DNA from: Leptolyngbyaceae cyanobacterium T60_A2020_046
GTDB taxonomy: Bacteria; Cyanobacteriota; Cyanobacteriia; Phormidesmidales; Phormidesmidaceae
Direction of reading: 5' to 3'
DNA: 64,000 bases
Assembly (NCBI GenBank): GCA_015272155.1
Contig: JACYME010000159.1
Coordinates: 1-64,000 of the forward strand
In this document: positions 1 through 64,000 of the stretch, one piece after another
Layout of the letters: each line of letters opens with the position of its first letter
Position numbering within the stretch: position 1 is the stretch's first letter
The notes under the pieces: model-generated
Seen by the model: the letters and a program-made list of their open reading frames with translations, nothing else
Told to the model about the DNA's origin: nothing
Databases searched by the model: none
Program-made: the position numbers and the translations under genes

Positions 1-60
1 TATCCCAAGACGGAACTTCAACCCCCCGGGAGGATCCCGCCAATCCATACGCTGATCCAT
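1..60 (-). CDS. Possible start of a gene running off the left edge (partial)
   Basis: On the minus strand an ATG at 60 opens a frame that stays open to the window edge and reads MDQRMDWRDPPGGLKFRLG. A GGAG element lies about eight bases before the ATG, a reasonable ribosome binding site. Only 20 codons are visible, so no family can be named. It could equally be chance open sequence. Confidence 0.25.
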   Translation of the reverse strand, partial: MDQRMDWRDPPGGLKFRLGI

Positions 61-850
61 CCATTGACTCCCACACCCTTTCCAAAAATCTAAAGCACCC
101 CCAGATGACGTGCCAATGCACGCTCAAAAACAGAGTAAACCCTACGTTAAGTCCCGACAGAGATGGTGCGGGAGTCGCTTGAGCGATCGCTGCAACGCAG
201 CCGGGTTCCCCAGTTCTTGGAACAAAATTAAACTGCCCTGAATTGTGATGATGGCGTCCTCTCCCCGGCATTCCGCAGGTTGACAAATAAATTTCGATGT
301 GTGGACGGCAGCTTGCTGAGAATGCTCAGGGCTGAGGGTGCTAAAGCGCTTCCAGCTCGACACGCCCTAAAGATTTCAGGCTATCAGCCCACTTTAGTGG
401 CTGAAATTAAATCGATCCATGATCTAAAGATTGCGCTGATAGAAATCAGCAAAGGTTTAATGGCAAATCATCCACGAAAAATTACAACCCTAATATTACT
501 GAGCAAAAAGTTTTTCGACTATTATGGGAATCCAATCAAAACTGTCATGCGAACTGTCTGTCCTGACATGAAATGAATTGATTTGCTTCAAACTATTCCT
601 GGTTTTTGCGTGCAAGAGGTGAACGGCATTTGGCAACTTACTTTAGTGATTTAGTCGGCAGAGTAATTGAGGGTTTCGAGTGCTGACGTTCTGGGTAGCG
701 TTGCTGCAAAGGTGATTCGCAACTGCTCCCTATCCGAAATTTGGGAACGTATCATTGAGGGCGATCGCGCGATCGCCCTCAGTGAGGCTCCCGAGAACCT
801 AGCCACCGCTCGGGACAGGATGGGACAGCATCAGTTCTGCACCGATGGGT
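61..850. other. Gene-poor stretch between the left-edge frame and ileS
   Basis: About 790 bases hold no convincing gene. The frames at 280-576 (plus) and 142-363 (minus) have no recognisable domain and lie in locally AT-richer sequence, so I do not call them. The only clear structure is a 24-base perfect palindrome at 757-780, listed separately. Confidence 0.5.
757..780. repeat. 24-base perfect palindrome built from two HIP1-like cores
   Basis: The sequence is perfectly self-complementary and contains GCGATCGC twice around a central CG. It lies about 70 bases past the ileS stop on that gene's downstream side, so the transcript would fold into a 12-bp hairpin. No T-run follows it, so it is not a classical intrinsic terminator. 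It may simply be a chance fusion of two HIP1 sites. Confidence 0.5.
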
Positions 851-3847
851 TTAAAAGCGATGGTCGAGGGCCGCGACGCAGCGATCGCAAATTGTTGGGT
901 GCTCGGCCACCGTGCCAATCGTGGTGGAATAGTTCCAGCAGCGATCGCACTTTTGCCCCTCCGCATCCACAACCCCAATGCCCAAACTATCGGATTCGCT
1001 GCTGCATTTCAGTCCTTGCAAGGGGGCGGGCGTTTCGAGCACTTCCACCTGAGACACGAGGAATAAATAGCGCAATTCGTCCACGTGGGCGGCGTCCGGC
1101 GCAACGCTATCTGTCGGATTTAGGGTGATTAACGTTTTACGCAGGTCAAGGTCGGGCACATAGAGCAGTACCTTTGCTTCTAGGGATGAGCCAATATCTT
1201 TGGCGACGCGGGCCTGTTCGAGCACCTTGTTCACCTCTTGGCGAATGCCGCGCAACTGTGTCCAGCGCTCGGCAAGGGCGGGCTGCTGCCACTGGTCTTT
1301 GAGGTGAATCCAGCCGGATTCAAACACCGAGGGGCAGGGGCGATCGTAGGGTAGGTTTTGCCAAATATCCTCCGCCATGTGAGACAACACAGGCGCGATC
1401 GCCTTCGCGAGGTTTTCAATCGCGATCGCCAGCACCGTTTGACAGCTCCGACGGCGGAAGGATTCTGCATCACTGATGTACAGTCGATCCTTCGCGGTGT
1501 CGAGGTAAAAGTTCGACAGGTCAACCACGCAGAAATTTTGCACCGTTTGGAAGAACCGGAAAAACTGATAGCTCTCAAAGGCCTCTTGCACTTCGGTGAA
1601 TACCTCGGTGATGCGATGCAGCATGTAGCGATCGATTTCCGGAAGCTGATCATGGGCGATCGCATCCTTGGCGGGGTCAAAATCGTGCAAATTCCCCAAC
1701 AAAAAGCGGGCCGTGTTGCGAATTTTGCGGTACACATCGGCCATTTGCTTGAGGATATTGCCCCCCAGCGGCACATCGGAAGAATAATCCACCGACGACA
1801 CCCACAACCGCAGCACATCCGCACCATAGGGCGGATCCTGCTTTTGGTTTTTGCCGCCTTCAATCACAATCTTCGGGTCTACAACATTCCCGAGGGATTT
1901 GCTCATCTTGCGGCCCTGCTCGTCGAGGGTAAAGCCGTGGGTCAGTACCCGCTGATAGGGCGCATGGCCATTTACCGCGACGCTAGTTAGCAGGCTCGAC
2001 TGGAACCAGCCCCGATGCTGGTCAGACCCTTCGAGATACATTTCGACGGGATAGTGCAGCTCTGGCCGCCGTTGGGCCACTGCCGCCCAGGATGAGCCAG
2101 AGTCAAACCACACATCCATCGTGTCGGTGCCTTTGCGGTAGCTGCGTCCGTTGCTGCGGTAGGGCTCGGGCAGCAGTTCCGCCTCCGACATTTCCCACCA
2201 GGCGTCAGAGCCGTGCTCGGCAAAGAGGGTTTCGATGTGGGTGAGGGTGGCTTCGTTGATCAGAGGTTCACCGGTTTCGGCATCGTAGAACACCGGAATT
2301 GGGACGCCCCAGGTGCGTTGGCGAGAGATGCACCAGTCGCTGCGATCGCCCACCATTGCCGTGATGCGGTTTTCCCCTTGGGCGGGGATCCATTCCACTT
2401 CATGGATGGCCTGGAGTGCCTGGTCGCGGAAGCCTTCGACCGAGGCAAACCACTGCTCCGTGGCGCGGAAAATGGTGGGCTTTTTCGTGCGCCAGTCGTA
2501 GGGATATTTATGGACGTAGGGCTCTTGCTTCAGCAAGGAACCCGCTGCTTCCAGGGCTTCGATAACGGCGGGGTTGGCGGTTGTCAGCACATTCAACCCT
2601 TGGAATGGCCCTGCCTCGGCGGTCATGTCGCCGCGCTCATCCACCGGGCACAGCACGGGCAAACCATAGCGCTGCCCTACCCGGAAGTCTTCTTCCCCGT
2701 GGCCGGGGGCCGTGTGGACGAGGCCCGTCCCCGATTCGGTCGTGACGTAGTCGCCGCCGATGATGATGGGGCTGGTGTCACCGCGCAGGTCGGTGGGCAG
2801 TTGGCTCTGGAGGGGATGGCGATAGGTGGAATATTCGAGATCTTTGCCCTTGAGCTCAGCTTTGAGGGTGAGTTCGGTGCCGAGGAGGGTCGCCATGCGA
2901 TCGCGCAAATCCTTCGCGATGATCAAATACCGGAAGGGTTTGCCTGCCGCCACTTCCACCACGGCGTAGGTCAACTCGGGATTCACCGCCACCGCGAGGT
3001 TAGCGGGAATCGTCCACGGCGTCGTCGTCCAGATGGCTACGCCCAGGTCTGACAGGTAGGGGCTGAGGGCCGCCTCTGCGTCGGGGGATGCGGCCACCAT
3101 CGGGAAGGCCGCATAGATGCTGGGGGAGGTGTGGCCTTCGGGATACTCCAGCTCGGCTTCGGCGAGGGCGGTTTGGGAGGTGGGGCTCCAGTGGACGGAT
3201 TTGAGTCCACGGTAGATGTAGCCCTTGAGGTACATTTTGCCGAAGACGGCGATTTGTGCGGCTTCGTATTCAGGCTGGAGGGTCATGTAGGGGGTATCCC
3301 AATCGCCCCAGACGCCGTAGCGCTTAAAGCTTTCGCGCTGGCGATCGATGGTTTTGAGGGCGAAGGCTTTGGCCTTTTTCCGCAGCTTGATGGGGGTGAG
3401 CCCGGCGCGGGTTTCGGCATCCATTGCCTGCAACACTTTCAGCTCAATGGGCAAGCCGTGACAGTCCCAGCCGGGGATGTAGCGAACTTTACGGCCCCGC
3501 AGGATTTGATACTTGTTGATGATGTCCTTCAGGATTTTGTTGAGGGCGTGCCCAATGTGAAGGTCGCCGTTGGCGTAGGGCGGCCCGTCGTGCAGCACAA
3601 AGGGATCACCGGGGTTCGTTTCCGCCAGCGTTTCATAGATGCGCTGATCTGCCCAGAATTGCTGAATTTCGGGCTCTCGCTTGGGGGCGTTGGCCCGCAT
3701 GTCAAAGCTGGTCTTGGGCAGAAGAACGGTGTCTTTGTAGCTTTGGGTAGGTTCTGTCACGGTGGGCAGGGCAGGGTGAATGGGCGACTCAAGCCTCGGA
3801 ATCGCTTGAGCTTGATGGACTTTGGCACGATCGCGGGTCATCATCAA
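851..3847 (-). CDS. ileS: Isoleucyl-tRNA synthetase
   Basis: Class I aminoacyl-tRNA synthetase that charges tRNA-Ile with isoleucine in the cytoplasm. The HIGH motif is at residues 97-100 and KMSKS at 647-651. Four cysteines at 967, 970, 987 and 990 form the C-terminal zinc-binding site. The length of 998 aa is full for the family. The first 29 residues look unlike the family, whose conserved N-terminus begins around SYKDTVLLPKTSFDMR. A GTG at 3760 (TEPTQSYKDT follows) is therefore a plausible true start, giving 969 aa; neither start has a strong ribosome binding site. The gene stands alone, and ycf66 lies upstream on the same strand. Confidence 0.97.
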   Translation of the reverse strand: MMMTRDRAKVHQAQAIPRLESPIHPALPTVTEPTQSYKDTVLLPKTSFDMRANAPKREPEIQQFWADQRIYETLAETNPGDPFVLHDGPPYANGDLHIGHALNKILKDIINKYQILRGRKVRYIPGWDCHGLPIELKVLQAMDAETRAGLTPIKLRKKAKAFALKTIDRQRESFKRYGVWGDWDTPYMTLQPEYEAAQIAVFGKMYLKGYIYRGLKSVHWSPTSQTALAEAELEYPEGHTSPSIYAAFPMVAASPDAEAALSPYLSDLGVAIWTTTPWTIPANLAVAVNPELTYAVVEVAAGKPFRYLIIAKDLRDRMATLLGTELTLKAELKGKDLEYSTYRHPLQSQLPTDLRGDTSPIIIGGDYVTTESGTGLVHTAPGHGEEDFRVGQRYGLPVLCPVDERGDMTAEAGPFQGLNVLTTANPAVIEALEAAGSLLKQEPYVHKYPYDWRTKKPTIFRATEQWFASVEGFRDQALQAIHEVEWIPAQGENRITAMVGDRSDWCISRQRTWGVPIPVFYDAETGEPLINEATLTHIETLFAEHGSDAWWEMSEAELLPEPYRSNGRSYRKGTDTMDVWFDSGSSWAAVAQRRPELHYPVEMYLEGSDQHRGWFQSSLLTSVAVNGHAPYQRVLTHGFTLDEQGRKMSKSLGNVVDPKIVIEGGKNQKQDPPYGADVLRLWVSSVDYSSDVPLGGNILKQMADVYRKIRNTARFLLGNLHDFDPAKDAIAHDQLPEIDRYMLHRITEVFTEVQEAFESYQFFRFFQTVQNFCVVDLSNFYLDTAKDRLYISDAESFRRRSCQTVLAIAIENLAKAIAPVLSHMAEDIWQNLPYDRPCPSVFESGWIHLKDQWQQPALAERWTQLRGIRQEVNKVLEQARVAKDIGSSLEAKVLLYVPDLDLRKTLITLNPTDSVAPDAAHVDELRYLFLVSQVEVLETPAPLQGLKCSSESDSLGIGVVDAEGQKCDRCWNYSTTIGTVAEHPTICDRCVAALDHRF

Positions 3848-3961
3848 TCAGCGATCGCAAAGTCACGAACAACATACCAATACAACATATCAATAGAGTA
3901 GGTCAGTTCAGGCCGAATCGAATCAGCCCAACAGAGTGAGTTTTACGAGGTTCAGGGGCGG

Positions 3962-5158
3962 CTAGTCAACCCAGTTGCTGTCCTCGTTGTCGTCATTCCA
4001 GTTGCTGTCTGCTAAGGGCGGGCCGACTGGGGGCGCGATCGCGTCGGGGTCTGCCATGGGGGGCTGGGGTTCATCGTCGTCAGAAGGCGTAGGCGCGATC
4101 GCGAGCGGTTCAGTAGTGGTTTCTTCCGAGGTGGGCTCGGGCGGCTCGGGCTCCGCTGCCTCGGCCCAGTTGGCGTCATCCGCACTCAAGTCAATCTCTG
4201 TTGAGACGAGGGGAGCCGCTGCCGATGGCGATTCCGGACTGGCTTCCGGCTCCGTCACAGGGGTCGCGGTTGCGGGGGAACCGTCCGCAGAACTGGTGTC
4301 GGGCGTGGATACTGAATCGGGCGCGGGCGATCGCGGAATCGAGGGTGGACGCGGTGGGATGTCGATCACCGTGCGCTGGGGTTTGGGTTTCGGTTTCATC
4401 TGCTGGGCCAGTTCACCCAACCATTGGGTGATAACACGGGTCTGGGCCGCGATCGCGCCAAGGCGATCGGCCCACCTTGAGCCCGGAGCCTTTGGCTCAT
4501 TTTCCTCGGCGGGCGACATCGTTGGCGCAGCAGGCGCGGGTGATGCTGCCGGAGCCCTAGGCGGTGACCCGATGGCGGGCGATTGCAGAGCCGTAGCGAC
4601 AGCTTCCGTCGGGATGCTTTCTCGCTGGCCCGTCTCATTCACGAACTCGTAGGCGGGGGATTGGTGCAGCGGGGTGCGATCGACGGCACCGCGCACCGGA
4701 GCCCGTGGCCCGGCAATGCGATCGCTCAGCGTGACTAGCCCAGCCTTGAGATCCTGCGCGATCGCACTCACCCCAGCCCCAAGGGAAGGGGCGGAAAGGT
4801 AGCGCCGCGCGGTTTTGAGGGTGCGATCGGCCCAGGTTCGCAGATCGGCCCAGGTAACCGGGGTCTGCACCGAGGTCGGCGTCAGGTCGCGCCGCAGGGT
4901 GAGCGTTTGCCAGCCCAGCCAGGCCAGCAGCGCCACACTCGCCAATTGCCCCAGCAACACTGCGCCCGTGATGCGCTCTGCACAGTTCCACAACACAAGG
5001 GCGTAGAACAGGCCCAGCCCACTCCACACAAAGTCTTGTCGCCGGTGAACCTCTGGCACGAAAAACGCCGCCATGTAAAAGCTAAAGCTCGCTAGGGCCA
5101 CCAAAATTGCCAGAAGATATGCCAGCACCGCCGCGATCGCCTCCCGATCTCGTTGCAA
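3962..5158 (-). CDS. ycf66: Ycf66-family membrane protein with long acidic/proline-rich tail
   Basis: The first ~100 residues carry three hydrophobic segments around a VPEVHRRQDFVWSGLGLFYALVLW stretch, matching in pattern the Ycf66 N-terminal domain of cyanobacteria and some plastids. The remaining ~300 residues are low-complexity, rich in Pro, Ala, Ser, Glu and Asp, and end in a cluster of Asp/Asn/Trp (DSNWNDDNEDSNWVD). The function of Ycf66 is unknown. The hydrophobic part should sit in a membrane with the acidic tail in a soluble compartment. The gene lies between ileS and purB on the same strand, with spacers of about 115 and 110 bases. Confidence 0.75.
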   Translation of the reverse strand: MQRDREAIAAVLAYLLAILVALASFSFYMAAFFVPEVHRRQDFVWSGLGLFYALVLWNCAERITGAVLLGQLASVALLAWLGWQTLTLRRDLTPTSVQTPVTWADLRTWADRTLKTARRYLSAPSLGAGVSAIAQDLKAGLVTLSDRIAGPRAPVRGAVDRTPLHQSPAYEFVNETGQRESIPTEAVATALQSPAIGSPPRAPAASPAPAAPTMSPAEENEPKAPGSRWADRLGAIAAQTRVITQWLGELAQQMKPKPKPQRTVIDIPPRPPSIPRSPAPDSVSTPDTSSADGSPATATPVTEPEASPESPSAAAPLVSTEIDLSADDANWAEAAEPEPPEPTSEETTTEPLAIAPTPSDDDEPQPPMADPDAIAPPVGPPLADSNWNDDNEDSNWVD

Positions 5159-5269
5159 TCCCCTTCACTGTACAGCAGCCCCCTTGGGGCAATCCGCTTT
5201 TCTTCAGTCCACCCAAAAATCGGCAAGCTGGGCTCACCCTGGGGCGGCATATCGAAACGCTCGACGGCC

Positions 5270-6565
5270 TTAGATGCTCAGGCGCTGGTAAATTTCTTCG
5301 AGATGGCGGAGGTGGTGGGCGGGGTCAAAACAAGCGTCAATTTCTGCGGGGGAGAGGTGAGCCTTGACCCGTTCATCGGCGGACACCAACGCCCGAAAGT
5401 TGCCGCCTTCGGTATTCCACGCCTGGTGAGCTAGGGACTGCACGATCGCGTAGGCCTCTTCTCGCCCTAACCCCTTGCCCACTAAAGACAGCAGTACCCG
5501 CTGGCTAAACACCACGCCACCGTAGACGTTCATGTTGCGCGTCATGTTTTCGGGGTAGACCAGCAGGTTTTTCACCAGATCGGTGGTTTCCACCAGCATG
5601 AAGTGGGCGAGGATGCAGGAGTCAGGAAAGGCGACCCGTTCGACAGAACTGTGGGAAATGTCGCGCTCGTGCCACAGGGCCACGTTTTCTAAAGCAGCCA
5701 TAGCATTCCCGCGAATTAGGCGCGCGCAGCCCGTCAGCCGCTCTGAGCGGATGGGGTTACGCTTGTGGGGCATCGCCGAAGATCCCTTTTGGCCTTTGGA
5801 AAAGAATTCTTCAACTTCCAGCACATCGGTGCGCTGGAGGTTGCGGATTTCGACCGCAAATCGCTCAATGGAAGCAGCCAGCAGCGCCAGGGCGTTCATA
5901 AATTCTGCATGAACGTCGCGGGAAATCACTTGGGTGGAAGCGGTATCGGGTCGCAGCCCCAGCTTTTGGCAGGCGAGGGCTTCGATTTTGGGATCGATGT
6001 TGGCATAGGTGCCCACGGCCCCAGAGATTTTGCCGACGGCGATCTGATCTTGCAGGGCAGTGAGGCGATCGCGGTGGCGCAGCATTTCCGCCAGCCAACC
6101 CGCCAGCTTAAAGCCAAAGGTGATCGGCTCGGCGTGAATGCCGTGGGAGCGGCCAATCATCACCGTGTCGCGGTGCTCTTGGGCGCGATAGCGAATTGCC
6201 TGAATCAGGTGTTCAACGTGGGTCAAAATCACCTTGAGGCTCTCGACCAACTGCAACGACAGGGCGGTGTCGAGCATGTCAGAGCTGGTCATGCCGAGGT
6301 GAATGTAGCGCCCGGCATCGCCCACGTATTCATTCACGTTGGTGAGAAATGCGATGACATCGTGGCGCACCTCGGCCTCAATTTCGAGGATGCGTTTGGG
6401 GTCAAACTCTGCTTTGGCCTTGATTTCATCGACGGCTTCTTTGGGGATGTAGCCTAGGTCTGCCTGGGCCTCGCACACGGCGATTTCAACCTGAAGCCAG
6501 GTTTTGTACTTGAAGAGGTCACTCCAGATTTCGCCCATCTCGGGCAAGGTGTAGCGTTCAATCAA
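5270..6565 (-). CDS. purB: Adenylosuccinate lyase
   Basis: Cleaves SAICAR to AICAR and adenylosuccinate to AMP, both releasing fumarate, in purine synthesis. The 431-aa length is typical of the short bacterial form. The superfamily signature GSSAMPHKRNP is at residues 261-271 and supplies the flexible-loop catalytic serine. The general-acid histidine lies in RSHG at 139-142, and GMTSSD at 91-96 is the substrate-binding segment. The start at 6565 gives the family N-terminus MIERYTLPEMG. Confidence 0.97.
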   Translation of the reverse strand: MIERYTLPEMGEIWSDLFKYKTWLQVEIAVCEAQADLGYIPKEAVDEIKAKAEFDPKRILEIEAEVRHDVIAFLTNVNEYVGDAGRYIHLGMTSSDMLDTALSLQLVESLKVILTHVEHLIQAIRYRAQEHRDTVMIGRSHGIHAEPITFGFKLAGWLAEMLRHRDRLTALQDQIAVGKISGAVGTYANIDPKIEALACQKLGLRPDTASTQVISRDVHAEFMNALALLAASIERFAVEIRNLQRTDVLEVEEFFSKGQKGSSAMPHKRNPIRSERLTGCARLIRGNAMAALENVALWHERDISHSSVERVAFPDSCILAHFMLVETTDLVKNLLVYPENMTRNMNVYGGVVFSQRVLLSLVGKGLGREEAYAIVQSLAHQAWNTEGGNFRALVSADERVKAHLSPAEIDACFDPAHHLRHLEEIYQRLSI

Positions 6566-6856
6566 GGCGTGTCGAAGAATACAACCGCTCCATTGTACCT
6601 ACCTGTTTGATCGGTTTTAGTGAATGTTATGGAATCTCATGCGATCGCCCTGGAGTGACACCAATCCGCCTCGGGTGGGCATCCTTACCCACAGGGTTGG
6701 CCGGAATCGGGAATCGGGTTGACCGAAATCCGGTGCAATCCACGGTCTGTTGACGACTTCTGCCGGGCTTGCCGCGATCGCGCCCGTTTGACAGAAATCC
6801 GGGGTTGAGCGATCGCCGCTGCGGGATAGATCGTTGACGAGTTTTGTCATTTTCTG

Positions 6857-7498
6857 ATGCTGAACACCCTTGAATTTTGGTCGATCCAAGCCCTGCATCT
6901 GCTATGGCAGGATTTGGACTGGATGCTGTGGAATACAGGGTTGGCCCTGATTCCCCTCGGGCTAAGCGGCTGGCTGTTTCAACGGGCGCGATCGCGATCG
7001 GTGTTGTGGTGGCTGGGGCTGTTCACCTTCATTCTCTTCTGGCCCAACGCGCCCTACGTGCTCACGGATATCATCCACATCATCGCGGCGATTCGCAGCG
7101 GCGTCTCGGTGTGGCTGGTGAGCTTGGTGCTGGTGCCCGCCTATGCCCTGTTTATGGCCGTTGGGGTCGAGTGCTATGTGATTTCAGTGATTCGCCTGGG
7201 GCAATACCTGCGGCGGTGGGGTGCGCCGTGGGCTGTCACCGGCATGGAACTCTTCACCCATGCGCTATGTGCGATCGGAATTTACCTAGGGCGCTTCATT
7301 CGCTTCAACAGTTGGGATGTGTTGACCCGTCCGGATGCGGTGCTGCACACCACGCTGACCCAGTTGACGAGCCAGTGGCCGCTGTTGATTATGCTCATCA
7401 CCTTTGGGGTGATTACGGTGACCTACTGGCTCTGTAAGCAAGTGACCCTCGCGATCGCGTGGTACTGGCCTAACCGTCATCGACTGTCCCAGCTTTAG
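6857..7498 (+). CDS. DUF1361 membrane protein
   Basis: A 213-aa protein with about six hydrophobic helices. The conserved FWPNAPYVLTDIIH stretch (about residues 60-75) and GRFIRFNSWD (about 145-155) are hallmarks of the DUF1361 family, which has no assigned function. It is divergent from purB with a 291-base gap that should hold both promoters. Nothing nearby suggests a role. Confidence 0.8.
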   Translation: MLNTLEFWSIQALHLLWQDLDWMLWNTGLALIPLGLSGWLFQRARSRSVLWWLGLFTFILFWPNAPYVLTDIIHIIAAIRSGVSVWLVSLVLVPAYALFMAVGVECYVISVIRLGQYLRRWGAPWAVTGMELFTHALCAIGIYLGRFIRFNSWDVLTRPDAVLHTTLTQLTSQWPLLIMLITFGVITVTYWLCKQVTLAIAWYWPNRHRLSQL

Positions 7499-7642
7499 CC
7501 GAGGGCAGCATCACGATGCGGCGTCGCGATGCCGACTCATGACGCTGCCAACCATCGGCGATGGGTCGGATACAGGGCGTCAGGACTGCGGTTCACGGTC
7601 TGTCAAATCGGTGGGGAGACTTCCGCCACAGAGTACGAGAGG

Positions 7643-9775
7643 CTACTCCTTGGGGGCGATCGCGTCCGGTGGGGGTTCGGCCATGAGCAGGGTGAGGGAA
7701 CTCATGGGCGAGGGGAGCTCGGGAGAACGGGTGCTGCGGTAGACTGCAACGGCTCCGACACTGCCCAAAAAGGCAACGCCAGCAGGCAAGACAGGCACCC
7801 AGCCGCCGAGGAAAAAGGCGGCGATCGCAGTGCCCACGCTGAGGCCCACCCCACCCACCAGCAGACCGCCCAGCCAGAGGGGACGGCGCACTCCCCACCC
7901 CATGCATCCGCCGATCGCGCCCCAGGCCACAATCCACAGCACCTCGGCGGCGTCGGGCCAGGCCCAGGGCAGTGGGTGATCGTCGAGGGCTGCGCTGAGA
8001 ATCTGGCTCGTCATTTGGGCGTGGAGCATGACCCCCGGCATCAGGTGATCGCGCTGGGCGGAGCGACTGTAGGGGGTGCTAAACAAATCCTTGGCGGAGG
8101 GGGCCGTCATCCCCAAAATGACGATGCGATCGCGCACCCAAGCCTCGGGCACCTGGCCATCCAAGACCTCGCTCAGGCTCACCGTTGCGGCCACGGTTTG
8201 GCGCGATCGATAGCGCAACAGCACCTGATAGCCCGCCGCATCAATCGTTTGGTAGCCGCCAAAGGTCGCTCGCAGGGGCAAAAACACGCGATCGCCGAGC
8301 TTGAAGTAGCGATCGTCCACCGAACTTGCCTGCATCTCAATGCCCTCGACGGCCAAGTATCCCAGCGCCAGCCGTAGCCCAAGGGAATAGAGCACCTCGC
8401 TTTCGGCTTCGGCGCTGGCAGACGCGAGCAACAAATTGCGGCGAATCACCCCGTCTGGATCAACCAATAGGTCATTAAATCCGACGCGCTCGGACGGCAC
8501 ACTGACCGGGGCCGGAATCGAGTCCGTCAGGGTATCACCAATTTTGCGAATTACTACCACATTCTCGGCTTCAAAGGCCGCCATCAACGCCTCGTGCCCC
8601 TCCCCTTGGGGAAGCTCACGGTGGAGATCGACGCCAATCATGCGCGGGCCGTGGGTCTGCAAGGTCGCGATCGCGTCGGCCAGGGTTGCGTCCGTCGGCG
8701 TGGGGCGCTGCAAGCGCTGCAAATCCGGTTCCGTAATTTCAACCACCAGGAGGCGATCGTCCGGGGGCAGAGCGGGCTGCATCTGCACAAGGCGATCCCA
8801 TACCATCAGCTCCAGCGGCATCCACCCGCCCACCTGGCGAATCAGCAGCACAATGCCCGTGACACCCGCGCTCAACAGTGCTGTGCTCAGCCGCCGCCAA
8901 CGGCTCGGTGGGGCCGACAATAGGGTCGGCGGCACGAGGTTGGGCAGGGCATCGGTCAGGGTGTCGAGGCAATCCAGATCGGCCAGGGCCGCCCGCGCCG
9001 AGGGATAGCGCTGGTATACCGAGGGATGGGCGAGCCGATTTAGCACATAGGCCAGGCCCGCACTCACGTCAGGGGCGAGGCTGTGCCACAGCAGTTCCCC
9101 CGTGTGGGGATGCTCGGGAATTTCGGTGGGTGGGGTGGCGGTGAGGGCATGGATGGCAGTCATCCCCAAGGCGTGGAGATCGCTGCTGTAGCGGGGTCGC
9201 CCAGACAGTTGTTCCGCTGGGGCGTAGCCCTGGGTGCCAATGCTGACGGTGAATTGTTCGAGGCTGCCGGTTTGAATATGGGTGGTGATTTCTTTGACGG
9301 CACCAAAGTCGATCAGCACGATTTTGCCATCGCGATCGCGGCGCATCAGGTTGCTGGGCTTGATGTCGCGGTGGATGACGTGCTGACTGTGGATAAAGTC
9401 CAGAATCGGTAAGGTTTCGCGCAGAAACTCAATCACTGCGGCTTCGGGTAGGGCGTGGCCGCTGACCATCTCGGCGCTGACGGGATGGCCCTCAACGTAG
9501 GCCTGCACTAGGTAAAACTGCTGGTCAAGTTCAAAGGCGTCGATGAGGGCGGGAATGCGATCGTGCTGCCCGAGGCGCTGCATCACCGTGGCTTCGGTTT
9601 CAAACAGGCGGCGGGCGGTCTGCAAAAACTTGGGATCTTGGCTGGCAGGGGTGAGGTGTTTGACGACGCAGCGGGTTTGGTGGTGAATATCTTCGGCCAG
9701 GTAGGTTTTACCAAAGCCGCCTGTGCCCAGCAGTTTTTGGATGCAATACCGATTTGCGAGGGTGGTTCCAATCAT
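7643..9775 (-). CDS. Ser/Thr protein kinase with CHASE2 sensor domain
   Basis: The start at 9775 gives a 710-aa protein whose kinase domain begins at once; an upstream ATG at 9841 would add 22 unrelated residues. The kinase occupies about residues 8-270, with glycine loop LGTGGFGKTYLA (16-27), lysine K39, catalytic HRDIKPSN (D137) and metal-binding DFG (D156). A hydrophobic segment near residue 300 leads into a CHASE2 extracytoplasmic sensor domain (about 320-590), and three transmembrane helices close the protein. CHASE2 with three C-terminal helices is known in bacterial sensors. The protein likely senses an envelope signal and phosphorylates cytoplasmic targets, but the ligand is unknown. 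Confidence 0.9.
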   Translation of the reverse strand: MIGTTLANRYCIQKLLGTGGFGKTYLAEDIHHQTRCVVKHLTPASQDPKFLQTARRLFETEATVMQRLGQHDRIPALIDAFELDQQFYLVQAYVEGHPVSAEMVSGHALPEAAVIEFLRETLPILDFIHSQHVIHRDIKPSNLMRRDRDGKIVLIDFGAVKEITTHIQTGSLEQFTVSIGTQGYAPAEQLSGRPRYSSDLHALGMTAIHALTATPPTEIPEHPHTGELLWHSLAPDVSAGLAYVLNRLAHPSVYQRYPSARAALADLDCLDTLTDALPNLVPPTLLSAPPSRWRRLSTALLSAGVTGIVLLIRQVGGWMPLELMVWDRLVQMQPALPPDDRLLVVEITEPDLQRLQRPTPTDATLADAIATLQTHGPRMIGVDLHRELPQGEGHEALMAAFEAENVVVIRKIGDTLTDSIPAPVSVPSERVGFNDLLVDPDGVIRRNLLLASASAEAESEVLYSLGLRLALGYLAVEGIEMQASSVDDRYFKLGDRVFLPLRATFGGYQTIDAAGYQVLLRYRSRQTVAATVSLSEVLDGQVPEAWVRDRIVILGMTAPSAKDLFSTPYSRSAQRDHLMPGVMLHAQMTSQILSAALDDHPLPWAWPDAAEVLWIVAWGAIGGCMGWGVRRPLWLGGLLVGGVGLSVGTAIAAFFLGGWVPVLPAGVAFLGSVGAVAVYRSTRSPELPSPMSSLTLLMAEPPPDAIAPKE

Positions 9776-9917
9776 GCCGAAGAATTCAGGCGGGAAAAGT
9801 GGGGACAGTCGGCGATCGCAAATCGACGGGCGATTGCCCACCCCAAGACGGCGCGACCCCCACGGTGCTCGACAGTATGTTCTATTTTAGGGAGTGCGCA
9901 CCGTGGGGAGGCATGTC

Positions 9918-11711
9918 ATGCCAAGGTTCAGACTGGGTCTGTTCGTTCGCGTTTTCTGGCGGGTCTTGCCCATGATGGGGTGGGGCATGGTCGGGCTGGT
10001 CTTGAGTGTGGGGCTGATGATCTTGCCGGGACTTGCCCAGGAAAAAATTAACCCTAGCCTTGACCTGCCCAGGATTCGCTCGCTGGAAACCTGGGCTCCG
10101 CCAGAAGTGCAGGCCATTTTTGAAAATCGTGTGCGGACGCTGGCAACGGCCCCGGTGCGCTTAGATGGGCGAATTGTGATTCACGTGGCGGCTTCGACAA
10201 CGGATGAAGGGCTGACCGCCGCCGAACGCGCTCGCCAGGTGGAGCGACGGCTACGCGCGATCGCCCCCAGCGTTGACCCCAATGCCCTGGAAGTCTCCTG
10301 GCGCATGGATGAACAAAGCAATCAGCCGCTGATCTACGTGAATGAAGAGGTGCTCATGACCGTCACCTCCCTGGATGCAGAAATGCGGGGCTCTGGCAGC
10401 ATCATCTTCCGCGCCACAGAGGTCAGCGATGCAGTGCGGCGTGCCCTCCAGCGCTACCATGCCGAGCGAGAGCCCGAGTTTCTTTGGCAACGGGCGCGGT
10501 GGGCCTGCGGTATTTTGATCGTGATGCTGTTGGGCAGTTTTGCCGCCCTCAACCTGCAAGCGGGGGTTAAGCAACGGCGGCAACGGTTACAAGCCTCCTC
10601 CGATCCCAATCTGATTCAGGCCGACCGGGTGGCTCCCCCAAACACCGCCTTACGCCAAACGATGATCACGCGCCAGCGCGATCGCTGGCTCAAGTCGCAA
10701 ATTCAACTTTTGCAGATCATGCAAGTTTGCATCGGCTTGGGGGGTAGCTTCATCATCCTGGGCTTGTTTCCCCAAAGTCGCTGGCTTCAGCCCTTGCTGA
10801 TGGGGATTTTGCGGGTGCCGCTGCGGTTTTTCCTCATCGTCCTAGTGGCCTACATTGCCATTCGCCTCAGCGAGTTTTGGATCGATCGTCTCTCCTTAGC
10901 CCTGCAAGAGCAGGCGGGGCTGACCTTGGAGCGATCGCAGCGCCTTGCCCTACGCCTATCCACCTTTTCCGGCGTGTTCAAAGGGGTGTTTAGTGCGCTG
11001 ATCATCGGCACTGCCCTGCTGACAATGCTTGCCCAATTGGGGGTGCGGGTGGGGCCGCTGCTTGCCGGGGCGGGGATTGTGGGGATCGCTATCTCCCTGG
11101 CCTCCCAAAGCCTGATCAAAGACATCATCAACGGCTTTCTAATTTTGTTTGAAGATCAGTACGGCGTGGGCGACGTGATCATGGTGAAGGGAGTCTCGGG
11201 GTTTGTGGAAACCATGAACCTGCGCATCACCCAGATCCGCAATGAGGAAGGCCGACTGATCACCATCCCCAACAGCCAGATCGACATTGTGCAAAACCTG
11301 TCGAAGGAATGGTCGCGGGTGGATTTGTCGATCCCAGTAGGGCTGTCGGCGGATCTCAGCCAGGTGCTCAGCCTGATGGAGCAGATTGGCCATGAAATGC
11401 GCCATGACGGCATTTGGGGATCGCTGATTTTGGAGCCGCCGCTGTTGCTCGGCGTTGATCGCCTGGATCATGTGGGGGCAACCATTCGCATTTGGATCAA
11501 AACCCTGCCCCTGAAGCAGTGGGATGTGGCGCGGGAATATCGACGGCGGCTCAAGCTAGCCTTTGAGGCGGCGAACATTCCCATTGGAGTGCCTCAACAG
11601 GTTATTTATGTGGCGGAGGGGCCGATCGCGGCGGGATACACGACCCACCACGTGGGGATCGCCTCGCCGGAGAACGGGATGCCCCAACGGACGGAGGAGT
11701 CACCGCGATGA
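9918..11711 (+). CDS. MscS-family mechanosensitive ion channel (first of two)
   Basis: A GGGGAGG ribosome binding site at 9905-9911 points to the ATG at 9918 rather than the GTG at 9894, giving 597 aa. The order is: signal-type hydrophobic N-terminus, a periplasmic region of about 150 residues containing LDAEMRGSG, several membrane helices, then the MscS pore helix (GAGIVGIAISLASQSLIKD) and the beta domain starting with EDQYGVGDVI. MscS channels open under membrane tension to release solutes during hypo-osmotic shock. The last four bases overlap the next gene's start, so the two are probably co-translated. A paralogue lies at 61896-63575. Confidence 0.92.
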   Translation: MPRFRLGLFVRVFWRVLPMMGWGMVGLVLSVGLMILPGLAQEKINPSLDLPRIRSLETWAPPEVQAIFENRVRTLATAPVRLDGRIVIHVAASTTDEGLTAAERARQVERRLRAIAPSVDPNALEVSWRMDEQSNQPLIYVNEEVLMTVTSLDAEMRGSGSIIFRATEVSDAVRRALQRYHAEREPEFLWQRARWACGILIVMLLGSFAALNLQAGVKQRRQRLQASSDPNLIQADRVAPPNTALRQTMITRQRDRWLKSQIQLLQIMQVCIGLGGSFIILGLFPQSRWLQPLLMGILRVPLRFFLIVLVAYIAIRLSEFWIDRLSLALQEQAGLTLERSQRLALRLSTFSGVFKGVFSALIIGTALLTMLAQLGVRVGPLLAGAGIVGIAISLASQSLIKDIINGFLILFEDQYGVGDVIMVKGVSGFVETMNLRITQIRNEEGRLITIPNSQIDIVQNLSKEWSRVDLSIPVGLSADLSQVLSLMEQIGHEMRHDGIWGSLILEPPLLLGVDRLDHVGATIRIWIKTLPLKQWDVAREYRRRLKLAFEAANIPIGVPQQVIYVAEGPIAAGYTTHHVGIASPENGMPQRTEESPR

Positions 11712-12661
11712 CGACCCCGGACGCCACGATCTCGATCTCACCCCTGCCGGCCCTCGACCCCTGCGATCTCACATCCTTGGGCGAGCAGCGGTGCTGGCGG
11801 TGGCGCGGCTGGCGGGTGCGCTATACCGTGCTTCGGGCGAGCCAGCCCAGCCATAATCTGCCCCTGGTCTTACTGCACGGGTTTGGGGCCAGCCTGGAAC
11901 AATGGCGCGACAATTTGGGGCCGTTGGCCCGCGATCGCACTGTCTATGCGCTGGACTTGCTGGGCTTTGGCGCATCCCAAAAGGCCGCGATCGCCTTCAA
12001 TACCAATCTGTGGCGATCACAGGTGGCGGAATTTTGCCACACCTTTATCGGTCAGCCCGTGGTGCTGGTGGGGCATTCCCTGGGGGCGTTGGTGGCGTTG
12101 ACCACAGCGGTTGAGTCGCCCGCGCTGGTCAGCCATTTGGTATTGCTAACCCTGCCCGCCGCCCGCGAAGAACTGCTTTCAGGCTGGGTCGAAACCCTAT
12201 CGCGCCTGGCGGAGCGCGCCTTTTCCACACCGCTGCTGATTCGTCCCCTGTTTGCCTGGGTGCGTCAGCCCTGGGTGATTCGTGGGGCGCTGGGCAGCAT
12301 TTACCAGGTGCGCGATCGCGTGGATGATGGCTTGGTGCGCCAGTTTGTGGAGCCCACCCGCGATCGCGGTGCCGCCCGCACCCTCTGTTATTTGGTGCGA
12401 TCGCGCACGGACGAGCACTTCACGCCCCAAACCCAAGCCTTGGTGCCCCAAATTACCCAGCCAACGCTGCTGCTCTGGGGTCAGCGCGATCGGGTCATTC
12501 CCCTGCGCTGGGGCCAGCGCCTTGCCCCGCTCAATCCGCGCGTCACCCTCGTCGAGGTGCCCGAGGCGGGTCACTGCCTCTATGACGAATACCCAGAGCA
12601 GATCAATCACCACATCCAAGACTGGCTAGCAACGGTCGAACCTGCCGGGGCAGAGGGTTAG
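11708..12661 (+). CDS. Alpha/beta-hydrolase fold protein
   Basis: A 317-aa protein with the full serine hydrolase set. There is an oxyanion HGFGAS loop near residue 60, a nucleophile elbow GHSLGA near residue 122, an aspartate in GQRDRVIP near residue 262 and a histidine in AGHCLYDE near residue 292. Such enzymes hydrolyse esters or related bonds; the substrate cannot be told from sequence. Its ATG overlaps the stop of the MscS gene (ATGA), which implies translational coupling. Its own stop overlaps the stop of the convergent ubiD gene by four bases. Confidence 0.9.
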   Translation: MTTPDATISISPLPALDPCDLTSLGEQRCWRWRGWRVRYTVLRASQPSHNLPLVLLHGFGASLEQWRDNLGPLARDRTVYALDLLGFGASQKAAIAFNTNLWRSQVAEFCHTFIGQPVVLVGHSLGALVALTTAVESPALVSHLVLLTLPAAREELLSGWVETLSRLAERAFSTPLLIRPLFAWVRQPWVIRGALGSIYQVRDRVDDGLVRQFVEPTRDRGAARTLCYLVRSRTDEHFTPQTQALVPQITQPTLLLWGQRDRVIPLRWGQRLAPLNPRVTLVEVPEAGHCLYDEYPEQINHHIQDWLATVEPAGAEG

Positions 12662-14169
12662 CAAATGTCGTAGCCAAACAGGTTGGGGTTGACATCGCTT
12701 AGATTGAGGTCGGCCAGGCCGTACTCGGCCCAGCGGCGATCGACCAGCACCGCCGTGTCGGGATCGGGGGTGAGTTCATCGCTCCAGGGGCGATCGGTTT
12801 CGGGATAGACCTTGGTGGTGGCGTCGATGCCCATGCGGCTGCCGAGGCCGGGTTTCTCGGTGGCAAAGTCGAGGCGATCGAAGGGATTTTCGGGCAGGAT
12901 GAACACGTCGCGGGCGGGGTCTACCTTGGAGGTGACGGCCCACATCACCTGGCGCGGGTCGCGAATGTTGATGGACTTGTCCACCACAATGACGAATTTT
13001 GTATAGGTGAACTGGGGCAGCGCTGTCCAAAAGGCGAAGGCGGCGCGGCGGGCCTGCCCCGGATAGGCTTTGTCGATGGAGAGGATTGCGGCCTTGTAGC
13101 TCAGGGCTTCCATCGGCAGGAAAAAATCGATGATTTCTGGCACCTGCATCCGCAAAATGGGGGTGTAGATGCGGTTGAGGGCGAGGGCCATCATGGCGTC
13201 TTCCTTAGGCGGGCGACCGCTGAAGGTGGTCAGGTAGACCGGGTCTTTGCGGTGGGTCATGCCCTGGAAGCGGATCAGTGGCGCGGTGTCGCGCACGGGG
13301 CCGTAGTAGCCGATATGGTCGCCTGCGGGGCCGTCGATCGCGGTTTCACCGGGGGTAATGGTGCCCTCCAGCACGATTTCTGAGGCGGCGGGCACTTCCA
13401 GGTTGACGGTTTTGCACTTCGCGAGGTGGACGCCCTGGCCGCTGTAGAGTCCAGCAAAGAGCCATTCTGACAAATCCACGGGCAGGGGCGTTGCGGCGGC
13501 CAAAATCAGCAACGGGTCAACGCCGAGGGCGATCGCGACTTCGAGTTTTTCGCCTCGGGCGGCGGCCTTACGGAGGTGACGGCTAGGGCCACGCACAGAC
13601 AACCACTGCACCGTCATGGTGCTTTTGGATTGGAGTTGGAGGCGATAGACGCCAACGTTGGGCACCTGGGTTTCAGGATCTTTGGTGACCATGAGGCCCA
13701 GGGTCATGACGCGATCGGCGTCGCCGGGGTAGACGCGCAGTAGGGGCAGGCGGGTGAGGTCAACGGCCTCGTCCTTGAGAACAACCTGGTGACAGGCGGG
13801 AAACAGGTCGCGATCGGGCTTGGCTTTCACCACGTCAAACAGCGCCTTGGCGAGGTCGATCGCTTGGGAGAGGGTTTTGGGCGGGCGGGGCTGGTACAGC
13901 AGCGCCAGCTTTTGGCCGATCGCTTCGAGTTCCTCTGGCTTGTCCATGCCAAAGGCCCAGCAGACGCGCTCTAGGGTGCCGAGGGTGTTGATGGCGAGGG
14001 GCATGTCGGCCCCTTTGACGTTTTCAAACAGCAGGGCGGGGCCGCCGGAAAGCAGCAGGCGGTTGGCAATTTCGGCCACTTCCAGGTCGGGATCGACCGG
14101 GGCTGTGATGCGCCGTAGTTGGCCGCGCTCTTCCAGTAGCTTCAAAAAACCGCGCAAGTCCCGAGTCAT
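12658..14169 (-). CDS. ubiD: UbiD-family decarboxylase
   Basis: A 503-aa protein that fits along its length the UbiD family of prenylated-FMN decarboxylases. Conserved stretches include VTKDPETQVPNVGVYRLQ, QWLSVRGPSRH, DGPAGDHIGYYGP and PILRMQVPEIIDFFLP. In bacteria UbiD decarboxylates 4-hydroxy-3-polyprenylbenzoate in ubiquinone synthesis. Cyanobacteria make plastoquinone instead, where a UbiD homologue is thought to serve the equivalent step. The cofactor needs a UbiX partner, which is not in this window. It is convergent with the hydrolase gene. Confidence 0.93.
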   Translation of the reverse strand: MTRDLRGFLKLLEERGQLRRITAPVDPDLEVAEIANRLLLSGGPALLFENVKGADMPLAINTLGTLERVCWAFGMDKPEELEAIGQKLALLYQPRPPKTLSQAIDLAKALFDVVKAKPDRDLFPACHQVVLKDEAVDLTRLPLLRVYPGDADRVMTLGLMVTKDPETQVPNVGVYRLQLQSKSTMTVQWLSVRGPSRHLRKAAARGEKLEVAIALGVDPLLILAAATPLPVDLSEWLFAGLYSGQGVHLAKCKTVNLEVPAASEIVLEGTITPGETAIDGPAGDHIGYYGPVRDTAPLIRFQGMTHRKDPVYLTTFSGRPPKEDAMMALALNRIYTPILRMQVPEIIDFFLPMEALSYKAAILSIDKAYPGQARRAAFAFWTALPQFTYTKFVIVVDKSINIRDPRQVMWAVTSKVDPARDVFILPENPFDRLDFATEKPGLGSRMGIDATTKVYPETDRPWSDELTPDPDTAVLVDRRWAEYGLADLNLSDVNPNLFGYDIC

Positions 14170-14340
14170 GGTTAAAGAAATGTAAAGCGTGCTCTAGGTT
14201 CATTATGTCGGATTGCGCGATCGCCCGGACGAGGGACCCCGGTGAATCGCGATCGCGCGGTTCCCACGACCCTTAACACGAGCTTTACCCTGGGGTTAGG
14301 ATGCACTTCTATGATGGAGAAACGTGATCCAAGTCGCTGG

Positions 14341-15033
14341 ATGGTTGGGATGCGTAGGCTTTGGATTGGGGTAGGGGCGATCGCGCTGGGCGTCGCAATG
14401 ACAGGCTGTGGCGGTGGCCTCAACATGGCTGCCGTGGAAGCGGAGATCAAGGCCAGCATTGAGAACCAGGGGCGACGCCTGACCCTGCAATCGGTGCAGT
14501 GCCCCAACGCCGTGCCCCGCCAGGCCAATCGCTACTTCCGCTGTGTGGGGACGATTCGCGGCGGCGGCGAGTTCACCATTAACGTGATGCAGCAAGACAA
14601 CCAGGGCACGCTGGACTGGGACATTCCAAACTCTCAGGTGATTTTGAACTTGGTCAAGGTCGAGTCCGCCATTGAGCAGGGCTTGGCCCAAGCCGTCGGG
14701 CGTCGGGCGGTGGTGGACTGTGGTGCGGTCTATCGCGCCAATCAGCCTGGGGAGATGTTTGAGTGTCAGGTGGTGGGTGGCGTGGTGACTGGCTCAGACC
14801 GGATCGATCGCGTGGTGGTGCGCATGACCCCAGAGGGCGATGTGAACTGGTATGAACTGCGCGACCCGATCGCGGCGGCTCCAAGCGGTGCAGCCTCAGC
14901 TCCCACAACCGAAGCCACCCCAACCAGCGAAACCACTGCGCCCGGAGCCACCGGGGCTGCTGTGCAACAGAAGCAGCGCGTGGTGGGCACCCGCGAGGTG
15001 TCGCGTCCTCGCGTTCCCAACGACAGCGATTAG
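14341..15033 (+). CDS. DUF4333-like lipoprotein
   Basis: Starting at the ATG at 14341 or 14350 gives a clean lipoprotein signal: MRRLW, a hydrophobic core, then a lipobox ending TGC and a glycine run. An in-frame start exists further upstream at 14242 but would put the signal internally. The mature part carries two similar units with paired cysteines (VQCPN...YFRCVGT and VVDCGAV...FECQVVGG), in the style of DUF4333 domains. The C-terminal 60 residues are rich in Ala, Pro and Thr. It is probably anchored in the outer or plasma membrane; function unknown. Confidence 0.7.
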   Translation: MVGMRRLWIGVGAIALGVAMTGCGGGLNMAAVEAEIKASIENQGRRLTLQSVQCPNAVPRQANRYFRCVGTIRGGGEFTINVMQQDNQGTLDWDIPNSQVILNLVKVESAIEQGLAQAVGRRAVVDCGAVYRANQPGEMFECQVVGGVVTGSDRIDRVVVRMTPEGDVNWYELRDPIAAAPSGAASAPTTEATPTSETTAPGATGAAVQQKQRVVGTREVSRPRVPNDSD

Positions 15034-15079
15034 CCCTAAAGCCGTCGGGATAAAAACTCAGTTTCTGCCAAGGCTGATT

Positions 15080-15688
15080 CACCTTACGGTGTTTCGCCCT
15101 GGCTTTATCACGGGCAACAGTCACACCGGAGCAACCAATTTGCAAGGCTTTCTCTCGCGATCGCTGGTGGCCTGCATTCAACTGGGAACCTCTCCTGATT
15201 TGGTCAACGTCAAAAATCAGGTGGTCACGGTGGACTACGCTAGTCGGGCCATTCTGTACCTGTCGCCACAGCCCGACGCGATCGGCGGCACTTTCCACAT
15301 TACGCCGTGGTCGCCCGCCCGTGACTTCGCCTGGAATGATCTGTTTGCCTGGGTGCAGGACTATGGCTATTCCCTCCAGCGGCTCGACTACAGCACCTGG
15401 AAGGCTAAGCTCTCGCTCCAGTGCCGCCACGACCCCAACAACGCCCTTTATCCTTTACTCCCCTTCCTCAATGAGAAAATCTACGCGCAAACGCTGACGA
15501 TTTTGGAGCATTACCAAAACACGGCGGATTTTGCTTGCAGCGCCGCGATCGCCGCCCTGCAAGGAAGCGGAATTCACTGCCCGGTGGTAAATCGGCAAAT
15601 GATTTACACCTATCTCTACACCTATCTCGATGCCTTTGGGCCGCAGGTGGGGCTGCCCCAACCTCTCTCCGTGTCGTTACTGGCCTAA
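15080..15688 (+). pseudogene. C-terminal remnant of a thioester reductase (NRPS/PKS/CAR-type SDR) domain
   Basis: From about 15080 the frame reads TVFRPGFITGNSHTGATNLQ, then CIQLGTSPDLVN, VTVDYASRAILYLS and GGTFHITP. This is the second half of an extended short-chain dehydrogenase of the kind that ends nonribosomal peptide synthetases and carboxylic acid reductases. The NAD(P)-binding Rossmann half and any adenylation or carrier domain are absent. The upstream part of the frame overlaps the lipoprotein gene and is unrelated. About 200 of the usual ~400 residues remain, with no start codon in a fitting place, so I treat it as a truncated gene. Confidence 0.7.
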
Positions 15689-15853
15689 CTCAGGTCTCAC
15701 ATTAGGCGAAAAGGGGATGGTGTTGTCAACATGGCATGCTATCCCCAGTCTTGCCGCCGGACACACTTAGGTGAGGAGGACGTGCGATCGCAGGATTCAC
15801 GAATCCTGTTCTGGCTCAGATGTTGCCAATTCCGGCTGTAAATCTGTCACGCA

Positions 15854-16303
15854 TCAGGTGGCAAACAGTTGACCATCAATATCGGGGAAGGCTTTGAACT
15901 CGATCGCGTTGCCGCTTGGATCGCGAAAAAACATTGTTGCCTGTTCACCGGGCTGTCCCTGAAAACGAACATGGGGCTCGATGATGAAGGATACTGCCGA
16001 CGTTCTGAGACGATCGGCCAACTGCTGCCATTCCGTCAGGGTCAACACCACCCCAAAGTGCGGCACGGGCACATCGTGACCGTCCACAGGGTTGCTGGGG
16101 CGCTGGGGCGGCATTTGTTCAGGAGCCACCACGTGACACACCAATTGATGCCCAAATAAATCAAAATCGACCCACGTTTTGGCACTGCGCCCTTCCCGAC
16201 AGCCCAGCACCCCCCCATAAAAAGCGCGCGCCGCCGTCAAATCCTGAACCGGAATCGCCAGGTGAAACGGGGGCCGAGGTCTTGATTTCATGCCAGTCTC
16301 CAT
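15854..16303 (-). CDS. VOC (glyoxalase/dioxygenase superfamily) protein
   Basis: A 149-aa protein with the betaalphabetabetabeta pattern of vicinal oxygen chelate proteins. It begins [22 protein letters not shown] and ends [15 protein letters not shown]. Likely metal ligands are H at about residue 20, H near 81 (VPHFGVV) and E near 137. A second start codon four residues in (16291) is equally good. Members include glyoxalase I, dioxygenases and fosfomycin-resistance proteins, and the sequence does not decide between them. Confidence 0.88.
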
Positions 16304-16735
16304 GTCTCTTAAATCCTGCGTGTGGCGGTTCTGTTCAACTCAGAAGTCTCCCTCCCCGGTTGAAGGTGCCACCTTGAACCGTAAACTTTGCCCCTTGAAC
16401 CCTATCCATCGTGAATCGTGGGGATAATTAACACCGTCCGCTAGTTGTCAAAGGGGGGCGGATAATCTCGACCCAAGTTCTGACGGGGGTTACGGCGCAG
16501 ATGCGATCGCATGTTAAGCCCGCGTGATGGAAGCGATCCCCACTTTATATAATGAAGGTGTTCATAGAATATTCGGCGCGGTGTAACGGAGATCGCCGAA
16601 TTCGTGCCCCGGTATGTGTCCCTCACCACGCTCCATTCTAAAGGGATGCAGGCCGTTGAGTTCCAGATCGTGTCGGCACGATTTTCCATCGCGTCTCAGG
16701 CGACACCAGCCCGTTTGTGTCGGCAAGGAGGCTTT
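16304..16735. other. Intergenic region upstream of the universal stress gene
   Basis: A 432-base spacer between two divergent genes. An open frame runs through it into the universal stress gene, but its first 44 codons resemble no protein. I see no tRNA, repeat or convincing hairpin. The promoters of both neighbours must lie here. Confidence 0.4.
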
Positions 16736-17272
16736 ATGACTCAGCGAATTTTGGTCGCGATTGATCGTTCCTCAGCCCGTGCCCTGGTTTTGCAACAAGG
16801 GATGCAGCTAGCCCAAGCCCTCGGGGCAAATTTGATGTTGATACACGTGCTGTCGGCCTATGACGACGATAGTCCCGGCCTGCCTGTGCGGGCTTATCAC
16901 AGCTATTACCCCATTGTGGATAGCGCTGCGTGGGAAATGTATCAACAACAGTGGGAAGCTTACGAAAACAGCGGGTTAACCGACCTGCAACTCTTGGCCG
17001 AAGAAGCCACCGCTCGGGGCATTCCGACGGAGTTTACGCAAAATACCGGCGATCCAGGGCGCGTCATCTGCGACATGGCGAAAACCTGGAATGCTGACTT
17101 GATTTTGATGGGACACCGGGGTCGGAAGGGCTTGAGCGAGTTGCTGCTGGGCAGTGTCAGCAACTATGTAATGCACCATGCTCCGTGTTCGGTCTTGATT
17201 GTGCGATCGGTGCCCAAACCCACAGAATCCGAAGCAGCGGAAGCTCCTGCGGTTAGTGTGGCTGAAGGCTAG
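16736..17272 (+). CDS. Universal stress protein (UspA family)
   Basis: An AAGGAGG ribosome binding site just upstream fixes the start at 16736, giving 178 aa beginning MTQRILVAIDRS. The ATP-binding signature GHRG-(9 residues)-GS is present near the C-terminus (GHRGRKGLSELLLGSVSNYV), so this is the ATP-binding type. An insertion of about 30 residues between the first two beta strands (DDDSPGLPVRAYHSYYP region) lengthens it beyond the usual 140-150 aa, as is common in cyanobacteria. The role is stress adaptation; the exact partner is unknown. Confidence 0.92.
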   Translation: MTQRILVAIDRSSARALVLQQGMQLAQALGANLMLIHVLSAYDDDSPGLPVRAYHSYYPIVDSAAWEMYQQQWEAYENSGLTDLQLLAEEATARGIPTEFTQNTGDPGRVICDMAKTWNADLILMGHRGRKGLSELLLGSVSNYVMHHAPCSVLIVRSVPKPTESEAAEAPAVSVAEG

Positions 17273-17494
17273 CGATCGCGGCTTCCTTGCGTTTCGATAA
17301 GGGACTCCAGAATTTCCCGCCACGGGACTGAGGCAGCGGCGGTGAGTAGGGCATCCTGCCTGATGCTCTGCTTGCCGCTTTGGCATGGCACTATCTTGAA
17401 CTTTCTAGAGAAAATGCGATCGCCAGAACCGCGATCGCAAAATTTACCTTAGGCTCGATAGTAGAGATGCTCGTTAGGGATAAACGCCTCAAAC

Positions 17495-19900
17495 GTGATG
17501 GTTAATGTTGCGCCCCATTCCTCCACCGCTGCGCCGGATGCAGCGAGTTCGCCTACTCCAGCGATTGTTCTGGATGTCAGCGGCATGAAGTGTGCGGGCT
17601 GTGTGCGGGCCGTGGAGCGTCAATTGACTGCCTATGAGGGGGTTGCGGCGGCAACGGTCAACCTGGTGACGGAGGTGGCGGTGGTGCAGGCGGCGGCAGG
17701 AGCCACCCTAGACCCGTCTGTCCTGGCCAACCGTTTGACGGAATCTGGGTTTCCCAGCCAGCCGCGATCGCGCACCGATGCGGCTGGAGCAATCGCCGGA
17801 CTGAGCGACTGGGTAGACCGCAAGCGCCAGGAAAATCGCGATCAGGTGCAGCGGCTGGCAATCGCGCTGATTCTGTTTGTCCTCTCTACCATCGGCCATC
17901 TGAAGCACTTTGGCTGGGTGACGATCCCCGTCTTGAGCGACCTGTGGTTTCACTTTGGGCTGGCGACGGTGGCACTGGTGGGGCCGGGGCGCGCCATTTT
18001 GGTCGAAGGGTGGCAGGGCGCACGCCACGGGGCCCCCAACATGAATACTTTGGTGGGGCTGGGCACGCTGAGCGCCTATCTGGCCAGCGTGGTGGCGCTG
18101 CTGTGGCCGGGGCTCGGGTGGGAGTGCTTTTTTGATGAGCCCGTGATGCTGCTGAGCTTTATTTTGCTGGGGCGAACCCTGGAGCAGCGAGCGCGGTTTC
18201 AAGCAACGGATGCGCTGCGATCGCTGATGGCCCTACAGCCCGCCATGGCGCGGCTCATCGCCAACCCCGACCGCGCTACTGCCACCCAGCCTGGGGTGGA
18301 AATTCCGGCGGAGTGTGTGCAGCCGGGGGAATGGGTGCAGGTGCGCCCAGGGGAAACCGTGCCCGCCGATGGCGTTATCGTAGACGGGCAAACCACCCTC
18401 GATGAGTCGATGTTGACGGGGGAATCGCTGCCCACAGTGAAACAACTGGGGGATGAGGTGTCGGCGGGCACTGTGAACCAAACCGGGGCGATCGCTGTGC
18501 GGGTGACGCGGGTCGGCGGCGACACCGTACTGGCGCAGATGATTTGCCTGGTGGAAACGGCCCAAACCCGCAAGGCTCCGATCCAGCGCTTGGCGGATGT
18601 AATTTCCGGCTACTTTACCTACGGCGTGCTGACCCTGGCGGCGCTAACCTTTAGCTTTTGGTACTGGGTGGGCCTCGATCGCTGGCCCGACGTACTGCAT
18701 AGCGCCCTGGGCAGCGTCCACCACAGCCACGTCATGACGGCCCAGTCGTCGGCGCTGCTAGTCAGCCTCAAGCTGGCGATCGCGGTGTTAGTTGTCGCCT
18801 GCCCCTGTGCCCTGGGTCTCGCAACCCCGACAGCAATCTTGGTGGGCTCTGGCTTGGGGGCGCGGCGTGGGCTGCTGATTCGCGGTGGGGATGTACTGGA
18901 AGGGTTGCACACCCTCGATACCATCGTTTTCGACAAAACCGGAACCCTTACCCTGGGCCAGCCCCAAGTGGTGGCCTGCCAGCCCTTGACCGGCGAGGTG
19001 GATGGGGATGACCTGTTAGCGATCGCGGCGGCGGTGGAATGCGGCACACAGCATCCCCTTGCGATCGCGATTCAGCACGCGGCCCAACGCCGCAAACTCA
19101 CCCTGCCCGCCGCCCATACCTTTGAAACCCAGGTGGGGCTGGGCGTCGCGGCAACGGTAACCTGGCACAACCAAGCGCAGCGGGTTTGGGTCGGCAACGC
19201 CCGCGCCCTTGACACCCAAGCCATTCCGCTCCCTTCAGCAGCGCAGGCGTGGATGGCGGCCCTCGCAACCGACCAGACGGGCGTCTTTGTGGCGATCTCT
19301 GATCACGTTGTGGGGGCGATCGCCGTCGCCGATACCCTGCGCCCCGATGCCGTCACAACCGTGGCTCGCCTGAAAGAGCACGGAATTGCCGTTCATCTGT
19401 TGACGGGCGATCGCGCCCCAGTCGCCGCTGCCATAGCCGCCGCCGTGGGCATTCCCGCTGATCAGGTACAGGCGGAGGTATTGCCCGCCGACAAAAGCAC
19501 CGCGATCGCGCAACTTCAGGCGGCGGGTCGCCGGGTGGCATTGGTAGGGGATGGTATCAACGATGCTCCTGCCCTGGCCTTAGCTGACGTGGGCATCAGC
19601 CTCAGTTCCGGGACAGACATTGCCGCCGAAGCGGCAGATGTCGTGCTGATGGGCGATCGCCTCAGCAATATTCTGACCGCGCTGGAACTGGGCCACGCCA
19701 CGGTCAGCAAAATTCGGCAAAACCTCACCTGGGCCTTTGCCTACAATCTACTCGGCATTCCAGCGGCGGCGGGGGTGCTGCTGCCCGCCTATGGCCTCAG
19801 CCTCAGCCCCGCGATCGCCGGGGGATTGATGGCCTTTAGTTCCGTGACAGTGGTTGTTAACTCCCTGCTGCTGCGTCTTCCAGCCTCGCACTCTGCCTAG
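17495..19900 (+). CDS. Copper-translocating P1B-type ATPase
   Basis: An 801-aa heavy-metal pump. It has one N-terminal metal-binding domain with GMKCAGC (C33, C36), then transmembrane helices, the actuator loop with LTGES, the CPC metal site C436-P437-C438 in a helix, the phosphorylation site DKTGT (D480), an HP motif and the hinge GDGINDAP. CPC with an HMA domain indicates Cu(I) (or Ag(I)). Cyanobacteria typically have CtaA and PacS, which feed copper to plastocyanin and cytochrome oxidase; I cannot say which this is. GTG at 17495 and ATG at 17498 are adjacent alternative starts. No copper chaperone is adjacent. Confidence 0.95.
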   Translation: MMVNVAPHSSTAAPDAASSPTPAIVLDVSGMKCAGCVRAVERQLTAYEGVAAATVNLVTEVAVVQAAAGATLDPSVLANRLTESGFPSQPRSRTDAAGAIAGLSDWVDRKRQENRDQVQRLAIALILFVLSTIGHLKHFGWVTIPVLSDLWFHFGLATVALVGPGRAILVEGWQGARHGAPNMNTLVGLGTLSAYLASVVALLWPGLGWECFFDEPVMLLSFILLGRTLEQRARFQATDALRSLMALQPAMARLIANPDRATATQPGVEIPAECVQPGEWVQVRPGETVPADGVIVDGQTTLDESMLTGESLPTVKQLGDEVSAGTVNQTGAIAVRVTRVGGDTVLAQMICLVETAQTRKAPIQRLADVISGYFTYGVLTLAALTFSFWYWVGLDRWPDVLHSALGSVHHSHVMTAQSSALLVSLKLAIAVLVVACPCALGLATPTAILVGSGLGARRGLLIRGGDVLEGLHTLDTIVFDKTGTLTLGQPQVVACQPLTGEVDGDDLLAIAAAVECGTQHPLAIAIQHAAQRRKLTLPAAHTFETQVGLGVAATVTWHNQAQRVWVGNARALDTQAIPLPSAAQAWMAALATDQTGVFVAISDHVVGAIAVADTLRPDAVTTVARLKEHGIAVHLLTGDRAPVAAAIAAAVGIPADQVQAEVLPADKSTAIAQLQAAGRRVALVGDGINDAPALALADVGISLSSGTDIAAEAADVVLMGDRLSNILTALELGHATVSKIRQNLTWAFAYNLLGIPAAAGVLLPAYGLSLSPAIAGGLMAFSSVTVVVNSLLLRLPASHSA

Positions 19901-19907
19901 GCGACAA

Positions 19908-20035
19908 GAACCTCACCACCTGCGGCACCTCTCCTTATCAAGGAGAGGTTCATGCACGGACGGGTGAAAACTTTGACCCGAAGCTGACCAGGGCTCCGGT
20001 GCCGCTCCTTACCAAGGAGCGGTTAGGTGAGGTTC
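19908..20035. repeat. 128-bp palindromic element: 10-bp inverted ends around two hairpins
   Basis: A perfect 10-bp inverted pair GAACCTCACC (19908-19917) and GGTGAGGTTC (20026-20035) bounds the element. Inside are two perfect 9-bp hairpins with three-base loops at 19928-19948 and 20002-20022, sharing the core CTCCTTAnCAAGGAG. CGGCACC (19923-19929) also pairs with GGTGCCG (19998-20004). It begins eight bases past the ATPase stop. It resembles the small repeated palindromes of cyanobacterial genomes and could also act as a transcription terminator. It encodes nothing. Confidence 0.7.
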
Positions 20036-20221
20036 TACAGCCCTGACAACTGCCACAACCGATCTCCAAAACGGCTGACTGGAAAGCGGTACAGAAACTT
20101 TTGTGTAAGGAGTGGCAGCCTTGATGGAGAACACGGGCCGCGATCGCCCCGCCACACCCCACCCTTGCCCTCGCGACCGTCAGAACGATAAGCTCTTAGC
20201 CACATTGCAAAGGAAAACACC

Positions 20222-21079
20222 GTGGCGATCGCAGAGCAACGCATTCAAGTGGGCAACGTGGACTGGTTTTATCGCGCGGTCGAACCCCTCAGCGATCGCG
20301 AGCCGCGCCCCCCCGTGGTGTTGCTGCATGGCTTGGTGAGCCAGAGCTACAGTTGGCGCAATGTCATGCCTGCCCTAGCCGAACAAGGCTTTCGCGCAAT
20401 CGCCCCCGACTGGATCGGCCACGGCTTTTCCGCCCGCCCCGAACCCCGCGACTTTCCCTACACCCCAGCCGCCTTTGTTACCGCCCTAGGTGAGTTTTTG
20501 GACGCACTGGAACTCCCCAAAATTCACCTCGTCGTGCAAGGATTCTTGGGCGTCTACGGCCTGCTCTATGCCCTCGAAAATCCAGATCGCATTGATCGCC
20601 TCGTGATCCTCAACACGCCCCTAGGGCCAGAAGCCAAAGTGCCCTGGAAAATCCAGCAAATGACCCTGCCCCTCGCCGGCGAAATGATGACCCAGGATCC
20701 GCTGCTGGTCGATCGCACCCTAGAGGGCGGTGGCCCCTATCGCGTCGATGATGCTGACTTGGATGTCTACCGCAAACCCTTTTTGACCACCTCAGCGGCG
20801 GGGCGTGCCCTGTTGGCAACCCTGCGCAAACTCAAGCTGTCGGAGGTCGCCGCCCAAGTGCAGACGGGCCTCACCACCTGGACAGCCCCGACCCTGGTGC
20901 TGTGGGGTGCCGCCGATCGCTGGCTGTCTCCCGAACTCGCCAAAACCTGGGCCGATGGGTTGGAAAACGGCGAATTTACGTCCCTCGATGAAGTCGGCCA
21001 CTATGCCCAAGAAGACTGGGCCGAAAAGGTGCGCGATGCGATCGCCCTCTTCCTCCGCCGCACTTACCCGGTTAAATAG
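20222..21079 (+). CDS. Alpha/beta-hydrolase-fold protein lacking the nucleophile
   Basis: A 285-aa protein aligned by pattern with haloalkane-dehalogenase-like hydrolases. The HGLVSQSYSW loop (H36), the DWIGHG segment, an aspartate in WGAADRWLS and a histidine in VGHYAQED are present. The nucleophile elbow reads VVQGFLGVYG where active relatives have VVQDWGG or GHSMGG, so glycine 107 sits where Asp or Ser should be. The rest of the fold looks intact, which suggests a maintained pseudoenzyme rather than decay. The 3' end overlaps the convergent HD-GYP gene by 16 bases. Confidence 0.85.
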   Translation: MAIAEQRIQVGNVDWFYRAVEPLSDREPRPPVVLLHGLVSQSYSWRNVMPALAEQGFRAIAPDWIGHGFSARPEPRDFPYTPAAFVTALGEFLDALELPKIHLVVQGFLGVYGLLYALENPDRIDRLVILNTPLGPEAKVPWKIQQMTLPLAGEMMTQDPLLVDRTLEGGGPYRVDDADLDVYRKPFLTTSAAGRALLATLRKLKLSEVAAQVQTGLTTWTAPTLVLWGAADRWLSPELAKTWADGLENGEFTSLDEVGHYAQEDWAEKVRDAIALFLRRTYPVK

Positions 21080-22068
21080 GCGCGATCGCTCCCATGCTCG
21101 GCATGGTGGTGCTGCAAAAATGCCTCAAACTGGCCTAACAACTGCGGATTCCGCCAACCGCGCTGCGTCTCTTCCCGTAAGATCGCGATCGCTTCAGCCA
21201 TCGAAAACGCAGGCTTGTAAGGGCGCTCGTTGGTCAGCGCATCGTAAATATCCACCACCTGAAACACCTGCGCCAACAGCGGAATTTCGCTGCCCACCAA
21301 CCCATCGGGATAGCCCGATCCATCCCACCGCTCGTGATGATGGCGAATTACTGGCAAGACGCCCTGCATCGTGCGCAGGGGCCGACAAATCTCTTCGCCA
21401 ATGAAGACATGCTGACGCATGATCGCCTGTTCTTCGGGCGACAGCGGCCCAGTTTTGAGCAACACGCGATCGGGAATTCCTACCTTGCCGATGTCGTGGA
21501 GATAGCCCGCCCAGCGCAAATCGCGAATTTGTGCGGCAGACAAACCCAGGTATTCGCCGAAGGCTTGTCCCAGCTCGGCCAGCCGCTCACAGTGATCGCC
21601 TGTGTTGGGGTCGCGGCTTTCCACCGTGCGCGCGATCGAAAACAGCACCTCGCTGGCGTGATCAAGATCCTCATTCAGCCGTTTTTGATGAATCAGGGAC
21701 TTGACTCGGGCCGACAGTTGCAGTTGGTCAAAGGGTTTGCTCAAAAAATCATCCCCGCCGACCTCAATGCCCCGCAGCCGAGCCCGGCGATCGTCCAGCG
21801 CCGTCACAAATACCACGGGGATCAGCCGCGTTGACTCACTTTGCTTGAGCCGACGACACACCTCAAAGCCATCCATCCCCGGCATACTGACATCCAGCAG
21901 CACCAGATCCGGCTTGTTGTGGGCAATGCACTCTAGGGCTTGCAACCCATTGCCCGCTTCAAGGACGGAATAGCCTTCCACGGTCAGGAGTGCTGCTGCC
22001 GTCATGCGGCTGGGAGGATTATCATCAACGACCAAAACCTTGGCCGCATCAAGACCCGAATAAGTCAC
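21064..22068 (-). CDS. Response regulator with HD-GYP phosphodiesterase output
   Basis: A 334-aa two-domain protein. The receiver domain (about 10-125) has the acidic pair DD at 15-16, phospho-acceptor D59 (LVLLDVSMPGMDG) and the conserved lysine in SKPF. The C-terminal HD-GYP domain (about 140-320) contains HDIGKVGIPD and HHHERWDGSGYPDG, the metal-binding histidines and the GYP signature. Such proteins hydrolyse cyclic di-GMP on a signal from a histidine kinase. No kinase gene is adjacent, so the partner is unknown. Confidence 0.95.
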   Translation of the reverse strand: MTYSGLDAAKVLVVDDNPPSRMTAAALLTVEGYSVLEAGNGLQALECIAHNKPDLVLLDVSMPGMDGFEVCRRLKQSESTRLIPVVFVTALDDRRARLRGIEVGGDDFLSKPFDQLQLSARVKSLIHQKRLNEDLDHASEVLFSIARTVESRDPNTGDHCERLAELGQAFGEYLGLSAAQIRDLRWAGYLHDIGKVGIPDRVLLKTGPLSPEEQAIMRQHVFIGEEICRPLRTMQGVLPVIRHHHERWDGSGYPDGLVGSEIPLLAQVFQVVDIYDALTNERPYKPAFSMAEAIAILREETQRGWRNPQLLGQFEAFLQHHHAEHGSDRAYLTG

Positions 22069-22711
22069 AGTTTTGGATGAATCTGCGAGAAGGACAAACA
22101 GAAGAAATGCAGGGGCTTAGTTCTCCTTTCACGGGGCAAGGGAAGTATCCGGCAAGGCGCTGCGCTAGAGGATACGGGATGAAACGAACCCCCTAAGCGC
22201 GATCGCGACAGCTGCCGACCACCCAACCTCTGATCCGAATCCATCGGAGTCAAGGCCCGTTGGCACATCCTTGGCGACTGCAATTCTTCAACCCGCCCTT
22301 GGGTTGCGCGACGTGAACCCGTCCTCAAAACTTCTCCGTCACTGCGCCCATCATCCCATCTTGCCCTCGCCCTTCGGGCGGGCAGCAGGGCAGAATTCCC
22401 AACCCTGCCTAGGGCCAGTGGCATCGGGGGATTTCCTGCCAAGCCGCTCGCCGCACTAGGCCAAATTTCCGCATTCTCGATGGCCTGTGACTCGTTGCAT
22501 AGTGAGTGTGATATCGTCATGAACTGGCTGCTTTCACCCCTTATCACGCCTGACAGGGGGCACACGTCCTCATCTAGAATCGCATTCACGGGCTGGCTTA
22601 GACTGAGTAGGATTACGGATAGCGTGCGGAAGATGCTCAGGCATTCTGTGAAGTTGGCGCAAAGCCCTTTGATCCGCGTATTTTGAATTCGATGGCCTGA
22701 ACTTGCGTGGA
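22069..22711. other. 643-base stretch without a supported gene
   Basis: A minus-strand frame crosses much of this stretch but is proline/serine/arginine-rich with no recognisable domain and overlaps the next gene, so I reject it. A short hairpin with core CGCCC-TTC-GGGCG lies near 22368-22380. The promoter for the HD-GYP gene is expected at the left end. Confidence 0.4.
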
Positions 22712-22975
22712 ATGATGGGAACTCAGTCAACGGCAAAAACGATTTTTCTGCTGGCCTCAATGGTGGGATGGCTGATTGTGGGGGCGGCATGTATGTACCT
22801 GTTTCCCGTTTTGGCCGACGGGCTGGTGGGCAGCGATCGCACCCACCTGTGGATGATGAACCTGAGCCGCGGGGGCTACGATCCTGCTTTGGGCTGGGTT
22901 GGGGGCGGTGTGGCCCTGGTCCTCACGGTGTTGGGCAATGTGGTCTGGTATCAGCGCTTTGAAGACAAATTCTAG
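22712..22975 (+). CDS. Small two-helix membrane protein, unknown function
   Basis: An 87-aa protein from ATG 22712 (a second ATG follows directly). Two hydrophobic segments, residues about 12-32 (FLLASMVGWLIVGAACMYLF) and 62-80 (GWVGGGVALVLTVLGNVVW), flank a short polar loop with LWMMNLSRGGYDP. I do not recognise the family. The codon pattern and paired helices make it likely to be real. Confidence 0.55.
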   Translation: MMGTQSTAKTIFLLASMVGWLIVGAACMYLFPVLADGLVGSDRTHLWMMNLSRGGYDPALGWVGGGVALVLTVLGNVVWYQRFEDKF

Positions 22976-22993
22976 CCCCACCTCTGCTTGCCC

Positions 22994-23675
22994 TCACCCC
23001 TGACCCAATCGCTCGTCATAGGCTTGCAAGTACAGACAGGCAAGGCAAACCAGGCGTAGCAATCAAGGACGATTTGGCTCTGGGCAATGCGATCGCGTGA
23101 TCGCTGGGGGTGCCCCAATTCGATCAATCCTGCTGCGATCGCGGCCTCATCCTCAGGGCTGACCAACACCGCCTGCGCGGGGGCCAGGAATTCCGTAAAC
23201 GGCGGCTGATCGCTGACCAGCACAGGCAGCCCCGCCGCGATCGCCTCCAGCACCACCAGGCCCCACCCCTCCTTCACCAAAGGAAAGCAAAACCCATCGG
23301 CGCAGCGATAGAGCGCGGGCAGATCCGCCTCGGGGATGACCCCAGGCAAAATCACTGATTTTCCCCACTTCCAGCCCGAGCTGCGGGGCCTTGGCAAAGA
23401 ACTCCTCGCAATAGGGCTGATAGTCAAAGAGCGTTGCGCCCCCCGCAATGACCAACTGGGCCTGGGGTTGGGTGGGTAGTATGCGGGCAAAGGCGCGCAG
23501 CAGGCGGATGGTGTTGTTGCACGGCTCGATGCCACCCACGGTGAGGTAGAGCGGTGATCCGGTGAGGCCATAGGCGGCTTTGAGCGCCGCCTCTTGCCCA
23601 GAGGGATCGGCGAAAGGCGCTGACGATTCACGCCATTCAGCACGCGAGGGGCGGTGAAGCCGTAGTCGGTTTTTA
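22994..23675 (-). pseudogene. Frameshifted glycosyltransferase (group 1, MSMEG_0565-like)
   Basis: Pieces of one glycosyltransferase lie in different frames on the minus strand. In order they read YGFTAPRVLNGVN; then, after a shift near 23600, YGLTGSPLYLTVGGIEPCNN and AQLVIAGGATLFDYQPYC; then, after a shift in the homopolymer at 23359-23366, VILPGVIPEADLPALYRCAD and the donor-binding KEGWGLVVLEAIAAGLPVLVS. A third shift near 23045 restores a tail ending at about 22994. The N-terminal acceptor half is missing. The VGGIEP and KEGWGLVVLEA segments fit the MSMEG_0565 family, known from a conserved nitrilase (Nit1C) cluster. It is not functional as sequenced. Confidence 0.75.
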
Positions 23676-23783
23676 AGGCTGTGTGCCAGCGATGCCCTCT
23701 ACCTCGCCGACCAAATCGTCGCCAAACGCAAGATTCAGTCTCCTCTGCTGGAGCTGAGCAATGACGCCGCCCTAGGTTCCTAA
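23676..23783 (+). pseudogene. Orphan C-terminal fragment of an unidentified protein
   Basis: Facing the glycosyltransferase remnant, the plus strand reads RLCASDALYLADQIVAKRK, then IQSPLLELSNDAALGS and a stop at 23781. The composition looks like a real protein tail, for example an FAD oxidoreductase in which SDALYLAD follows the last cofactor strand, but this identity is a guess. Upstream the frame runs into antisense of the glycosyltransferase, so the fragment is cut off by a junction around 23676-23690. Confidence 0.35.
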
Positions 23784-24221
23784 TCCCGCTAGGCGGCATC
23801 CAACATGCGAGGGGCTCTTGCGTAAAAATCACGCAGGGCTTGTACCAATTCTGTACTTTGCCGCGACACTTGGCCCTCACCCCAACCCCTTTCCCACGAT
23901 TGGGAGAGGAGCTTTGAAGAGACCAGTTTTGTCGTCCTGCCTTAGGGAATTGGTATAAGTCCTATCCCAACTAAACGTCCCCGGTTTCTAGGACATGTCC
24001 CGTTAGGGGGTAAATGCCATGACAGAAACCGGGGATCTTAATGCGACTTTGCCCGCAGCCCCCCTTGAGTTGAGGCAACATGCCGAGGCTGTGCGCTGAT
24101 GTGAAGGGGTTGCTCAGGATGTCAATGGGAGAGGAGTTTGTGATATTCAGATGAGGCGGTGCAGTTCGATGGAACCCAAATCTCTAGCCTCGACCCGTGA
24201 CTGCACCATCATCTCTGAACC
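23784..24221. other. Gene-free stretch with repeat-like sequence
   Basis: About 440 bases without a gene. Near 23873-23915 the text CCCTCACCCCAACCCC...TTGGGAGAGGAG resembles a repeat widely scattered in cyanobacterial genomes. A long stem-loop at 23979-24034 is listed separately. Confidence 0.45.
23979..24034. repeat. 11-bp inverted repeat with palindromic loop
   Basis: CCCCGGTTTCT (23979-23989) pairs perfectly with AGAAACCGGGG (24024-24034). The 34-base loop starts with the perfect palindrome GGACATGTCC (23991-24000). It may be the end of a decayed mobile element or a structured RNA. No T-run follows, so it is a poor terminator candidate. Confidence 0.5.
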
Positions 24222-24806
24222 CTAGGCGTTGTGTTGAGCTTGAGCGATCGCATAGCGCGCGATCGCGAGGCTGAGGCGAGCCTGTTCAACCTCAGACAAC
24301 TGCTCCCATTCCAAATTACGAACGGAGCGCAGCGCCACATCGACCATTTCGCCGTGACCATCCCGCATCGCCAGCGCCAGGGGACGCGCCATCACCTGCA
24401 AGTCTTCGGTGGCCCAGTCACCTAAGACGCCTTGCACACAGTCCACCAACTGATCCATTAAAGATTGGCTGCCTTGGGCAACGGCCTGGGCGCGATCGGC
24501 CAATTGGCTCAGCAGCCCCGTGGGCATGCGAGTGCCAAACTGCTGCACCAATGCAGCGGTGAGGGAGGGTGCTGCGGCTGGGCCAGAATTCCACAGGCTG
24601 GCAGCTTGGGAGGAAATCGCTTGCCAGTGGCCCGCATAGTCTGCACCACCATCGTCCCAGGTTTGCTCAAGGGCAGACACCGTGGCATCAGCCGCCGGGT
24701 CTTGGGGATTCCAGGGATACACGGCCTGGTCATCTAGGACGGTACGGAGCATCTCTAGCTCAACGCGGGTGAGGGGAGACAGGGAGTTTGATGAGGAGTG
24801 GGTCAT
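24222..24806 (-). CDS. Conserved-looking hypothetical protein, unknown function
   Basis: The start at 24806 gives 194 aa beginning MTHSSSNSLSPLTRVELEML; a start nine codons upstream is possible. It is predicted soluble and mostly helical, with no membrane segment, cysteine cluster or catalytic motif. The central part is rich in Ala, Gln and Leu, and the C-terminus (LSLAIARYAIAQAQHNA) is strongly helical. It is co-oriented with the CHAT-FHA gene, which ends about 257 bases upstream. I do not recognise the family. Confidence 0.65.
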   Translation of the reverse strand: MTHSSSNSLSPLTRVELEMLRTVLDDQAVYPWNPQDPAADATVSALEQTWDDGGADYAGHWQAISSQAASLWNSGPAAAPSLTAALVQQFGTRMPTGLLSQLADRAQAVAQGSQSLMDQLVDCVQGVLGDWATEDLQVMARPLALAMRDGHGEMVDVALRSVRNLEWEQLSEVEQARLSLAIARYAIAQAQHNA

Positions 24807-25062
24807 GGGAGTATCTATAGGGAGGGGATGCACTGATGGACGGTGAGCGCAACGCTCAAGGTCTGTGAATTTGTTGACCCTAGCTACAGCAGGTTTAAAT
24901 GGGGTTCCGCATGAATTAAGGGCGTAATTCTACGGATCTTACGGCCTGTTTTTGGCGTTGGCCGAGGCCGAGTGGCAGGTGATGTGTCTTGGGTGACCGA
25001 GGGCCCATCAGCGGTGGGTTGCGATCGCGGCCCGTTGCGTTCACAACCTTCAAAAAATCAGC

Positions 25063-26694
25063 TTAAGCACTATTGCCTTCAACGACAAACTCTAGCAACC
25101 GTCCGTGGGTACTGCCAAAGCGGAGTTGGGCACCCGGTTGCAGCACGATTTCCTGCCGATGGACGTGTTTCCAGCCTTCGTGGGCCTGACACAGCGTGCC
25201 ATAGCGAGAATAGTCTCGCAGGTAGTAGGTGGTTTCAACGGTGGTGCTGCCCGGTGAAGCGAAACCCTGGCGGCAGAAAATCTCCGCATGTTTGCTCGAA
25301 ACCCACGGTTCGGGAATCACTAAATCATTGTCGGGCAGACGACCCACCCGCATTAGCCCACCATAGATGGGCCACACCAACTGGGGATCATCCACGGCAC
25401 GAATGGCGGCAAGTTGCCGTGGGCCAGGGCTATCCCCTGGTAGGCGGGTGATATCGATATCTGGAGCAGCCAACAGCCGCCCATCAAAGTCGGGGTGCAT
25501 ATAGAGGACGGGCAGCGTCCACGCGGGCTGGTTGAATTTGTAAAGGGTCAAAAGCTGCTGACGCGCGAGCGCCATCGCCCGATCCACAGGTTCCTGCTCG
25601 GCCAGCGCTTGAGAAAAGACCTGAATGAACGTCAGGGCCTCATTGTCGGCAATGGAATCGCGCATGGCAATAACCGCAGGCACACCGTGGTGCAACAGCA
25701 CCTCTGCCAAACTGCTTCGGGGAATCGTCTGGCTCTGTTGTTGGTCAGGCTGTGCGCCCCAGCAGGTATTAAACACCGCTAGCTTGACCCGGCAACGGGT
25801 TAACACTTGGGCGAGTTCCGTCCCATTCAGGGGAGATTTTTCCTTGAGAAACAGCAACCCTCCATCTGGGGCAGGCACCCCATGCCCACCGTAGAAAAAA
25901 ATGTTGTAGTTGCCGCGTTCCAGCGCTTTGATGAGGTCTGCGGGCGAAGGTTCGAGCAACACATCCACCTGGCACGGGGCGGCCACACTGCGATGCCGCA
26001 GGCTAGAGGTCACTTCTCCTTGCAAAATGCTTTTGAGCATAGCCGCTTCAGATTCGAGCTGGAGGCGCTGGGTCGCGCTGGCATCGGCGGCACTGGCTTC
26101 GCTCTGGCCCAACACGAGCAATACCTTGAGGGCGCGATCGAGGTCTAGGGCAGCCAAAGGCTCGACCTCGCTGGTGGTGCGGCTAAAGCGAACACTTTCG
26201 CGCAGGGAGAATGCCTGTTGCCCTGGCTGGGGCTGCATCATCTCCCAGGGGATGGCAATGAGCTGAGGATCGCGAATGTCGAGGCAGAACTGTAGCGGCA
26301 CATCTTGCCCGATCGCGATGCCTAGGCTTTGGTTCAAGCTGCTTTGGATTGGGCCATCAAAGAGCCACTGCCAGAGCCGTACGCCTAGGGTCTGCATCAA
26401 GCGGCTGGTGTAGCCCCGGGGAGTAGTATCGCCGCTGTCATCGGCCCCTGCCTCGCTGACAAACGGAGGAACGTAGCTGGCGGGCACGTGGGGAACGTCG
26501 GGCAAGCCACGCAGGGCAAAGTACTGGAGCCAAGTGTGCCAAAGCTGCTGAATGTCCTCTGTCCAAATGCGATCGTGGTGGACATAGCCGCCAGGATAGG
26601 GCGACTCCACGACCCAGACGGCATAGTGATTATCGTTGAATGACGACAATCGCTCGATGGCAAGCCGGAAGCGAATCGGGTCAGAAGCAGGCAT
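25063..26694 (-). CDS. CHAT caspase-like domain fused to a C-terminal FHA domain
   Basis: The start at 26694 gives 543 aa; a frame extension to 26805 would overlap the phosphatase gene upstream. Residues about 130-410 form a CHAT peptidase domain with the catalytic pair H271 (NIFFYGGHG) and C311 (LAVFNTCWG). Residues about 444-540 form an FHA domain (MRVGRLPDNDLVIPEPWVSSKHAEI), which binds phosphothreonine peptides. The first 120 residues are unassigned. There is no signal peptide, so it acts in the cytoplasm. It lies 46 bases downstream of a PP2C phosphatase gene on the same strand, suggesting protease recruitment controlled by phosphorylation. That link is inference. Confidence 0.88.
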   Translation of the reverse strand: MPASDPIRFRLAIERLSSFNDNHYAVWVVESPYPGGYVHHDRIWTEDIQQLWHTWLQYFALRGLPDVPHVPASYVPPFVSEAGADDSGDTTPRGYTSRLMQTLGVRLWQWLFDGPIQSSLNQSLGIAIGQDVPLQFCLDIRDPQLIAIPWEMMQPQPGQQAFSLRESVRFSRTTSEVEPLAALDLDRALKVLLVLGQSEASAADASATQRLQLESEAAMLKSILQGEVTSSLRHRSVAAPCQVDVLLEPSPADLIKALERGNYNIFFYGGHGVPAPDGGLLFLKEKSPLNGTELAQVLTRCRVKLAVFNTCWGAQPDQQQSQTIPRSSLAEVLLHHGVPAVIAMRDSIADNEALTFIQVFSQALAEQEPVDRAMALARQQLLTLYKFNQPAWTLPVLYMHPDFDGRLLAAPDIDITRLPGDSPGPRQLAAIRAVDDPQLVWPIYGGLMRVGRLPDNDLVIPEPWVSSKHAEIFCRQGFASPGSTTVETTYYLRDYSRYGTLCQAHEGWKHVHRQEIVLQPGAQLRFGSTHGRLLEFVVEGNSA

Positions 26695-26740
26695 TAGTAG
26701 AGGGCGAGGGTAGCAAAGCTGCCATAGGGAAACCAAGAAA

Positions 26741-29047
26741 TCATAAGGCGGTGTCCATACACATTCCCTGTTGGGTTGGGGACGTGTCAAGTGTTTGGCG
26801 GGCAATTGGGCGAAGGGCGCGATCGCGAATCCAGCCTTCGTCTCCCGGCTGGGCGCGGGGCGTCATGTCTGCAGAGGGCGGTGAAGCGTCTGGCGCTGTG
26901 TCGGGGGTTGGTTCTGGGCTGAGGGCAGGAACTTGGCACACCCGAAGCTGTACCCATTGCTCATCATCTGGGGTGGTCTGGCGGGTCATGACCTCGACGA
27001 CGGTACCCACGGGCAGAGATCGCCGCATAACGGCCTCGGCCCCTGGCGGCGTTGCCCCTAGCAATAGATGGGCTTCGGCCCCATTGCTCGCCTCAGGAAG
27101 GACTTGGATTTGCAGCACATCACCCACAGCCAACTCACCCAGGGGGCGCGCCCCTGTCCCAGGGGGGACAGCATCGGGGGAGAGGGAGCCGCTGGGAGGT
27201 GAGGTTACCGTCTCCGGTGTGGAGTTGCGCGATCGCCACAGCCACCCGCCCCCGCCCAGAATCCCCACCAGCAATAGCAGCCACAGCAGGCGGAGAATGC
27301 CTCCGGTCGAATTACGGCGCGATCGCGGGGGGCGAACAGTCTGCGGAGGGACTGTTGAACCCAGGCCGGGAACCGATGTTCCAGAGCGGGTGGGCGCGAT
27401 CGCCGTCGCCCCCACAGAAGAACCCGTGGCCGCTTCCCAGTTCCCGATGTCGGCGGAGAGCGTCGGCAGGGGGGGGCTGCTGGCTGGCGTTGTGACCCGG
27501 ATGAGGCTCACCGTAACGTTATCGTGGCCATTGTGGGTGTTTGCCAACCGAATCAGGCGCTTGCCTAGGGCCTCGACCGAGCCACTGCCTTGAACAGCGG
27601 AGCGGAGTTCCGTCTGCCAGAGCCGTTCCACGAGGTCGTTATCGCTCAACCCATCAGAACAGAGCAAAAACAGACCGTCCTCAATGAGGGGGTACATCTC
27701 CACCGTTGGGTGCAAAAACTGCGAGTCGCCCATGCCCAGCGCCTGCACGAGCGCCCCTGCCCCCGACTGCCCTAAGGCATCGCGGTAAAACCGATAGCCC
27801 AGCCGACTGTCGCGGGCGGCAACGTCGTCATCGAGGGTGAGCTGGCGGCAGCTATGGGGGCGAATTCGGTAGGCGCGACTGTCCCCCAAGTGGGCCAGGT
27901 ACAGCCGCGCGCCATAGACCACAACCACAACGAGGGTGGTGCCCATGCGATCGCGGGCCCGGCGCTGATCTTGATCATTTCGGGCAGAGAGTACCCGGTT
28001 CGCCTCCAGCACGGCCCGTTGTAGCCCTTCCACCAATACCGCGTGGGTCAGGTTGGGGGTAGCTGCTAGTGGGTTCAGCACTCGAGTCACGACTTCGATC
28101 GCCAGATTCGAGGCCACATCTCCGCCCTGATGCCCGCCAATGCCATCACACACCACGATGATTGGGGCGGGGGTTTGGGCCGCATGTTGAGCTTGCACAA
28201 TGCGATGATCCACCGTTCCACTGGGGGGATAGCAGGCATCTTCGTTACGCTGACGGGTTGGCCCTTGGTCAGAAAAAGTGGCGAATTCTACCGATCGCGT
28301 TGCTGTGGCGGTCAATGTTTCAAGCGCATGGGTGAGCGATTGTAGCAGCCCCTCCGCCGAGAGCGTTTGTGCCATCAGCTGCTCCGTCAAGGCCGTAAGA
28401 TAGCTGCGAATTTCAGGAGCCGATTTAGGCAGCAGCGCTCGCCATCGCTGGCCCAAATCCGCAAGGCTTGGGGACGCATCAGAGTGTTGCAAAGACAAGA
28501 GCCGCACGTCCTCGCCATCAACCCGCACCAGATTCCACAGCAGCAGGCTAGTAGCTACGGACTCATCCCGCAGGGGTTGCCACAGTCGCGCGATTTGCCA
28601 AAGCCAGCTCAACTGATGCAAGGCAGACTGGTGGGGCCATGCCTCGGGCAGGGTCGGCATGGGCGTGGCAGAATGCTGGGCCGTGTCAAAGTTGGGCTTT
28701 AGGGGCGCATCCTCCAACAGCAGCAGAGGCTCGCCACTGTGAGGGGACACAACCTGGGTAAAGGGCCGAGGGATGGAGCGATGGAAGGGCGCGAGGTGCA
28801 GAAAGGGTAGGGCGATCGCGGCGGGATTTTCAACGGGCAGCGGTGACTCAGCCGGATCGAGATCCAGCAGCAGGGACGGCTTAATCACCTCATAGCGGCT
28901 TGCCAGCACCGTTCCCACCTCTAGGGCAGAGGCCGTTGACCCAATGGCCCACAGATAGCGACGCACCAGCGGCCAGTGGCAAGACTTACACATGTCGCGA
29001 TCGCGCTCATTCGCAACCCGACACGCTGGGTTAGAGCAGTGAATCAC
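26741..29047 (-). CDS. PP2C-family Ser/Thr phosphatase with N-terminal zinc ribbon and membrane anchor
   Basis: A 768-aa protein. It begins with a four-cysteine zinc ribbon (C4, C9, C20, C23). Residues 60-245 are an unassigned helical region. The PP2C domain spans about 252-518, with RNEDA, DGIGGHQGG (D301), LGDSRAYR, SDGLSD (D465) and HDN (D509) as metal-binding motifs. One transmembrane helix (about 583-604) is followed by an SH3-like segment (about 636-745). PP2C enzymes remove phosphates from Ser/Thr. It is the first gene of a likely two-gene operon with the CHAT-FHA gene. Confidence 0.92.
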   Translation of the reverse strand: MIHCSNPACRVANERDRDMCKSCHWPLVRRYLWAIGSTASALEVGTVLASRYEVIKPSLLLDLDPAESPLPVENPAAIALPFLHLAPFHRSIPRPFTQVVSPHSGEPLLLLEDAPLKPNFDTAQHSATPMPTLPEAWPHQSALHQLSWLWQIARLWQPLRDESVATSLLLWNLVRVDGEDVRLLSLQHSDASPSLADLGQRWRALLPKSAPEIRSYLTALTEQLMAQTLSAEGLLQSLTHALETLTATATRSVEFATFSDQGPTRQRNEDACYPPSGTVDHRIVQAQHAAQTPAPIIVVCDGIGGHQGGDVASNLAIEVVTRVLNPLAATPNLTHAVLVEGLQRAVLEANRVLSARNDQDQRRARDRMGTTLVVVVVYGARLYLAHLGDSRAYRIRPHSCRQLTLDDDVAARDSRLGYRFYRDALGQSGAGALVQALGMGDSQFLHPTVEMYPLIEDGLFLLCSDGLSDNDLVERLWQTELRSAVQGSGSVEALGKRLIRLANTHNGHDNVTVSLIRVTTPASSPPLPTLSADIGNWEAATGSSVGATAIAPTRSGTSVPGLGSTVPPQTVRPPRSRRNSTGGILRLLWLLLLVGILGGGGWLWRSRNSTPETVTSPPSGSLSPDAVPPGTGARPLGELAVGDVLQIQVLPEASNGAEAHLLLGATPPGAEAVMRRSLPVGTVVEVMTRQTTPDDEQWVQLRVCQVPALSPEPTPDTAPDASPPSADMTPRAQPGDEGWIRDRALRPIARQTLDTSPTQQGMCMDTAL

Positions 29048-29198
29048 CGAGTTCTACGAAAGGGGATTAAGGACATTGCCACGAGGCAGCACACTACACC
29101 GAACTCACGACCGATAGGACTGGGCGACTGCGACAGCCTGCCAGCACCCAGCCTCAGACGGGTCAGGACTTTCCCTTCAATCGGGGGAACTTACCGCT

Positions 29199-29222
29199 GG
29201 GCTGAGCCTTTGGCGTCAGCCC
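29199..29222. repeat. Hairpin between the phosphatase and ndhM genes
   Basis: GGGCTGA and TCAGCCC form a 7-bp stem around a ten-base loop, just past the ndhM stop on its downstream side. No T-run follows, so at best it is a weak terminator or an RNA-stabilising structure. The rest of the 222-base spacer holds nothing I recognise. Confidence 0.35.
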
Positions 29223-29269
29223 AGGGCAACGTTTGCAACGCCCTAACCCATCACGATCGCGGCTGGCGT

Positions 29270-29617
29270 TTATGCCGTGCCGCCCTCAGAGACGACCTGG
29301 GGCAGCCCCATGCTGTAGTTCATGACCCGGCTTCCCAGGTTGTAGCGAATTTCGCCGTTCTGGAGCAGCTTTCTCACAAAGTGTTCCAGATCCGAGCCAA
29401 TGCGCCGCAGGTTGTAATCCGTGAGTTCTGCGCCGCTCGATGCTGCCACGAGTCGCTCAAATTCCTGATTCACCTTTTGGAGAGCATCATCTGTCCAAAC
29501 AAATTCGTTGTCTGGGTCAACGTCTAGGGTTAAAACCGACTCACTGGGGACAAACTCATCATCTTGAATTTCCGCAGCATAGATTTGGACGTGGCGGGTT
29601 GTAGACTTCAGCAGCAT
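29270..29617 (-). CDS. ndhM: NDH-1 (photosynthetic complex I) subunit M
   Basis: A 115-aa protein with the NdhM pattern: MLLKSTTRHVQIYAAEIQ at the start, LTLDVDPDNEFVWTDDALQK in the middle, LTDYNLRRIGSDLEHFVRKLL and LGSRVMNYSMGLPQ at the end. NdhM is a peripheral oxygenic-photosynthesis-specific subunit of the NADH dehydrogenase-like complex in cyanobacteria and chloroplasts, which serves cyclic electron flow, respiration and CO2 uptake. It is alone, divergent from the histidine phosphatase gene. Confidence 0.93.
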   Translation of the reverse strand: MLLKSTTRHVQIYAAEIQDDEFVPSESVLTLDVDPDNEFVWTDDALQKVNQEFERLVAASSGAELTDYNLRRIGSDLEHFVRKLLQNGEIRYNLGSRVMNYSMGLPQVVSEGGTA

Positions 29618-29655
29618 GGTGGTTGAACAGGGCTGACATCAAAATACTGGTTGCT

Positions 29656-29661
29656 ATTGTA
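29656..29661 (-). promoter_or_regulatory. Possible -10 box for ndhM
   Basis: On the minus strand TACAAT lies about 40 bases before the ndhM start, close to the consensus TATAAT. No good -35 element is visible at 16-18 bases, so this is only suggestive. Confidence 0.25.
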
Positions 29662-29754
29662 AAGGGTGACGACAAAACCCAACACAGTGGGCGATCGCGC
29701 CGGGGATGTGCCTTGACATCGACAGCTTTGGGAAACTGAGCAAGGTGAGCGGCG

Positions 29755-30510
29755 ATGATGCAAGTACTCTTGATTCGTCATGGAGAATCGGAGGGAAACC
29801 GGAGCCAGCGGATGGCCGGGCGCAGCCACGATCGTTTAACTGATCTGGGGCATGACCAGTGCGATCGCCTCGGGCAGTTTCTCCACCACGGCCAACAACA
29901 CCCAACCCACGTTTACACGAGCCCACTGCCCCGGGCGACGGAATCTGTAGTCACCATGTTGACGGCGCTGGGCGCAACCCCGGCCCCGCCGCCCAAGTCC
30001 TCAGGCCCCATCGGGCAGCCTCCAGCGGCAGCCTGTGCCGGGTGGCAGCTTCCGGGTGGTGGCCCCTGGGTGCCCGTCATCCCCTGCGATGACTTGATGG
30101 AGTTTGACGCAGGCATTTTTACCGGGCTAACTTGGGCCGAAGCCCAGGCGCGATATGGGGAACTCTGCCACGCGCTGGAGACGACACCAGCGTGGTTGCC
30201 CATCCCCCAGGCAGAGACGCCCCAGCAGGGGCGCGATCGCGCCCGTCGTTTCATCTCCCAAATCCTGGCGCAACACGGCAATGGAGAGCGTCTCTGGGTA
30301 ATGACCCACCACTGGATTTTGGAACACCTCGTCGCCCAACTCTTGGGGTGCGATCGCACCTGGCGTCTCTCAATTGCGAACACGGCCTGGTTTGAGTTTT
30401 GGATCGATCGCGATCGCTGGTATCCCTCTCCAGGGGATGAAATGGGACTTTACCTGAGCGATCGTTGGCAGATTCACCGATTTGGCGATTGTCCCCACCT
30501 CCACCCCTAA
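29755..30510 (+). CDS. Histidine phosphatase family protein
   Basis: A 251-aa protein with the phosphoglycerate mutase-like signature LIRHGESEGNRSQRMAGRSHD at the N-terminus, where the RHG histidine is the phospho-acceptor. It also has DLMEFDAGIFTGLTW with the conserved glutamate and the second histidine in WVMTHHW. An insertion of about 40 residues rich in Pro and Gly (around residues 78-105) is unusual. The substrate is unknown; relatives are phosphatases of sugars or cobalamin precursors. Confidence 0.88.
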   Translation: MMQVLLIRHGESEGNRSQRMAGRSHDRLTDLGHDQCDRLGQFLHHGQQHPTHVYTSPLPRATESVVTMLTALGATPAPPPKSSGPIGQPPAAACAGWQLPGGGPWVPVIPCDDLMEFDAGIFTGLTWAEAQARYGELCHALETTPAWLPIPQAETPQQGRDRARRFISQILAQHGNGERLWVMTHHWILEHLVAQLLGCDRTWRLSIANTAWFEFWIDRDRWYPSPGDEMGLYLSDRWQIHRFGDCPHLHP

Positions 30511-30878
30511 GGGATGCTCCCCTCCATCCCCTCCGCAAAACGACGCGAACCCTGGTTGAGCCGGATCTCAATACCACCATCCAGAATGGCCCTCAAGGTG
30601 CATAATCCCCAACTTTTTGGCGCGATCGAAGGAATTGCAAAACATCAGTTTCCGATGAGCTGTGCTGTGCTTTAATATCTGCACAGTGCTCGGCTAATTC
30701 CCTGGAGATGCGGTGATGGGCCATCCCTTTCGCGCCATTTCCTAGGGAGAAATGTCCTTTGATTGGGCAACAAGAATACCGTTCTGCTAGGCTGTCCGTA
30801 CCCTTCCAGCGACTCAGTTCCCGGTAGTTTGTTGAATTAAAATTTAGGTGAGTAATTCCATCACGTTACTCTTGAGAA
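30511..30878. other. 368-base intergenic region with a small inverted repeat
   Basis: No gene is seen. GAGTAA (30850-30855) and TTACTC (30866-30871) form a spaced inverted repeat eight bases before the start of the next gene, which could be an operator or chance. The remainder is unremarkable. Confidence 0.3.
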
Positions 30879-31763
30879 ATGGCTCACACCAGCGTCGTCA
30901 ACGATATCAAGGGGCAGGCTCGCCAAGGTAGCGTAGCGGCCATTATTCAGGTACTCAACGAACAACTCGCCGATGCCGGAATTCGCACGCGGGCAATGTT
31001 AGCCGAGGGTGTCTTACAGTTGTTGTGTGAGGCCCAAGCGGAGGATCAGCTTTCCCAACCTGAGGTGGTTGAGCAGGTTCGTCGAATTTTGGAAAGCCTT
31101 GCTCCGCGAGGAATTCGCCGGGTGAATATCAATAGCCGGATTGTGCGAGAACAGCAGCTTTTGTGGTTAGAAGAAATCACACGCGATCCGGAGGGGCAAC
31201 TGCTCTGGTCTGAGCTAATTACGCTGAAGCAGCCCAACCCCCTAGCCCGAGTGTGGCAAGATATGCAACTGGCGCGATCGCGCCCCCGGCCCCTCAAGGC
31301 AGAAAAGCGCCGCAACCTCAAACAACAATATTTTTGGCGCGGCCTAATGGGTGGTGCCAGTCTGTGCCTGTTGGTGGTGATGGTGGGATGGGTGCTGCAG
31401 GAGCGGCTTGGATTTGTGGGAGACGTTTCCCCCACGCCAGAGGCTCCGGCCCCAGAAACGCCTGCCCCAACGCCCGGGCCAGATCCCTTTGTGCAAGCCG
31501 TGCGCCTTGCGGAGCAAGCAGCGGTGGATGGACAGCAGGCGACCACCCCAGCGGAGTGGCTAGACTTGGCGGCCCGCTGGCGACGTGCCTCAGACCTCAT
31601 GGACTCGGTGCCGCCTGGTGACCCTCGCTATGCCACGGCGGCGAGTCGGGTAGAGGTGTATCGGCAAAATAGTGAGCAGGCACTGGCGCGAGCGGCCCAG
31701 GCCCAGCCCCAGGAAGATCCTGCTCAGGACGATGATTCAGCGGCGGCGGAGTCGGCGGAGTAG
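30879..31763 (+). CDS. Single-pass membrane protein, unknown function
   Basis: A 294-aa protein. Residues 1-145 are helical and charged (MAHTSVVNDIKGQARQGS, LNEQLADAGIRTRAMLAEGV). One transmembrane helix spans about 159-180, followed by a linker of PTPEAPAPE type and a C-terminal helical domain of about 80 residues rich in Ala and Gln, ending in an acidic DDDSAAAESAE tail. This pattern (cytoplasmic helical domain, one helix, proline linker, helical domain) recurs in cyanobacterial proteins of unknown role. The last 40 bases overlap the convergent cutA gene. Confidence 0.75.
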   Translation: MAHTSVVNDIKGQARQGSVAAIIQVLNEQLADAGIRTRAMLAEGVLQLLCEAQAEDQLSQPEVVEQVRRILESLAPRGIRRVNINSRIVREQQLLWLEEITRDPEGQLLWSELITLKQPNPLARVWQDMQLARSRPRPLKAEKRRNLKQQYFWRGLMGGASLCLLVVMVGWVLQERLGFVGDVSPTPEAPAPETPAPTPGPDPFVQAVRLAEQAAVDGQQATTPAEWLDLAARWRRASDLMDSVPPGDPRYATAASRVEVYRQNSEQALARAAQAQPQEDPAQDDDSAAAESAE

Positions 31764-32104
31764 GTGGCAGGGCAAGGCTGAACCTGTGCCCGGAGCCACT
31801 GGAGATAGGGCTGGGCTCCCTCAATGATAGGCAGGGCAATGATTTCGGGCACGTCGTAGGGGTGGATGGCCCGAATCTGGGCCTCCAGGGCAGCAAAGTG
31901 GCGGAGGTCAGTTTTGATGACGAGTTGCCACTCGGCCTCATTGCAGATTTTGCCCTGCCAGCGGTAGATCGAGCGGATGGGGTACAGGTTGACGCAGGCG
32001 GCAAGCTGCTGCTCAACCAGAGTTTGGGCGATCGCGCGGCCTTGATCTGGGTCGTCAATGGTGACCAGCACCACACCATCATGGAATTCAGAAGGGGCTG
32101 ACAT
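31724..32104 (-). CDS. cutA: CutA divalent cation tolerance protein
   Basis: A 126-aa protein with the CutA core: VLVTIDDPDQGRAIAQTLVEQQLAACVNLYP, then IYRWQGKI, and the C-terminal IHPYDVPEIIALPI. CutA forms very stable trimers and was linked to copper tolerance in E. coli, though its true role is unsettled. The C-terminal 15 residues (CPATYSADSAAAESSS) run beyond the family core and overlap the 3' end of the opposite gene, so they may be dispensable. Confidence 0.93.
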   Translation of the reverse strand: MSAPSEFHDGVVLVTIDDPDQGRAIAQTLVEQQLAACVNLYPIRSIYRWQGKICNEAEWQLVIKTDLRHFAALEAQIRAIHPYDVPEIIALPIIEGAQPYLQWLRAQVQPCPATYSADSAAAESSS

Positions 32105-32121
32105 TGCGGTTCAAGAATGCC

Positions 32122-33057
32122 CTAGGCAGAGGGCACATGATCGACAAATTGAGACTGATCCAGGGTTTCGCGGGTCGGGCGCTGGCTCCATCGAGTTTCC
32201 CCCGCCGCGATCTCGTACAACTTGTTGCGAGCAGTGCTGGGCAAAATTGCTTCGGTAAACTCTGCCCCCGCGATCGCGATCGCCTCCAGCGTCGCCCCGG
32301 CCAGATTGGCCCGCGTGAGGTCGGCCCGCGTCAGGTTCACCCCCTGTAGATTGGCGTGCCACAAAATCGCTCCAGTCAGGTTGGCGCTGGTGAGGTTTGC
32401 CCCCTGGAGGTTGGATTCACGCAGGGTGGCATGGCTGAGGTTCGCTGCTGAAAAGTCAACCTCACTCAGGTTTGCCCCATTGAGCTTGGCCTCTTGCAGA
32501 TTCACGCCCGTGAGATTCATCCCCTGCATGTTGATGCCGTTGAGATAAGCGCCCTGTAAATCCACTTCATCAAAGTGGGTGCGATCAAGGGCCACGCCGC
32601 TCATGCGCGCGCCGCTAAGATTCGCCCAGGCCAGATTCGCGTGGCTGAGATTTGCGCCACGCAGGTTCGCCCCTTGCAGATTTACGCCGGTGAGGTTCGC
32701 CCCTTGCAGATTTGCGCCGCGCAGGTTGGCATGGCACAAATTCGCCCCGCTCAACTGCGCTCCCACCAACTGGGATTTCACCATAAATGCGCCGCGCAGG
32801 TTAGCTTTGCGCAGGTCGATGCCATTGAGGTCAGCTTCGCTCAGCTTGCTATAGCTGCAATCGGCCCGGTGTAGGTTGGCGTTTCGCAAGTTGGCTTTGG
32901 TCAAAAATGTGCGACACAGCCGCGCCCCCATCAGATTGGCCTGATGCAGGTCAACGCCAACCAGAATCTTTTGGCTTAGGTCAACACCGCAGAGGTGAAT
33001 GCCGGTGAAGTCGCGATAGCCTAATTCATACAGCTCCAAAAAGTAGCTGGCATTCAT
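32122..33057 (-). CDS. Pentapeptide-repeat protein
   Basis: The start at 33057 (MNASYFLELYELGYRDFTG) gives 311 aa; an upstream start adds 19 basic residues that look unrelated. Nearly the whole chain is tandem A(D/N)LxG-type pentapeptides (NLRGANLQGANLTGVNLQGA style), which fold into a right-handed quadrilateral beta-helix. A short non-repeat C-terminus (about 45 residues, RNKLYEIAAGETRW) follows. Cyanobacteria carry many such proteins, mostly without known function; some relatives mimic DNA and protect gyrase. Nothing adjacent suggests a partner. Confidence 0.9.
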   Translation of the reverse strand: MNASYFLELYELGYRDFTGIHLCGVDLSQKILVGVDLHQANLMGARLCRTFLTKANLRNANLHRADCSYSKLSEADLNGIDLRKANLRGAFMVKSQLVGAQLSGANLCHANLRGANLQGANLTGVNLQGANLRGANLSHANLAWANLSGARMSGVALDRTHFDEVDLQGAYLNGINMQGMNLTGVNLQEAKLNGANLSEVDFSAANLSHATLRESNLQGANLTSANLTGAILWHANLQGVNLTRADLTRANLAGATLEAIAIAGAEFTEAILPSTARNKLYEIAAGETRWSQRPTRETLDQSQFVDHVPSA

Positions 33058-33363
33058 GGCAAAGTGACCGAGTGCTTGGCGTCGGTGCTTTCGTTGACGT
33101 AAGGAAGCAACCACATCCGTCGCCCTCTGAAATGGACAGGGACTCTGACAGATTTAAAGCTCGGGGTCTGATGACGAAATTTCTTAGGAGTTTTAAAAGG
33201 GAGATCGACGTAATGTGTCCAGCACGGCTTATTTTTAGCGATCGCAGAATCCACATCAGCCGAGTTCTCTATTTTCTAACGCTAAGCCGCCTTTGGGGCT
33301 CTGGGCAGCTTCCGTCATGTTGGTTGATAATTCAGTGTGAAACTTAGTAGTGAAGATTAGGTT
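33058..33363. other. Divergent intergenic region
   Basis: About 306 bases between the pentapeptide gene and the next plus-strand gene. A frame extension of the pentapeptide gene covers the first 57 bases. The rest is AT-richer and should hold two promoters. I see no RNA gene or repeat. Confidence 0.35.
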
Positions 33364-34047
33364 GTGCAAACTGCTCGCACTGTCACGATTCGACGTCTGA
33401 CTCTAGCGCTGGTGTGGGTTGGGTTTATCGCCTATGCCGTTGTGCTGGCTCCCCCAGATCAGCCCGAGACGATCGCACTCATTCAGCAGCTTGCCAGCGG
33501 CGACTGGGCCGAGATTAACCCGGCGATCGTGGCGCTGTTTAACCTGATGGGGCTGTGGCCACTGGTCTATGCCGCGCTGCTGTTGGTGGATGGGGCAGGC
33601 CAGCGGGTATGGGCCTGGCCCTTTGCCCTGGGCTCCTTTGCGTTGGGGGCGTTTGCCCTGTTGCCCTACCTGGTGCTGCGATCGCCCAACCCATTGGCTC
33701 CCTCGACGCCATCCTTGGTGTTGAGAGGGCTGGAATCCCGAGGGCTTTGGGTGTTAGTGCTGGTGGGGGCGATCGCGTTGATGGGTTACGGCTTGGCGGC
33801 AGGAGACTGGCCGGACTTCGTGGCCCAGTGGCAAACGAGCCGATTCATCCACGTGATGAGCCTGGATTTTTGTGCGCTCTGGCTGCTAGTGCCTACCCTG
33901 CTCGGGGATGATATGGCCCGCCGGGGCTTGAAGCTAGGCTCACCGCTAACGTGGCTGATAGTGATTCCTTTGATCGGTGCAGCGCTGTATCTGACCCTGC
34001 GGCCTACATTGCCCGCGATCGCGGCACCAGCCCAGGCTGAGGGCTAG
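33364..34047 (+). CDS. Polytopic membrane protein, DUF2834-like
   Basis: A 227-aa protein starting with GTG, with about six hydrophobic helices. The NPAIVALFNLMGLWPLVYAALLL segment and the PYLVLRSPNP loop recur in a family of cyanobacterial and plastid membrane proteins that I associate with DUF2834, although the assignment is tentative. No catalytic motif is evident. Confidence 0.65.
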   Translation: MQTARTVTIRRLTLALVWVGFIAYAVVLAPPDQPETIALIQQLASGDWAEINPAIVALFNLMGLWPLVYAALLLVDGAGQRVWAWPFALGSFALGAFALLPYLVLRSPNPLAPSTPSLVLRGLESRGLWVLVLVGAIALMGYGLAAGDWPDFVAQWQTSRFIHVMSLDFCALWLLVPTLLGDDMARRGLKLGSPLTWLIVIPLIGAALYLTLRPTLPAIAAPAQAEG

Positions 34048-34056
34048 CGCCGCTGT

Positions 34057-34082
34057 GCGGAATTCAAAATTCAAAATTCAAC
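34057..34082. repeat. AATTCAAA tandem short repeat
   Basis: GGAATTCAAAATTCAAAATTCAA shows three units of an AATTCAAA-like motif right after the membrane protein stop. This type of simple repeat is common in intergenic DNA of cyanobacteria. It has no coding role. Confidence 0.45.
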
Positions 34083-34212
34083 CCCCTTACGAGGCAGTGC
34101 TTCAAGGGTTTAAGGGGTAGGCCAGCTTCTGGCAGGATGAACTCACATTGGCGATCGCACCATCCTGAATCATGGCGTAGCAGGGCGATCGCCGAACAGC
34201 CCCACCACCCCG

Positions 34213-35256
34213 CTACCCGTTTTTTGGTGTTGGCTGCCGTGATGGCTGAGGCGCGCGATATTTGGCAATCCACTTCAGCAGCTCGCGATGCCAAATGTAA
34301 TAGGGACTCAAAAAACTAAAAACATATAGGTTGAGTTCTGAAATGGCTACCGTGTCGCGAAGGACTGCTAAACGATATTTTGCGATGTGCCTCAAAATTT
34401 TATAAATGTCATGTGCATGATAAGCCCAGAACAAAATTGGGCGCTTCCACGGCGATACGCTCAACATTCGGGTACGCTGGCGGCTCAGCCCCGCACCGCG
34501 CATCAGGCCGACTAAATAATCATGCTCCAGACGATGCTTAGGAATTTTGTGATTAACCCGCATACTGGGGTTATACCAAACCTCCCAGCCCGCCTGTTGA
34601 ATGTAGAGCACGGCTTCTAAATCTTCGCCGCCCACCATGCTGCCCGGAGTACGACCAATCAAAACTGGCTCAGGGGGCACATAGGCGAGCCACAAGTCAC
34701 GACGAACGACCAACCCAGCCCCCGGAGGTAAGACCTTTTTGGCAGGTTCATAGATGTGGGCATCGTCGCCCCGTTCGGTGAGGGCAAGAAAGGGCGCGAT
34801 ACGCTCAAAGTGAAGCGGCAACCTACCCTCAAAATCTCCCTGAATGCGGCTGCCATACACGCCAGCGGTCGGGTGCTGCTGGGCAAACGCAAAGGCCGCA
34901 GCGACCCAATTTTCCGCTGGAAGGTTGTCGTCATCCAAAAAACCGATGAGCGGACTGTGTGCCATGCGCACAGCGTGGTGCCGGGCATAGGCTGCGCCCT
35001 GTCGCGGTTCAAAGAGATAACGGAGGGGAACCGCGAGTGGCCAACTTTCCTGGCATTGTGCGACTACCGTAGCGGTGGCGTCGGTGCTGCGGTTATCCAC
35101 AATGATGACTTCCCACGCCAGGCGGCTGACCCCGGTTTGTCGGCTCAGATACTCCAGAACTGCGGGGATGCGCTCCGCTCCGTTGTAGGTGCAAATGGCG
35201 ATCGTAAAGTCGAGTTCAGAGTCCTGCGATGCCGAGTCAGGCGATGGGTGCTGCAT
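34213..35256 (-). CDS. hpsE: HpsE-type glycosyltransferase (family 2), copy 1
   Basis: The start at 35256 gives 347 aa with the GT2 fold at once; 43 further codons upstream lack similarity. The motifs are DFTIAICTYNGAERIP (nucleotide binding), VIIVDNRSTDAT, PLIGFLDDDNLPAENW (the DxD motif, here DDD) and GGEDLEAVLYIQQAGWEVWYNP with the catalytic ED. HpsE belongs to the hormogonium polysaccharide gene set, in which glycosyltransferases build the sugar polymer that hormogonia secrete for gliding. Copy 2 lies immediately upstream on the same strand. No other hps or pilus genes are in the window. Confidence 0.85.
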   Translation of the reverse strand: MQHPSPDSASQDSELDFTIAICTYNGAERIPAVLEYLSRQTGVSRLAWEVIIVDNRSTDATATVVAQCQESWPLAVPLRYLFEPRQGAAYARHHAVRMAHSPLIGFLDDDNLPAENWVAAAFAFAQQHPTAGVYGSRIQGDFEGRLPLHFERIAPFLALTERGDDAHIYEPAKKVLPPGAGLVVRRDLWLAYVPPEPVLIGRTPGSMVGGEDLEAVLYIQQAGWEVWYNPSMRVNHKIPKHRLEHDYLVGLMRGAGLSRQRTRMLSVSPWKRPILFWAYHAHDIYKILRHIAKYRLAVLRDTVAISELNLYVFSFLSPYYIWHRELLKWIAKYRAPQPSRQPTPKNG

Positions 35257-35650
35257 TACCGATTGCGGCGATGAGGGAAACAGCCCCGCATCCTTTCTTG
35301 AGGAACCGAGAGGCTCAGCCGATACAAGACCGACCTGCAACCCAGGAGAACACTGATTCCCACACTTTGAAGTTAGGGGTGTCATAGCAAAGGATGTTTC
35401 AAAACGCCAGGAATGAACAGGCTTGCCCCTTCGTCTTCAAGACGCCGCCCCCTGAACGCGGAGAGTGTGAACACTTCCCGAGGAAATTACAGAAAGGATT
35501 CACCCCGATGGGACTCAGATGCCGACAAATCTGCGTGATCTTTACGAGAAGTGTCAGGCTTTGTCTCACAGTACCGCGCTTTATTGACCCAGGGGCAATC
35601 GCGATGAACCAATTTCGGGATTGCCACAGTGGCTTTCAACAAAGTTAAAA
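35257..35650. other. Spacer between the two hpsE copies
   Basis: About 394 bases without a supported gene. A plus-strand frame at 35394-35648 is cysteine/arginine-rich with no recognisable domain. The leader of copy 1 and probably its own promoter lie here. Confidence 0.35.
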
Positions 35651-36721
35651 TCACGCCTCAGCTTCGGATGGCATCGCCTCACGGGCTTTCCGCCACTGGG
35701 CGAGCCATTGCAGTGCCTGCCGTCCCCAAAAATAGTAAGGGCTCAAGAAGCTGTATACGTATAGGGTTAGCTCGCAAGCGGCGACGGTGTCTTGCCAAAC
35801 TGCAGCGCGATACTGAACCAAATGCCGCAACACCCTATATAGGTCGTGCCCATGGTAAGCCCAAAAGAGCAGCGGGCGCTGCCAAGGCAATAGGCTTAAC
35901 ATGCGGGTGCGCTGGCGGCTGAGGCCAATGCCGCGCATCAAGCTTTTGAGGTAGTCGCGCTTGAGGCGACGATCGGGAATTTTGTGGTAAAGCCTCATGG
36001 TGGGGTTATACCAGACCTCCCACCCTGCCTGCTGAATGTGCAACACGGCTTCTAGATCTTCGCCACCCACCATGCTGTTGTCGATACGGCCAATCAGAGT
36101 CGGGGCTGGGGGGACGTGGGCCAGCCAGAGGTCGCGGCGGACGACCATGCCCGCTCCTGGTGGCAAGACCTTTTTCTCGGGACGGTAGAGGAGTGGGTCG
36201 TTGCCCCGTTCGGTGAGGGCGAGAAATTGGGCGATGCGATCGAAGTTTTCGGGGGGGTTGATTTCAAAATCGCCCCGGATGCGGCTACCGTAGACCCCGG
36301 CGCGGGGGTGATGTTGGGCAAACCGATGGGCTGCGGAGACCCAAGTCATGGAGGGCAGGTTATCGTCATCCAAAAAACCAATCAAGGGGCTGCGGGCTAG
36401 GCGCACGGCACGGTGACGGGCATAGCTTGCTCCTTGGCGAGGCTCGAAGGCATACCGCAGGGGCACGGGCAGCGGCCACTGCTGCTGGTACCGCTCGACG
36501 ACAGCGGCGGTATGGTCAGTGCTGTTGTTATCGATGACGATGACTTCCCAGAGTAGGTCGTCGGCGTTGAGTTGCCAGCACAGTCGCTCTAGGACATCGG
36601 GGATACGATCGCCGCCATTGTAGGTGCAAATGGCGATCGTGAAATCCAGTTGGACATCCTCAGGAAAGAGCTTGGCGAAGACTCTGCGCATGGTTGGCGA
36701 CGGTCTCAGATTAGACTGCAT
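35651..36721 (-). CDS. hpsE: HpsE-type glycosyltransferase (family 2), copy 2
   Basis: A paralogue of the gene at 34213-35256, sharing nearly every motif: DFTIAICTYNGGDRIPDVLE, VIDNNSTDHTA, SPLIGFLDDDNLPSMTW, GGEDLEAVLHIQQAGWEVWYNP and the C-terminal LFWAYHGHDLYRVLRHL. Starts at 36721 (356 aa) or 36691 both precede the conserved fold; an upstream start at 36802 adds unrelated residues. The C-terminal hydrophobic YSFLSPYYFWG may contact the membrane. It most likely acts on the same or a related surface polysaccharide as copy 1. Confidence 0.85.
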   Translation of the reverse strand: MQSNLRPSPTMRRVFAKLFPEDVQLDFTIAICTYNGGDRIPDVLERLCWQLNADDLLWEVIVIDNNSTDHTAAVVERYQQQWPLPVPLRYAFEPRQGASYARHRAVRLARSPLIGFLDDDNLPSMTWVSAAHRFAQHHPRAGVYGSRIRGDFEINPPENFDRIAQFLALTERGNDPLLYRPEKKVLPPGAGMVVRRDLWLAHVPPAPTLIGRIDNSMVGGEDLEAVLHIQQAGWEVWYNPTMRLYHKIPDRRLKRDYLKSLMRGIGLSRQRTRMLSLLPWQRPLLFWAYHGHDLYRVLRHLVQYRAAVWQDTVAACELTLYVYSFLSPYYFWGRQALQWLAQWRKAREAMPSEAEA

Positions 36722-37619
36722 GGACGCCCACACCGGAAACGCTGTGGCTTGTTTGAGATGGCTTGCGGTGGTGGGGAAGGACGGGGGAATGGCCTCGGGC
36801 ATGGGAAGGGAAGTTGCAAAACGGGGGATGGCAGACCCCTGACACCTGCGCGGTAGCCGCGATCGCCCTCAACCGACGAAACGCTCTGGCTAGGTGATTG
36901 GATGACCCAGGGCGTTGGTGATAGGCGATCGCGCAGCATCGCTGGCAGATTGAGGATGCTCTAGGCAGGATAGACGGCGGACGCATGGAGAATGCCTGCG
37001 ATCTCAACCTCTAGCCCATGACCCACAACTTAAGGGCAGCATCACGCACGATAGGCTGAGCAATGGCAAGCCAATGGCGTTCTGGGTGGTAGGTGCTGAG
37101 GTTATCGTGCCCAGCACGGCCCCAAGAGTGACGTTTCCGGTTTAAATTCAAAACGTTCTAGGTTGCGTTCCCACTCAAGACTTAAGTGGGTGGATATCAA
37201 TAAACCATGTTGTAGGTGCTGTTAGGCGTAGCCGTAACGCACCGTTCAATAAGGCCTTGATGCGTTAGCGGCAGCGTAACGCATCCTACGAATCATTGAG
37301 TTCACCTACTTAGCTGTATAACGTTCTGGTTGAGAGACCGTCGATAATCTACGCAATGCACAAAAAATTTCCGTTAATCCGCGCACTTGATCAATGAAGG
37401 ACGTCCGTTTTGCCTGTAAAGATCTCCGCGTAAAATTACCAGTGGGCTGGTCTGATTATTAAGCTCCCCTGGCTAGCCTCCATGACGGGCTGGGCGGCCG
37501 GGCTGTTTTGGCCTAAGGGCGAGTCTGCTGTGCGGATTTCAGTGACCTCTGGGGGCGTGGACAGGGATACAATGCGATCGCAGTCCGTCTGTTCTGAACG
37601 CATTGATAAGAGGCTTTTG
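36722..37619. other. ~900-base gene-free region
   Basis: This region lies between the divergent hpsE copy 2 and the glutathione transferase gene. Frames here are short and lack family features. A palindromic repeat at 37259-37285 is listed separately, and the sequence between 37130 and 37430 is AT-richer. An in-frame 5' extension of the transferase gene (from 37482) covers part of it but looks non-coding. Confidence 0.45.
37259..37285. repeat. Palindromic GATGCGTTA...TAACGCATC repeat
   Basis: A 9-bp perfect inverted repeat with a nine-base centre. A related GTAACGCACC lies about 25 bases upstream (37234-37243) and CCTACG follows. GCGTTACG/CGTAACGC palindromes of this type are a well-known dispersed repeat in cyanobacterial intergenic DNA. 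No coding content. Confidence 0.5.
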
Positions 37620-38291
37620 ATGATCACCTTATATCACTCACCGCTGTCGATTAATTCTCGCCGGGTTTGGGTTGCGCTTATCGAAAAAGGGTTGATCTTT
37701 GATCTTCAGGAAGTTGACCTAGCGGGCGATCAATACAAGCCCGAATTCTTGACGATGAATCCCTTTCACCACATTCCGGTGTTGGTAGATGGGGCGCAAA
37801 CGGTGATCGAATCCTTCGCAATTTTAGATTACCTGGACGCGCAGTATCCGACTCCGCCGCTGATGCCTCAGGAGCCCGCCGCGATCGCGCTAGTGCGTAT
37901 GGTGCAGATGGTGACGCTGAATGAACTGATGCCCGCCGTCACCCCCCTGACCCAGAAAATGATGGGCTTTGGGGAGCCAGATCCGGAAGCGATCGCCAAG
38001 GCTTTGCAACAGGGCCGGGTGTGTCTGCAATTCTTTGTCGAAAAGCTGGGCGATCGCGCCTACTTTGGCGGTGATCAAATCACCCTGGCGGATGTGGTGT
38101 TGGGCACCGTGGCACCGTGGTTTGATGAGCTAGAGCTACCGCTCACCGAATTTCCGACCCTGGCGGCCTGGTGCGATCGTCTGATGCAGCGAGAAGCGTG
38201 GCGCGTCACCCAGCCGACCCCAGAGATGATCGCCGCCTTTCGCGAGCGGATGCGAGCCCTGATGAATGCGCGACAAAAGGGATTGGGTTAG
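37620..38291 (+). CDS. Glutathione S-transferase family protein
   Basis: The start at 37620 gives 224 aa beginning MITLYHSPLSINSRRVW, the thioredoxin-fold N-terminal domain with a catalytic serine candidate in SPLS. NPFHHIPVLVDG carries the cis-proline, and IESFAILDYLD the glutathione gamma-glutamyl contact. The C-terminal helical domain (about 90-210) contains YFGGDQITLADVVLGT, the GST motif with the N-capping aspartate. The role is probably conjugation or reduction of electrophiles; substrate unknown. A longer in-frame start at 37482 adds 46 unrelated codons. Confidence 0.93.
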   Translation: MITLYHSPLSINSRRVWVALIEKGLIFDLQEVDLAGDQYKPEFLTMNPFHHIPVLVDGAQTVIESFAILDYLDAQYPTPPLMPQEPAAIALVRMVQMVTLNELMPAVTPLTQKMMGFGEPDPEAIAKALQQGRVCLQFFVEKLGDRAYFGGDQITLADVVLGTVAPWFDELELPLTEFPTLAAWCDRLMQREAWRVTQPTPEMIAAFRERMRALMNARQKGLG

Positions 38292-38300
38292 GGGTTGATA

Positions 38301-40376
38301 TTACCGGAGCGGACGGGGCTCATCTTGCAGCGGCAAGACTCGCGCCTGCACCCGCGATCGCGTCAGCAAGCGCACCAGCCGCAATGCCTGGTGGCGATAG
38401 AGGCGCTTGGGCAGCACCACCGGGAGGGCTTGCAACAGCGATCGCGTGTCACCAATGTCCAACCCCGTGGCGCGGGCGATTTCCGCAGCGCCCTCAAACT
38501 CGCCCTCAGCGGCGTAGACCTGATCGATTTGCACCTGCCACTGCTGGGGGGCGAGGTCGCCCTGCTCGATGCGGCGCAGCCCGCGAATGGTGGCCAGCAC
38601 CACCAAGCGATCGCCCGCATGGAGGCGGACATCATCGGAGGGCATGACACGGGGAGGCTGGTGCGATCGCCCGTGCCAGATGGGCACCACCCCATATCCA
38701 TAGGCCACTTCACCCAGCAGCAGGCCGTTGAGGGTGTCGTGGGGCTCGATGTCGTACTGGGTGACCAATACCGTCTGATGATAGAGCCGGAAAAGGCTCA
38801 CCACATTTTCGCCAAAAGCGGCCCCCGCAAAGGCTTCTGCCGATAGCGCCGACGCACACAACACCTGGGCATAGGGAAAAAGCTGAGCCACTTTGTCCGT
38901 AAACACCTGCTCGTAGGTGCGAATAATCAGCCGACAGTCGGGGTTGGCGCGATGGGCCATAAGCCCAAGTTCGAGATTTTGCATTTCGTCATCACTGACG
39001 GCGACGATGCTTTTGGCCGTGGGCAGGTTGGCGCTTTCCAGGGCGGTGCTGATGGGGCCGCTGAGCAGAGGCATTTGGGGCAGCACATCCGCCGCGATCG
39101 CTTGATCGGTAATGCCCACCACAGGCTGCTTCAGGTCTTGCAGCAGGCGAGCCACCTGTCGCCCCACGCGGCCCAGCCAAATAATCACCACATGATCGCG
39201 ATCGGGCACGGGGGGCCGCTTCGCCAAAAACTCGAACTTTAGGGTCAGCAGTTTTTCCGTTAACAGGGCATAGAGCACGCCGATGAAGGCCGTGCCCGCC
39301 AGCGTCAGCACCAGGCTAAACAGCCGCAACCACCAGGGAATCGGCTCAGTCAGCGCAAAATCGCTAAATAGATCGCCATAGCCGCCCAAGAGCAACACCA
39401 CCGTGGTGTAAAAAGCATCCACAGGATTAGGCGACAGCCCCGCAATTGACAGCAGCCCCGTCCCCAACAGGCACAGACCCACCACCGTCGCCCCGCACAG
39501 CAGCGCCACCCGCCGAATCTGTTTTTCATAACTGGTACGCCAAAATTCTTGCAGCACGAGAGCTACGTTGAGGCGGCGGCGAATCTGGAGCCAGAGCAGT
39601 TTGGGAGAACGGCGCGATCGCGGGGGCAAGTTGAGCAATCGCGGCGCACGATGCTCCTCGCCATTCGCCGAAACCGTGACCACTACATCCCCGCTGCGAA
39701 TGGGGGAATTGGGCAGCCACGTGTAGAACTGGGCAGAGGCGCTGTCGGGGTTTTCGACGCGGTTCGCCTGTTCGTCGGGCGGTAGGGCGGCGATATCGGC
39801 TTTGAGATGGCGCAGCACCCGGCGCGATCGCGTGTCGAGTTCGTGCACCAAGCGTTGATTGCACCAGGGATGATCGGGCGCGATCGTCTGCCGCACCACC
39901 CGAAACTGCTGATCCCCAAGCTGAAAGAACCCCAGCAAGTCTTCGCCAAAGGCGGCCAAGGCAAAGGCGGAGGCCACAAGCTGCGTGGGCTCAAAGGCGA
40001 CGAAATTATCTAACTGCTGCGCGAGGAGGTCGTTGAGGTTTTGCTTGTCCGATCGCACCACGAGGCGAATATTGGGATTCAGCACCCGAGCAGTTAGGGC
40101 CGCCTCTAGGTTGACGCGCTCGTTGGTGGTCACCATCAGCGCAGCGCAACACTTGTATACCCCCGCCTCGCGCAGAATCGACTCCTGGCGACAGTCGCCC
40201 ACCACCAAGCGATCGATCTGGGCGGGCAGGGTGGCGATTTCCCAATGGGCAGGCGGCGCAAGCTCGACGGCGTGAACATCCACCCCAAAGGTTTTGAGGT
40301 TGACGACGCAGTGCTGGCCCAGGCTACCTAGCCCGCACACCAACACGAGATCGCGCTGCATCGTCGCCGCACTCAT
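38301..40376 (-). CDS. Potassium channel-type protein with RCK-pore-RCK order
   Basis: A 691-aa protein. A first RCK/TrkA-N nucleotide-binding domain is at residues 8-135 (VCGLGSLGQH) with a C-terminal ligand subdomain to about 240. Two transmembrane helices (about 287-312 and 350-375) then flank a pore loop whose filter reads GGYGD (331-335). A second TrkA-N domain (395-515, IIWLGRVGRQ) and TrkA-C (520-605) follow. GYGD is the potassium selectivity filter. Placing one RCK pair on each side of a single pore differs from the usual pore-then-RCK order. NAD(H) or another nucleotide probably gates it. It overlaps no neighbour and is convergent with the GST gene, nine bases apart. Confidence 0.88.
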   Translation of the reverse strand: MSAATMQRDLVLVCGLGSLGQHCVVNLKTFGVDVHAVELAPPAHWEIATLPAQIDRLVVGDCRQESILREAGVYKCCAALMVTTNERVNLEAALTARVLNPNIRLVVRSDKQNLNDLLAQQLDNFVAFEPTQLVASAFALAAFGEDLLGFFQLGDQQFRVVRQTIAPDHPWCNQRLVHELDTRSRRVLRHLKADIAALPPDEQANRVENPDSASAQFYTWLPNSPIRSGDVVVTVSANGEEHRAPRLLNLPPRSRRSPKLLWLQIRRRLNVALVLQEFWRTSYEKQIRRVALLCGATVVGLCLLGTGLLSIAGLSPNPVDAFYTTVVLLLGGYGDLFSDFALTEPIPWWLRLFSLVLTLAGTAFIGVLYALLTEKLLTLKFEFLAKRPPVPDRDHVVIIWLGRVGRQVARLLQDLKQPVVGITDQAIAADVLPQMPLLSGPISTALESANLPTAKSIVAVSDDEMQNLELGLMAHRANPDCRLIIRTYEQVFTDKVAQLFPYAQVLCASALSAEAFAGAAFGENVVSLFRLYHQTVLVTQYDIEPHDTLNGLLLGEVAYGYGVVPIWHGRSHQPPRVMPSDDVRLHAGDRLVVLATIRGLRRIEQGDLAPQQWQVQIDQVYAAEGEFEGAAEIARATGLDIGDTRSLLQALPVVLPKRLYRHQALRLVRLLTRSRVQARVLPLQDEPRPLR

Positions 40377-40635
40377 GACTCTATCCGCCCACCAGAACGC
40401 GATCGCATCGAGCCCTTACCCCTACCCCCTAGATTGGGATGCCGCATTGTAAACAGTCCCGCCCCAAACGATGCGCCCCATCTCCCCCGTGCGAGACAAT
40501 CCGAGCAGGGTTTGTAAATACTTGATGTAGACCTATGACATCCGCCCTGAATCGTGGGGTGACATTCGTATAATCCCATGAAATCAGCGTTGTCAATAGG
40601 GTATCTGCCCCGTTGCAACCCCTGCTCCCGATCCC

Positions 40636-43600
40636 ATGACGTTCATCCCCCTAAAGTTCATGACCTTAATGTCTCGCTGGGCCATTGTCAATGGCGTGTG
40701 TTTGAGCCTCAACGGCCTATGGTGGGTGCCCAGCGCCACCGCACAGCCGATTCAGGCCGCCGACGATGGAACGGGAACGGTCATCAATCGCCAGGGGAAT
40801 GACACCCGGATTACGGGCGGCGCGCGATCGCAAGACGGGGCCAACCTGTTTCACAGTTTTACGGAATTCAACGTAGGGCGGGGGCAGTCGGCAACGTTTT
40901 TGGCTGATCCATCGGTGCTGAATATTTTGGGCCGAGTGTCGGGGGGCAATGCCTCGGTCATCAATGGCCTGTTGCAGGTGTCGGGCTCGGGGGCCAACCT
41001 GTTTCTGATCAACCCGTCGGGTATTTTGTTTGGCCCCGATGCAGCGTTGAACCTAGAGGGCGGGTTTGCCGCGATCGCGGCGGATGGCGTCACCTTTGGC
41101 TCCGGCACCTTTGGCACCCTGGGCACCCCAGACTACAGCGCCCTTGTGGGTAACCCGACGGGCTTTGTATTCAGCGGCGCTACCCCCGGCAGCGTGGTGA
41201 ATGCGGGCAACTTGGCGGTTGATCCGGGGCAGTTTTTGCTGCTGGCGGGGGGTCAGGTGATCAACACCGGCACTCTGGCCGCGCCCGGAGGCGATGTGGT
41301 GATTGCTGCCGTGGACGGGGGAAATTACGTGCGCATTTCCCAGGATGGGCTGCTGCTGAACCTGGAACTGGAAGCTCTGCCCGCTGGCGCAACGGAGGCG
41401 CAGCCCTTTACCCCACAATCCTTGCCGGAGCTGCTCACGGGGAATGCGATCGCAGAAGCCACCGGAGTCACGGTCAACCCTGACGGCACGGTCACCCTCA
41501 CCGGATCCGAGCTGCCGATTCCCACCACGGCGGGCACTGCGATCGCCACCGGCACCCTCACCACCGACTCCGCGACAGGCACAGGCGGATCCATCACCGT
41601 CCTGGGCGAAACCATCGGCCTCCTCGCCGCCACCCTCAGCGCCTCTGGTTCCAACGGTGGCGGCACCATTCGCGTTGGTGGCGACGTTCAGGGTACAGGG
41701 CCACTGCCCACCGCCACAACGGTTTATCTCGATCGCGACAGCACCCTTCGCGCCGACAGTTGGGTTGACGGCGTGGGCGGCAACATCATCGCTTGGTCAG
41801 AGGCTGCCACGCGCATTGATGGCACCCTCAGTGCCCGGGGCGGCGCAGACGGCGGCGACGGCGGCTTTATTGAAACCAGCAGCCGAGGCTTTTTGAACGT
41901 CATCCGCGCCCCCGATGTGGGGGCGGCAGCGGGCAATGGTGGCCTGTGGCTACTCGACCCCAACAGCATTCAACTGGTGGATGGGCTGCCAGACAGCAAC
42001 TTCACCCAAGCGGGCAATGTGTTTGCGCCGTTGGACGAGTCCGCCACCTCCATCATTGATATGGATCTGCTGAATGCCGCCCTGGATAGCGGCGACGTGC
42101 AGGTGGTGACGAATCCCTTTGATGCGGTCTTTACCGATGGCAATATCCGCGTGGTGGATGAATTTAACTTCACCAGTGCAGAGGGCAACACGCTATTTTT
42201 GCGAGCCGTGGGCGATATTCAAATCGAGAAAGACCTGATTTCCGGGGGCGTCAACTTCGACTTCCAGGCCGACAGCGATGGCAACAACAACGGCCAGTTG
42301 ATTAGCGATGGCGCTTTAGACACAGGCGGCAATGTCACCCTGCGCGGCAGCAGCGCCACCGATCACGGCGTGGGCATCTTCGGCTCCATTTTCGCGGGGG
42401 GAGACGTGCTGATTGTCGGCAACAGCGGTCAAGGGGCGGGCGTGACGATCTCGCAAAGTACGCTCTTGGGGCGGAACGTGACGGTGCGCGGCACCTCCCA
42501 GACGGGGCCGGGCATTGAGATGTTTGACGGAACCTCCCTGAGTGCCTCGCGGGATGTTGTGCTCAATGGACGGAGCAACAGTGGCATTGGGGTGAATCTT
42601 TCCAATAGCTCTATCACCGCAGGGGAGATCGCGATCGCGGGACGCAGCGGCAGTAATACCGGGGTGTTGCTGGGCGACCTTTTTGACTACTCCGCTTTTC
42701 AGGGGTTGACGGTGGTGGGGCGCAGTGGCTCTGGCCGCGCGATTGAATCCACCGAGGGACTGTTTACCCAAGGCAGCGACATCGCGCTGATCAGCGCTGG
42801 TGGCAACATCGTGGTGCCGTGGATTGATGCCAGCGGCCCTTCTTTCTCTGAAGATCCGCCCTCTGAAGAGCCGCCCTTTGAAGGGCCATTCCCGCCTGAA
42901 GGCCCACCCTCTTCCCCAATTCCCGGCGGTGCGATTCTCATCTCAGCACTCCAAGACTTTGTCCGCATCACCGAAGCTGGCCCCTCGGGCTTCAGTCTCT
43001 TAACGTCCGGCGGATCCCCAATTACGGTGATTCACGGCGGCAATGGTCAGGTGCCCTTTGTGGTGGGCAATGCCTCGGTGAATGGTACGGCGGCGGACAT
43101 AACCAGCGGCAACACGGGGATTCAGCCCAACCGATCCTTTTTCAACAGCGAGATAATCGGCAATATCGCCATTCTGACGGCGAGTGGAGCCGATGAGCCC
43201 CAAATTGAACGGCCCGATCGCCGCATTCCCAACCGCAATAATAACGGCGGCGGGGGTGGGGTCATCGACATCAGCACCTGGTATGAGGTAGAGCAGGAAT
43301 TCACCAGCGAATACACGACCTATTTTGGGCGATCGGAGGTGCCACCGCCAGATTATGAGTTCATTCGCGGCACTCTAGAACGCCTGTCGCTGGAATTGGG
43401 GGTCGTGCCGGGGGTGGTCTATGCCCGATTTGTGACGCCAGAGGATTTGGGTCGGGTGCCGGGGATCACCCCAGGGCCGGATGATGTGCTGGAACTGATG
43501 TTGGTGACTCCGGCGGGCAATCCGATGATCTTCCGTACGCCGGGGGTGACGCGCGCCAAAATACTCGCCGTGACCCAACAGCTCCAGCGCGAGTTGACCG

Positions 43601-44517
43601 ATCGCACCCGGCGTCGTCAAACCACCTATCTGGAACTATCGCAACAGCTCTATGGCTGGCTGATTGCGCCAATGACGGATGAGCTTGAGGCCCAGGGTAT
43701 TGGTCATCTGTCGTTTGTGTTGCCAGCGGGGCTGCGATCGCTGCCCTTGGCCGTCCTTCACGATGGTCAACAGTTTGTGATCGAGCGCTACACCATTAGC
43801 CTGATGCCCAGCCTCAGCCTGACGGATATTTTGACTGTTAAGAACCTGAGCACGTCGCCGCTGTTGGCGATGGGTGCGTCAGAATTTTCTGACCAGCCCA
43901 ACCTGCCCGCCGTGCCCTTAGAACTGGAACTGATTTTGGGCGATCGCGATGGCGAATCGAGCCTCAACAAAGGCTTTACCCCCGAAAACCTAGTGCGGCT
44001 GCGGCAGGCCGGGGGCTATGCCCTGCTGCACCTCGCCACCCACGGCGAATTTCGCAGCGGCGGCCCCAGCAACTCCTACATTCAGTTTTGGGATCAGCGC
44101 ATTACCCTGAGCGAAGTGCGCCGCCTCCAGCTTGACACGCCGCCCCTGGAACTGCTGGTGATGAGCGCCTGCCGCACGGCCCTAGGCGACACCTCCGCAG
44201 AGCTGGGGTTTGCGGGGCTGGCAGTGCAAACGGGGGGGCGATCGGCCCTGGCGACCCTGTGGCAGGTGAGCGACCTGGAAACCGCTGGCCTGATGGCCGA
44301 GTTTTACACCCAACTGGGCACCACCGCCTATAAGGCCAAGGCGCTGCAACAGGCCCAGTTGGCCATGCTGCGGGGCGAGGTGACGATTCAAAACGGCCAA
44401 ATCATCTGGACAGGGGGCCAACAATCCTTAGTCAGTGGTCTGCGGCAGTCCGCAGTGGATGATACCACCCATCCCTACTATTGGGCGTCCTTCACGCTGG
44501 TGGGAAGCCCCTGGTAA
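40636..44517 (+). CDS. Two-partner secretion passenger (TpsA) with C-terminal CHAT domain
   Basis: A 1293-aa exported protein. An N-terminal signal is followed by the haemagglutinin-type TPS domain (about 40-260: GTVINRQGNDTRITGG, the NPSGILFG motif), which directs export through a TpsB pore. Residues about 300-700 are glycine/serine/asparagine-rich beta-helix repeats. A proline/glutamate linker (SEDPPSEEPPFEGP) sits at about 735-760. The last ~340 residues form a CHAT caspase-like domain with the catalytic pair H1136 (HLATHGEF) and C1179 (VMSACRTALG). Starts at residues 9 or 12 are alternatives. The TpsB gene follows 12 bases after the stop. Confidence 0.9.
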   Translation: MTFIPLKFMTLMSRWAIVNGVCLSLNGLWWVPSATAQPIQAADDGTGTVINRQGNDTRITGGARSQDGANLFHSFTEFNVGRGQSATFLADPSVLNILGRVSGGNASVINGLLQVSGSGANLFLINPSGILFGPDAALNLEGGFAAIAADGVTFGSGTFGTLGTPDYSALVGNPTGFVFSGATPGSVVNAGNLAVDPGQFLLLAGGQVINTGTLAAPGGDVVIAAVDGGNYVRISQDGLLLNLELEALPAGATEAQPFTPQSLPELLTGNAIAEATGVTVNPDGTVTLTGSELPIPTTAGTAIATGTLTTDSATGTGGSITVLGETIGLLAATLSASGSNGGGTIRVGGDVQGTGPLPTATTVYLDRDSTLRADSWVDGVGGNIIAWSEAATRIDGTLSARGGADGGDGGFIETSSRGFLNVIRAPDVGAAAGNGGLWLLDPNSIQLVDGLPDSNFTQAGNVFAPLDESATSIIDMDLLNAALDSGDVQVVTNPFDAVFTDGNIRVVDEFNFTSAEGNTLFLRAVGDIQIEKDLISGGVNFDFQADSDGNNNGQLISDGALDTGGNVTLRGSSATDHGVGIFGSIFAGGDVLIVGNSGQGAGVTISQSTLLGRNVTVRGTSQTGPGIEMFDGTSLSASRDVVLNGRSNSGIGVNLSNSSITAGEIAIAGRSGSNTGVLLGDLFDYSAFQGLTVVGRSGSGRAIESTEGLFTQGSDIALISAGGNIVVPWIDASGPSFSEDPPSEEPPFEGPFPPEGPPSSPIPGGAILISALQDFVRITEAGPSGFSLLTSGGSPITVIHGGNGQVPFVVGNASVNGTAADITSGNTGIQPNRSFFNSEIIGNIAILTASGADEPQIERPDRRIPNRNNNGGGGGVIDISTWYEVEQEFTSEYTTYFGRSEVPPPDYEFIRGTLERLSLELGVVPGVVYARFVTPEDLGRVPGITPGPDDVLELMLVTPAGNPMIFRTPGVTRAKILAVTQQLQRELTDRTRRRQTTYLELSQQLYGWLIAPMTDELEAQGIGHLSFVLPAGLRSLPLAVLHDGQQFVIERYTISLMPSLSLTDILTVKNLSTSPLLAMGASEFSDQPNLPAVPLELELILGDRDGESSLNKGFTPENLVRLRQAGGYALLHLATHGEFRSGGPSNSYIQFWDQRITLSEVRRLQLDTPPLELLVMSACRTALGDTSAELGFAGLAVQTGGRSALATLWQVSDLETAGLMAEFYTQLGTTAYKAKALQQAQLAMLRGEVTIQNGQIIWTGGQQSLVSGLRQSAVDDTTHPYYWASFTLVGSPW

Positions 44518-44529
44518 CATCAAGCAAAT

Positions 44530-46545
44530 TTGACGCGATCGCAAAAAGTGGTTGACTCAGGTGAACAACGGAGCAGGTGTGAGGAGCAGGCAAACGGTAT
44601 GGACATGAGGCAGCGACGTCTGTGGGCAGTGGTGTCTGGTTTGGCCCTAGCCAGCCTCAGTGAAGTCGCGATCGCAGCAATGCCCGACGGTTACCCCGTT
44701 TCCCCAACGGGAGACGCTGGGGATCTCCCAGTTGCAGAAACCCCTGAGATGGCGCGATCGCAGGCTTCCCTACTGTCCGAGGAATCGAGTGCTGAATCGC
44801 TAGAAAATGCTGTGTCTCCGATTTCAACGGTGCCCCCCCGCCCCAGTCCTGAACTGGCGCTGCAGCCCCAATTTTCGCCCCATGCCGTTCAGGATTCGGT
44901 AACTGCACCCAGGCTAGACACTGCCGCGATCGCTCCCCCACCCCCTGCGGACATTGAAGCATGGCTGGCCCAGGTTGATCCGGGGCGCGATCGCTTCCCC
45001 GACGATGCCCCCCCGGCCCCGCTGCCCCCTGAGGCTCCCCTCGACACCCCTCGCCCCACCCCGCTACCCTCCGGCCCAGGCAGCGACGTATCGTTTTTCG
45101 TCGCAGATATTCAGGTCACTGGCAGCACCCGCTTCGATGACATCACCTTAGAAGGTGCAGTTGCCCCCTTCGAGGAACGCACCGTTACCCTGGCCGAATT
45201 GCAGCAGGCAGCGGATGCCATCACCCAGCTTTACCTCAACGAGGGCTATATCACCTCCCGCGCGATTTTGAACACGCAAACGGTGGTGGATGGCGTGGTG
45301 CAAATTCAAGTCATTGAAGGATCCCTCGAAGCCATTGAGGTGGAGGGCACAGAGCGCCTGCAAGCCTACGTGCGCGATCGCGTGGCTTTGGGCGCAGGCA
45401 CCCCCCTCAACCAAGCTGATTTGGAAGATCGGCTGCGGCTGTTGCGCGGCGATGTGCTTTTTGAGTCGGTGGAAGCCAGCCTGCGGGCAGGCAGCGACGT
45501 GGGCAAAAGCCTGCTGATTGTGCGCGTGGTGGAAGCCCGTCCGCTCCAGGGTTCCATTTCCTCCGACAACTACTCGCCCAGCTCCGTTGGCGATGTTCGC
45601 TTCACCGGGCGGCTGGAGTATTTAAACCCTGCCGGATTTGGCGATCGCATTTTCGCCTCCGCCAGTTGGACCGATACCCAAGGCTCCAAGGTCTATGAGC
45701 TGGGCTATTCAGTGCCCCTCAACCCCCGCGACGGCACCCTCACTCTACGCCTCAACCCCAACGAATTTCGCATTACGGATTCGAGTCAGCCCATCTTTGG
45801 CCTCAACGTTCGGGGCGAAACGGATATTTACGAACTCAGCTTCCGCCAGCCTCTCCATCGCACGCCCCGCGATGAGTTTGCCCTGTCGGCGGGGCTGCGT
45901 TATCGCACGGGGTCTACCCTCGTCGGCGACGGTTTTATCACCAACGCCTCCCGAACCACCATCTTCAGCTTTGGGCAAGATTACATTCACCGGGGCATCA
46001 AAGGCGCGATCTCGGCGCGATCGCAGTTCCGCCTCGGGCGCGATGTCTCAGACGTAGTGAACTTTGAAAACACCTTCCTGAGCTGGATCGGCCAAATTCA
46101 GCGGGTGCAGCTCCTCACCCCAGACAATCTGCTGGTGATCCAAGGCGATGTGCAGCTTGCCAGCACCAACTTACCCGGCTCCGAGCAATTCTTCATCGGC
46201 GGCGGCCCCTCCGTGCGGGGCTACGCCCAAAATCAGCGCTTTGGGGACAATGGCATTCGCCTCTCCATCGAAGACCAAATCACCCTCACCCGCAACGACG
46301 TCGGGAAAGCGCTCTTTCGCCTCACGCCCTTTCTAGAGGGCGGCTATGTGTGGAACTCCGGCAATGCCGCCAACGTTGCCGACAACAACTTTCTGTTGGG
46401 CACGGGCTTCGGCCTTCTCGTCACCCCCCTGCCTGACCTCAGCGCTCGATTTGATCTCGCCATTCCCCTCGTTGATGTGCGCGAGTTGGCCACCGATCCG
46501 GTGCGCGGCGCACGGTTTTACTTCAGCGTTGGCTATCAGTTCTAA
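44530..46545 (+). CDS. TpsB-type outer-membrane transporter (FhaC/ShlB family)
   Basis: A 671-aa frame; a GAGGAG site suggests the true start at 44599 (648 aa, MDMRQRRLWAVVSGLALASL signal peptide). After a proline-rich region (about 60-180) come POTRA domains (FFVADIQVTGSTRFDDITLE, then YLNEGYITSRAILNTQ and VEGTERLQAYVRDRV). A 16-strand beta-barrel follows, with the FIGGGPSVRGY motif (VRGY loop) near residue 553 and a terminal FYFSVGYQF ending in phenylalanine. It should export the CHAT-bearing TpsA encoded just upstream. The two genes are surely one operon. Confidence 0.93.
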   Translation: MTRSQKVVDSGEQRSRCEEQANGMDMRQRRLWAVVSGLALASLSEVAIAAMPDGYPVSPTGDAGDLPVAETPEMARSQASLLSEESSAESLENAVSPISTVPPRPSPELALQPQFSPHAVQDSVTAPRLDTAAIAPPPPADIEAWLAQVDPGRDRFPDDAPPAPLPPEAPLDTPRPTPLPSGPGSDVSFFVADIQVTGSTRFDDITLEGAVAPFEERTVTLAELQQAADAITQLYLNEGYITSRAILNTQTVVDGVVQIQVIEGSLEAIEVEGTERLQAYVRDRVALGAGTPLNQADLEDRLRLLRGDVLFESVEASLRAGSDVGKSLLIVRVVEARPLQGSISSDNYSPSSVGDVRFTGRLEYLNPAGFGDRIFASASWTDTQGSKVYELGYSVPLNPRDGTLTLRLNPNEFRITDSSQPIFGLNVRGETDIYELSFRQPLHRTPRDEFALSAGLRYRTGSTLVGDGFITNASRTTIFSFGQDYIHRGIKGAISARSQFRLGRDVSDVVNFENTFLSWIGQIQRVQLLTPDNLLVIQGDVQLASTNLPGSEQFFIGGGPSVRGYAQNQRFGDNGIRLSIEDQITLTRNDVGKALFRLTPFLEGGYVWNSGNAANVADNNFLLGTGFGLLVTPLPDLSARFDLAIPLVDVRELATDPVRGARFYFSVGYQF

Positions 46546-46656
46546 GGCTCGATCGATGTGGACATCTTTGGTGGGGGGGGCAGACGTAGCGTGGCTTTAG
46601 GAATGCCGCACTTTATCGTCATGCGACAAGCGTTTGACCAACTTTTAAAGCTCGTT

Positions 46657-47469
46657 CTAGATAAAGACGCGATGCTGTAAGGACGGCATTTGCTGGCGCA
46701 CTTGGGCAAGACGAGCTGGGCTAATTTCCGCGATCGCGAGCCCTGGCTCAGTCCCTGCATCCGCCAACACCACCCCCCACGGATCCAAAATCATGGCGTG
46801 CCCGTGGGACTGACGACGGCTATTGTGAAACCCTGTCTGCGCGGGAGCAATGACATAGCAGGTATTCTCGATCGCCCGCGCCTGGAGCAACACCTTCCAA
46901 TGATCCTTGCCCGTGAACGCAGTAAACGCAGCAGGAATCATCAACACCTCCGCCCCCATCTGCGACAGGTGGCGATATAGCTCTGGGAAGCGCACGTCGT
47001 AACATACCGAAAGCCCCAGATTGCCCAACTGCTTGGAAGGGTGGACGTGGGGCAACTGCTGCCCCGACAGTACCGTATTGGATTCTCGATAGGTATTGCC
47101 ATCTGGCACGTTGACATCAAATAAGTGGGCCTTTTCGTAACGCAGCAATTCTGTGCCATCTGGGGCGACCAACAGCGCTGTGTTGTACACCTTGCCCCCC
47201 GCTGCTGGGACGGGATATCCCCCACCGAGCAGCGTCACCTGGTAACGCTGGGCCATTTTTCTCAAAAAGGCTTCGCTAGCAGTAAAAATCGTTTCGGCCT
47301 GAGTTAACTTGGCCGCTTCATCGCCTAAAAAGGAAAAATTCTCAGGGAGGGTGACCAACTCTGCCCCCTGACGAACAGCTAAATCAATCAAATCCTCAGC
47401 GTGGGCCAGATTCTTGTCTAAATCAGGCACGCTGGTCATCTGAACGGCGGCAGCCAAGTAGGACTTCAT
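46657..47469 (-). CDS. Carbon-nitrogen hydrolase (Nit2-like omega-amidase / deaminated glutathione amidase)
   Basis: The start at 47469 gives 270 aa beginning MKSYLAAAVQMTSVPDLDKN; an upstream start adds a hydrophobic leader with no support. The nitrilase-superfamily triad is E43 (LPENF), K113 (RYEKAHLFDV) and C156 (GLSVCYDVRFPELYR). The KAHLFDVNVP segment and FNSRRQSHGHAMILDPWG-like tail favour the Nit1/Nit2 branch, which repairs deaminated glutathione or hydrolyses alpha-ketoglutaramate. It faces the TpsB gene convergently with a 111-base gap. Confidence 0.93.
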   Translation of the reverse strand: MKSYLAAAVQMTSVPDLDKNLAHAEDLIDLAVRQGAELVTLPENFSFLGDEAAKLTQAETIFTASEAFLRKMAQRYQVTLLGGGYPVPAAGGKVYNTALLVAPDGTELLRYEKAHLFDVNVPDGNTYRESNTVLSGQQLPHVHPSKQLGNLGLSVCYDVRFPELYRHLSQMGAEVLMIPAAFTAFTGKDHWKVLLQARAIENTCYVIAPAQTGFHNSRRQSHGHAMILDPWGVVLADAGTEPGLAIAEISPARLAQVRQQMPSLQHRVFI

Positions 47470-47798
47470 GCGGGGTGAGAAAGAGGTAGAAGTTAGATGG
47501 GGTGCGATCGCGGCACAGAGGCCCCCAATCGCGCACCAGAACACCACGAGTATCTGGCATCAGTGCCAGCGGGGCGAGGTTCTGGTCGAGACTATATTTT
47601 ACGCGGATTGGGGATCGGCTTAGGAAGACGCAGCGGGTTCTTAGCGATTCATGAAAGGTTGATCACAGGAGCGTAAAGTTTTTGCGAGACGGGGTGAAGG
47701 ATTTCGGGTTTGGGGGCTGTGCTCGGCGACCTGCCGATCTCCATTTAATCCCTCTCCCCTTCCCTCTCCACCTACCCCGGGCGCGGCATCGGCAGCCC
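47470..47798. other. Intergenic stretch with C-rich repeat-like text
   Basis: About 330 bases between the amidase and the decayed CHAT gene. Around 47750-47790 the text CCCTCTCCCCTTCCCTCTCC resembles a dispersed cyanobacterial repeat. A frame extension of the amidase into this stretch has no similarity. No RNA gene is seen. Confidence 0.35.
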
Positions 47799-48998
47799 CT
47801 AACGTGGGGGTGAGTCGGGGAGGCCTACGAGGGTAAATGCGGCCCAGTTGCGGGGATGGGGATATTGCTCGCGGGTTTTGAGCATCGCCTGACGAAGGGA
47901 TTGGGCGTTGTCTCGGGTTTGGGAGAGCTGGCGATAAAACTCGACCATGAGGTCGGCGGTGGGCGGTCGGGGATGGCCCGTAGGGTCACAATGACGCTAG
48001 GGACTCCGGCGGTCATGAGCGTCGCGAAAGTCCTACTACCCCATCTCCGGTGATGCGGCCCAGCCCGGTATCACAGGCACTCAGCACCACCAACTCTGCC
48101 CCGAGGGATAACTCAAGGATTTCAGCGGCGGTCAGGAGGCCATCTTGGCCTTCACCGGGGGCCAAGGCCAAGGCTCCGGGCAGATCACGGAAGCCCGAAT
48201 CTTGGGGGCTGCCATAGTCCAGCAGGCCGTGGGTGGCGAAGTGGATCAAGCGGGCGGTGCTGGCGGCTTGTTTGATGCGGCGTTCGGTGGCGGCGTTGCC
48301 CAACAGGGGCTAAGTGTTGAATAGATCCGCGATCGCGCTGGCCTCTTGCTGGGCACCGGGCAGGGTTGGCAGGGGCTGGCGCGTCTGCTGCTGGGGCGAC
48401 CAAATGGCGGGCATGGTGGGGTTGCCCACAATCAACACCTCGTCTCGATGGGTGAGGCGGCGATCGCGGGCCTGTTGAGCCAGGCCCAACACCTGGATTG
48501 ACAGAGCTGTCACCAGGGTGTGGTGGTCGATCAGGTCGCTACCGTCGGCTCGCTTCAGCGCCGGGCAGGGCACCTGAAATAAGCTGCCCTGGGGAATGAT
48601 GACGACGCGATCGCTGGGATTTTGAGGCAACAGTTTGAGGCAACAGATCGATCGCGATCGTCAACTGCCCGTGCTGAAAGACTTGTACCCCGCCAACGTA
48701 GCGCTGTTCAGCATTGCCCGCCCCCGCCGACGGACGTTCGAGGCTGGCCTGCGCCACCCAAGCCTCGGTTTCTCCTCCCAGGGGCGTGCCGTCCAAAGGT
48801 ATCCGGAAATACTGACCGTCGCGACCGACCTGCCGCCATTCTCCGAGGGGATAGCGATACACCTAAAACGGTGACATCAACACTGTGGCCCGCCTCAGTC
48901 GGTGCTGCTGCACCTCCAGCGGGCGATCGCACCGTTGCCACCACACACAGCATTACAATTGTTGAAACCGACCAGCCGACAACCCCGCGCATCCGCAT
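47799..48998 (-). pseudogene. Decayed exported CHAT-domain protein
   Basis: One protein is spread over frames on the minus strand. A signal peptide begins MRMRGVVGWSVSTIVMLCVV (ATG at 48998 or 48992). After a shift near 48860 comes GEWRQVGRDGQYFRIPLDG. The CHAT domain then runs through IIPQGSLFQVPCPALKRADG, LIHFATHGLLDYG (catalytic H) and AELVVLSACDTGLG (catalytic C), ending WAAFTLVGLPDSPPR at 47799. Lesions: an exact 13-bp tandem duplication at 48621-48646 shifts the frame; an amber TAG stands where LFNTxPLLGN needs one residue (about 48314); and single-base shifts lie near 48018 and 47965. The TPR region usual upstream of such CHAT domains is absent. Confidence 0.8.
48621..48646. repeat. 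Exact 13-bp tandem duplication inside the CHAT pseudogene
   Basis: TTTGAGGCAACAG occurs twice back to back (48621-48633 and 48634-48646). As 13 is not a multiple of three, the extra copy breaks the reading frame between IDLLPQ and NPSDRVVI. It looks like a slippage event and is one of the lesions that inactivated the gene. Confidence 0.9.
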
Positions 48999-49244
48999 CC
49001 TTCCTGCTTGATGTGAACATCGAGCCCTGCGATCGCCCCCCAATCATACAGATGCGCAGACAACCCCACCGGAGAGTTCAAGCCATTGCCTTTACAGAAC
49101 GTAATTTTCGATTGAGGATTTCGCCACAGCAAAGCCTTAGACTTTTAACATTCTTAGTCTTGGCATGGCTCTAGCCCAAAGTCTGATGGGCCAGGCCTTC
49201 ACGTCCTTATAACTGCGATTTAACGCTCATCATTCTGCTGCACT

Positions 49245-50243
49245 ATGTTTCCGACCCATCGCCCTCGTCGCCTTCGCAGTCATCCGCAACTCCGTCGTAT
49301 GGTGCGTGAAACCGTAGTCACCACCAACGACCTAATCTACCCATTATTTGCGGTTCCCGGTGAGGGATTTTCCAAAGAAGTCAAGTCGATGCCTGGGGTG
49401 TATCAGCTTTCTATCGACAAGATTGTTGAAGAAGCAAAAGAAGTTTACGACTTAGGAATTCCCGCCATTATCTTGTTTGGCATTCCTGACACGAAGGATA
49501 CCGACGCAACCGGAGCCTGGCATGATTGCGGCATTGTGCAACAAGCCACCACAGCAGTCAAAGAAGCTGTGCCAGATTTGGTTGTCATCGTCGATACCTG
49601 CCTGTGTGAATACACCGACCACGGTCATTGCGGGTATTTACAAGTTGGCGACTTAACCGGGCGCGTCCTCAACGATCCGACCCTGGAGCTATTGAAAAAA
49701 ACCGCCGTCTCTCAGGCCCAAGCTGGGGCTGATATCATCGCCCCCTCGGGCATGATGGACGGATTCGTGAAGGCTATCCGCGAAGGGTTGGACGAAGCAG
49801 GCTTTGAAATGACGCCAATTTTGTCCTACGCGGCGAAGTACGCATCGTCCTATTATGGGCCGTTCCGAGATGCAGCGGATTCTGCCCCTCAATTTGGCGA
49901 TCGCCGCACCTATCAGATGGATCCTTCCAACGGACGGGAAGCCATCAAAGAAATTGAACTCGACATGGCTGAGGGCGCTGACATGCTGATGGTGAAGCCA
50001 GCCCTAGCCTACATGGATATCATTTGGCGCGTGAAGGAAGCGACCAATCTACCCGTTGCAGCTTATAACGTGTCCGGTGAGTATTCGATGGTGAAGGCTG
50101 CGGCTCTCAATGGGTGGATTGATGAACAGCGCGTGGTGCTCGAAACGATGACAAGCTTCAAGCGATCGGGCGCAGACCTGATCCTGACCTATCACGCGAA
50201 AGATATTGCCCGCTGGCTCGATAACGTGAGCGCTATTTTTTAA
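49245..50243 (+). CDS. hemB: Delta-aminolevulinic acid dehydratase (porphobilinogen synthase)
   Basis: Condenses two 5-aminolevulinate molecules to porphobilinogen, the first pyrrole of chlorophyll, haem and bilins. The 332-aa length is typical. The catalytic-zinc cysteines are seen in [15 protein letters not shown] (C-x-C and C), so this is the zinc-type enzyme. The Schiff-base lysines lie in [19 protein letters not shown] and in [10 protein letters not shown]. The gene is followed by a clear intrinsic terminator at 50293-50333, so it is likely transcribed alone. Confidence 0.97.
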
Positions 50244-50292
50244 TCGCGATCGCGCGGCTTTCCTTCCCTATCGCGATCGTATCCTCAAGCTT

Positions 50293-50333
50293 AAAAATCC
50301 CCAGTGCGTGGACAACCGCATCGGGGATTTTTT
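50293..50333 (+). terminator. Intrinsic terminator of hemB
   Basis: AAAAATCCCC (50293-50302) and GGGGATTTTT (50323-50332) form a stem around a 20-base loop that itself has some pairing. The right arm ends in a T-run. It starts 50 bases past the hemB stop codon. Confidence 0.85.
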
Positions 50334-51027
50334 AAGTTTTTGCGACATCGCTAGGGAGCGCACACCAGCATCATGGATGGCTTCTGAGAAACTGAATTCC
50401 CCATACTCAAGACATGCCAGTAGAGAACGACTTGACTGTATGGGCAACCCTTAGATCAACGCTAGGTTAGCTAATTAAAAACAAAATATTAAGGAAAGGA
50501 GCCCAGAACTCATTAAATTTTAGGAATACTTCGTAAACCCCTGAACCCTAAAAGGAAAGCATAAAGTTTCTGTGATTCTGTAGGCTCTCTATCAGCAGCA
50601 AGCGCTGGTATCTTCTAAGATGCCCTTAAGCCGCCTTCAATTAAAGCGCGATGCAGATCCGAGAAAGATGCTCTAGGGCATGATTTCCCCGGAGTAGTCA
50701 AAGTAAACCATAGATTCCAAGTCTGATTTGAGGGCAGGGGCTAAATTGGCGAAACCATTGAAGGATTTCATAAGTCATCAGTCATCAAAGTAGTGGCTTG
50801 ACGTTGCTTCACTGCCTTACATCCTAGCCCTCCCCTAGAGCGAATATGTTTGGATTATTTAATATGGCAATGTTTTGAGCATTTAGTCTGTCCCAGAGTT
50901 TGATGAAATCAGGGTTTTTGAGTTTGAGTAACGTCATCCAAATATCACGGTTTTAGCTCCCAAAACAGCGCTTGTTTATCCCAGGATCTATGGCGTATCT
51001 CATTAGTTTGAAAGCCCCCATAAAACC
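50334..51027. other. AT-rich gene-free stretch
   Basis: About 690 bases, visibly lower in GC than the rest of the window and without HIP1 sites. I see no open frame of note, tRNA or repeat. The lower GC continues into the glycosyltransferase gene, consistent with acquired or remodelled DNA. Confidence 0.45.
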
Positions 51028-52587
51028 ATGCTGAAATCACTCTTTCCCGGCCTTCCTAATCCAGCCTATCGAATCCTCATACTTGTTGTCTTAGTCCTTG
51101 GAATAGCCTTCCGATTCATCAACTTAGATCATAAAGTTTTCTGGAAAGATGAAGCCTACAGCCTATTAAGGGTTTCTGCCTATACAAAGGGGGAACTGAT
51201 TCAGAATGAATTTGATGGAGAACTGATTCAGCCCTCAGATTTACTGAAATATCAGATTCCCAATGCCGATCGCGGGGTACAAGGCACATTGACATCACTC
51301 GCGACGGATGCCCCAATGCACTCCCCGTTTTATTTTGTGGTAACTCGCTTTGCGACGCAGTTGACTGGAAATCCAATTCTGGCAAGTCGAGGGTTAGCGG
51401 CATTCTTTAGCCTACTCATTTTCCCTGCGTTGTATTGGCTCTGCTTAGAGTTATTCCACACTTCATTTACCGGATGGATTGCGATCGCGTTAGTTGCAGT
51501 TTCTCCCTTTCAACTAGTCTACGCTCAAGAGGCACGTCAGTATAGCTTGTGGGCTGCGGTAACACTCTTTTCGAGTGCAGCACTGCTCCGGGCAATGCGC
51601 ACGGAGAAACCTAGGGATTGGATCGTCTATACCGGTGCGATCGCCTTTGGGTTTTATACCTACCTGTTTTCAATTCTTGTTGCTGCAAGTCATCATGTTT
51701 ATGTATGGCTCATGGACGGGTTAAGAATTCGCCGCAACCTGATCTTTACAGCCCTCGCTGCCCTCATCAGTAGTCTTCTCTTTATTCCTTGGATACTGGT
51801 TATTCTCAATAGTCTCGAGCGTTTTTCAAGCGGCAGTACCAGCCTCTCATTGATGAATTTTGTCAGACTCTGGGCGAGGTTTTTCAGTTATCTCGTATTC
51901 GATCTTCAGCTTGGATATGATGATCCTTTTCGATACGGTATTCCGGTCATCCTTCTGTTATTTATCTTTTGCGCTTACAGCGTCATTCGTCACCTGCCAG
52001 CACGAGCATCCGGTTTCATTCTGATCCTGACACTCTTTCCATTTCTAACAGTTACGATTCCGGGCGTCCTGTTTGGAGGATTGCGAGCAGCCACACCACG
52101 CTATTTTATTCCCACTTTTTTGGGAGTCCAGCTTGCACTCGCGTTCACCATAAGCCACTACCTTATCAATGGACAGGGACGCGCCTGGGTCAAGCGAATG
52201 TGGGAAATTATTTTCGTCAGTATTCTGAGTGCGGGTGTCTTTTCCTGTGTTGTTAATCTGCAAAGCGATACTTGGTGGAACAAATATGCCAGCTACTATG
52301 ACGCCGATGTTGCGGAGATTGTGAATGCTACAGAACGTCCTTTGCTGATCAGTTCTGATTCGACCAATGTGGGGATTCTTTCTCTGGCTTACCTCCTAGA
52401 CGATCATGTGACGCTTCAATTATTTACAGAGCCAGCATTGCCTGAAGAAAATATGGGTGACGGCTATAGCGATGTTTTTGTGTTTAATGTATCGAACAGC
52501 TATCGGCGGGCTTTAGAAACTGAGCGAAATTATCAGCTTGAAACGATTATCAAGTCTCGTCCTACCCGCCTTTGGAAACTGGAATAG
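51028..52587 (+). CDS. GT39-like membrane glycosyltransferase (ArnT/PMT type)
   Basis: A 519-aa protein with about 11 hydrophobic helices. The first periplasmic loop has the acidic WKDEAYSLLR motif (D-E pair after the first helix) typical of the GT-C fold, in which lipid-linked sugar is transferred to an acceptor. The segment PMHSPFYFVVTRFATQLTGN and the repeated VYAQEARQYSLWAAVTLFSS fit glycosyltransferase family 39. A C-terminal soluble domain of about 120 residues follows the last helix. Codon use and base composition are AT-richer than neighbouring genes, suggesting transfer. Acceptor unknown. Confidence 0.82.
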   Translation: MLKSLFPGLPNPAYRILILVVLVLGIAFRFINLDHKVFWKDEAYSLLRVSAYTKGELIQNEFDGELIQPSDLLKYQIPNADRGVQGTLTSLATDAPMHSPFYFVVTRFATQLTGNPILASRGLAAFFSLLIFPALYWLCLELFHTSFTGWIAIALVAVSPFQLVYAQEARQYSLWAAVTLFSSAALLRAMRTEKPRDWIVYTGAIAFGFYTYLFSILVAASHHVYVWLMDGLRIRRNLIFTALAALISSLLFIPWILVILNSLERFSSGSTSLSLMNFVRLWARFFSYLVFDLQLGYDDPFRYGIPVILLLFIFCAYSVIRHLPARASGFILILTLFPFLTVTIPGVLFGGLRAATPRYFIPTFLGVQLALAFTISHYLINGQGRAWVKRMWEIIFVSILSAGVFSCVVNLQSDTWWNKYASYYDADVAEIVNATERPLLISSDSTNVGILSLAYLLDDHVTLQLFTEPALPEENMGDGYSDVFVFNVSNSYRRALETERNYQLETIIKSRPTRLWKLE

Positions 52588-52694
52588 GCGCACAACTTTG
52601 CTTTTAGGTCGATACAGTTTGCCTTAAAGCGTGCCCGGACTTGCCGACAGGACACCTTGTGCCGACAATTGAGGCACAAGTGTGGAGATGATGC

Positions 52695-53750
52695 ATGGCG
52701 CGACTGAATCGACGATGGTTTTTGGGCGCGGGTGCGATCGCAACCCTAGCCACCGCGATCGCACCCCAACGGTCAGGGGTCGCCCAAGGGGATCCTCCCA
52801 TCATGAAACCCCCCCGCCTCAATCCGGGCGATGGGGTGGGTATTTTGAGCCCCGCCGGAGCCATCTTTCGGCAAGAGGAGATCGACATCGTGGTAGACGC
52901 CGTGCGCGGCCTAGGGCTAGTTCCCTATCTTGCGCCAAACCTGCGCGATCGCTACGGCTACCTCGCCGGTCGTGACGAGACTCGCGCCGCCGATGTGAAT
53001 GCCTTCTTTGCCGACGATCGCATCGCTGCGCTACTCCCCATCCGGGGCGATTGGGGCAGCGCCCGAATTTTGCCCTACCTCGACTACGACCAAATCCGCG
53101 CTAATCCCAAAATCATCACCGGATTCAGCGACCTCACAGCCCTCTTGCTCGGCATCACCGCCCAAACGGGACTCATTACCTTTCATGGCCCCAACGGCTT
53201 AACGGCATGGCGTCCCAACCAAACCGATCCCTTCCGGCAAGTGTTGTTTGACGGGCAGCGCGTTGCCTTTCAAAATCCGATCGCCGCAGAAGATAGCGAT
53301 CGCCTCATGCAAACCCGCTTTCGCATCCAGACCATTACCCCAGGCCGCACACGCGGGCGTCTCTACGGCGGCAACCTCTCTGTCATTTCCGGCATCGTCG
53401 GCTCACCTTACTTACCCGACCTCACTGGCGCAATTCTTTTCCTGGAGGATATTGGCGAATCCACCTACCGCATTGACCGCATGCTCACCCAGCTCAAACT
53501 AGCCGGGTTGCTAGAGGGCTTGGCAGGTTTCATCTTTGGGCAATGCACCAACTGCGGGCCATCGGGCGGCTATGGTAGCCTAACGCTCGAAGAAATCCTG
53601 GCCGACCACATCCGTCCCTTAGGGATTCCAGCTTGGTCAAATGCGGCGATTGGTCACGTAGAACCGATTGTGACGCTTCCCCTTGGGGTTGAGGTGGAAA
53701 TTGATGCGATCGCGGGCACCATTACCGCCCTTGAGTCGGCTGTTCGCTAG
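52695..53750 (+). CDS. S66-family L,D-carboxypeptidase with Tat-like signal
   Basis: A 351-aa protein. The N-terminus NRRWFLGAGAIATLATA has twin arginines followed by a hydrophobic core, so export by the Tat system is likely. The catalytic set of LdcA-type enzymes is present: serine S122 in RGDWGSARILPYLDY, glutamate E251 in LFLEDIGE and histidine H321 in IGHVEPIVTLPLG. LdcA trims the terminal D-alanine from murein tetrapeptides in recycling. Export would instead place this enzyme on periplasmic peptidoglycan. Confidence 0.9.
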   Translation: MARLNRRWFLGAGAIATLATAIAPQRSGVAQGDPPIMKPPRLNPGDGVGILSPAGAIFRQEEIDIVVDAVRGLGLVPYLAPNLRDRYGYLAGRDETRAADVNAFFADDRIAALLPIRGDWGSARILPYLDYDQIRANPKIITGFSDLTALLLGITAQTGLITFHGPNGLTAWRPNQTDPFRQVLFDGQRVAFQNPIAAEDSDRLMQTRFRIQTITPGRTRGRLYGGNLSVISGIVGSPYLPDLTGAILFLEDIGESTYRIDRMLTQLKLAGLLEGLAGFIFGQCTNCGPSGGYGSLTLEEILADHIRPLGIPAWSNAAIGHVEPIVTLPLGVEVEIDAIAGTITALESAVR

Positions 53751-53761
53751 CGCCCCACACC

Positions 53762-54199
53762 TCACTCACTGACAAGAATTTGCACAAACCAAATCACCAA
53801 CACCAACAACGCCAAATAGGCTGCCATCGCAACCAATAGATTGACATCGAAAATGTGCGCACTGCCATTAAACGTCGGACTAATAAACAGTGTGGAAAAA
53901 GGCCGCACAAACGGCTCTGAAAACTGATAAATGATGCCCGCAAAGGTATTGTCAGGGTTCGCAGCCGTCAGCCGCAGCAAAAACCGTAACCCCAGCAATA
54001 GCTCCAGCGCACCGACTAAGTAAACAATCGTTTGCGTGAATTTTTCCGCGATCGTCACCCGCCGCGCCTGAGCATGGCGAGACACCTCTCGCCGAAGCCG
54101 ATGCTGCTCACGATAAGGCCCCAAATCTGCGCCTTCATAGGGCTCTTGAAACCCATTGGGGTCTTGTTCTGGGGGCCGGGAATCTTCGGGATGTGGCAT
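53762..54199 (-). CDS. YggT-family membrane protein
   Basis: A 145-aa protein. Residues 1-50 are polar and charged (PEQDPNGFQEPYEGADLG). The rest is two hydrophobic segments of the YggT type, around YLVGALELLLGLRFLLRL and LVAMAAYLALLVLVIWFVQIL, with the connecting FSEPFVRPFSTLF motif. YggT proteins are integral membrane proteins; in cyanobacteria and plastids (Ycf19/CCB3 relatives) they have been tied to membrane organisation and cytochrome assembly. The specific role here is unknown. Confidence 0.82.
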   Translation of the reverse strand: MPHPEDSRPPEQDPNGFQEPYEGADLGPYREQHRLRREVSRHAQARRVTIAEKFTQTIVYLVGALELLLGLRFLLRLTAANPDNTFAGIIYQFSEPFVRPFSTLFISPTFNGSAHIFDVNLLVAMAAYLALLVLVIWFVQILVSE

Positions 54200-54282
54200 A
54201 AGCTTTCATAAAGAACACTCATAAGCAGCCTAACAAAGTTTGAGGAAACGCCAAAAATCATTCCCCCTTAGCATCACGACCC

Positions 54283-54316
54283 AAAAAAAATGGGCTGGCT
54301 CTTTGGAAGCCAGCCC
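54283..54316 (-). terminator. Intrinsic terminator of the ycf46-ycf35 transcript
   Basis: Read on the minus strand, a perfect 9-bp stem GGGCTGGCT/AGCCAGCCC (54308-54316 with 54292-54300) with a seven-base loop is followed after one base by eight T residues (54283-54290). It starts 28 bases beyond the ycf35 stop, in the right orientation. This is the clearest terminator in the window. Confidence 0.9.
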
Positions 54317-54343
54317 TCAATCATCTGGGAACGCGTATAAGGT

Positions 54344-54694
54344 CTACTGCAGAACCAACTTGACGTTGGCATTTTGCAGACCAGGACGCTTCACATCGGC
54401 CAGGGTCTTGTTGACCGCATACTTTTGGTTGATGGAGTTAATTAGCTCAGTTTGATTGTGCTTCTTAGCCACACCCCACAGGTCAGCAATGAGATCAAAG
54501 CTGCCATCGCTATTGCGAGACCAGCCCAGATCATACTCACCTTCGAGAACAGCCACAATGTCGGCACGAACGCGCTGGCCGTTGTAACCCCGGACATCCG
54601 CTTCGGTCTTCACCGAAACCCCGAGATCACGCAGAGACTGCTTGAGAACCTCAGCGTCGGTCACTTTCGTGCGCAGAGTGCTGAAGTGAGACAT
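54344..54694 (-). CDS. ycf35: Ycf35 (DUF1257) protein
   Basis: An AGGAGG ribosome binding site (read on the minus strand, 54699-54712) fixes the start at 54694, giving 116 aa; an in-frame extension upstream to 54808 is not supported. The sequence MSHFSTLRTKVTDAEVLKQSL...LGVSV and the later GEYDLGWSRNSDGSFDLIADLWGV are typical of Ycf35, conserved in cyanobacteria and algal plastids, function unknown. It follows ycf46 by 129 bases in the same direction and is closed by an intrinsic terminator. Confidence 0.92.
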   Translation of the reverse strand: MSHFSTLRTKVTDAEVLKQSLRDLGVSVKTEADVRGYNGQRVRADIVAVLEGEYDLGWSRNSDGSFDLIADLWGVAKKHNQTELINSINQKYAVNKTLADVKRPGLQNANVKLVLQ

Positions 54695-54823
54695 AGTGTT
54701 TCCTCCTGAAGAGAACTTGAGAGAGACAACGAGGTTTGAGAGCTCAGAAGACACCAAAGGTGCTCCTGCGTAACTGCTAGCGAAATCGCTAGCCTTCTTC
54801 TTCAGCAAGCCGAAGAAAAAGCC

Positions 54824-56338
54824 TTAAAACTCCATGCGCTGATATTCAGCGACGGAGGCTGCTGCGGGGCGGGCCCGTTGACGTGCCCAATCGCGCAGGG
54901 CCGTCACTTGTTCGTTCATCGTCTTCGACAACGGCATCGTTGCCCGAATCGCAGCAATAATGTCGAGCTGGGTAAATTCTCGGCCTTGGGCAAACGCCTC
55001 ATACATGGCCGAAATCAACCCTTGCTCAATCTCAGCTCCAGAAAAGCCTTCGCAAACCTTGATGAGCTGGTCAAGATCAAAGCGAGAGATATCGCGACGA
55101 CGCTTCTGGAGATGAATTCTGAAAATTTCTTTGCGCTCTTCTTCGTTCGGCAAATCAACGAAGAAGATTTCGTCAAACCGCCCCTTCCGCAAAAACTCAC
55201 TGGGCAGGCGCTCCACCCGATTGGCCGTTGCCATCACAAAGACGGGTGAGGTCTTCTCCTGCATCCAGGTTAAGAAGGTTCCAAAGATACGACTCGAGGT
55301 TCCACCATCGGAATCAGAAGAGCCTGTGCTGCCTGCAAAAGCTTTATCGATTTCATCAATGAAAAGGATTGCGGGGGAAATTGATTCTGCCGTTCGCAAG
55401 GCATTCCTCAAGTTGGCCTCAGAACGCCCAACCATTGAGCCATCATAAACACGACCCAAGTCAAGCCGCAGGAGTGGTAGCCCCCACAGGCGGGAGGTGG
55501 TTTTTGCAATCAGCGACTTTCCACAACCCGGCACCCCAAGAATGAGCATCCCTTTTGGCTGAGGGAGGCCATACTCGCGGGCGCGCTCAGTAAACGCATC
55601 CGATCGCTGCTTTAGCCAATGCTTAAGCTCCTCAAGGCCACCCACCGAGTCGATGGTTTCATCCACCTCCATAAACTCTAGGATGCCGTTGCGACGGATG
55701 AGCTGCTTCTTCTCTGTCAGGACAATATCAACCTCTGATTCGGTGAGCTGACCTGCGGTGACACGGGCTTTGCGGTAAACCTTCTCTGCCTCATCACGTG
55801 TCAGACCAAGGGCAGCCTTTAGCAGCTTCTCGCGAACATCTGTCGTGATTTTAGAAGATTTCGCGCGGTTGAGTTCTTGGGTCAAAACCTGGTCTAGCTC
55901 TGCCATCGTGGGCGGCTGGAAGTCGAGCACAACGACTTCCTTCTCAAGCTCGATGGGGATCTCTTGAACTGGAGACATCAGCACAATTGTCTTTTGTGCG
56001 CCCCGGAAGCTAGAAATTGCGTCGCGCAGGCAGCGGGTGACGGCTGGGGAGTCTCGAAAGGGGTGCAAATCTTTGAAGACGTAGATACCTGGTTCTCGCT
56101 GACGCATGACCCACTCGATGGCAGCTTCTGGGGAGACAGTGCTGTTGTGCTGGGTAACGTTGCGAGGCTGCCCATATTCGACGATACCGTGGGTCATAGT
56201 CCAGGTGTAGAGCCGCCGTTGGGGCTTGAACCGCTGCGCAACGGTGGCGATGGTCTGTTCCGCGCGCTCTTCTTCAAAGGTCACTAAATAGACCAGAGGA
56301 TATTGAGCCTGTATCAAGATATTGAGATCTTCTTTCAT
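54824..56338 (-). CDS. ycf46: Ycf46 AAA+ ATPase
   Basis: A 504-aa AAA protein from ATG 56338. Walker A is LGVPGCGKSLIAKT, Walker B ILFIDEIDKAF, and sensor 1 FVMATANRVERLP is followed by arginine-finger FLRKGRFDEIF. The N-terminal ~220 residues (MKEDLNILIQAQYPLVYLVTFEEERAEQTI) are the Ycf46-specific region. Homologues occur in cyanobacteria and red-algal plastids, and Synechocystis Ycf46 has been linked to photosynthesis and inorganic carbon acquisition. It lies between an RHH/zinc-finger gene (139 bases upstream) and ycf35. Confidence 0.93.
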   Translation of the reverse strand: MKEDLNILIQAQYPLVYLVTFEEERAEQTIATVAQRFKPQRRLYTWTMTHGIVEYGQPRNVTQHNSTVSPEAAIEWVMRQREPGIYVFKDLHPFRDSPAVTRCLRDAISSFRGAQKTIVLMSPVQEIPIELEKEVVVLDFQPPTMAELDQVLTQELNRAKSSKITTDVREKLLKAALGLTRDEAEKVYRKARVTAGQLTESEVDIVLTEKKQLIRRNGILEFMEVDETIDSVGGLEELKHWLKQRSDAFTERAREYGLPQPKGMLILGVPGCGKSLIAKTTSRLWGLPLLRLDLGRVYDGSMVGRSEANLRNALRTAESISPAILFIDEIDKAFAGSTGSSDSDGGTSSRIFGTFLTWMQEKTSPVFVMATANRVERLPSEFLRKGRFDEIFFVDLPNEEERKEIFRIHLQKRRRDISRFDLDQLIKVCEGFSGAEIEQGLISAMYEAFAQGREFTQLDIIAAIRATMPLSKTMNEQVTALRDWARQRARPAAASVAEYQRMEF

Positions 56339-56476
56339 CGTTGCTGCTCCCAATTCAGATCACGGGCTCATGAGAACCGACGAAAATACGGCTTAACAAC
56401 ACTGCCTGTCGAAGCCAGCGGTAGGAAGAACCCTGTCAGGCGACTACCCCTTGAGACAGGGATTTGAAGATACAAG

Positions 56477-56833
56477 CTAACAGGGTACGAGCTCACCTTC
56501 CTCAGGAAGGTTGGAGTCGGGGACAACATCCTGAACATCCATGCTGAGGTCAGCAGATTGCTGAGCGGCAACGATGTCTCTTACGGAAACAAGATCGCCC
56601 TCTCTCACAACCACAGATTCAGAACAGCTTGGACAACGATAAACACGATGGGCATTGCCATAAGCCCCGGAGTGCTCCTCTACCACGTCGGCATGACTGA
56701 GATAGAACTCGATCGCACGCTCTGCGATCGCTGACATGGCCTCACCATCCACTGCGGATCGAATCTTGAGCTGACGGTGCAACTCTTGGGGCATGTAAAG
56801 CGTGACTTTCGTGGCTTTTTGCTGATCTTGCAT
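56477..56833 (-). CDS. Ribbon-helix-helix-like protein with a CxxC motif
   Basis: A 118-aa protein starting at 56833 (MQDQQKATKVTLYMPQEL). The first ~45 residues are a CopG/RHH-like DNA-binding pattern: a beta strand VTLYMP, helix ELHRQLKIRSAVDG and helix EAMSAIAERAIEFYLSHAD. A CPSC motif at 68-71 is too few cysteines for a full zinc ribbon, though the C-terminal cysteine could help. The tail is acidic. It precedes ycf46 in the same direction and may regulate the cluster. An upstream in-frame start to 56941 is unsupported. Confidence 0.75.
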   Translation of the reverse strand: MQDQQKATKVTLYMPQELHRQLKIRSAVDGEAMSAIAERAIEFYLSHADVVEEHSGAYGNAHRVYRCPSCSESVVVREGDLVSVRDIVAAQQSADLSMDVQDVVPDSNLPEEGELVPC

Positions 56834-57224
56834 GTCGCGTTTCAAGTGATGTGACCCGGGTATGAAGAACACCGTAGCGAGTCCACTTGGGACTGTCAAG
56901 CCGGCATGGCGGCATGCCGCCTTTTTATTTACATTTCGCAATGTTTGCGCCGGGCAGATCCGCGATCGCGCTCAACAATGCGGGGATTCTTCAGTGTTTC
57001 AGGGCGAGGCTGCGTCGGCAAGGTTTTGATTAAGGAGCTTAACTCTGCGTTAAGTTTTCTGGCGGTGGGATCGGGGCTTAGATCCTGGGAAAGCTAAAAT
57101 CAATCCGGGAAAATACGGATCTCTAAGGTCTTTAAGGCGCGATCGCGCCTTCTTGGGTGAGTCTGCCACCGTGTGTCAAAAGGTTTCCGTTTGCTTGCCC
57201 TAATCGCTGGCATTTGCCGTACTC
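56834..57224. other. Divergent intergenic region
   Basis: 391 bases between the RHH gene and the TPR gene. There is a GCCGGCATGGCGGCATGCCG-type GC-rich inverted structure near 56901-56920. I see no tRNA or convincing small gene. It should contain the promoter for the ycf46 cluster. Confidence 0.35.
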
Positions 57225-57749
57225 ATGAAGAAGAACGCCGTCGCGAAAGGTCTGGTACCCGACTGTGGGGAATCAGCGACAGATGACATCCTTTACATTG
57301 TGCAGTTGTTGCAAAGCCACCGCTATCGCGAGGCAGAAGCCGCAGCAGCTCAAGCGTTAGCGCATCACCCAACAGGGAATCATCATGCGCTTCTACATTC
57401 CTTGAAAGGTCAGGCATTAGCCAATCAGTCCGCCTTTGAGGAAGCGCTGGCCTGTTTTCAGGTGGGGAAGCCCTGTGACATTGGCGCGGTCGAGTCTTGC
57501 GTGATGGAAGCGGTTTGCTGGTTGCATTTGGAGTGCCCTGAAGCCGCGCTGGAATGTTGCGATCGCGCCTTGGCCTGTCATCCCGACTATGCCCAGGGCT
57601 GGCTGTTTCGTGGGGTGGCGCTGCATCGGCTGGGGCGATATCGCGAAGCGTATCAGTGCTATCAACAGTCTGCACCGGAGGATTCGCCACCGAGATCGCT
57701 GCTCCAACGCATTCAGCACTGGTGGCAAGGGCGATCGTCCCAGGCGTAA
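57225..57749 (+). CDS. Small TPR-repeat protein
   Basis: A 174-aa protein with about three tetratricopeptide-like units (LQSHRYREAEAAAAQALAHHP, NQSAFEEALACFQVGKP, HLECPEAALECCDRALACHP, HRLGRYREAYQCYQQSAPE). TPR proteins mediate protein contacts; the partner is unknown. The protein is cysteine-rich for a TPR (nine Cys). It lies 74 bases upstream of recQ in the same direction, but no functional link is evident. Confidence 0.8.
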   Translation: MKKNAVAKGLVPDCGESATDDILYIVQLLQSHRYREAEAAAAQALAHHPTGNHHALLHSLKGQALANQSAFEEALACFQVGKPCDIGAVESCVMEAVCWLHLECPEAALECCDRALACHPDYAQGWLFRGVALHRLGRYREAYQCYQQSAPEDSPPRSLLQRIQHWWQGRSSQA

Positions 57750-57823
57750 ACTCGGCTTTTAAAACTCACCCAAGGGCGAAGCCTGTCGTTACACTAGCCA
57801 CGGGCGATCGCGCATCGGGCGAC

Positions 57824-59473
57824 ATGATATCAGCGACTTCTTCAGCATTCCCCTCCCTTGAATCGGCACTCAAACACTTCTTTGGTTACGACCAGTTTCG
57901 CTTTCATCAGCGGGCCGCGATAGAAGCCGTCCTAAAGCAGCACGACGCCCTCGTGGTGATGCCCACCGGTGGGGGGAAGTCCCTGTGTTACCAGCTTCCA
58001 GCACTGTTGCGTTTGGGTGTCACCATTGTGGTGTCACCGCTGATTGCGCTCATGCAAGACCAGGTCGATGCCCTCAGTAACAACGGCATTACCGCCACCT
58101 ACCTCAATAGCAGCCTGGATGTTTTGGAGGTGCGATCGCGGGAATATGACCTGATGAAAGGCGACATCAAACTCCTCTACGTCGCCCCAGAGCGGTTACT
58201 CAGCGAAGGATTTTGGCCCTTCCTGACTCGGCTGCATCAGCAGGTCGGCATCGCCGGATTTGCCATCGACGAAGCCCACTGTGTGTCGGAATGGGGGCAC
58301 GACTTTCGCCCCGAATATCGGCAACTCCATCGGCTGCGGGCAGCCTTTCCCACCGTGCCCATGTTGGCGCTCACCGCCACTGCCACCGAGCGCGTGCGCC
58401 AAGACATCGTGCAGCAGCTCCGACTCCAGAATGCGGCCCAGTTTGTGGCCAGCTTCAATCGGCCCAATCTTTACTACGAGGTGCGGCCCAAGGAGCGCAC
58501 CGTCTATCGCGACCTGCTCCAACAAATTCGCACCGTTTCTAGGCCGGGGATCATCTACTGCCTCAGCCGCAAACGGGTCGATGAGCTCGCCCTGCGGCTT
58601 CAGCAAGATGGCATTGCCGCCCTGCCTTACCACGCGGGCCTATCGGACACGGTGCGCAGCGAAAACCAGCGCCGCTTCATTCGCGACGATGTGCGCCTGA
58701 TTGTGGCGACGATCGCCTTTGGGATGGGCATCAACAAGCCCGACGTGCGCGTCGTCATTCACTATGACCTGCCGCGCACCCTCGAAAGCTACTATCAAGA
58801 GTCGGGCCGGGCCGGGCGCGATGGCGAACCCGCCCACTGCACGGTCTATTTCGGCTATGCTGACGTGGCGATCGTGAATTACCTGATTGATCAAAAACCC
58901 GACGAGCAGGAAAAAAATATTGCCCGTCAACAGTTGCGCCAGGTGATTGACTACGCCGAAAGTACAGTGTGTCGGCGGCAAATTCAGCTCAGTTATTTTG
59001 GCGAAACGCTGTCCGTCGCGTGCGATCGCTGCGACAATTGCCGCCATCCTCGCCCCGTAGAAGATTGGACGATTGAAGCGCAAAAGTTTCTGTCCTGCGT
59101 GGCGCGCTGCCGGGAGCGTTTTGGCATGACGCACATCATCGACGTGCTGCGTGGGTCGCAAAAAAAGCGCATCCTCGACCTCGGTCACGATCGCCTCTCG
59201 ACCTATGGCATTGGCAAAGATCGCAGCGCTGAAGAGTGGAAAGTGCTAGGGCGATCGCTGCTGCACCAAGGCTTAGTAGACGAAACGACCGATGGCTTCC
59301 CGGTGCTACGCCTCAATGCCCAGAGCTGGCAAGTGCTGCGCAAACAGATTTCCGTCCAGGTTGCCCTGCCGGATTCCCTATCTGGGACGGGTAACCGAAC
59401 CGAGGCCACGGTAACGGAGGGCAGCGGACTGCGTCGATCGCCTCAAGGCCCTGCGGAAGCGCCTCGCCGATGA
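57824..59473 (+). CDS. recQ: RecQ-type DNA helicase, N-terminal part (frameshifted)
   Basis: The start at 57824 gives 549 codons to an early stop. Helicase motifs are all present: PTGGGKSLCYQLPALL (Walker A), DEAHCVSEWGHDFRPEY (DEAH box), TATATERVRQDI and the motif VI region YYQESGRAGRDGEPA. The zinc site is formed by cysteines in TVCRRQIQ and ACDRCDNCRHP, and a winged-helix region follows. The frame ends in EGSGLRRSPQGPAEAPRR, which is out of frame with the HRDC domain that should follow. That domain is intact in the +1 frame from 59427. RecQ unwinds recombination and replication intermediates. Confidence 0.9.
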   Translation: MISATSSAFPSLESALKHFFGYDQFRFHQRAAIEAVLKQHDALVVMPTGGGKSLCYQLPALLRLGVTIVVSPLIALMQDQVDALSNNGITATYLNSSLDVLEVRSREYDLMKGDIKLLYVAPERLLSEGFWPFLTRLHQQVGIAGFAIDEAHCVSEWGHDFRPEYRQLHRLRAAFPTVPMLALTATATERVRQDIVQQLRLQNAAQFVASFNRPNLYYEVRPKERTVYRDLLQQIRTVSRPGIIYCLSRKRVDELALRLQQDGIAALPYHAGLSDTVRSENQRRFIRDDVRLIVATIAFGMGINKPDVRVVIHYDLPRTLESYYQESGRAGRDGEPAHCTVYFGYADVAIVNYLIDQKPDEQEKNIARQQLRQVIDYAESTVCRRQIQLSYFGETLSVACDRCDNCRHPRPVEDWTIEAQKFLSCVARCRERFGMTHIIDVLRGSQKKRILDLGHDRLSTYGIGKDRSAEEWKVLGRSLLHQGLVDETTDGFPVLRLNAQSWQVLRKQISVQVALPDSLSGTGNRTEATVTEGSGLRRSPQGPAEAPRR

Positions 59474-60050
59474 CCAAGGCGTGCCGCCCTACATCGTGTT
59501 TACAGAAACGAGCCTGCGTCAGATGGCTCAACGGATGCCGCGATCGCGCTCCGCCTTTGAACGCATCTCTGGCGTAGGGAGTCGCAAACTGGAACAGTAC
59601 GGCGATCGCTTTGTGGCAGAAATCGTCGCCTTTTGTGACGAAAACGGCATCTCAGACAGCGGAGAAACGAACTCGGCTGAGCGCGCTCGCGGTTTACCTC
59701 CTGGCGGCAGCACCCACGCCGTCACCCTACAACTGCACCAGGCAGGTCATACCCCGTCCGAAATTGCTACGCTGCGCAACCTGCGCAAAACCACCATCAT
59801 CCGCCACCTATCAGAGCTGATTAAAGCGGGGGAAGCGGTCGATTTGGATGGCTTGGTGCCCCGCGATCGCCAGCAACAGATTTGGGGCGCGATCGAAAAA
59901 GCTGGATGTGGTCGCCTGGGTGAAATCAGCGCTTTCCTGGATGATTCCTACACCTACGACGAAATTCGCCTCGTGCGCGGAGCCTACCAGCGCCAAAATC
60001 CCCAAGGGATGCGCGTCAAGGCAATCCGTGAACCATCAGCCGACCCGTAA
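59427..60050 (+). CDS. recQ: RecQ C-terminal part: HRDC plus helix-turn-helix, in the +1 frame
   Basis: This frame reads DCVDRLKALRKRLADDQGV and PPYIVFTETSLRQMAQRMP, the HRDC domain (FERISGVGSRKLEQYGDRF near its end). It then runs through a ~100-residue helix-turn-helix region (LQLHQAGHTPSEIATLRNL, HLSELIKAGEAVD) of the kind found at the C-termini of some RecQ proteins. The indel must lie between about 59405 and 59435. No start codon or ribosome binding site supports separate translation. Either the gene is broken, the sequence has an error, or the two parts are joined by frameshifting. Confidence 0.8.
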   Translation, partial: DCVDRLKALRKRLADDQGVPPYIVFTETSLRQMAQRMPRSRSAFERISGVGSRKLEQYGDRFVAEIVAFCDENGISDSGETNSAERARGLPPGGSTHAVTLQLHQAGHTPSEIATLRNLRKTTIIRHLSELIKAGEAVDLDGLVPRDRQQQIWGAIEKAGCGRLGEISAFLDDSYTYDEIRLVRGAYQRQNPQGMRVKAIREPSADP

Positions 60051-60099
60051 ACCCCATCGACCAGTCATCATCACGCTGACAGAACCCGACTCAGACTTT

Positions 60100-60133
60100 A
60101 GTGATGATGCAAAAACAGTGATGATGCAAAAAC
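60100..60133. repeat. Exact 17-bp tandem duplication after recQ
   Basis: AGTGATGATGCAAAAAC occurs twice in a row (60100-60116 and 60117-60133) in the 284-base spacer between recQ and rhlE. It looks like a recent slippage product. The rest of the spacer contains no gene I can support. Confidence 0.85.
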
Positions 60134-60334
60134 GCGAGGCTGCAATGCTGCAACCCCGCGCTTCGGTCATTTTGTGGTGCCCAGACTCACCCATCCAAGC
60201 CAGGGGAGCGAGTGAGTTTCCCTGCCTCTGGGAAAAGGATAAGTGCAAAGGGCTTATCCCACAGTTCCCTCAGCATCCTTGCGGAAGACAGTCCTAGCGC
60301 TCTCGCCAAGAAACCAGGACTGTGTCCTGACGCT

Positions 60335-61654
60335 CTAGCGACGCGCTTCCGACCGCTTCACCGGTAGGGGCATCTTGCTGCCACTCGCACCTCGGGCACT
60401 GCTGCCACCCCGGCTAGGGCGACGGCTATTCGTACGGGGAGCATCGAAGCGATCGCGGCGCGATGCCCGGCGTGGCCCCTTACGGTGGGAAAAGCCCGGA
60501 ATCGGTTCCGGCGCGATCGCGGGATCGGGCTCGTAACCAGGCACCACATCGCGGGGAATGTCTTGCTTCAGCAGGCGCTCAATATTGCGCAGCAGATGTT
60601 GCTCATCCACGCTCACAAGAGACACCGCTTCTCCTTCGCTGCCCGCCCGCCCAGTACGGCCAATGCGGTGGACGTAGTCCTCGGGCACGTTGGGGAGGTC
60701 AAAGTTCACGACGTGGGGGAGTTCATCGATATCAAGGCCACGAGCTGCCACATCTGTGGCCACCAGCACACGCACTGAGCCCCGCTTAAAGGCTGACAGG
60801 GCACGGCTACGAGCACCCTGGCTTTTATCGCCGTGGATCGTCGCGGTGCTAAGTCCATCCTTCTGTAACTGTTCAGCGAGGCGATTTGCACCGTGCTTGG
60901 TGCGAGTAAACACCAGCACTCGTTTCCAGTTGCGATGGCCAATGATGAAGGACAATAGCTCCCGCTTGCGATGGCGATCAACAGGGTGGACGAGCTGCGT
61001 CACATTTTCAGAGGCGGTATTGCTACGCGCCACTTCAATGACTTCAGGATTTTGCAGCAAATCGTCGGCAAGGGCTTTAATCTGCCGGGAGAAGGTCGCC
61101 GAGAACAGCAAGGTCTGGCGATTTGCGGGCATGAGGTCGATGATTTTGCGAATGTCGTGGATGAAGCCCATATCTAACATGCGATCGGCCTCATCGAGCA
61201 CCAACATTTCAACGCTTGACAGGTCAACGGTGCCTTGCCCAACGTGGTCGAGCAGGCGGCCCGGCGTCGCAACCAAGATATCAACGCCGCGACGCAGTTT
61301 CGCAATTTGGGGGCCAATTTTGACGCCACCATATACCACCGCAGTCCGCAGGGGCAGATATTTGCCGTAGGTTGAGACGCTATCGCTCACCTGGGCCGCG
61401 AGTTCGCGGGTGGGGGTCAAAATCAGGGCGCGAACCTTACGTGTCTTGTCTCGGGATCCGGTGCTGAGGTTGTGCAGAATCGGGAGCGTAAAGGCCGCAG
61501 TCTTGCCCGTGCCGGTTTGGGCGCTGGCGAGCAAATCACGACCGCTGAGCACGGTTGGGATCGCTTGGGCTTGAATGGGGGTGGGAGACTCGTAACCTTC
61601 GTCGGAAATAGCCCGCAGCAGTTTAGCAGACAGGCCAAGGGTGTCGAATGACAT
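60335..61654 (-). CDS. rhlE: DEAD-box RNA helicase, RhlE type
   Basis: The start at 61654 ([20 protein letters not shown]) gives 439 aa and matches RhlE closely; 37 upstream codons have no support. The motifs are Q motif [23 protein letters not shown] (Walker A), [21 protein letters not shown] (DEAD), FSATF (SAT) and [13 protein letters not shown]. The C-terminal ~70 residues are basic and rich in Arg, Ser and Gly ([12 protein letters not shown]), an RNA-binding extension. DEAD-box proteins remodel structured RNA, often at low temperature, as with CrhR in Synechocystis, which this may resemble in role. Confidence 0.95.
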
Positions 61655-61895
61655 AAAAATGCGTTGTCTCTTGAATCGCCTACCCCAAAATTCACGCTTT
61701 GGGTCCAGTCTAGACGGGTGACGTGTGATGATCCGAAAGGATGCCGGGTGCAGACCAGAATGCACAGGTCTACTATCTTAACAGGTCTTAACGTTATTGG
61801 CTGCGATCGCTACTTCAAGTTGTAAAAAGTTTCCGCCGCGATCGCTGCGTCCTCATTCATCAGCCCGCTTCAGGCGATTCAACCTGCGGCTCAGA

Positions 61896-63575
61896 TCAAC
61901 CGCCAGGAGGAGATTTGAAGTCAACGTGGGCCGGAATCACAATTCCCGCTGCGTCTAGCGCCACCTTGAGTCGTCGCCGATATTCCCGAGCGACTTCCCA
62001 TTGTTTGAGGGGCTGGGTTTTAATCCACACGCGAATGGTCAGCCCGCGTTCGTCAAAGTCTTCAACGCCTAGCACTTCAGGCTCCTTGAGCATGGCTGCC
62101 GACCAGCGATCGCTGGCCTGCATCGCCTTTCCTGTCGCCTCAATCAGGCCCAAAACCTGATCCACATCGGTGTGATAGCTGATTGGGATATGGACATCCG
62201 CCTGGGCCCAGTGGCTGGAGTGGTTGGCGATGACGCCAATTTCACTGTTGGGGATCGTCACCAGACGCCCCTCCTCATCGCGAATTTGCGTAATGCGCAG
62301 GTTGATGTTTTCTACCAAGCCGCGAATACCGTGAACAGTAATCACATCCCCCACGGCGTACTGGTCTTCGAGAATGATGAAAAAGCCGTTGATGGCGTCT
62401 TTGATCAAGCTCTGGGCGGGGAGAGACAATGCCACGCCGATAATGCCTGCGCCTGCGAGCAGGGGAGCGATGTTGATCCCGATCGCCATCAGCGCGACGA
62501 GGCCACCTATCGCCACCCACAGCAGCGTGACGATGCCACGACTAACCCGCGAAATGGTTTTGACGCGCAACTGCATCCGGCGGTTGACTTCGGGGGTAAT
62601 TTCGTAGCGGCTGGCGAGGACGGCGGCAAGTTTATTGATCAGCGCAAAGCTGAGGCGAATGAGCAGGTACACGGCGAGACTCACCACCACGAGCCGCAGG
62701 GGAATGCCTAACCCCTCGACAACGCGCACCTGGAGAATGCGGGTGTGGGGAAAGAGGCCGGCAATCGCGAGTCCGCCACTGGCCCAGAGCCCGACTTGAA
62801 GAAGTTGGGAAAAGCGTAGTTGCGCTTCGGTGAGATTCCAGCGCTGGCGTTCATCCAGCACATTTTGCAGGGATTGCGATCGCCCCCGCAACAGATCCTG
62901 GAGTTCGGCTTTGGTGCGTCGTAGCGATCGCGCCCACCGCTCCAGTCCCCAACTGATGCCCAGCACCACGGCTAGGATGCCGCCACCCAAACCGCCTCGG
63001 CGGATCAGATAGGTGGGTTGACGTTCAAAGCGCGATCGCTGCAACGTCTCCTGAATCTGCTCTTGCAGGCCAATGGCAGCGGTTTCGACATCTACCCCGC
63101 GCAGTTCCGCATCAAAGCGGGTAACGCTCATCAGGCGGGTGGCATTGGCGGGCAGGGTATCTATCCCTGGCGGCACAATGCCCCCATAGAGTTCTGGCGA
63201 TCGCCGGGTGGTTTCGGTCGGGGGCGATTCGGTCGTCGTAGGGTCAGCTTCTGACGGTTGCCGGATTTCAATCAGCAGGGTGTCACTGGTGGCGGGCACG
63301 TAGCGATCGCGCACCTCTGCCAGGGTGGTTTCAATGGCTCGCACGCGCCGCCACAGATCAGACCGGGGCGCTGCCACCCGAAAGGCGCAGTAGCCATCCA
63401 ACCGGACGCAGGCCGCCTGGACGGGATCTTCGTCGCTGGAGGCCGATTGCGACGGGCTGGGTAGGGCCAGGTCTAGAACGGACTGAGCCCGTGTGGGGAC
63501 GGCTTGGAGCGCGACCCAGAGCGTCAGGATGCCGATGAAGATGAACCGCAGTCGCGATCGCCCCAGATGCCCCAT
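61896..63575 (-). CDS. MscS-family mechanosensitive ion channel (second of two)
   Basis: A 559-aa paralogue of the channel at 9918-11711. An N-terminal signal-like segment (FIFIGILTLWVALQAVPTRA) leads into a periplasmic region of about 150 residues containing FDAELRGVDVETAAIGLQEQ. Three or more membrane helices follow, then the pore helix GAGIIGVALSLPAQSLIKDAI and the beta domain EDQYAVGDVITVHGIRGLVE. The C-terminal IWIKTQPLKQWEVAREYRRR is shared almost word for word with the first paralogue. It probably responds to osmotic downshock. Confidence 0.92.
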   Translation of the reverse strand: MGHLGRSRLRFIFIGILTLWVALQAVPTRAQSVLDLALPSPSQSASSDEDPVQAACVRLDGYCAFRVAAPRSDLWRRVRAIETTLAEVRDRYVPATSDTLLIEIRQPSEADPTTTESPPTETTRRSPELYGGIVPPGIDTLPANATRLMSVTRFDAELRGVDVETAAIGLQEQIQETLQRSRFERQPTYLIRRGGLGGGILAVVLGISWGLERWARSLRRTKAELQDLLRGRSQSLQNVLDERQRWNLTEAQLRFSQLLQVGLWASGGLAIAGLFPHTRILQVRVVEGLGIPLRLVVVSLAVYLLIRLSFALINKLAAVLASRYEITPEVNRRMQLRVKTISRVSRGIVTLLWVAIGGLVALMAIGINIAPLLAGAGIIGVALSLPAQSLIKDAINGFFIILEDQYAVGDVITVHGIRGLVENINLRITQIRDEEGRLVTIPNSEIGVIANHSSHWAQADVHIPISYHTDVDQVLGLIEATGKAMQASDRWSAAMLKEPEVLGVEDFDERGLTIRVWIKTQPLKQWEVAREYRRRLKVALDAAGIVIPAHVDFKSPPGG

Positions 63576-63812
63576 CTCTCACGCCTCCCCTGATGTGGAC
63601 TCGCCCAAATCATCAACTCACACCCCCTAGCCAGACCTTGATGATACGTAGGGATCAGCCCAGGTTCCAAGTTCTGCTGACGGTAGTTCCTGCGGTTCTC
63701 AAGGGTAGCAGTGAGTACATTCTCGTCCACCTTCACGGCACCTAGCCATCCCGTCTGCTCCACAGCCGCGACCGTGATGAGAGAATATTCACCAACAGCG
63801 ATGGGTGGTGTG

Positions 63813-64000
63813 ATGGAGTCCAACTTTCTGGCGGCAGTCTTTTTGCCCCTGGCTCTCTTCGTGATCAGGTTGGGCATGGGGCTGGGGTTGACGGTACAAA
63901 GACTTTCAGCGGGTTTTGGTGGAGCCCAAAGCGGTGCTCCTGGGGCTGGTGGCGCAGTTGATTCTGCTGCCCGTGGTGGGGTTGGGGCTGGCGATCGCCT
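63813..64000 (+). CDS. BASS (bile acid:sodium symporter)-type transporter, partial and frameshifted
   Basis: The frame opens MESNFLAAVFLPLALFVIRL and continues GMGLGLTVQ, the first helix of SBF/BASS-type transporters. The run of A at 63898-63900 then puts the rest out of frame. One base further on, the +1 frame reads DFQRVLVEPKAVLLGLVAQL and ILLPVVGLGLAIA, the expected continuation, up to the window edge. Removing one A restores a normal protein. BASS proteins import pyruvate, bicarbonate, pantoate or bile-acid-like anions with sodium; the substrate is not visible from so short a piece. Confidence 0.6.
   Translation, partial: MESNFLAAVFLPLALFVIRLGMGLGLTVQRLSAGFGGAQSGAPGAGGAVDSAARGGVGAGDR

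What the first reader, a model, noticed from the sequence alone, without database searches (positions are those of the whole stretch)
40636..46545. A CHAT caspase-like peptidase exported by two-partner secretion
TpsA passengers normally end in adhesin or toxin regions. Here a full TPS domain and beta-helix are joined through a Pro/Glu linker to a CHAT domain with both catalytic residues (H1136, C1179), and the cognate TpsB pore follows 12 bases later. A protease of this class at the cell surface could cleave envelope or neighbour-cell proteins, process the passenger itself, or serve self/non-self interaction. The pairing is visible in the sequence; the role is inference.
Basis: partly seen in the sequence, partly recalled or inferred. 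Interest (0 to 1): 0.65.

Follow-up and report, generated by a model that had tools for sequence, protein, structure and literature searches.

The report
Two-partner-secreted passenger ending in CHAT protease
A cyanobacterial gene encodes a surface-fibre-type protein exported by two-partner secretion whose tail is an apparently intact caspase/separase-like protease; this layout turns out to be common across cyanobacteria, yet I found no published description of it, and its substrate and final location are unknown.

Summary
The 1293-aa ORF has a signal peptide, a TPS secretion domain, a beta-helical passenger and a C-terminal CHAT domain with H1136 and C1179; a TpsB gene follows. Two corrections: TpsB most likely starts at ATG 44599 (81-bp gap), not TTG 44530; and the Pro/Glu stretch lies inside the passenger, with a second linker before CHAT.

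It is not an oddity of this genome. I found 79 TPS+CHAT single-ORF fusions. In 141 TPS genes from 22 cyanobacterial genomes, 32 were fused to CHAT and 38 more had a same-strand CHAT gene within 5 kb. The catalytic H and C are invariant in 57 aligned fusions. AlphaFold (pLDDT 96) matches Craspase TPR-CHAT and separase.

New here: unfused cyanobacterial TpsAs end in a module with two near-invariant cysteines (95/110), resembling the disulfide anchor of HMW1/HxuA; none of 78 fusions has it, so CHAT occupies its place. In the two-gene version CHAT has its own Sec signal and no TPS domain.

I favour an envelope protease at the fibre's base that processes its passenger or envelope proteins, over a delivered toxin. 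Export is well supported; the side of the outer membrane and the substrate are inferred.

The parts
40636..44517 (+). tpsA-CHAT gene, 1293 aa (alternative in-frame ATGs at codons 9 and 12)
40636..40743 (+). Sec signal peptide region (residues 1-36)
   Evidence: sequence, by eye
40759..41355 (+). TPS secretion domain (residues 42-240)
   Evidence: Pfam PF05860, 4.7e-39
41413..42825 (+). beta-helical passenger (about residues 260-730)
   Evidence: AlphaFold and Foldseek to EtpA/HxuA
42838..42924 (+). Pro/Glu-rich stretch inside the passenger (residues 735-763)
   Evidence: sequence; low confidence in the model
43186..43263 (+). Arg/Pro/Asn/Gly-rich linker before CHAT (residues 851-876)
   Evidence: sequence
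43276..43632 (+). conserved N-extension of CHAT (residues 881-999)
   Evidence: alignment A1, model
43633..44508 (+). CHAT peptidase domain (residues 1000-1291)
   Evidence: Pfam PF12770, 2.2e-60; fold
44041..44043 (+). catalytic His codon, H1136
   Evidence: invariant in 57 fusions
44170..44172 (+). catalytic Cys codon, C1179
   Evidence: invariant in 57 fusions
44272..44274 (+). D1213 of LWxVSD, candidate S1 residue for a basic P1
   Evidence: invariant in 57 fusions; motif comparison with separase (PMC9729208)
44599..46545 (+). tpsB, 648 aa from the likely ATG (TTG at 44530 is the mechanical start); POTRA_2 at 45094-45321, ShlB at 45502-46416
47817..48630 (-). decayed TPR-CHAT relic (in-frame stop and frameshift), neighbour rather than part of the system

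Best explanation
The gene is a TpsA protein in which a caspase/separase-type cysteine peptidase (CHAT) forms the C-terminal module. The signal peptide takes the chain through Sec; the TPS domain engages the neighbouring TpsB; the beta-helix is threaded N-first to the cell surface; CHAT, the last part, folds at the end of the fibre. Because CHAT stands exactly where other cyanobacterial TpsAs have a two-cysteine, probably disulfide-anchoring tail, and because two-gene relatives export CHAT with Sec alone, I think CHAT most likely stays at the periplasmic side or base of the fibre. There it cleaves in cis (release or shortening of its own passenger) or cuts nearby envelope proteins. It probably prefers a basic P1 residue. 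Shown: architecture, conserved dyad, fold, widespread recurrence, absence of the Cys module in fusions, Sec signals. Inferred: peptidase activity, location relative to the outer membrane, substrate, release function.
For: Domains and order. Dyad invariant in 57 aligned fusions, with W and D of LWxVSD also invariant. CHAT model pLDDT 95.7, best PDB matches Craspase TPR-CHAT/Csx29, separase, gingipain R; passenger model matches TpsA structures. CHAT ends at the protein's last residue in 76 of 79 fusions, so there is no downstream cargo to release. Two-Cys module in 95/110 unfused TpsAs and 0/78 fusions (Fisher p 5e-38, ignoring relatedness). Precedents: in HMW1/HxuA a disulfide loop keeps the C-terminus periplasmic; LapG cleaves the periplasmic tail of CdrA to release it (PMC5422565). 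Recurrent association: 32/141 TPS genes fused, 38/109 unfused with same-strand CHAT within 5 kb against about 1.6 expected. Fused and two-gene CHATs fall in different clades, with a further TPS-TPR-CHAT fusion in L193. This genome also has a two-gene copy: TpsA at L092 13702-16455, then signal-peptide TPR-CHAT 11187-13724. All 22 sampled genomes with TPS have TpsB.
Against: No experiment. TpsB could pass CHAT through as it passes C-terminal CdiA toxins, so surface display is not excluded. A single Cys in CHAT is not specific to exported forms: CHATs without a signal peptide share it. Linkers are not conserved in sequence and no shared cleavage site was seen; Arg+Lys is only modestly richer in the linker than in the passenger (5.4% against 3.7%). 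The S1 assignment rests on a motif, not on a superposition.
Confidence: 0.42

Rival explanations
1. Surface exoprotease: CHAT passes through TpsB with the passenger, folds outside and digests extracellular or neighbouring-cell proteins, as the TPS protease LepA does.
For: TPS passengers can include proteases (LepA, PMC5422565); TpsB transports C-terminal globular domains in CDI (same review); the Pro- or Asp/Gly-rich linkers before CHAT look like extracellular spacers.
Against: Two-gene relatives have CHAT with a Sec signal but no TPS domain, so those cannot use TpsB; the CHAT stands in the place of a candidate periplasmic anchor.
Confidence: 0.3
2. Outside-in signalling: the surface fibre senses contact or a ligand and switches CHAT on, which cuts a periplasmic or inner-membrane partner such as a CHASE2 sensor protein.
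For: Two-gene TPS/CHAT loci are enriched for CHASE2 (15/38 against 5/71) and DUF928 (20/38 against 6/71); known CHATs (Craspase) are allosterically switched proteases (PMC9729208).
Against: Fused loci show little such enrichment (CHASE2 in 4/32 and 2/47); no partner gene lies next to the window gene; no ligand or substrate known.
Confidence: 0.15
3. Contact-dependent effector: CHAT is a toxin tip delivered to neighbouring cells.
For: C-terminal position matches CdiA-CT; caspase-like domains at the C-terminus of polymorphic toxins have been proposed as toxins (PMC3482391).
Against: CHAT is the best-conserved part (61-68% against 35-49% for the helix in the nearest homologues), opposite to variable toxin tips; no immunity-type ORF between the gene and tpsB.
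Confidence: 0.08
4. The CHAT domain is catalytically dead and serves as a folded plug that stops translocation and tethers the fibre in TpsB.
For: Its place is that of the candidate anchor module.
Against: The His-Cys dyad and surrounding motifs are invariant across 57 divergent fusions, which a plug would not need.
Confidence: 0.05

Closest known systems
Two-partner secretion (type Vb) TpsA/TpsB, e.g. FHA/FhaC, HMW1, EtpA, HxuA
   Same: Signal peptide, TPS domain, beta-helix fold matches, adjacent POTRA/ShlB transporter.
   Different: Ends in a CHAT peptidase instead of a disulfide anchor (HMW1/HxuA type) or toxin tip.
LepA/LepB of Pseudomonas aeruginosa, a TPS exoprotease (PMC5422565)
   Same: Protease as a TPS passenger.
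   Different: A different protease class to my knowledge (trypsin-like); LepA was not compared here.
TPR-CHAT/Csx29 of Craspase (type III-E CRISPR)
   Same: CHAT fold, best PDB match 9.2e-15; His-Cys dyad.
   Different: No TPR, no Cas7-11; exported; the position of Craspase K670 is probably Asp here, as in separase (PMC9729208).
Cyanobacterial two-gene TpsA plus Sec-exported TPR-CHAT loci (L092 in this genome; Nostoc plasmid L101)
   Same: The same two modules side by side, often with TpsB.
   Different: CHAT is a separate protein with TPRs, from another CHAT clade; the TpsA usually keeps the two-Cys tail.
CdrA released by LapG
   Same: Proposed logic: a Cys protease acting at the C-terminal end controls the passenger.
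   Different: LapG is a separate, unrelated protease under c-di-GMP control (PMC5422565); nothing of that kind is shown here.

Membership tests
TpsA (two-partner secretion exoprotein) | N-terminal TPS domain behind a signal peptide | tested here: met
   Pfam 4.7e-39; signal peptide judged by eye
TpsA (two-partner secretion exoprotein) | beta-helical passenger | tested here: met
   AlphaFold plus Foldseek to EtpA and HxuA
TpsA (two-partner secretion exoprotein) | cognate TpsB with POTRA and barrel | tested here: met
   only strong ShlB match in the genome
TpsA (two-partner secretion exoprotein) | TpsB-dependent secretion | not testable with these tools
   needs a tpsB deletion and fractionation
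CHAT peptidase (clan CD) | CHAT profile and fold | tested here: met
   2.2e-60; pLDDT 95.7 with Csx29 and separase matches
CHAT peptidase (clan CD) | His-Cys catalytic dyad | tested here: met
   H1136 and C1179, invariant in 57 fusions
CHAT peptidase (clan CD) | proteolytic activity | not testable with these tools
   needs the purified domain
CDI / polymorphic toxin | variable C-terminal tip and downstream immunity gene | tested here: not met
   CHAT is the most conserved part; tpsB follows directly
HMW1/HxuA-type disulfide-anchored TpsA | C-terminal cysteine pair | tested here: not met
   C1179 is the only Cys of the mature protein; 0/78 fusions have the two-Cys module
Craspase TPR-CHAT | TPR domain and a type III-E Cas7-11 partner | tested here: not met
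   no TPR match in the protein; neighbours are a TrkA-type protein, TpsB and a nitrilase-type gene

The most novel reading that the evidence does not exclude
A widespread cyanobacterial surface system in which a TPS fibre carries its own separase-like, Arg/Lys-specific protease at its base as a built-in release or outside-in signalling switch, replacing the disulfide anchor of ordinary TpsAs.
Probability: 0.25. Interest if true: 0.75.

Novelty: new variant of a known kind. Interest (0 to 1): 0.52.

Why it matters
The CHAT proteases with known biology that I could read about work inside the cell (Craspase; HetF as a cyanobacterial divisome component). Here a CHAT with an intact dyad is built into an export system, in at least 15 of 22 sampled TPS-bearing cyanobacterial genomes, and apparently joined to TPS more than once. 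If it controls release of surface fibres or signalling across the envelope, it would give the many 'filamentous hemagglutinin' and 'CHAT domain-containing' annotations of cyanobacteria a common function that one active-site mutant can test.

Tried and rejected
Cys depletion as a mark of export: the CHAT domain has one Cys in 78 of 79 fusions, but CHAT proteins without a signal peptide also have one, so it does not discriminate. Shared auto-cleavage site in the linker: linkers are unalignable low-complexity sequence, Arg+Lys only 5.4% against 3.7% in the passenger. Sequence search of PDB with the CHAT profile: no real hit; the fold search was needed. PADLOC: only a weak match in the CHAT part (BovA, 30 bits), no defence system. 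Promoter scan uninformative. Literature: no held paper pairs CHAT domain with two-partner secretion, hemagglutinin or CHASE2, and the caspase-homologue surveys read do not describe it; the library lacks most subscription journals. Three fusions failed a simple dyad regular expression, but alignment A1, which contains them, shows H and C invariant. Searches were errors or items not held.

Full report
What is there. The window lies in a cyanobacterial genome of 4.2 Mb in 250 contigs. ORF 40636-44517 (+) encodes 1293 residues with a signal peptide, a TPS domain (42-240, 4.7e-39) and a C-terminal CHAT domain (1000-1291, 2.2e-60). H1136 sits in HLATHG and C1179 in SACRT; besides C22 in the signal peptide, C1179 is the only cysteine. 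The downstream gene has POTRA_2 and ShlB domains. Its likely start is ATG 44599 behind GAGGAG, giving an 81-bp gap rather than 12. It is the only strong ShlB match in the genome, which holds two TPS genes.

Structure. Residues 881-1293 were predicted with the alignment of 57 sequences: pLDDT 95.7, pTM 0.94. Foldseek puts Craspase TPR-CHAT/Csx29 first (9.2e-15), then separases and gingipain R. Residues 36-880 gave pLDDT 79 with the short repeated strands of a beta-helix, matching EtpA (1.2e-20), HxuA, and the HMW1 and HpmA secretion domains. The Pro/Glu stretch (735-763) interrupts the passenger; a second linker (851-876) and a conserved N-extension precede CHAT.

How common. A genome-contig scan returned 79 loci, 47 ORFs of which hold TPS and CHAT together; with the random sample the total is 79 fusions. 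H and C are invariant in 47/47 and in the 57-sequence alignment, as are the W and D of LWxVSD. In 69 genomes drawn across the phylum, all TPS matches over the cut-off lie in the window's own class. From 22 TPS-bearing genomes I fetched 120 loci: of 141 TPS genes, 32 are fused to CHAT, and 38 of the 109 unfused have a same-strand CHAT gene within 5 kb against about 1.6 expected from CHAT density. TPS genes in clusters are not independent, so the p-value is only a guide. Fifteen of the 22 genomes have a fused gene in the sample and 20 have one form or the other. All 22 have TpsB. Among relatives of this genome, 21 of 29 have close relatives of this CHAT. The order TPS-CHAT then TpsB recurs in G084:C367 and G078:C77 and in L014, but TpsB is usually elsewhere (within 6 kb in only 6/32 and 2/47 fusions).

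Two-gene form. In this genome contig C54 (L092) carries a TpsA (13702-16455) followed at once by a signal-peptide TPR-CHAT gene (11187-13724). A Nostoc plasmid shows CHASE2, DUF928, a TpsA-type gene, TpsB, CHAT and another TpsA-type gene in a row. In the sample, such loci are enriched for DUF928 (20/38 against 6/71) and CHASE2 (15/38 against 5/71). Of 36 CHATs near TPS, 30 passed a crude signal-peptide test and at least two of the rest look like misses by eye. In a quick tree, fused CHATs lie almost wholly in one clade and two-gene TPR-CHATs in another, while L193 (TPS-TPR-CHAT in one protein) stands apart from the main fused clade. Several 'alone' rows in the fused clade are ORFs cut by contig ends. 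CHAT and TPS have thus probably been joined more than once, which argues for a functional link.

The tail swap. Unfused cyanobacterial TpsAs carry a C-terminal module of about 165 residues with two near-invariant cysteines (1.00 and 0.98 of the seed alignment), usually 73-118 residues apart: 95 of 110 have it, and many of the rest look truncated. None of the 78 fusions has it. In HMW1, and by expectation HxuA, a C-terminal disulfide loop locks the C-terminus in TpsB on the periplasmic side, and the periplasmic tail of CdrA is cut by LapG to release the adhesin (PMC5422565). The module is therefore a candidate disulfide anchor, and CHAT stands in its place. The disulfide itself is not shown.

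Mechanism. The chain passes Sec and engages TpsB (established knowledge of TPS). CHAT, the last part made, either folds in the periplasm and stays at the base of the fibre or follows through the pore. The tail swap and the Sec-only CHAT partners tilt me to the periplasm or base, with cis processing/release or cleavage of envelope proteins. D1213 of LWxVSD would correspond to separase D2151, which recognises P1 Arg and is Lys in Craspase (PMC9729208); that correspondence is by motif and from memory of separase, so a basic P1 preference is a lead, not a result. A delivered toxin is unlikely: CHAT is the best-conserved part, nothing follows it, and no immunity-type gene is present.

Novelty. Both parts are known and TPS proteases exist (LepA), so this is a new variant of a known kind. 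Database annotation names such proteins by one domain or the other. No held paper links CHAT domains with two-partner secretion or hemagglutinin, but the library is partial, so absence of a description is not proven.

Noticed in passing
window 47817-48630 (-): Decayed CHAT gene, 54% identical over the first stretch to the TPR-CHAT of L092 in this genome, with an in-frame stop and a frameshift; it lies 1.3 kb downstream of tpsB on the other strand.
   Followed up: partly
window 25063-26805 (-): A separate CHAT protein with a C-terminal forkhead-associated (FHA) domain and no obvious signal peptide.
   Followed up: no
window 7643-9841 (-): Ser/Thr kinase fused to a CHASE2 sensor domain.
   Followed up: no
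L092:11187-16455: Same genome: a TpsA overlapping a Sec-exported TPR-CHAT gene; this TpsA lacks the common two-Cys module but has a C-x17-C pair near its C-terminus.
   Followed up: partly
unfused TpsAs in L104-L223, e.g. L104:2943-5420: Conserved ~165-residue C-terminal module (..GC..SSFVVTGRGGLP.NP...EAQGW...LVA...C) with no Pfam or NCBIfam match in the one member scanned; candidate cyanobacterial TpsA disulfide anchor.
   Followed up: partly
L152:9596-13921, L174:9533-13924, L161:6026-10408: TPS domain and TpsB in one ORF (about 1450 aa), each with a TPR-CHAT gene overlapping its end.
   Followed up: no
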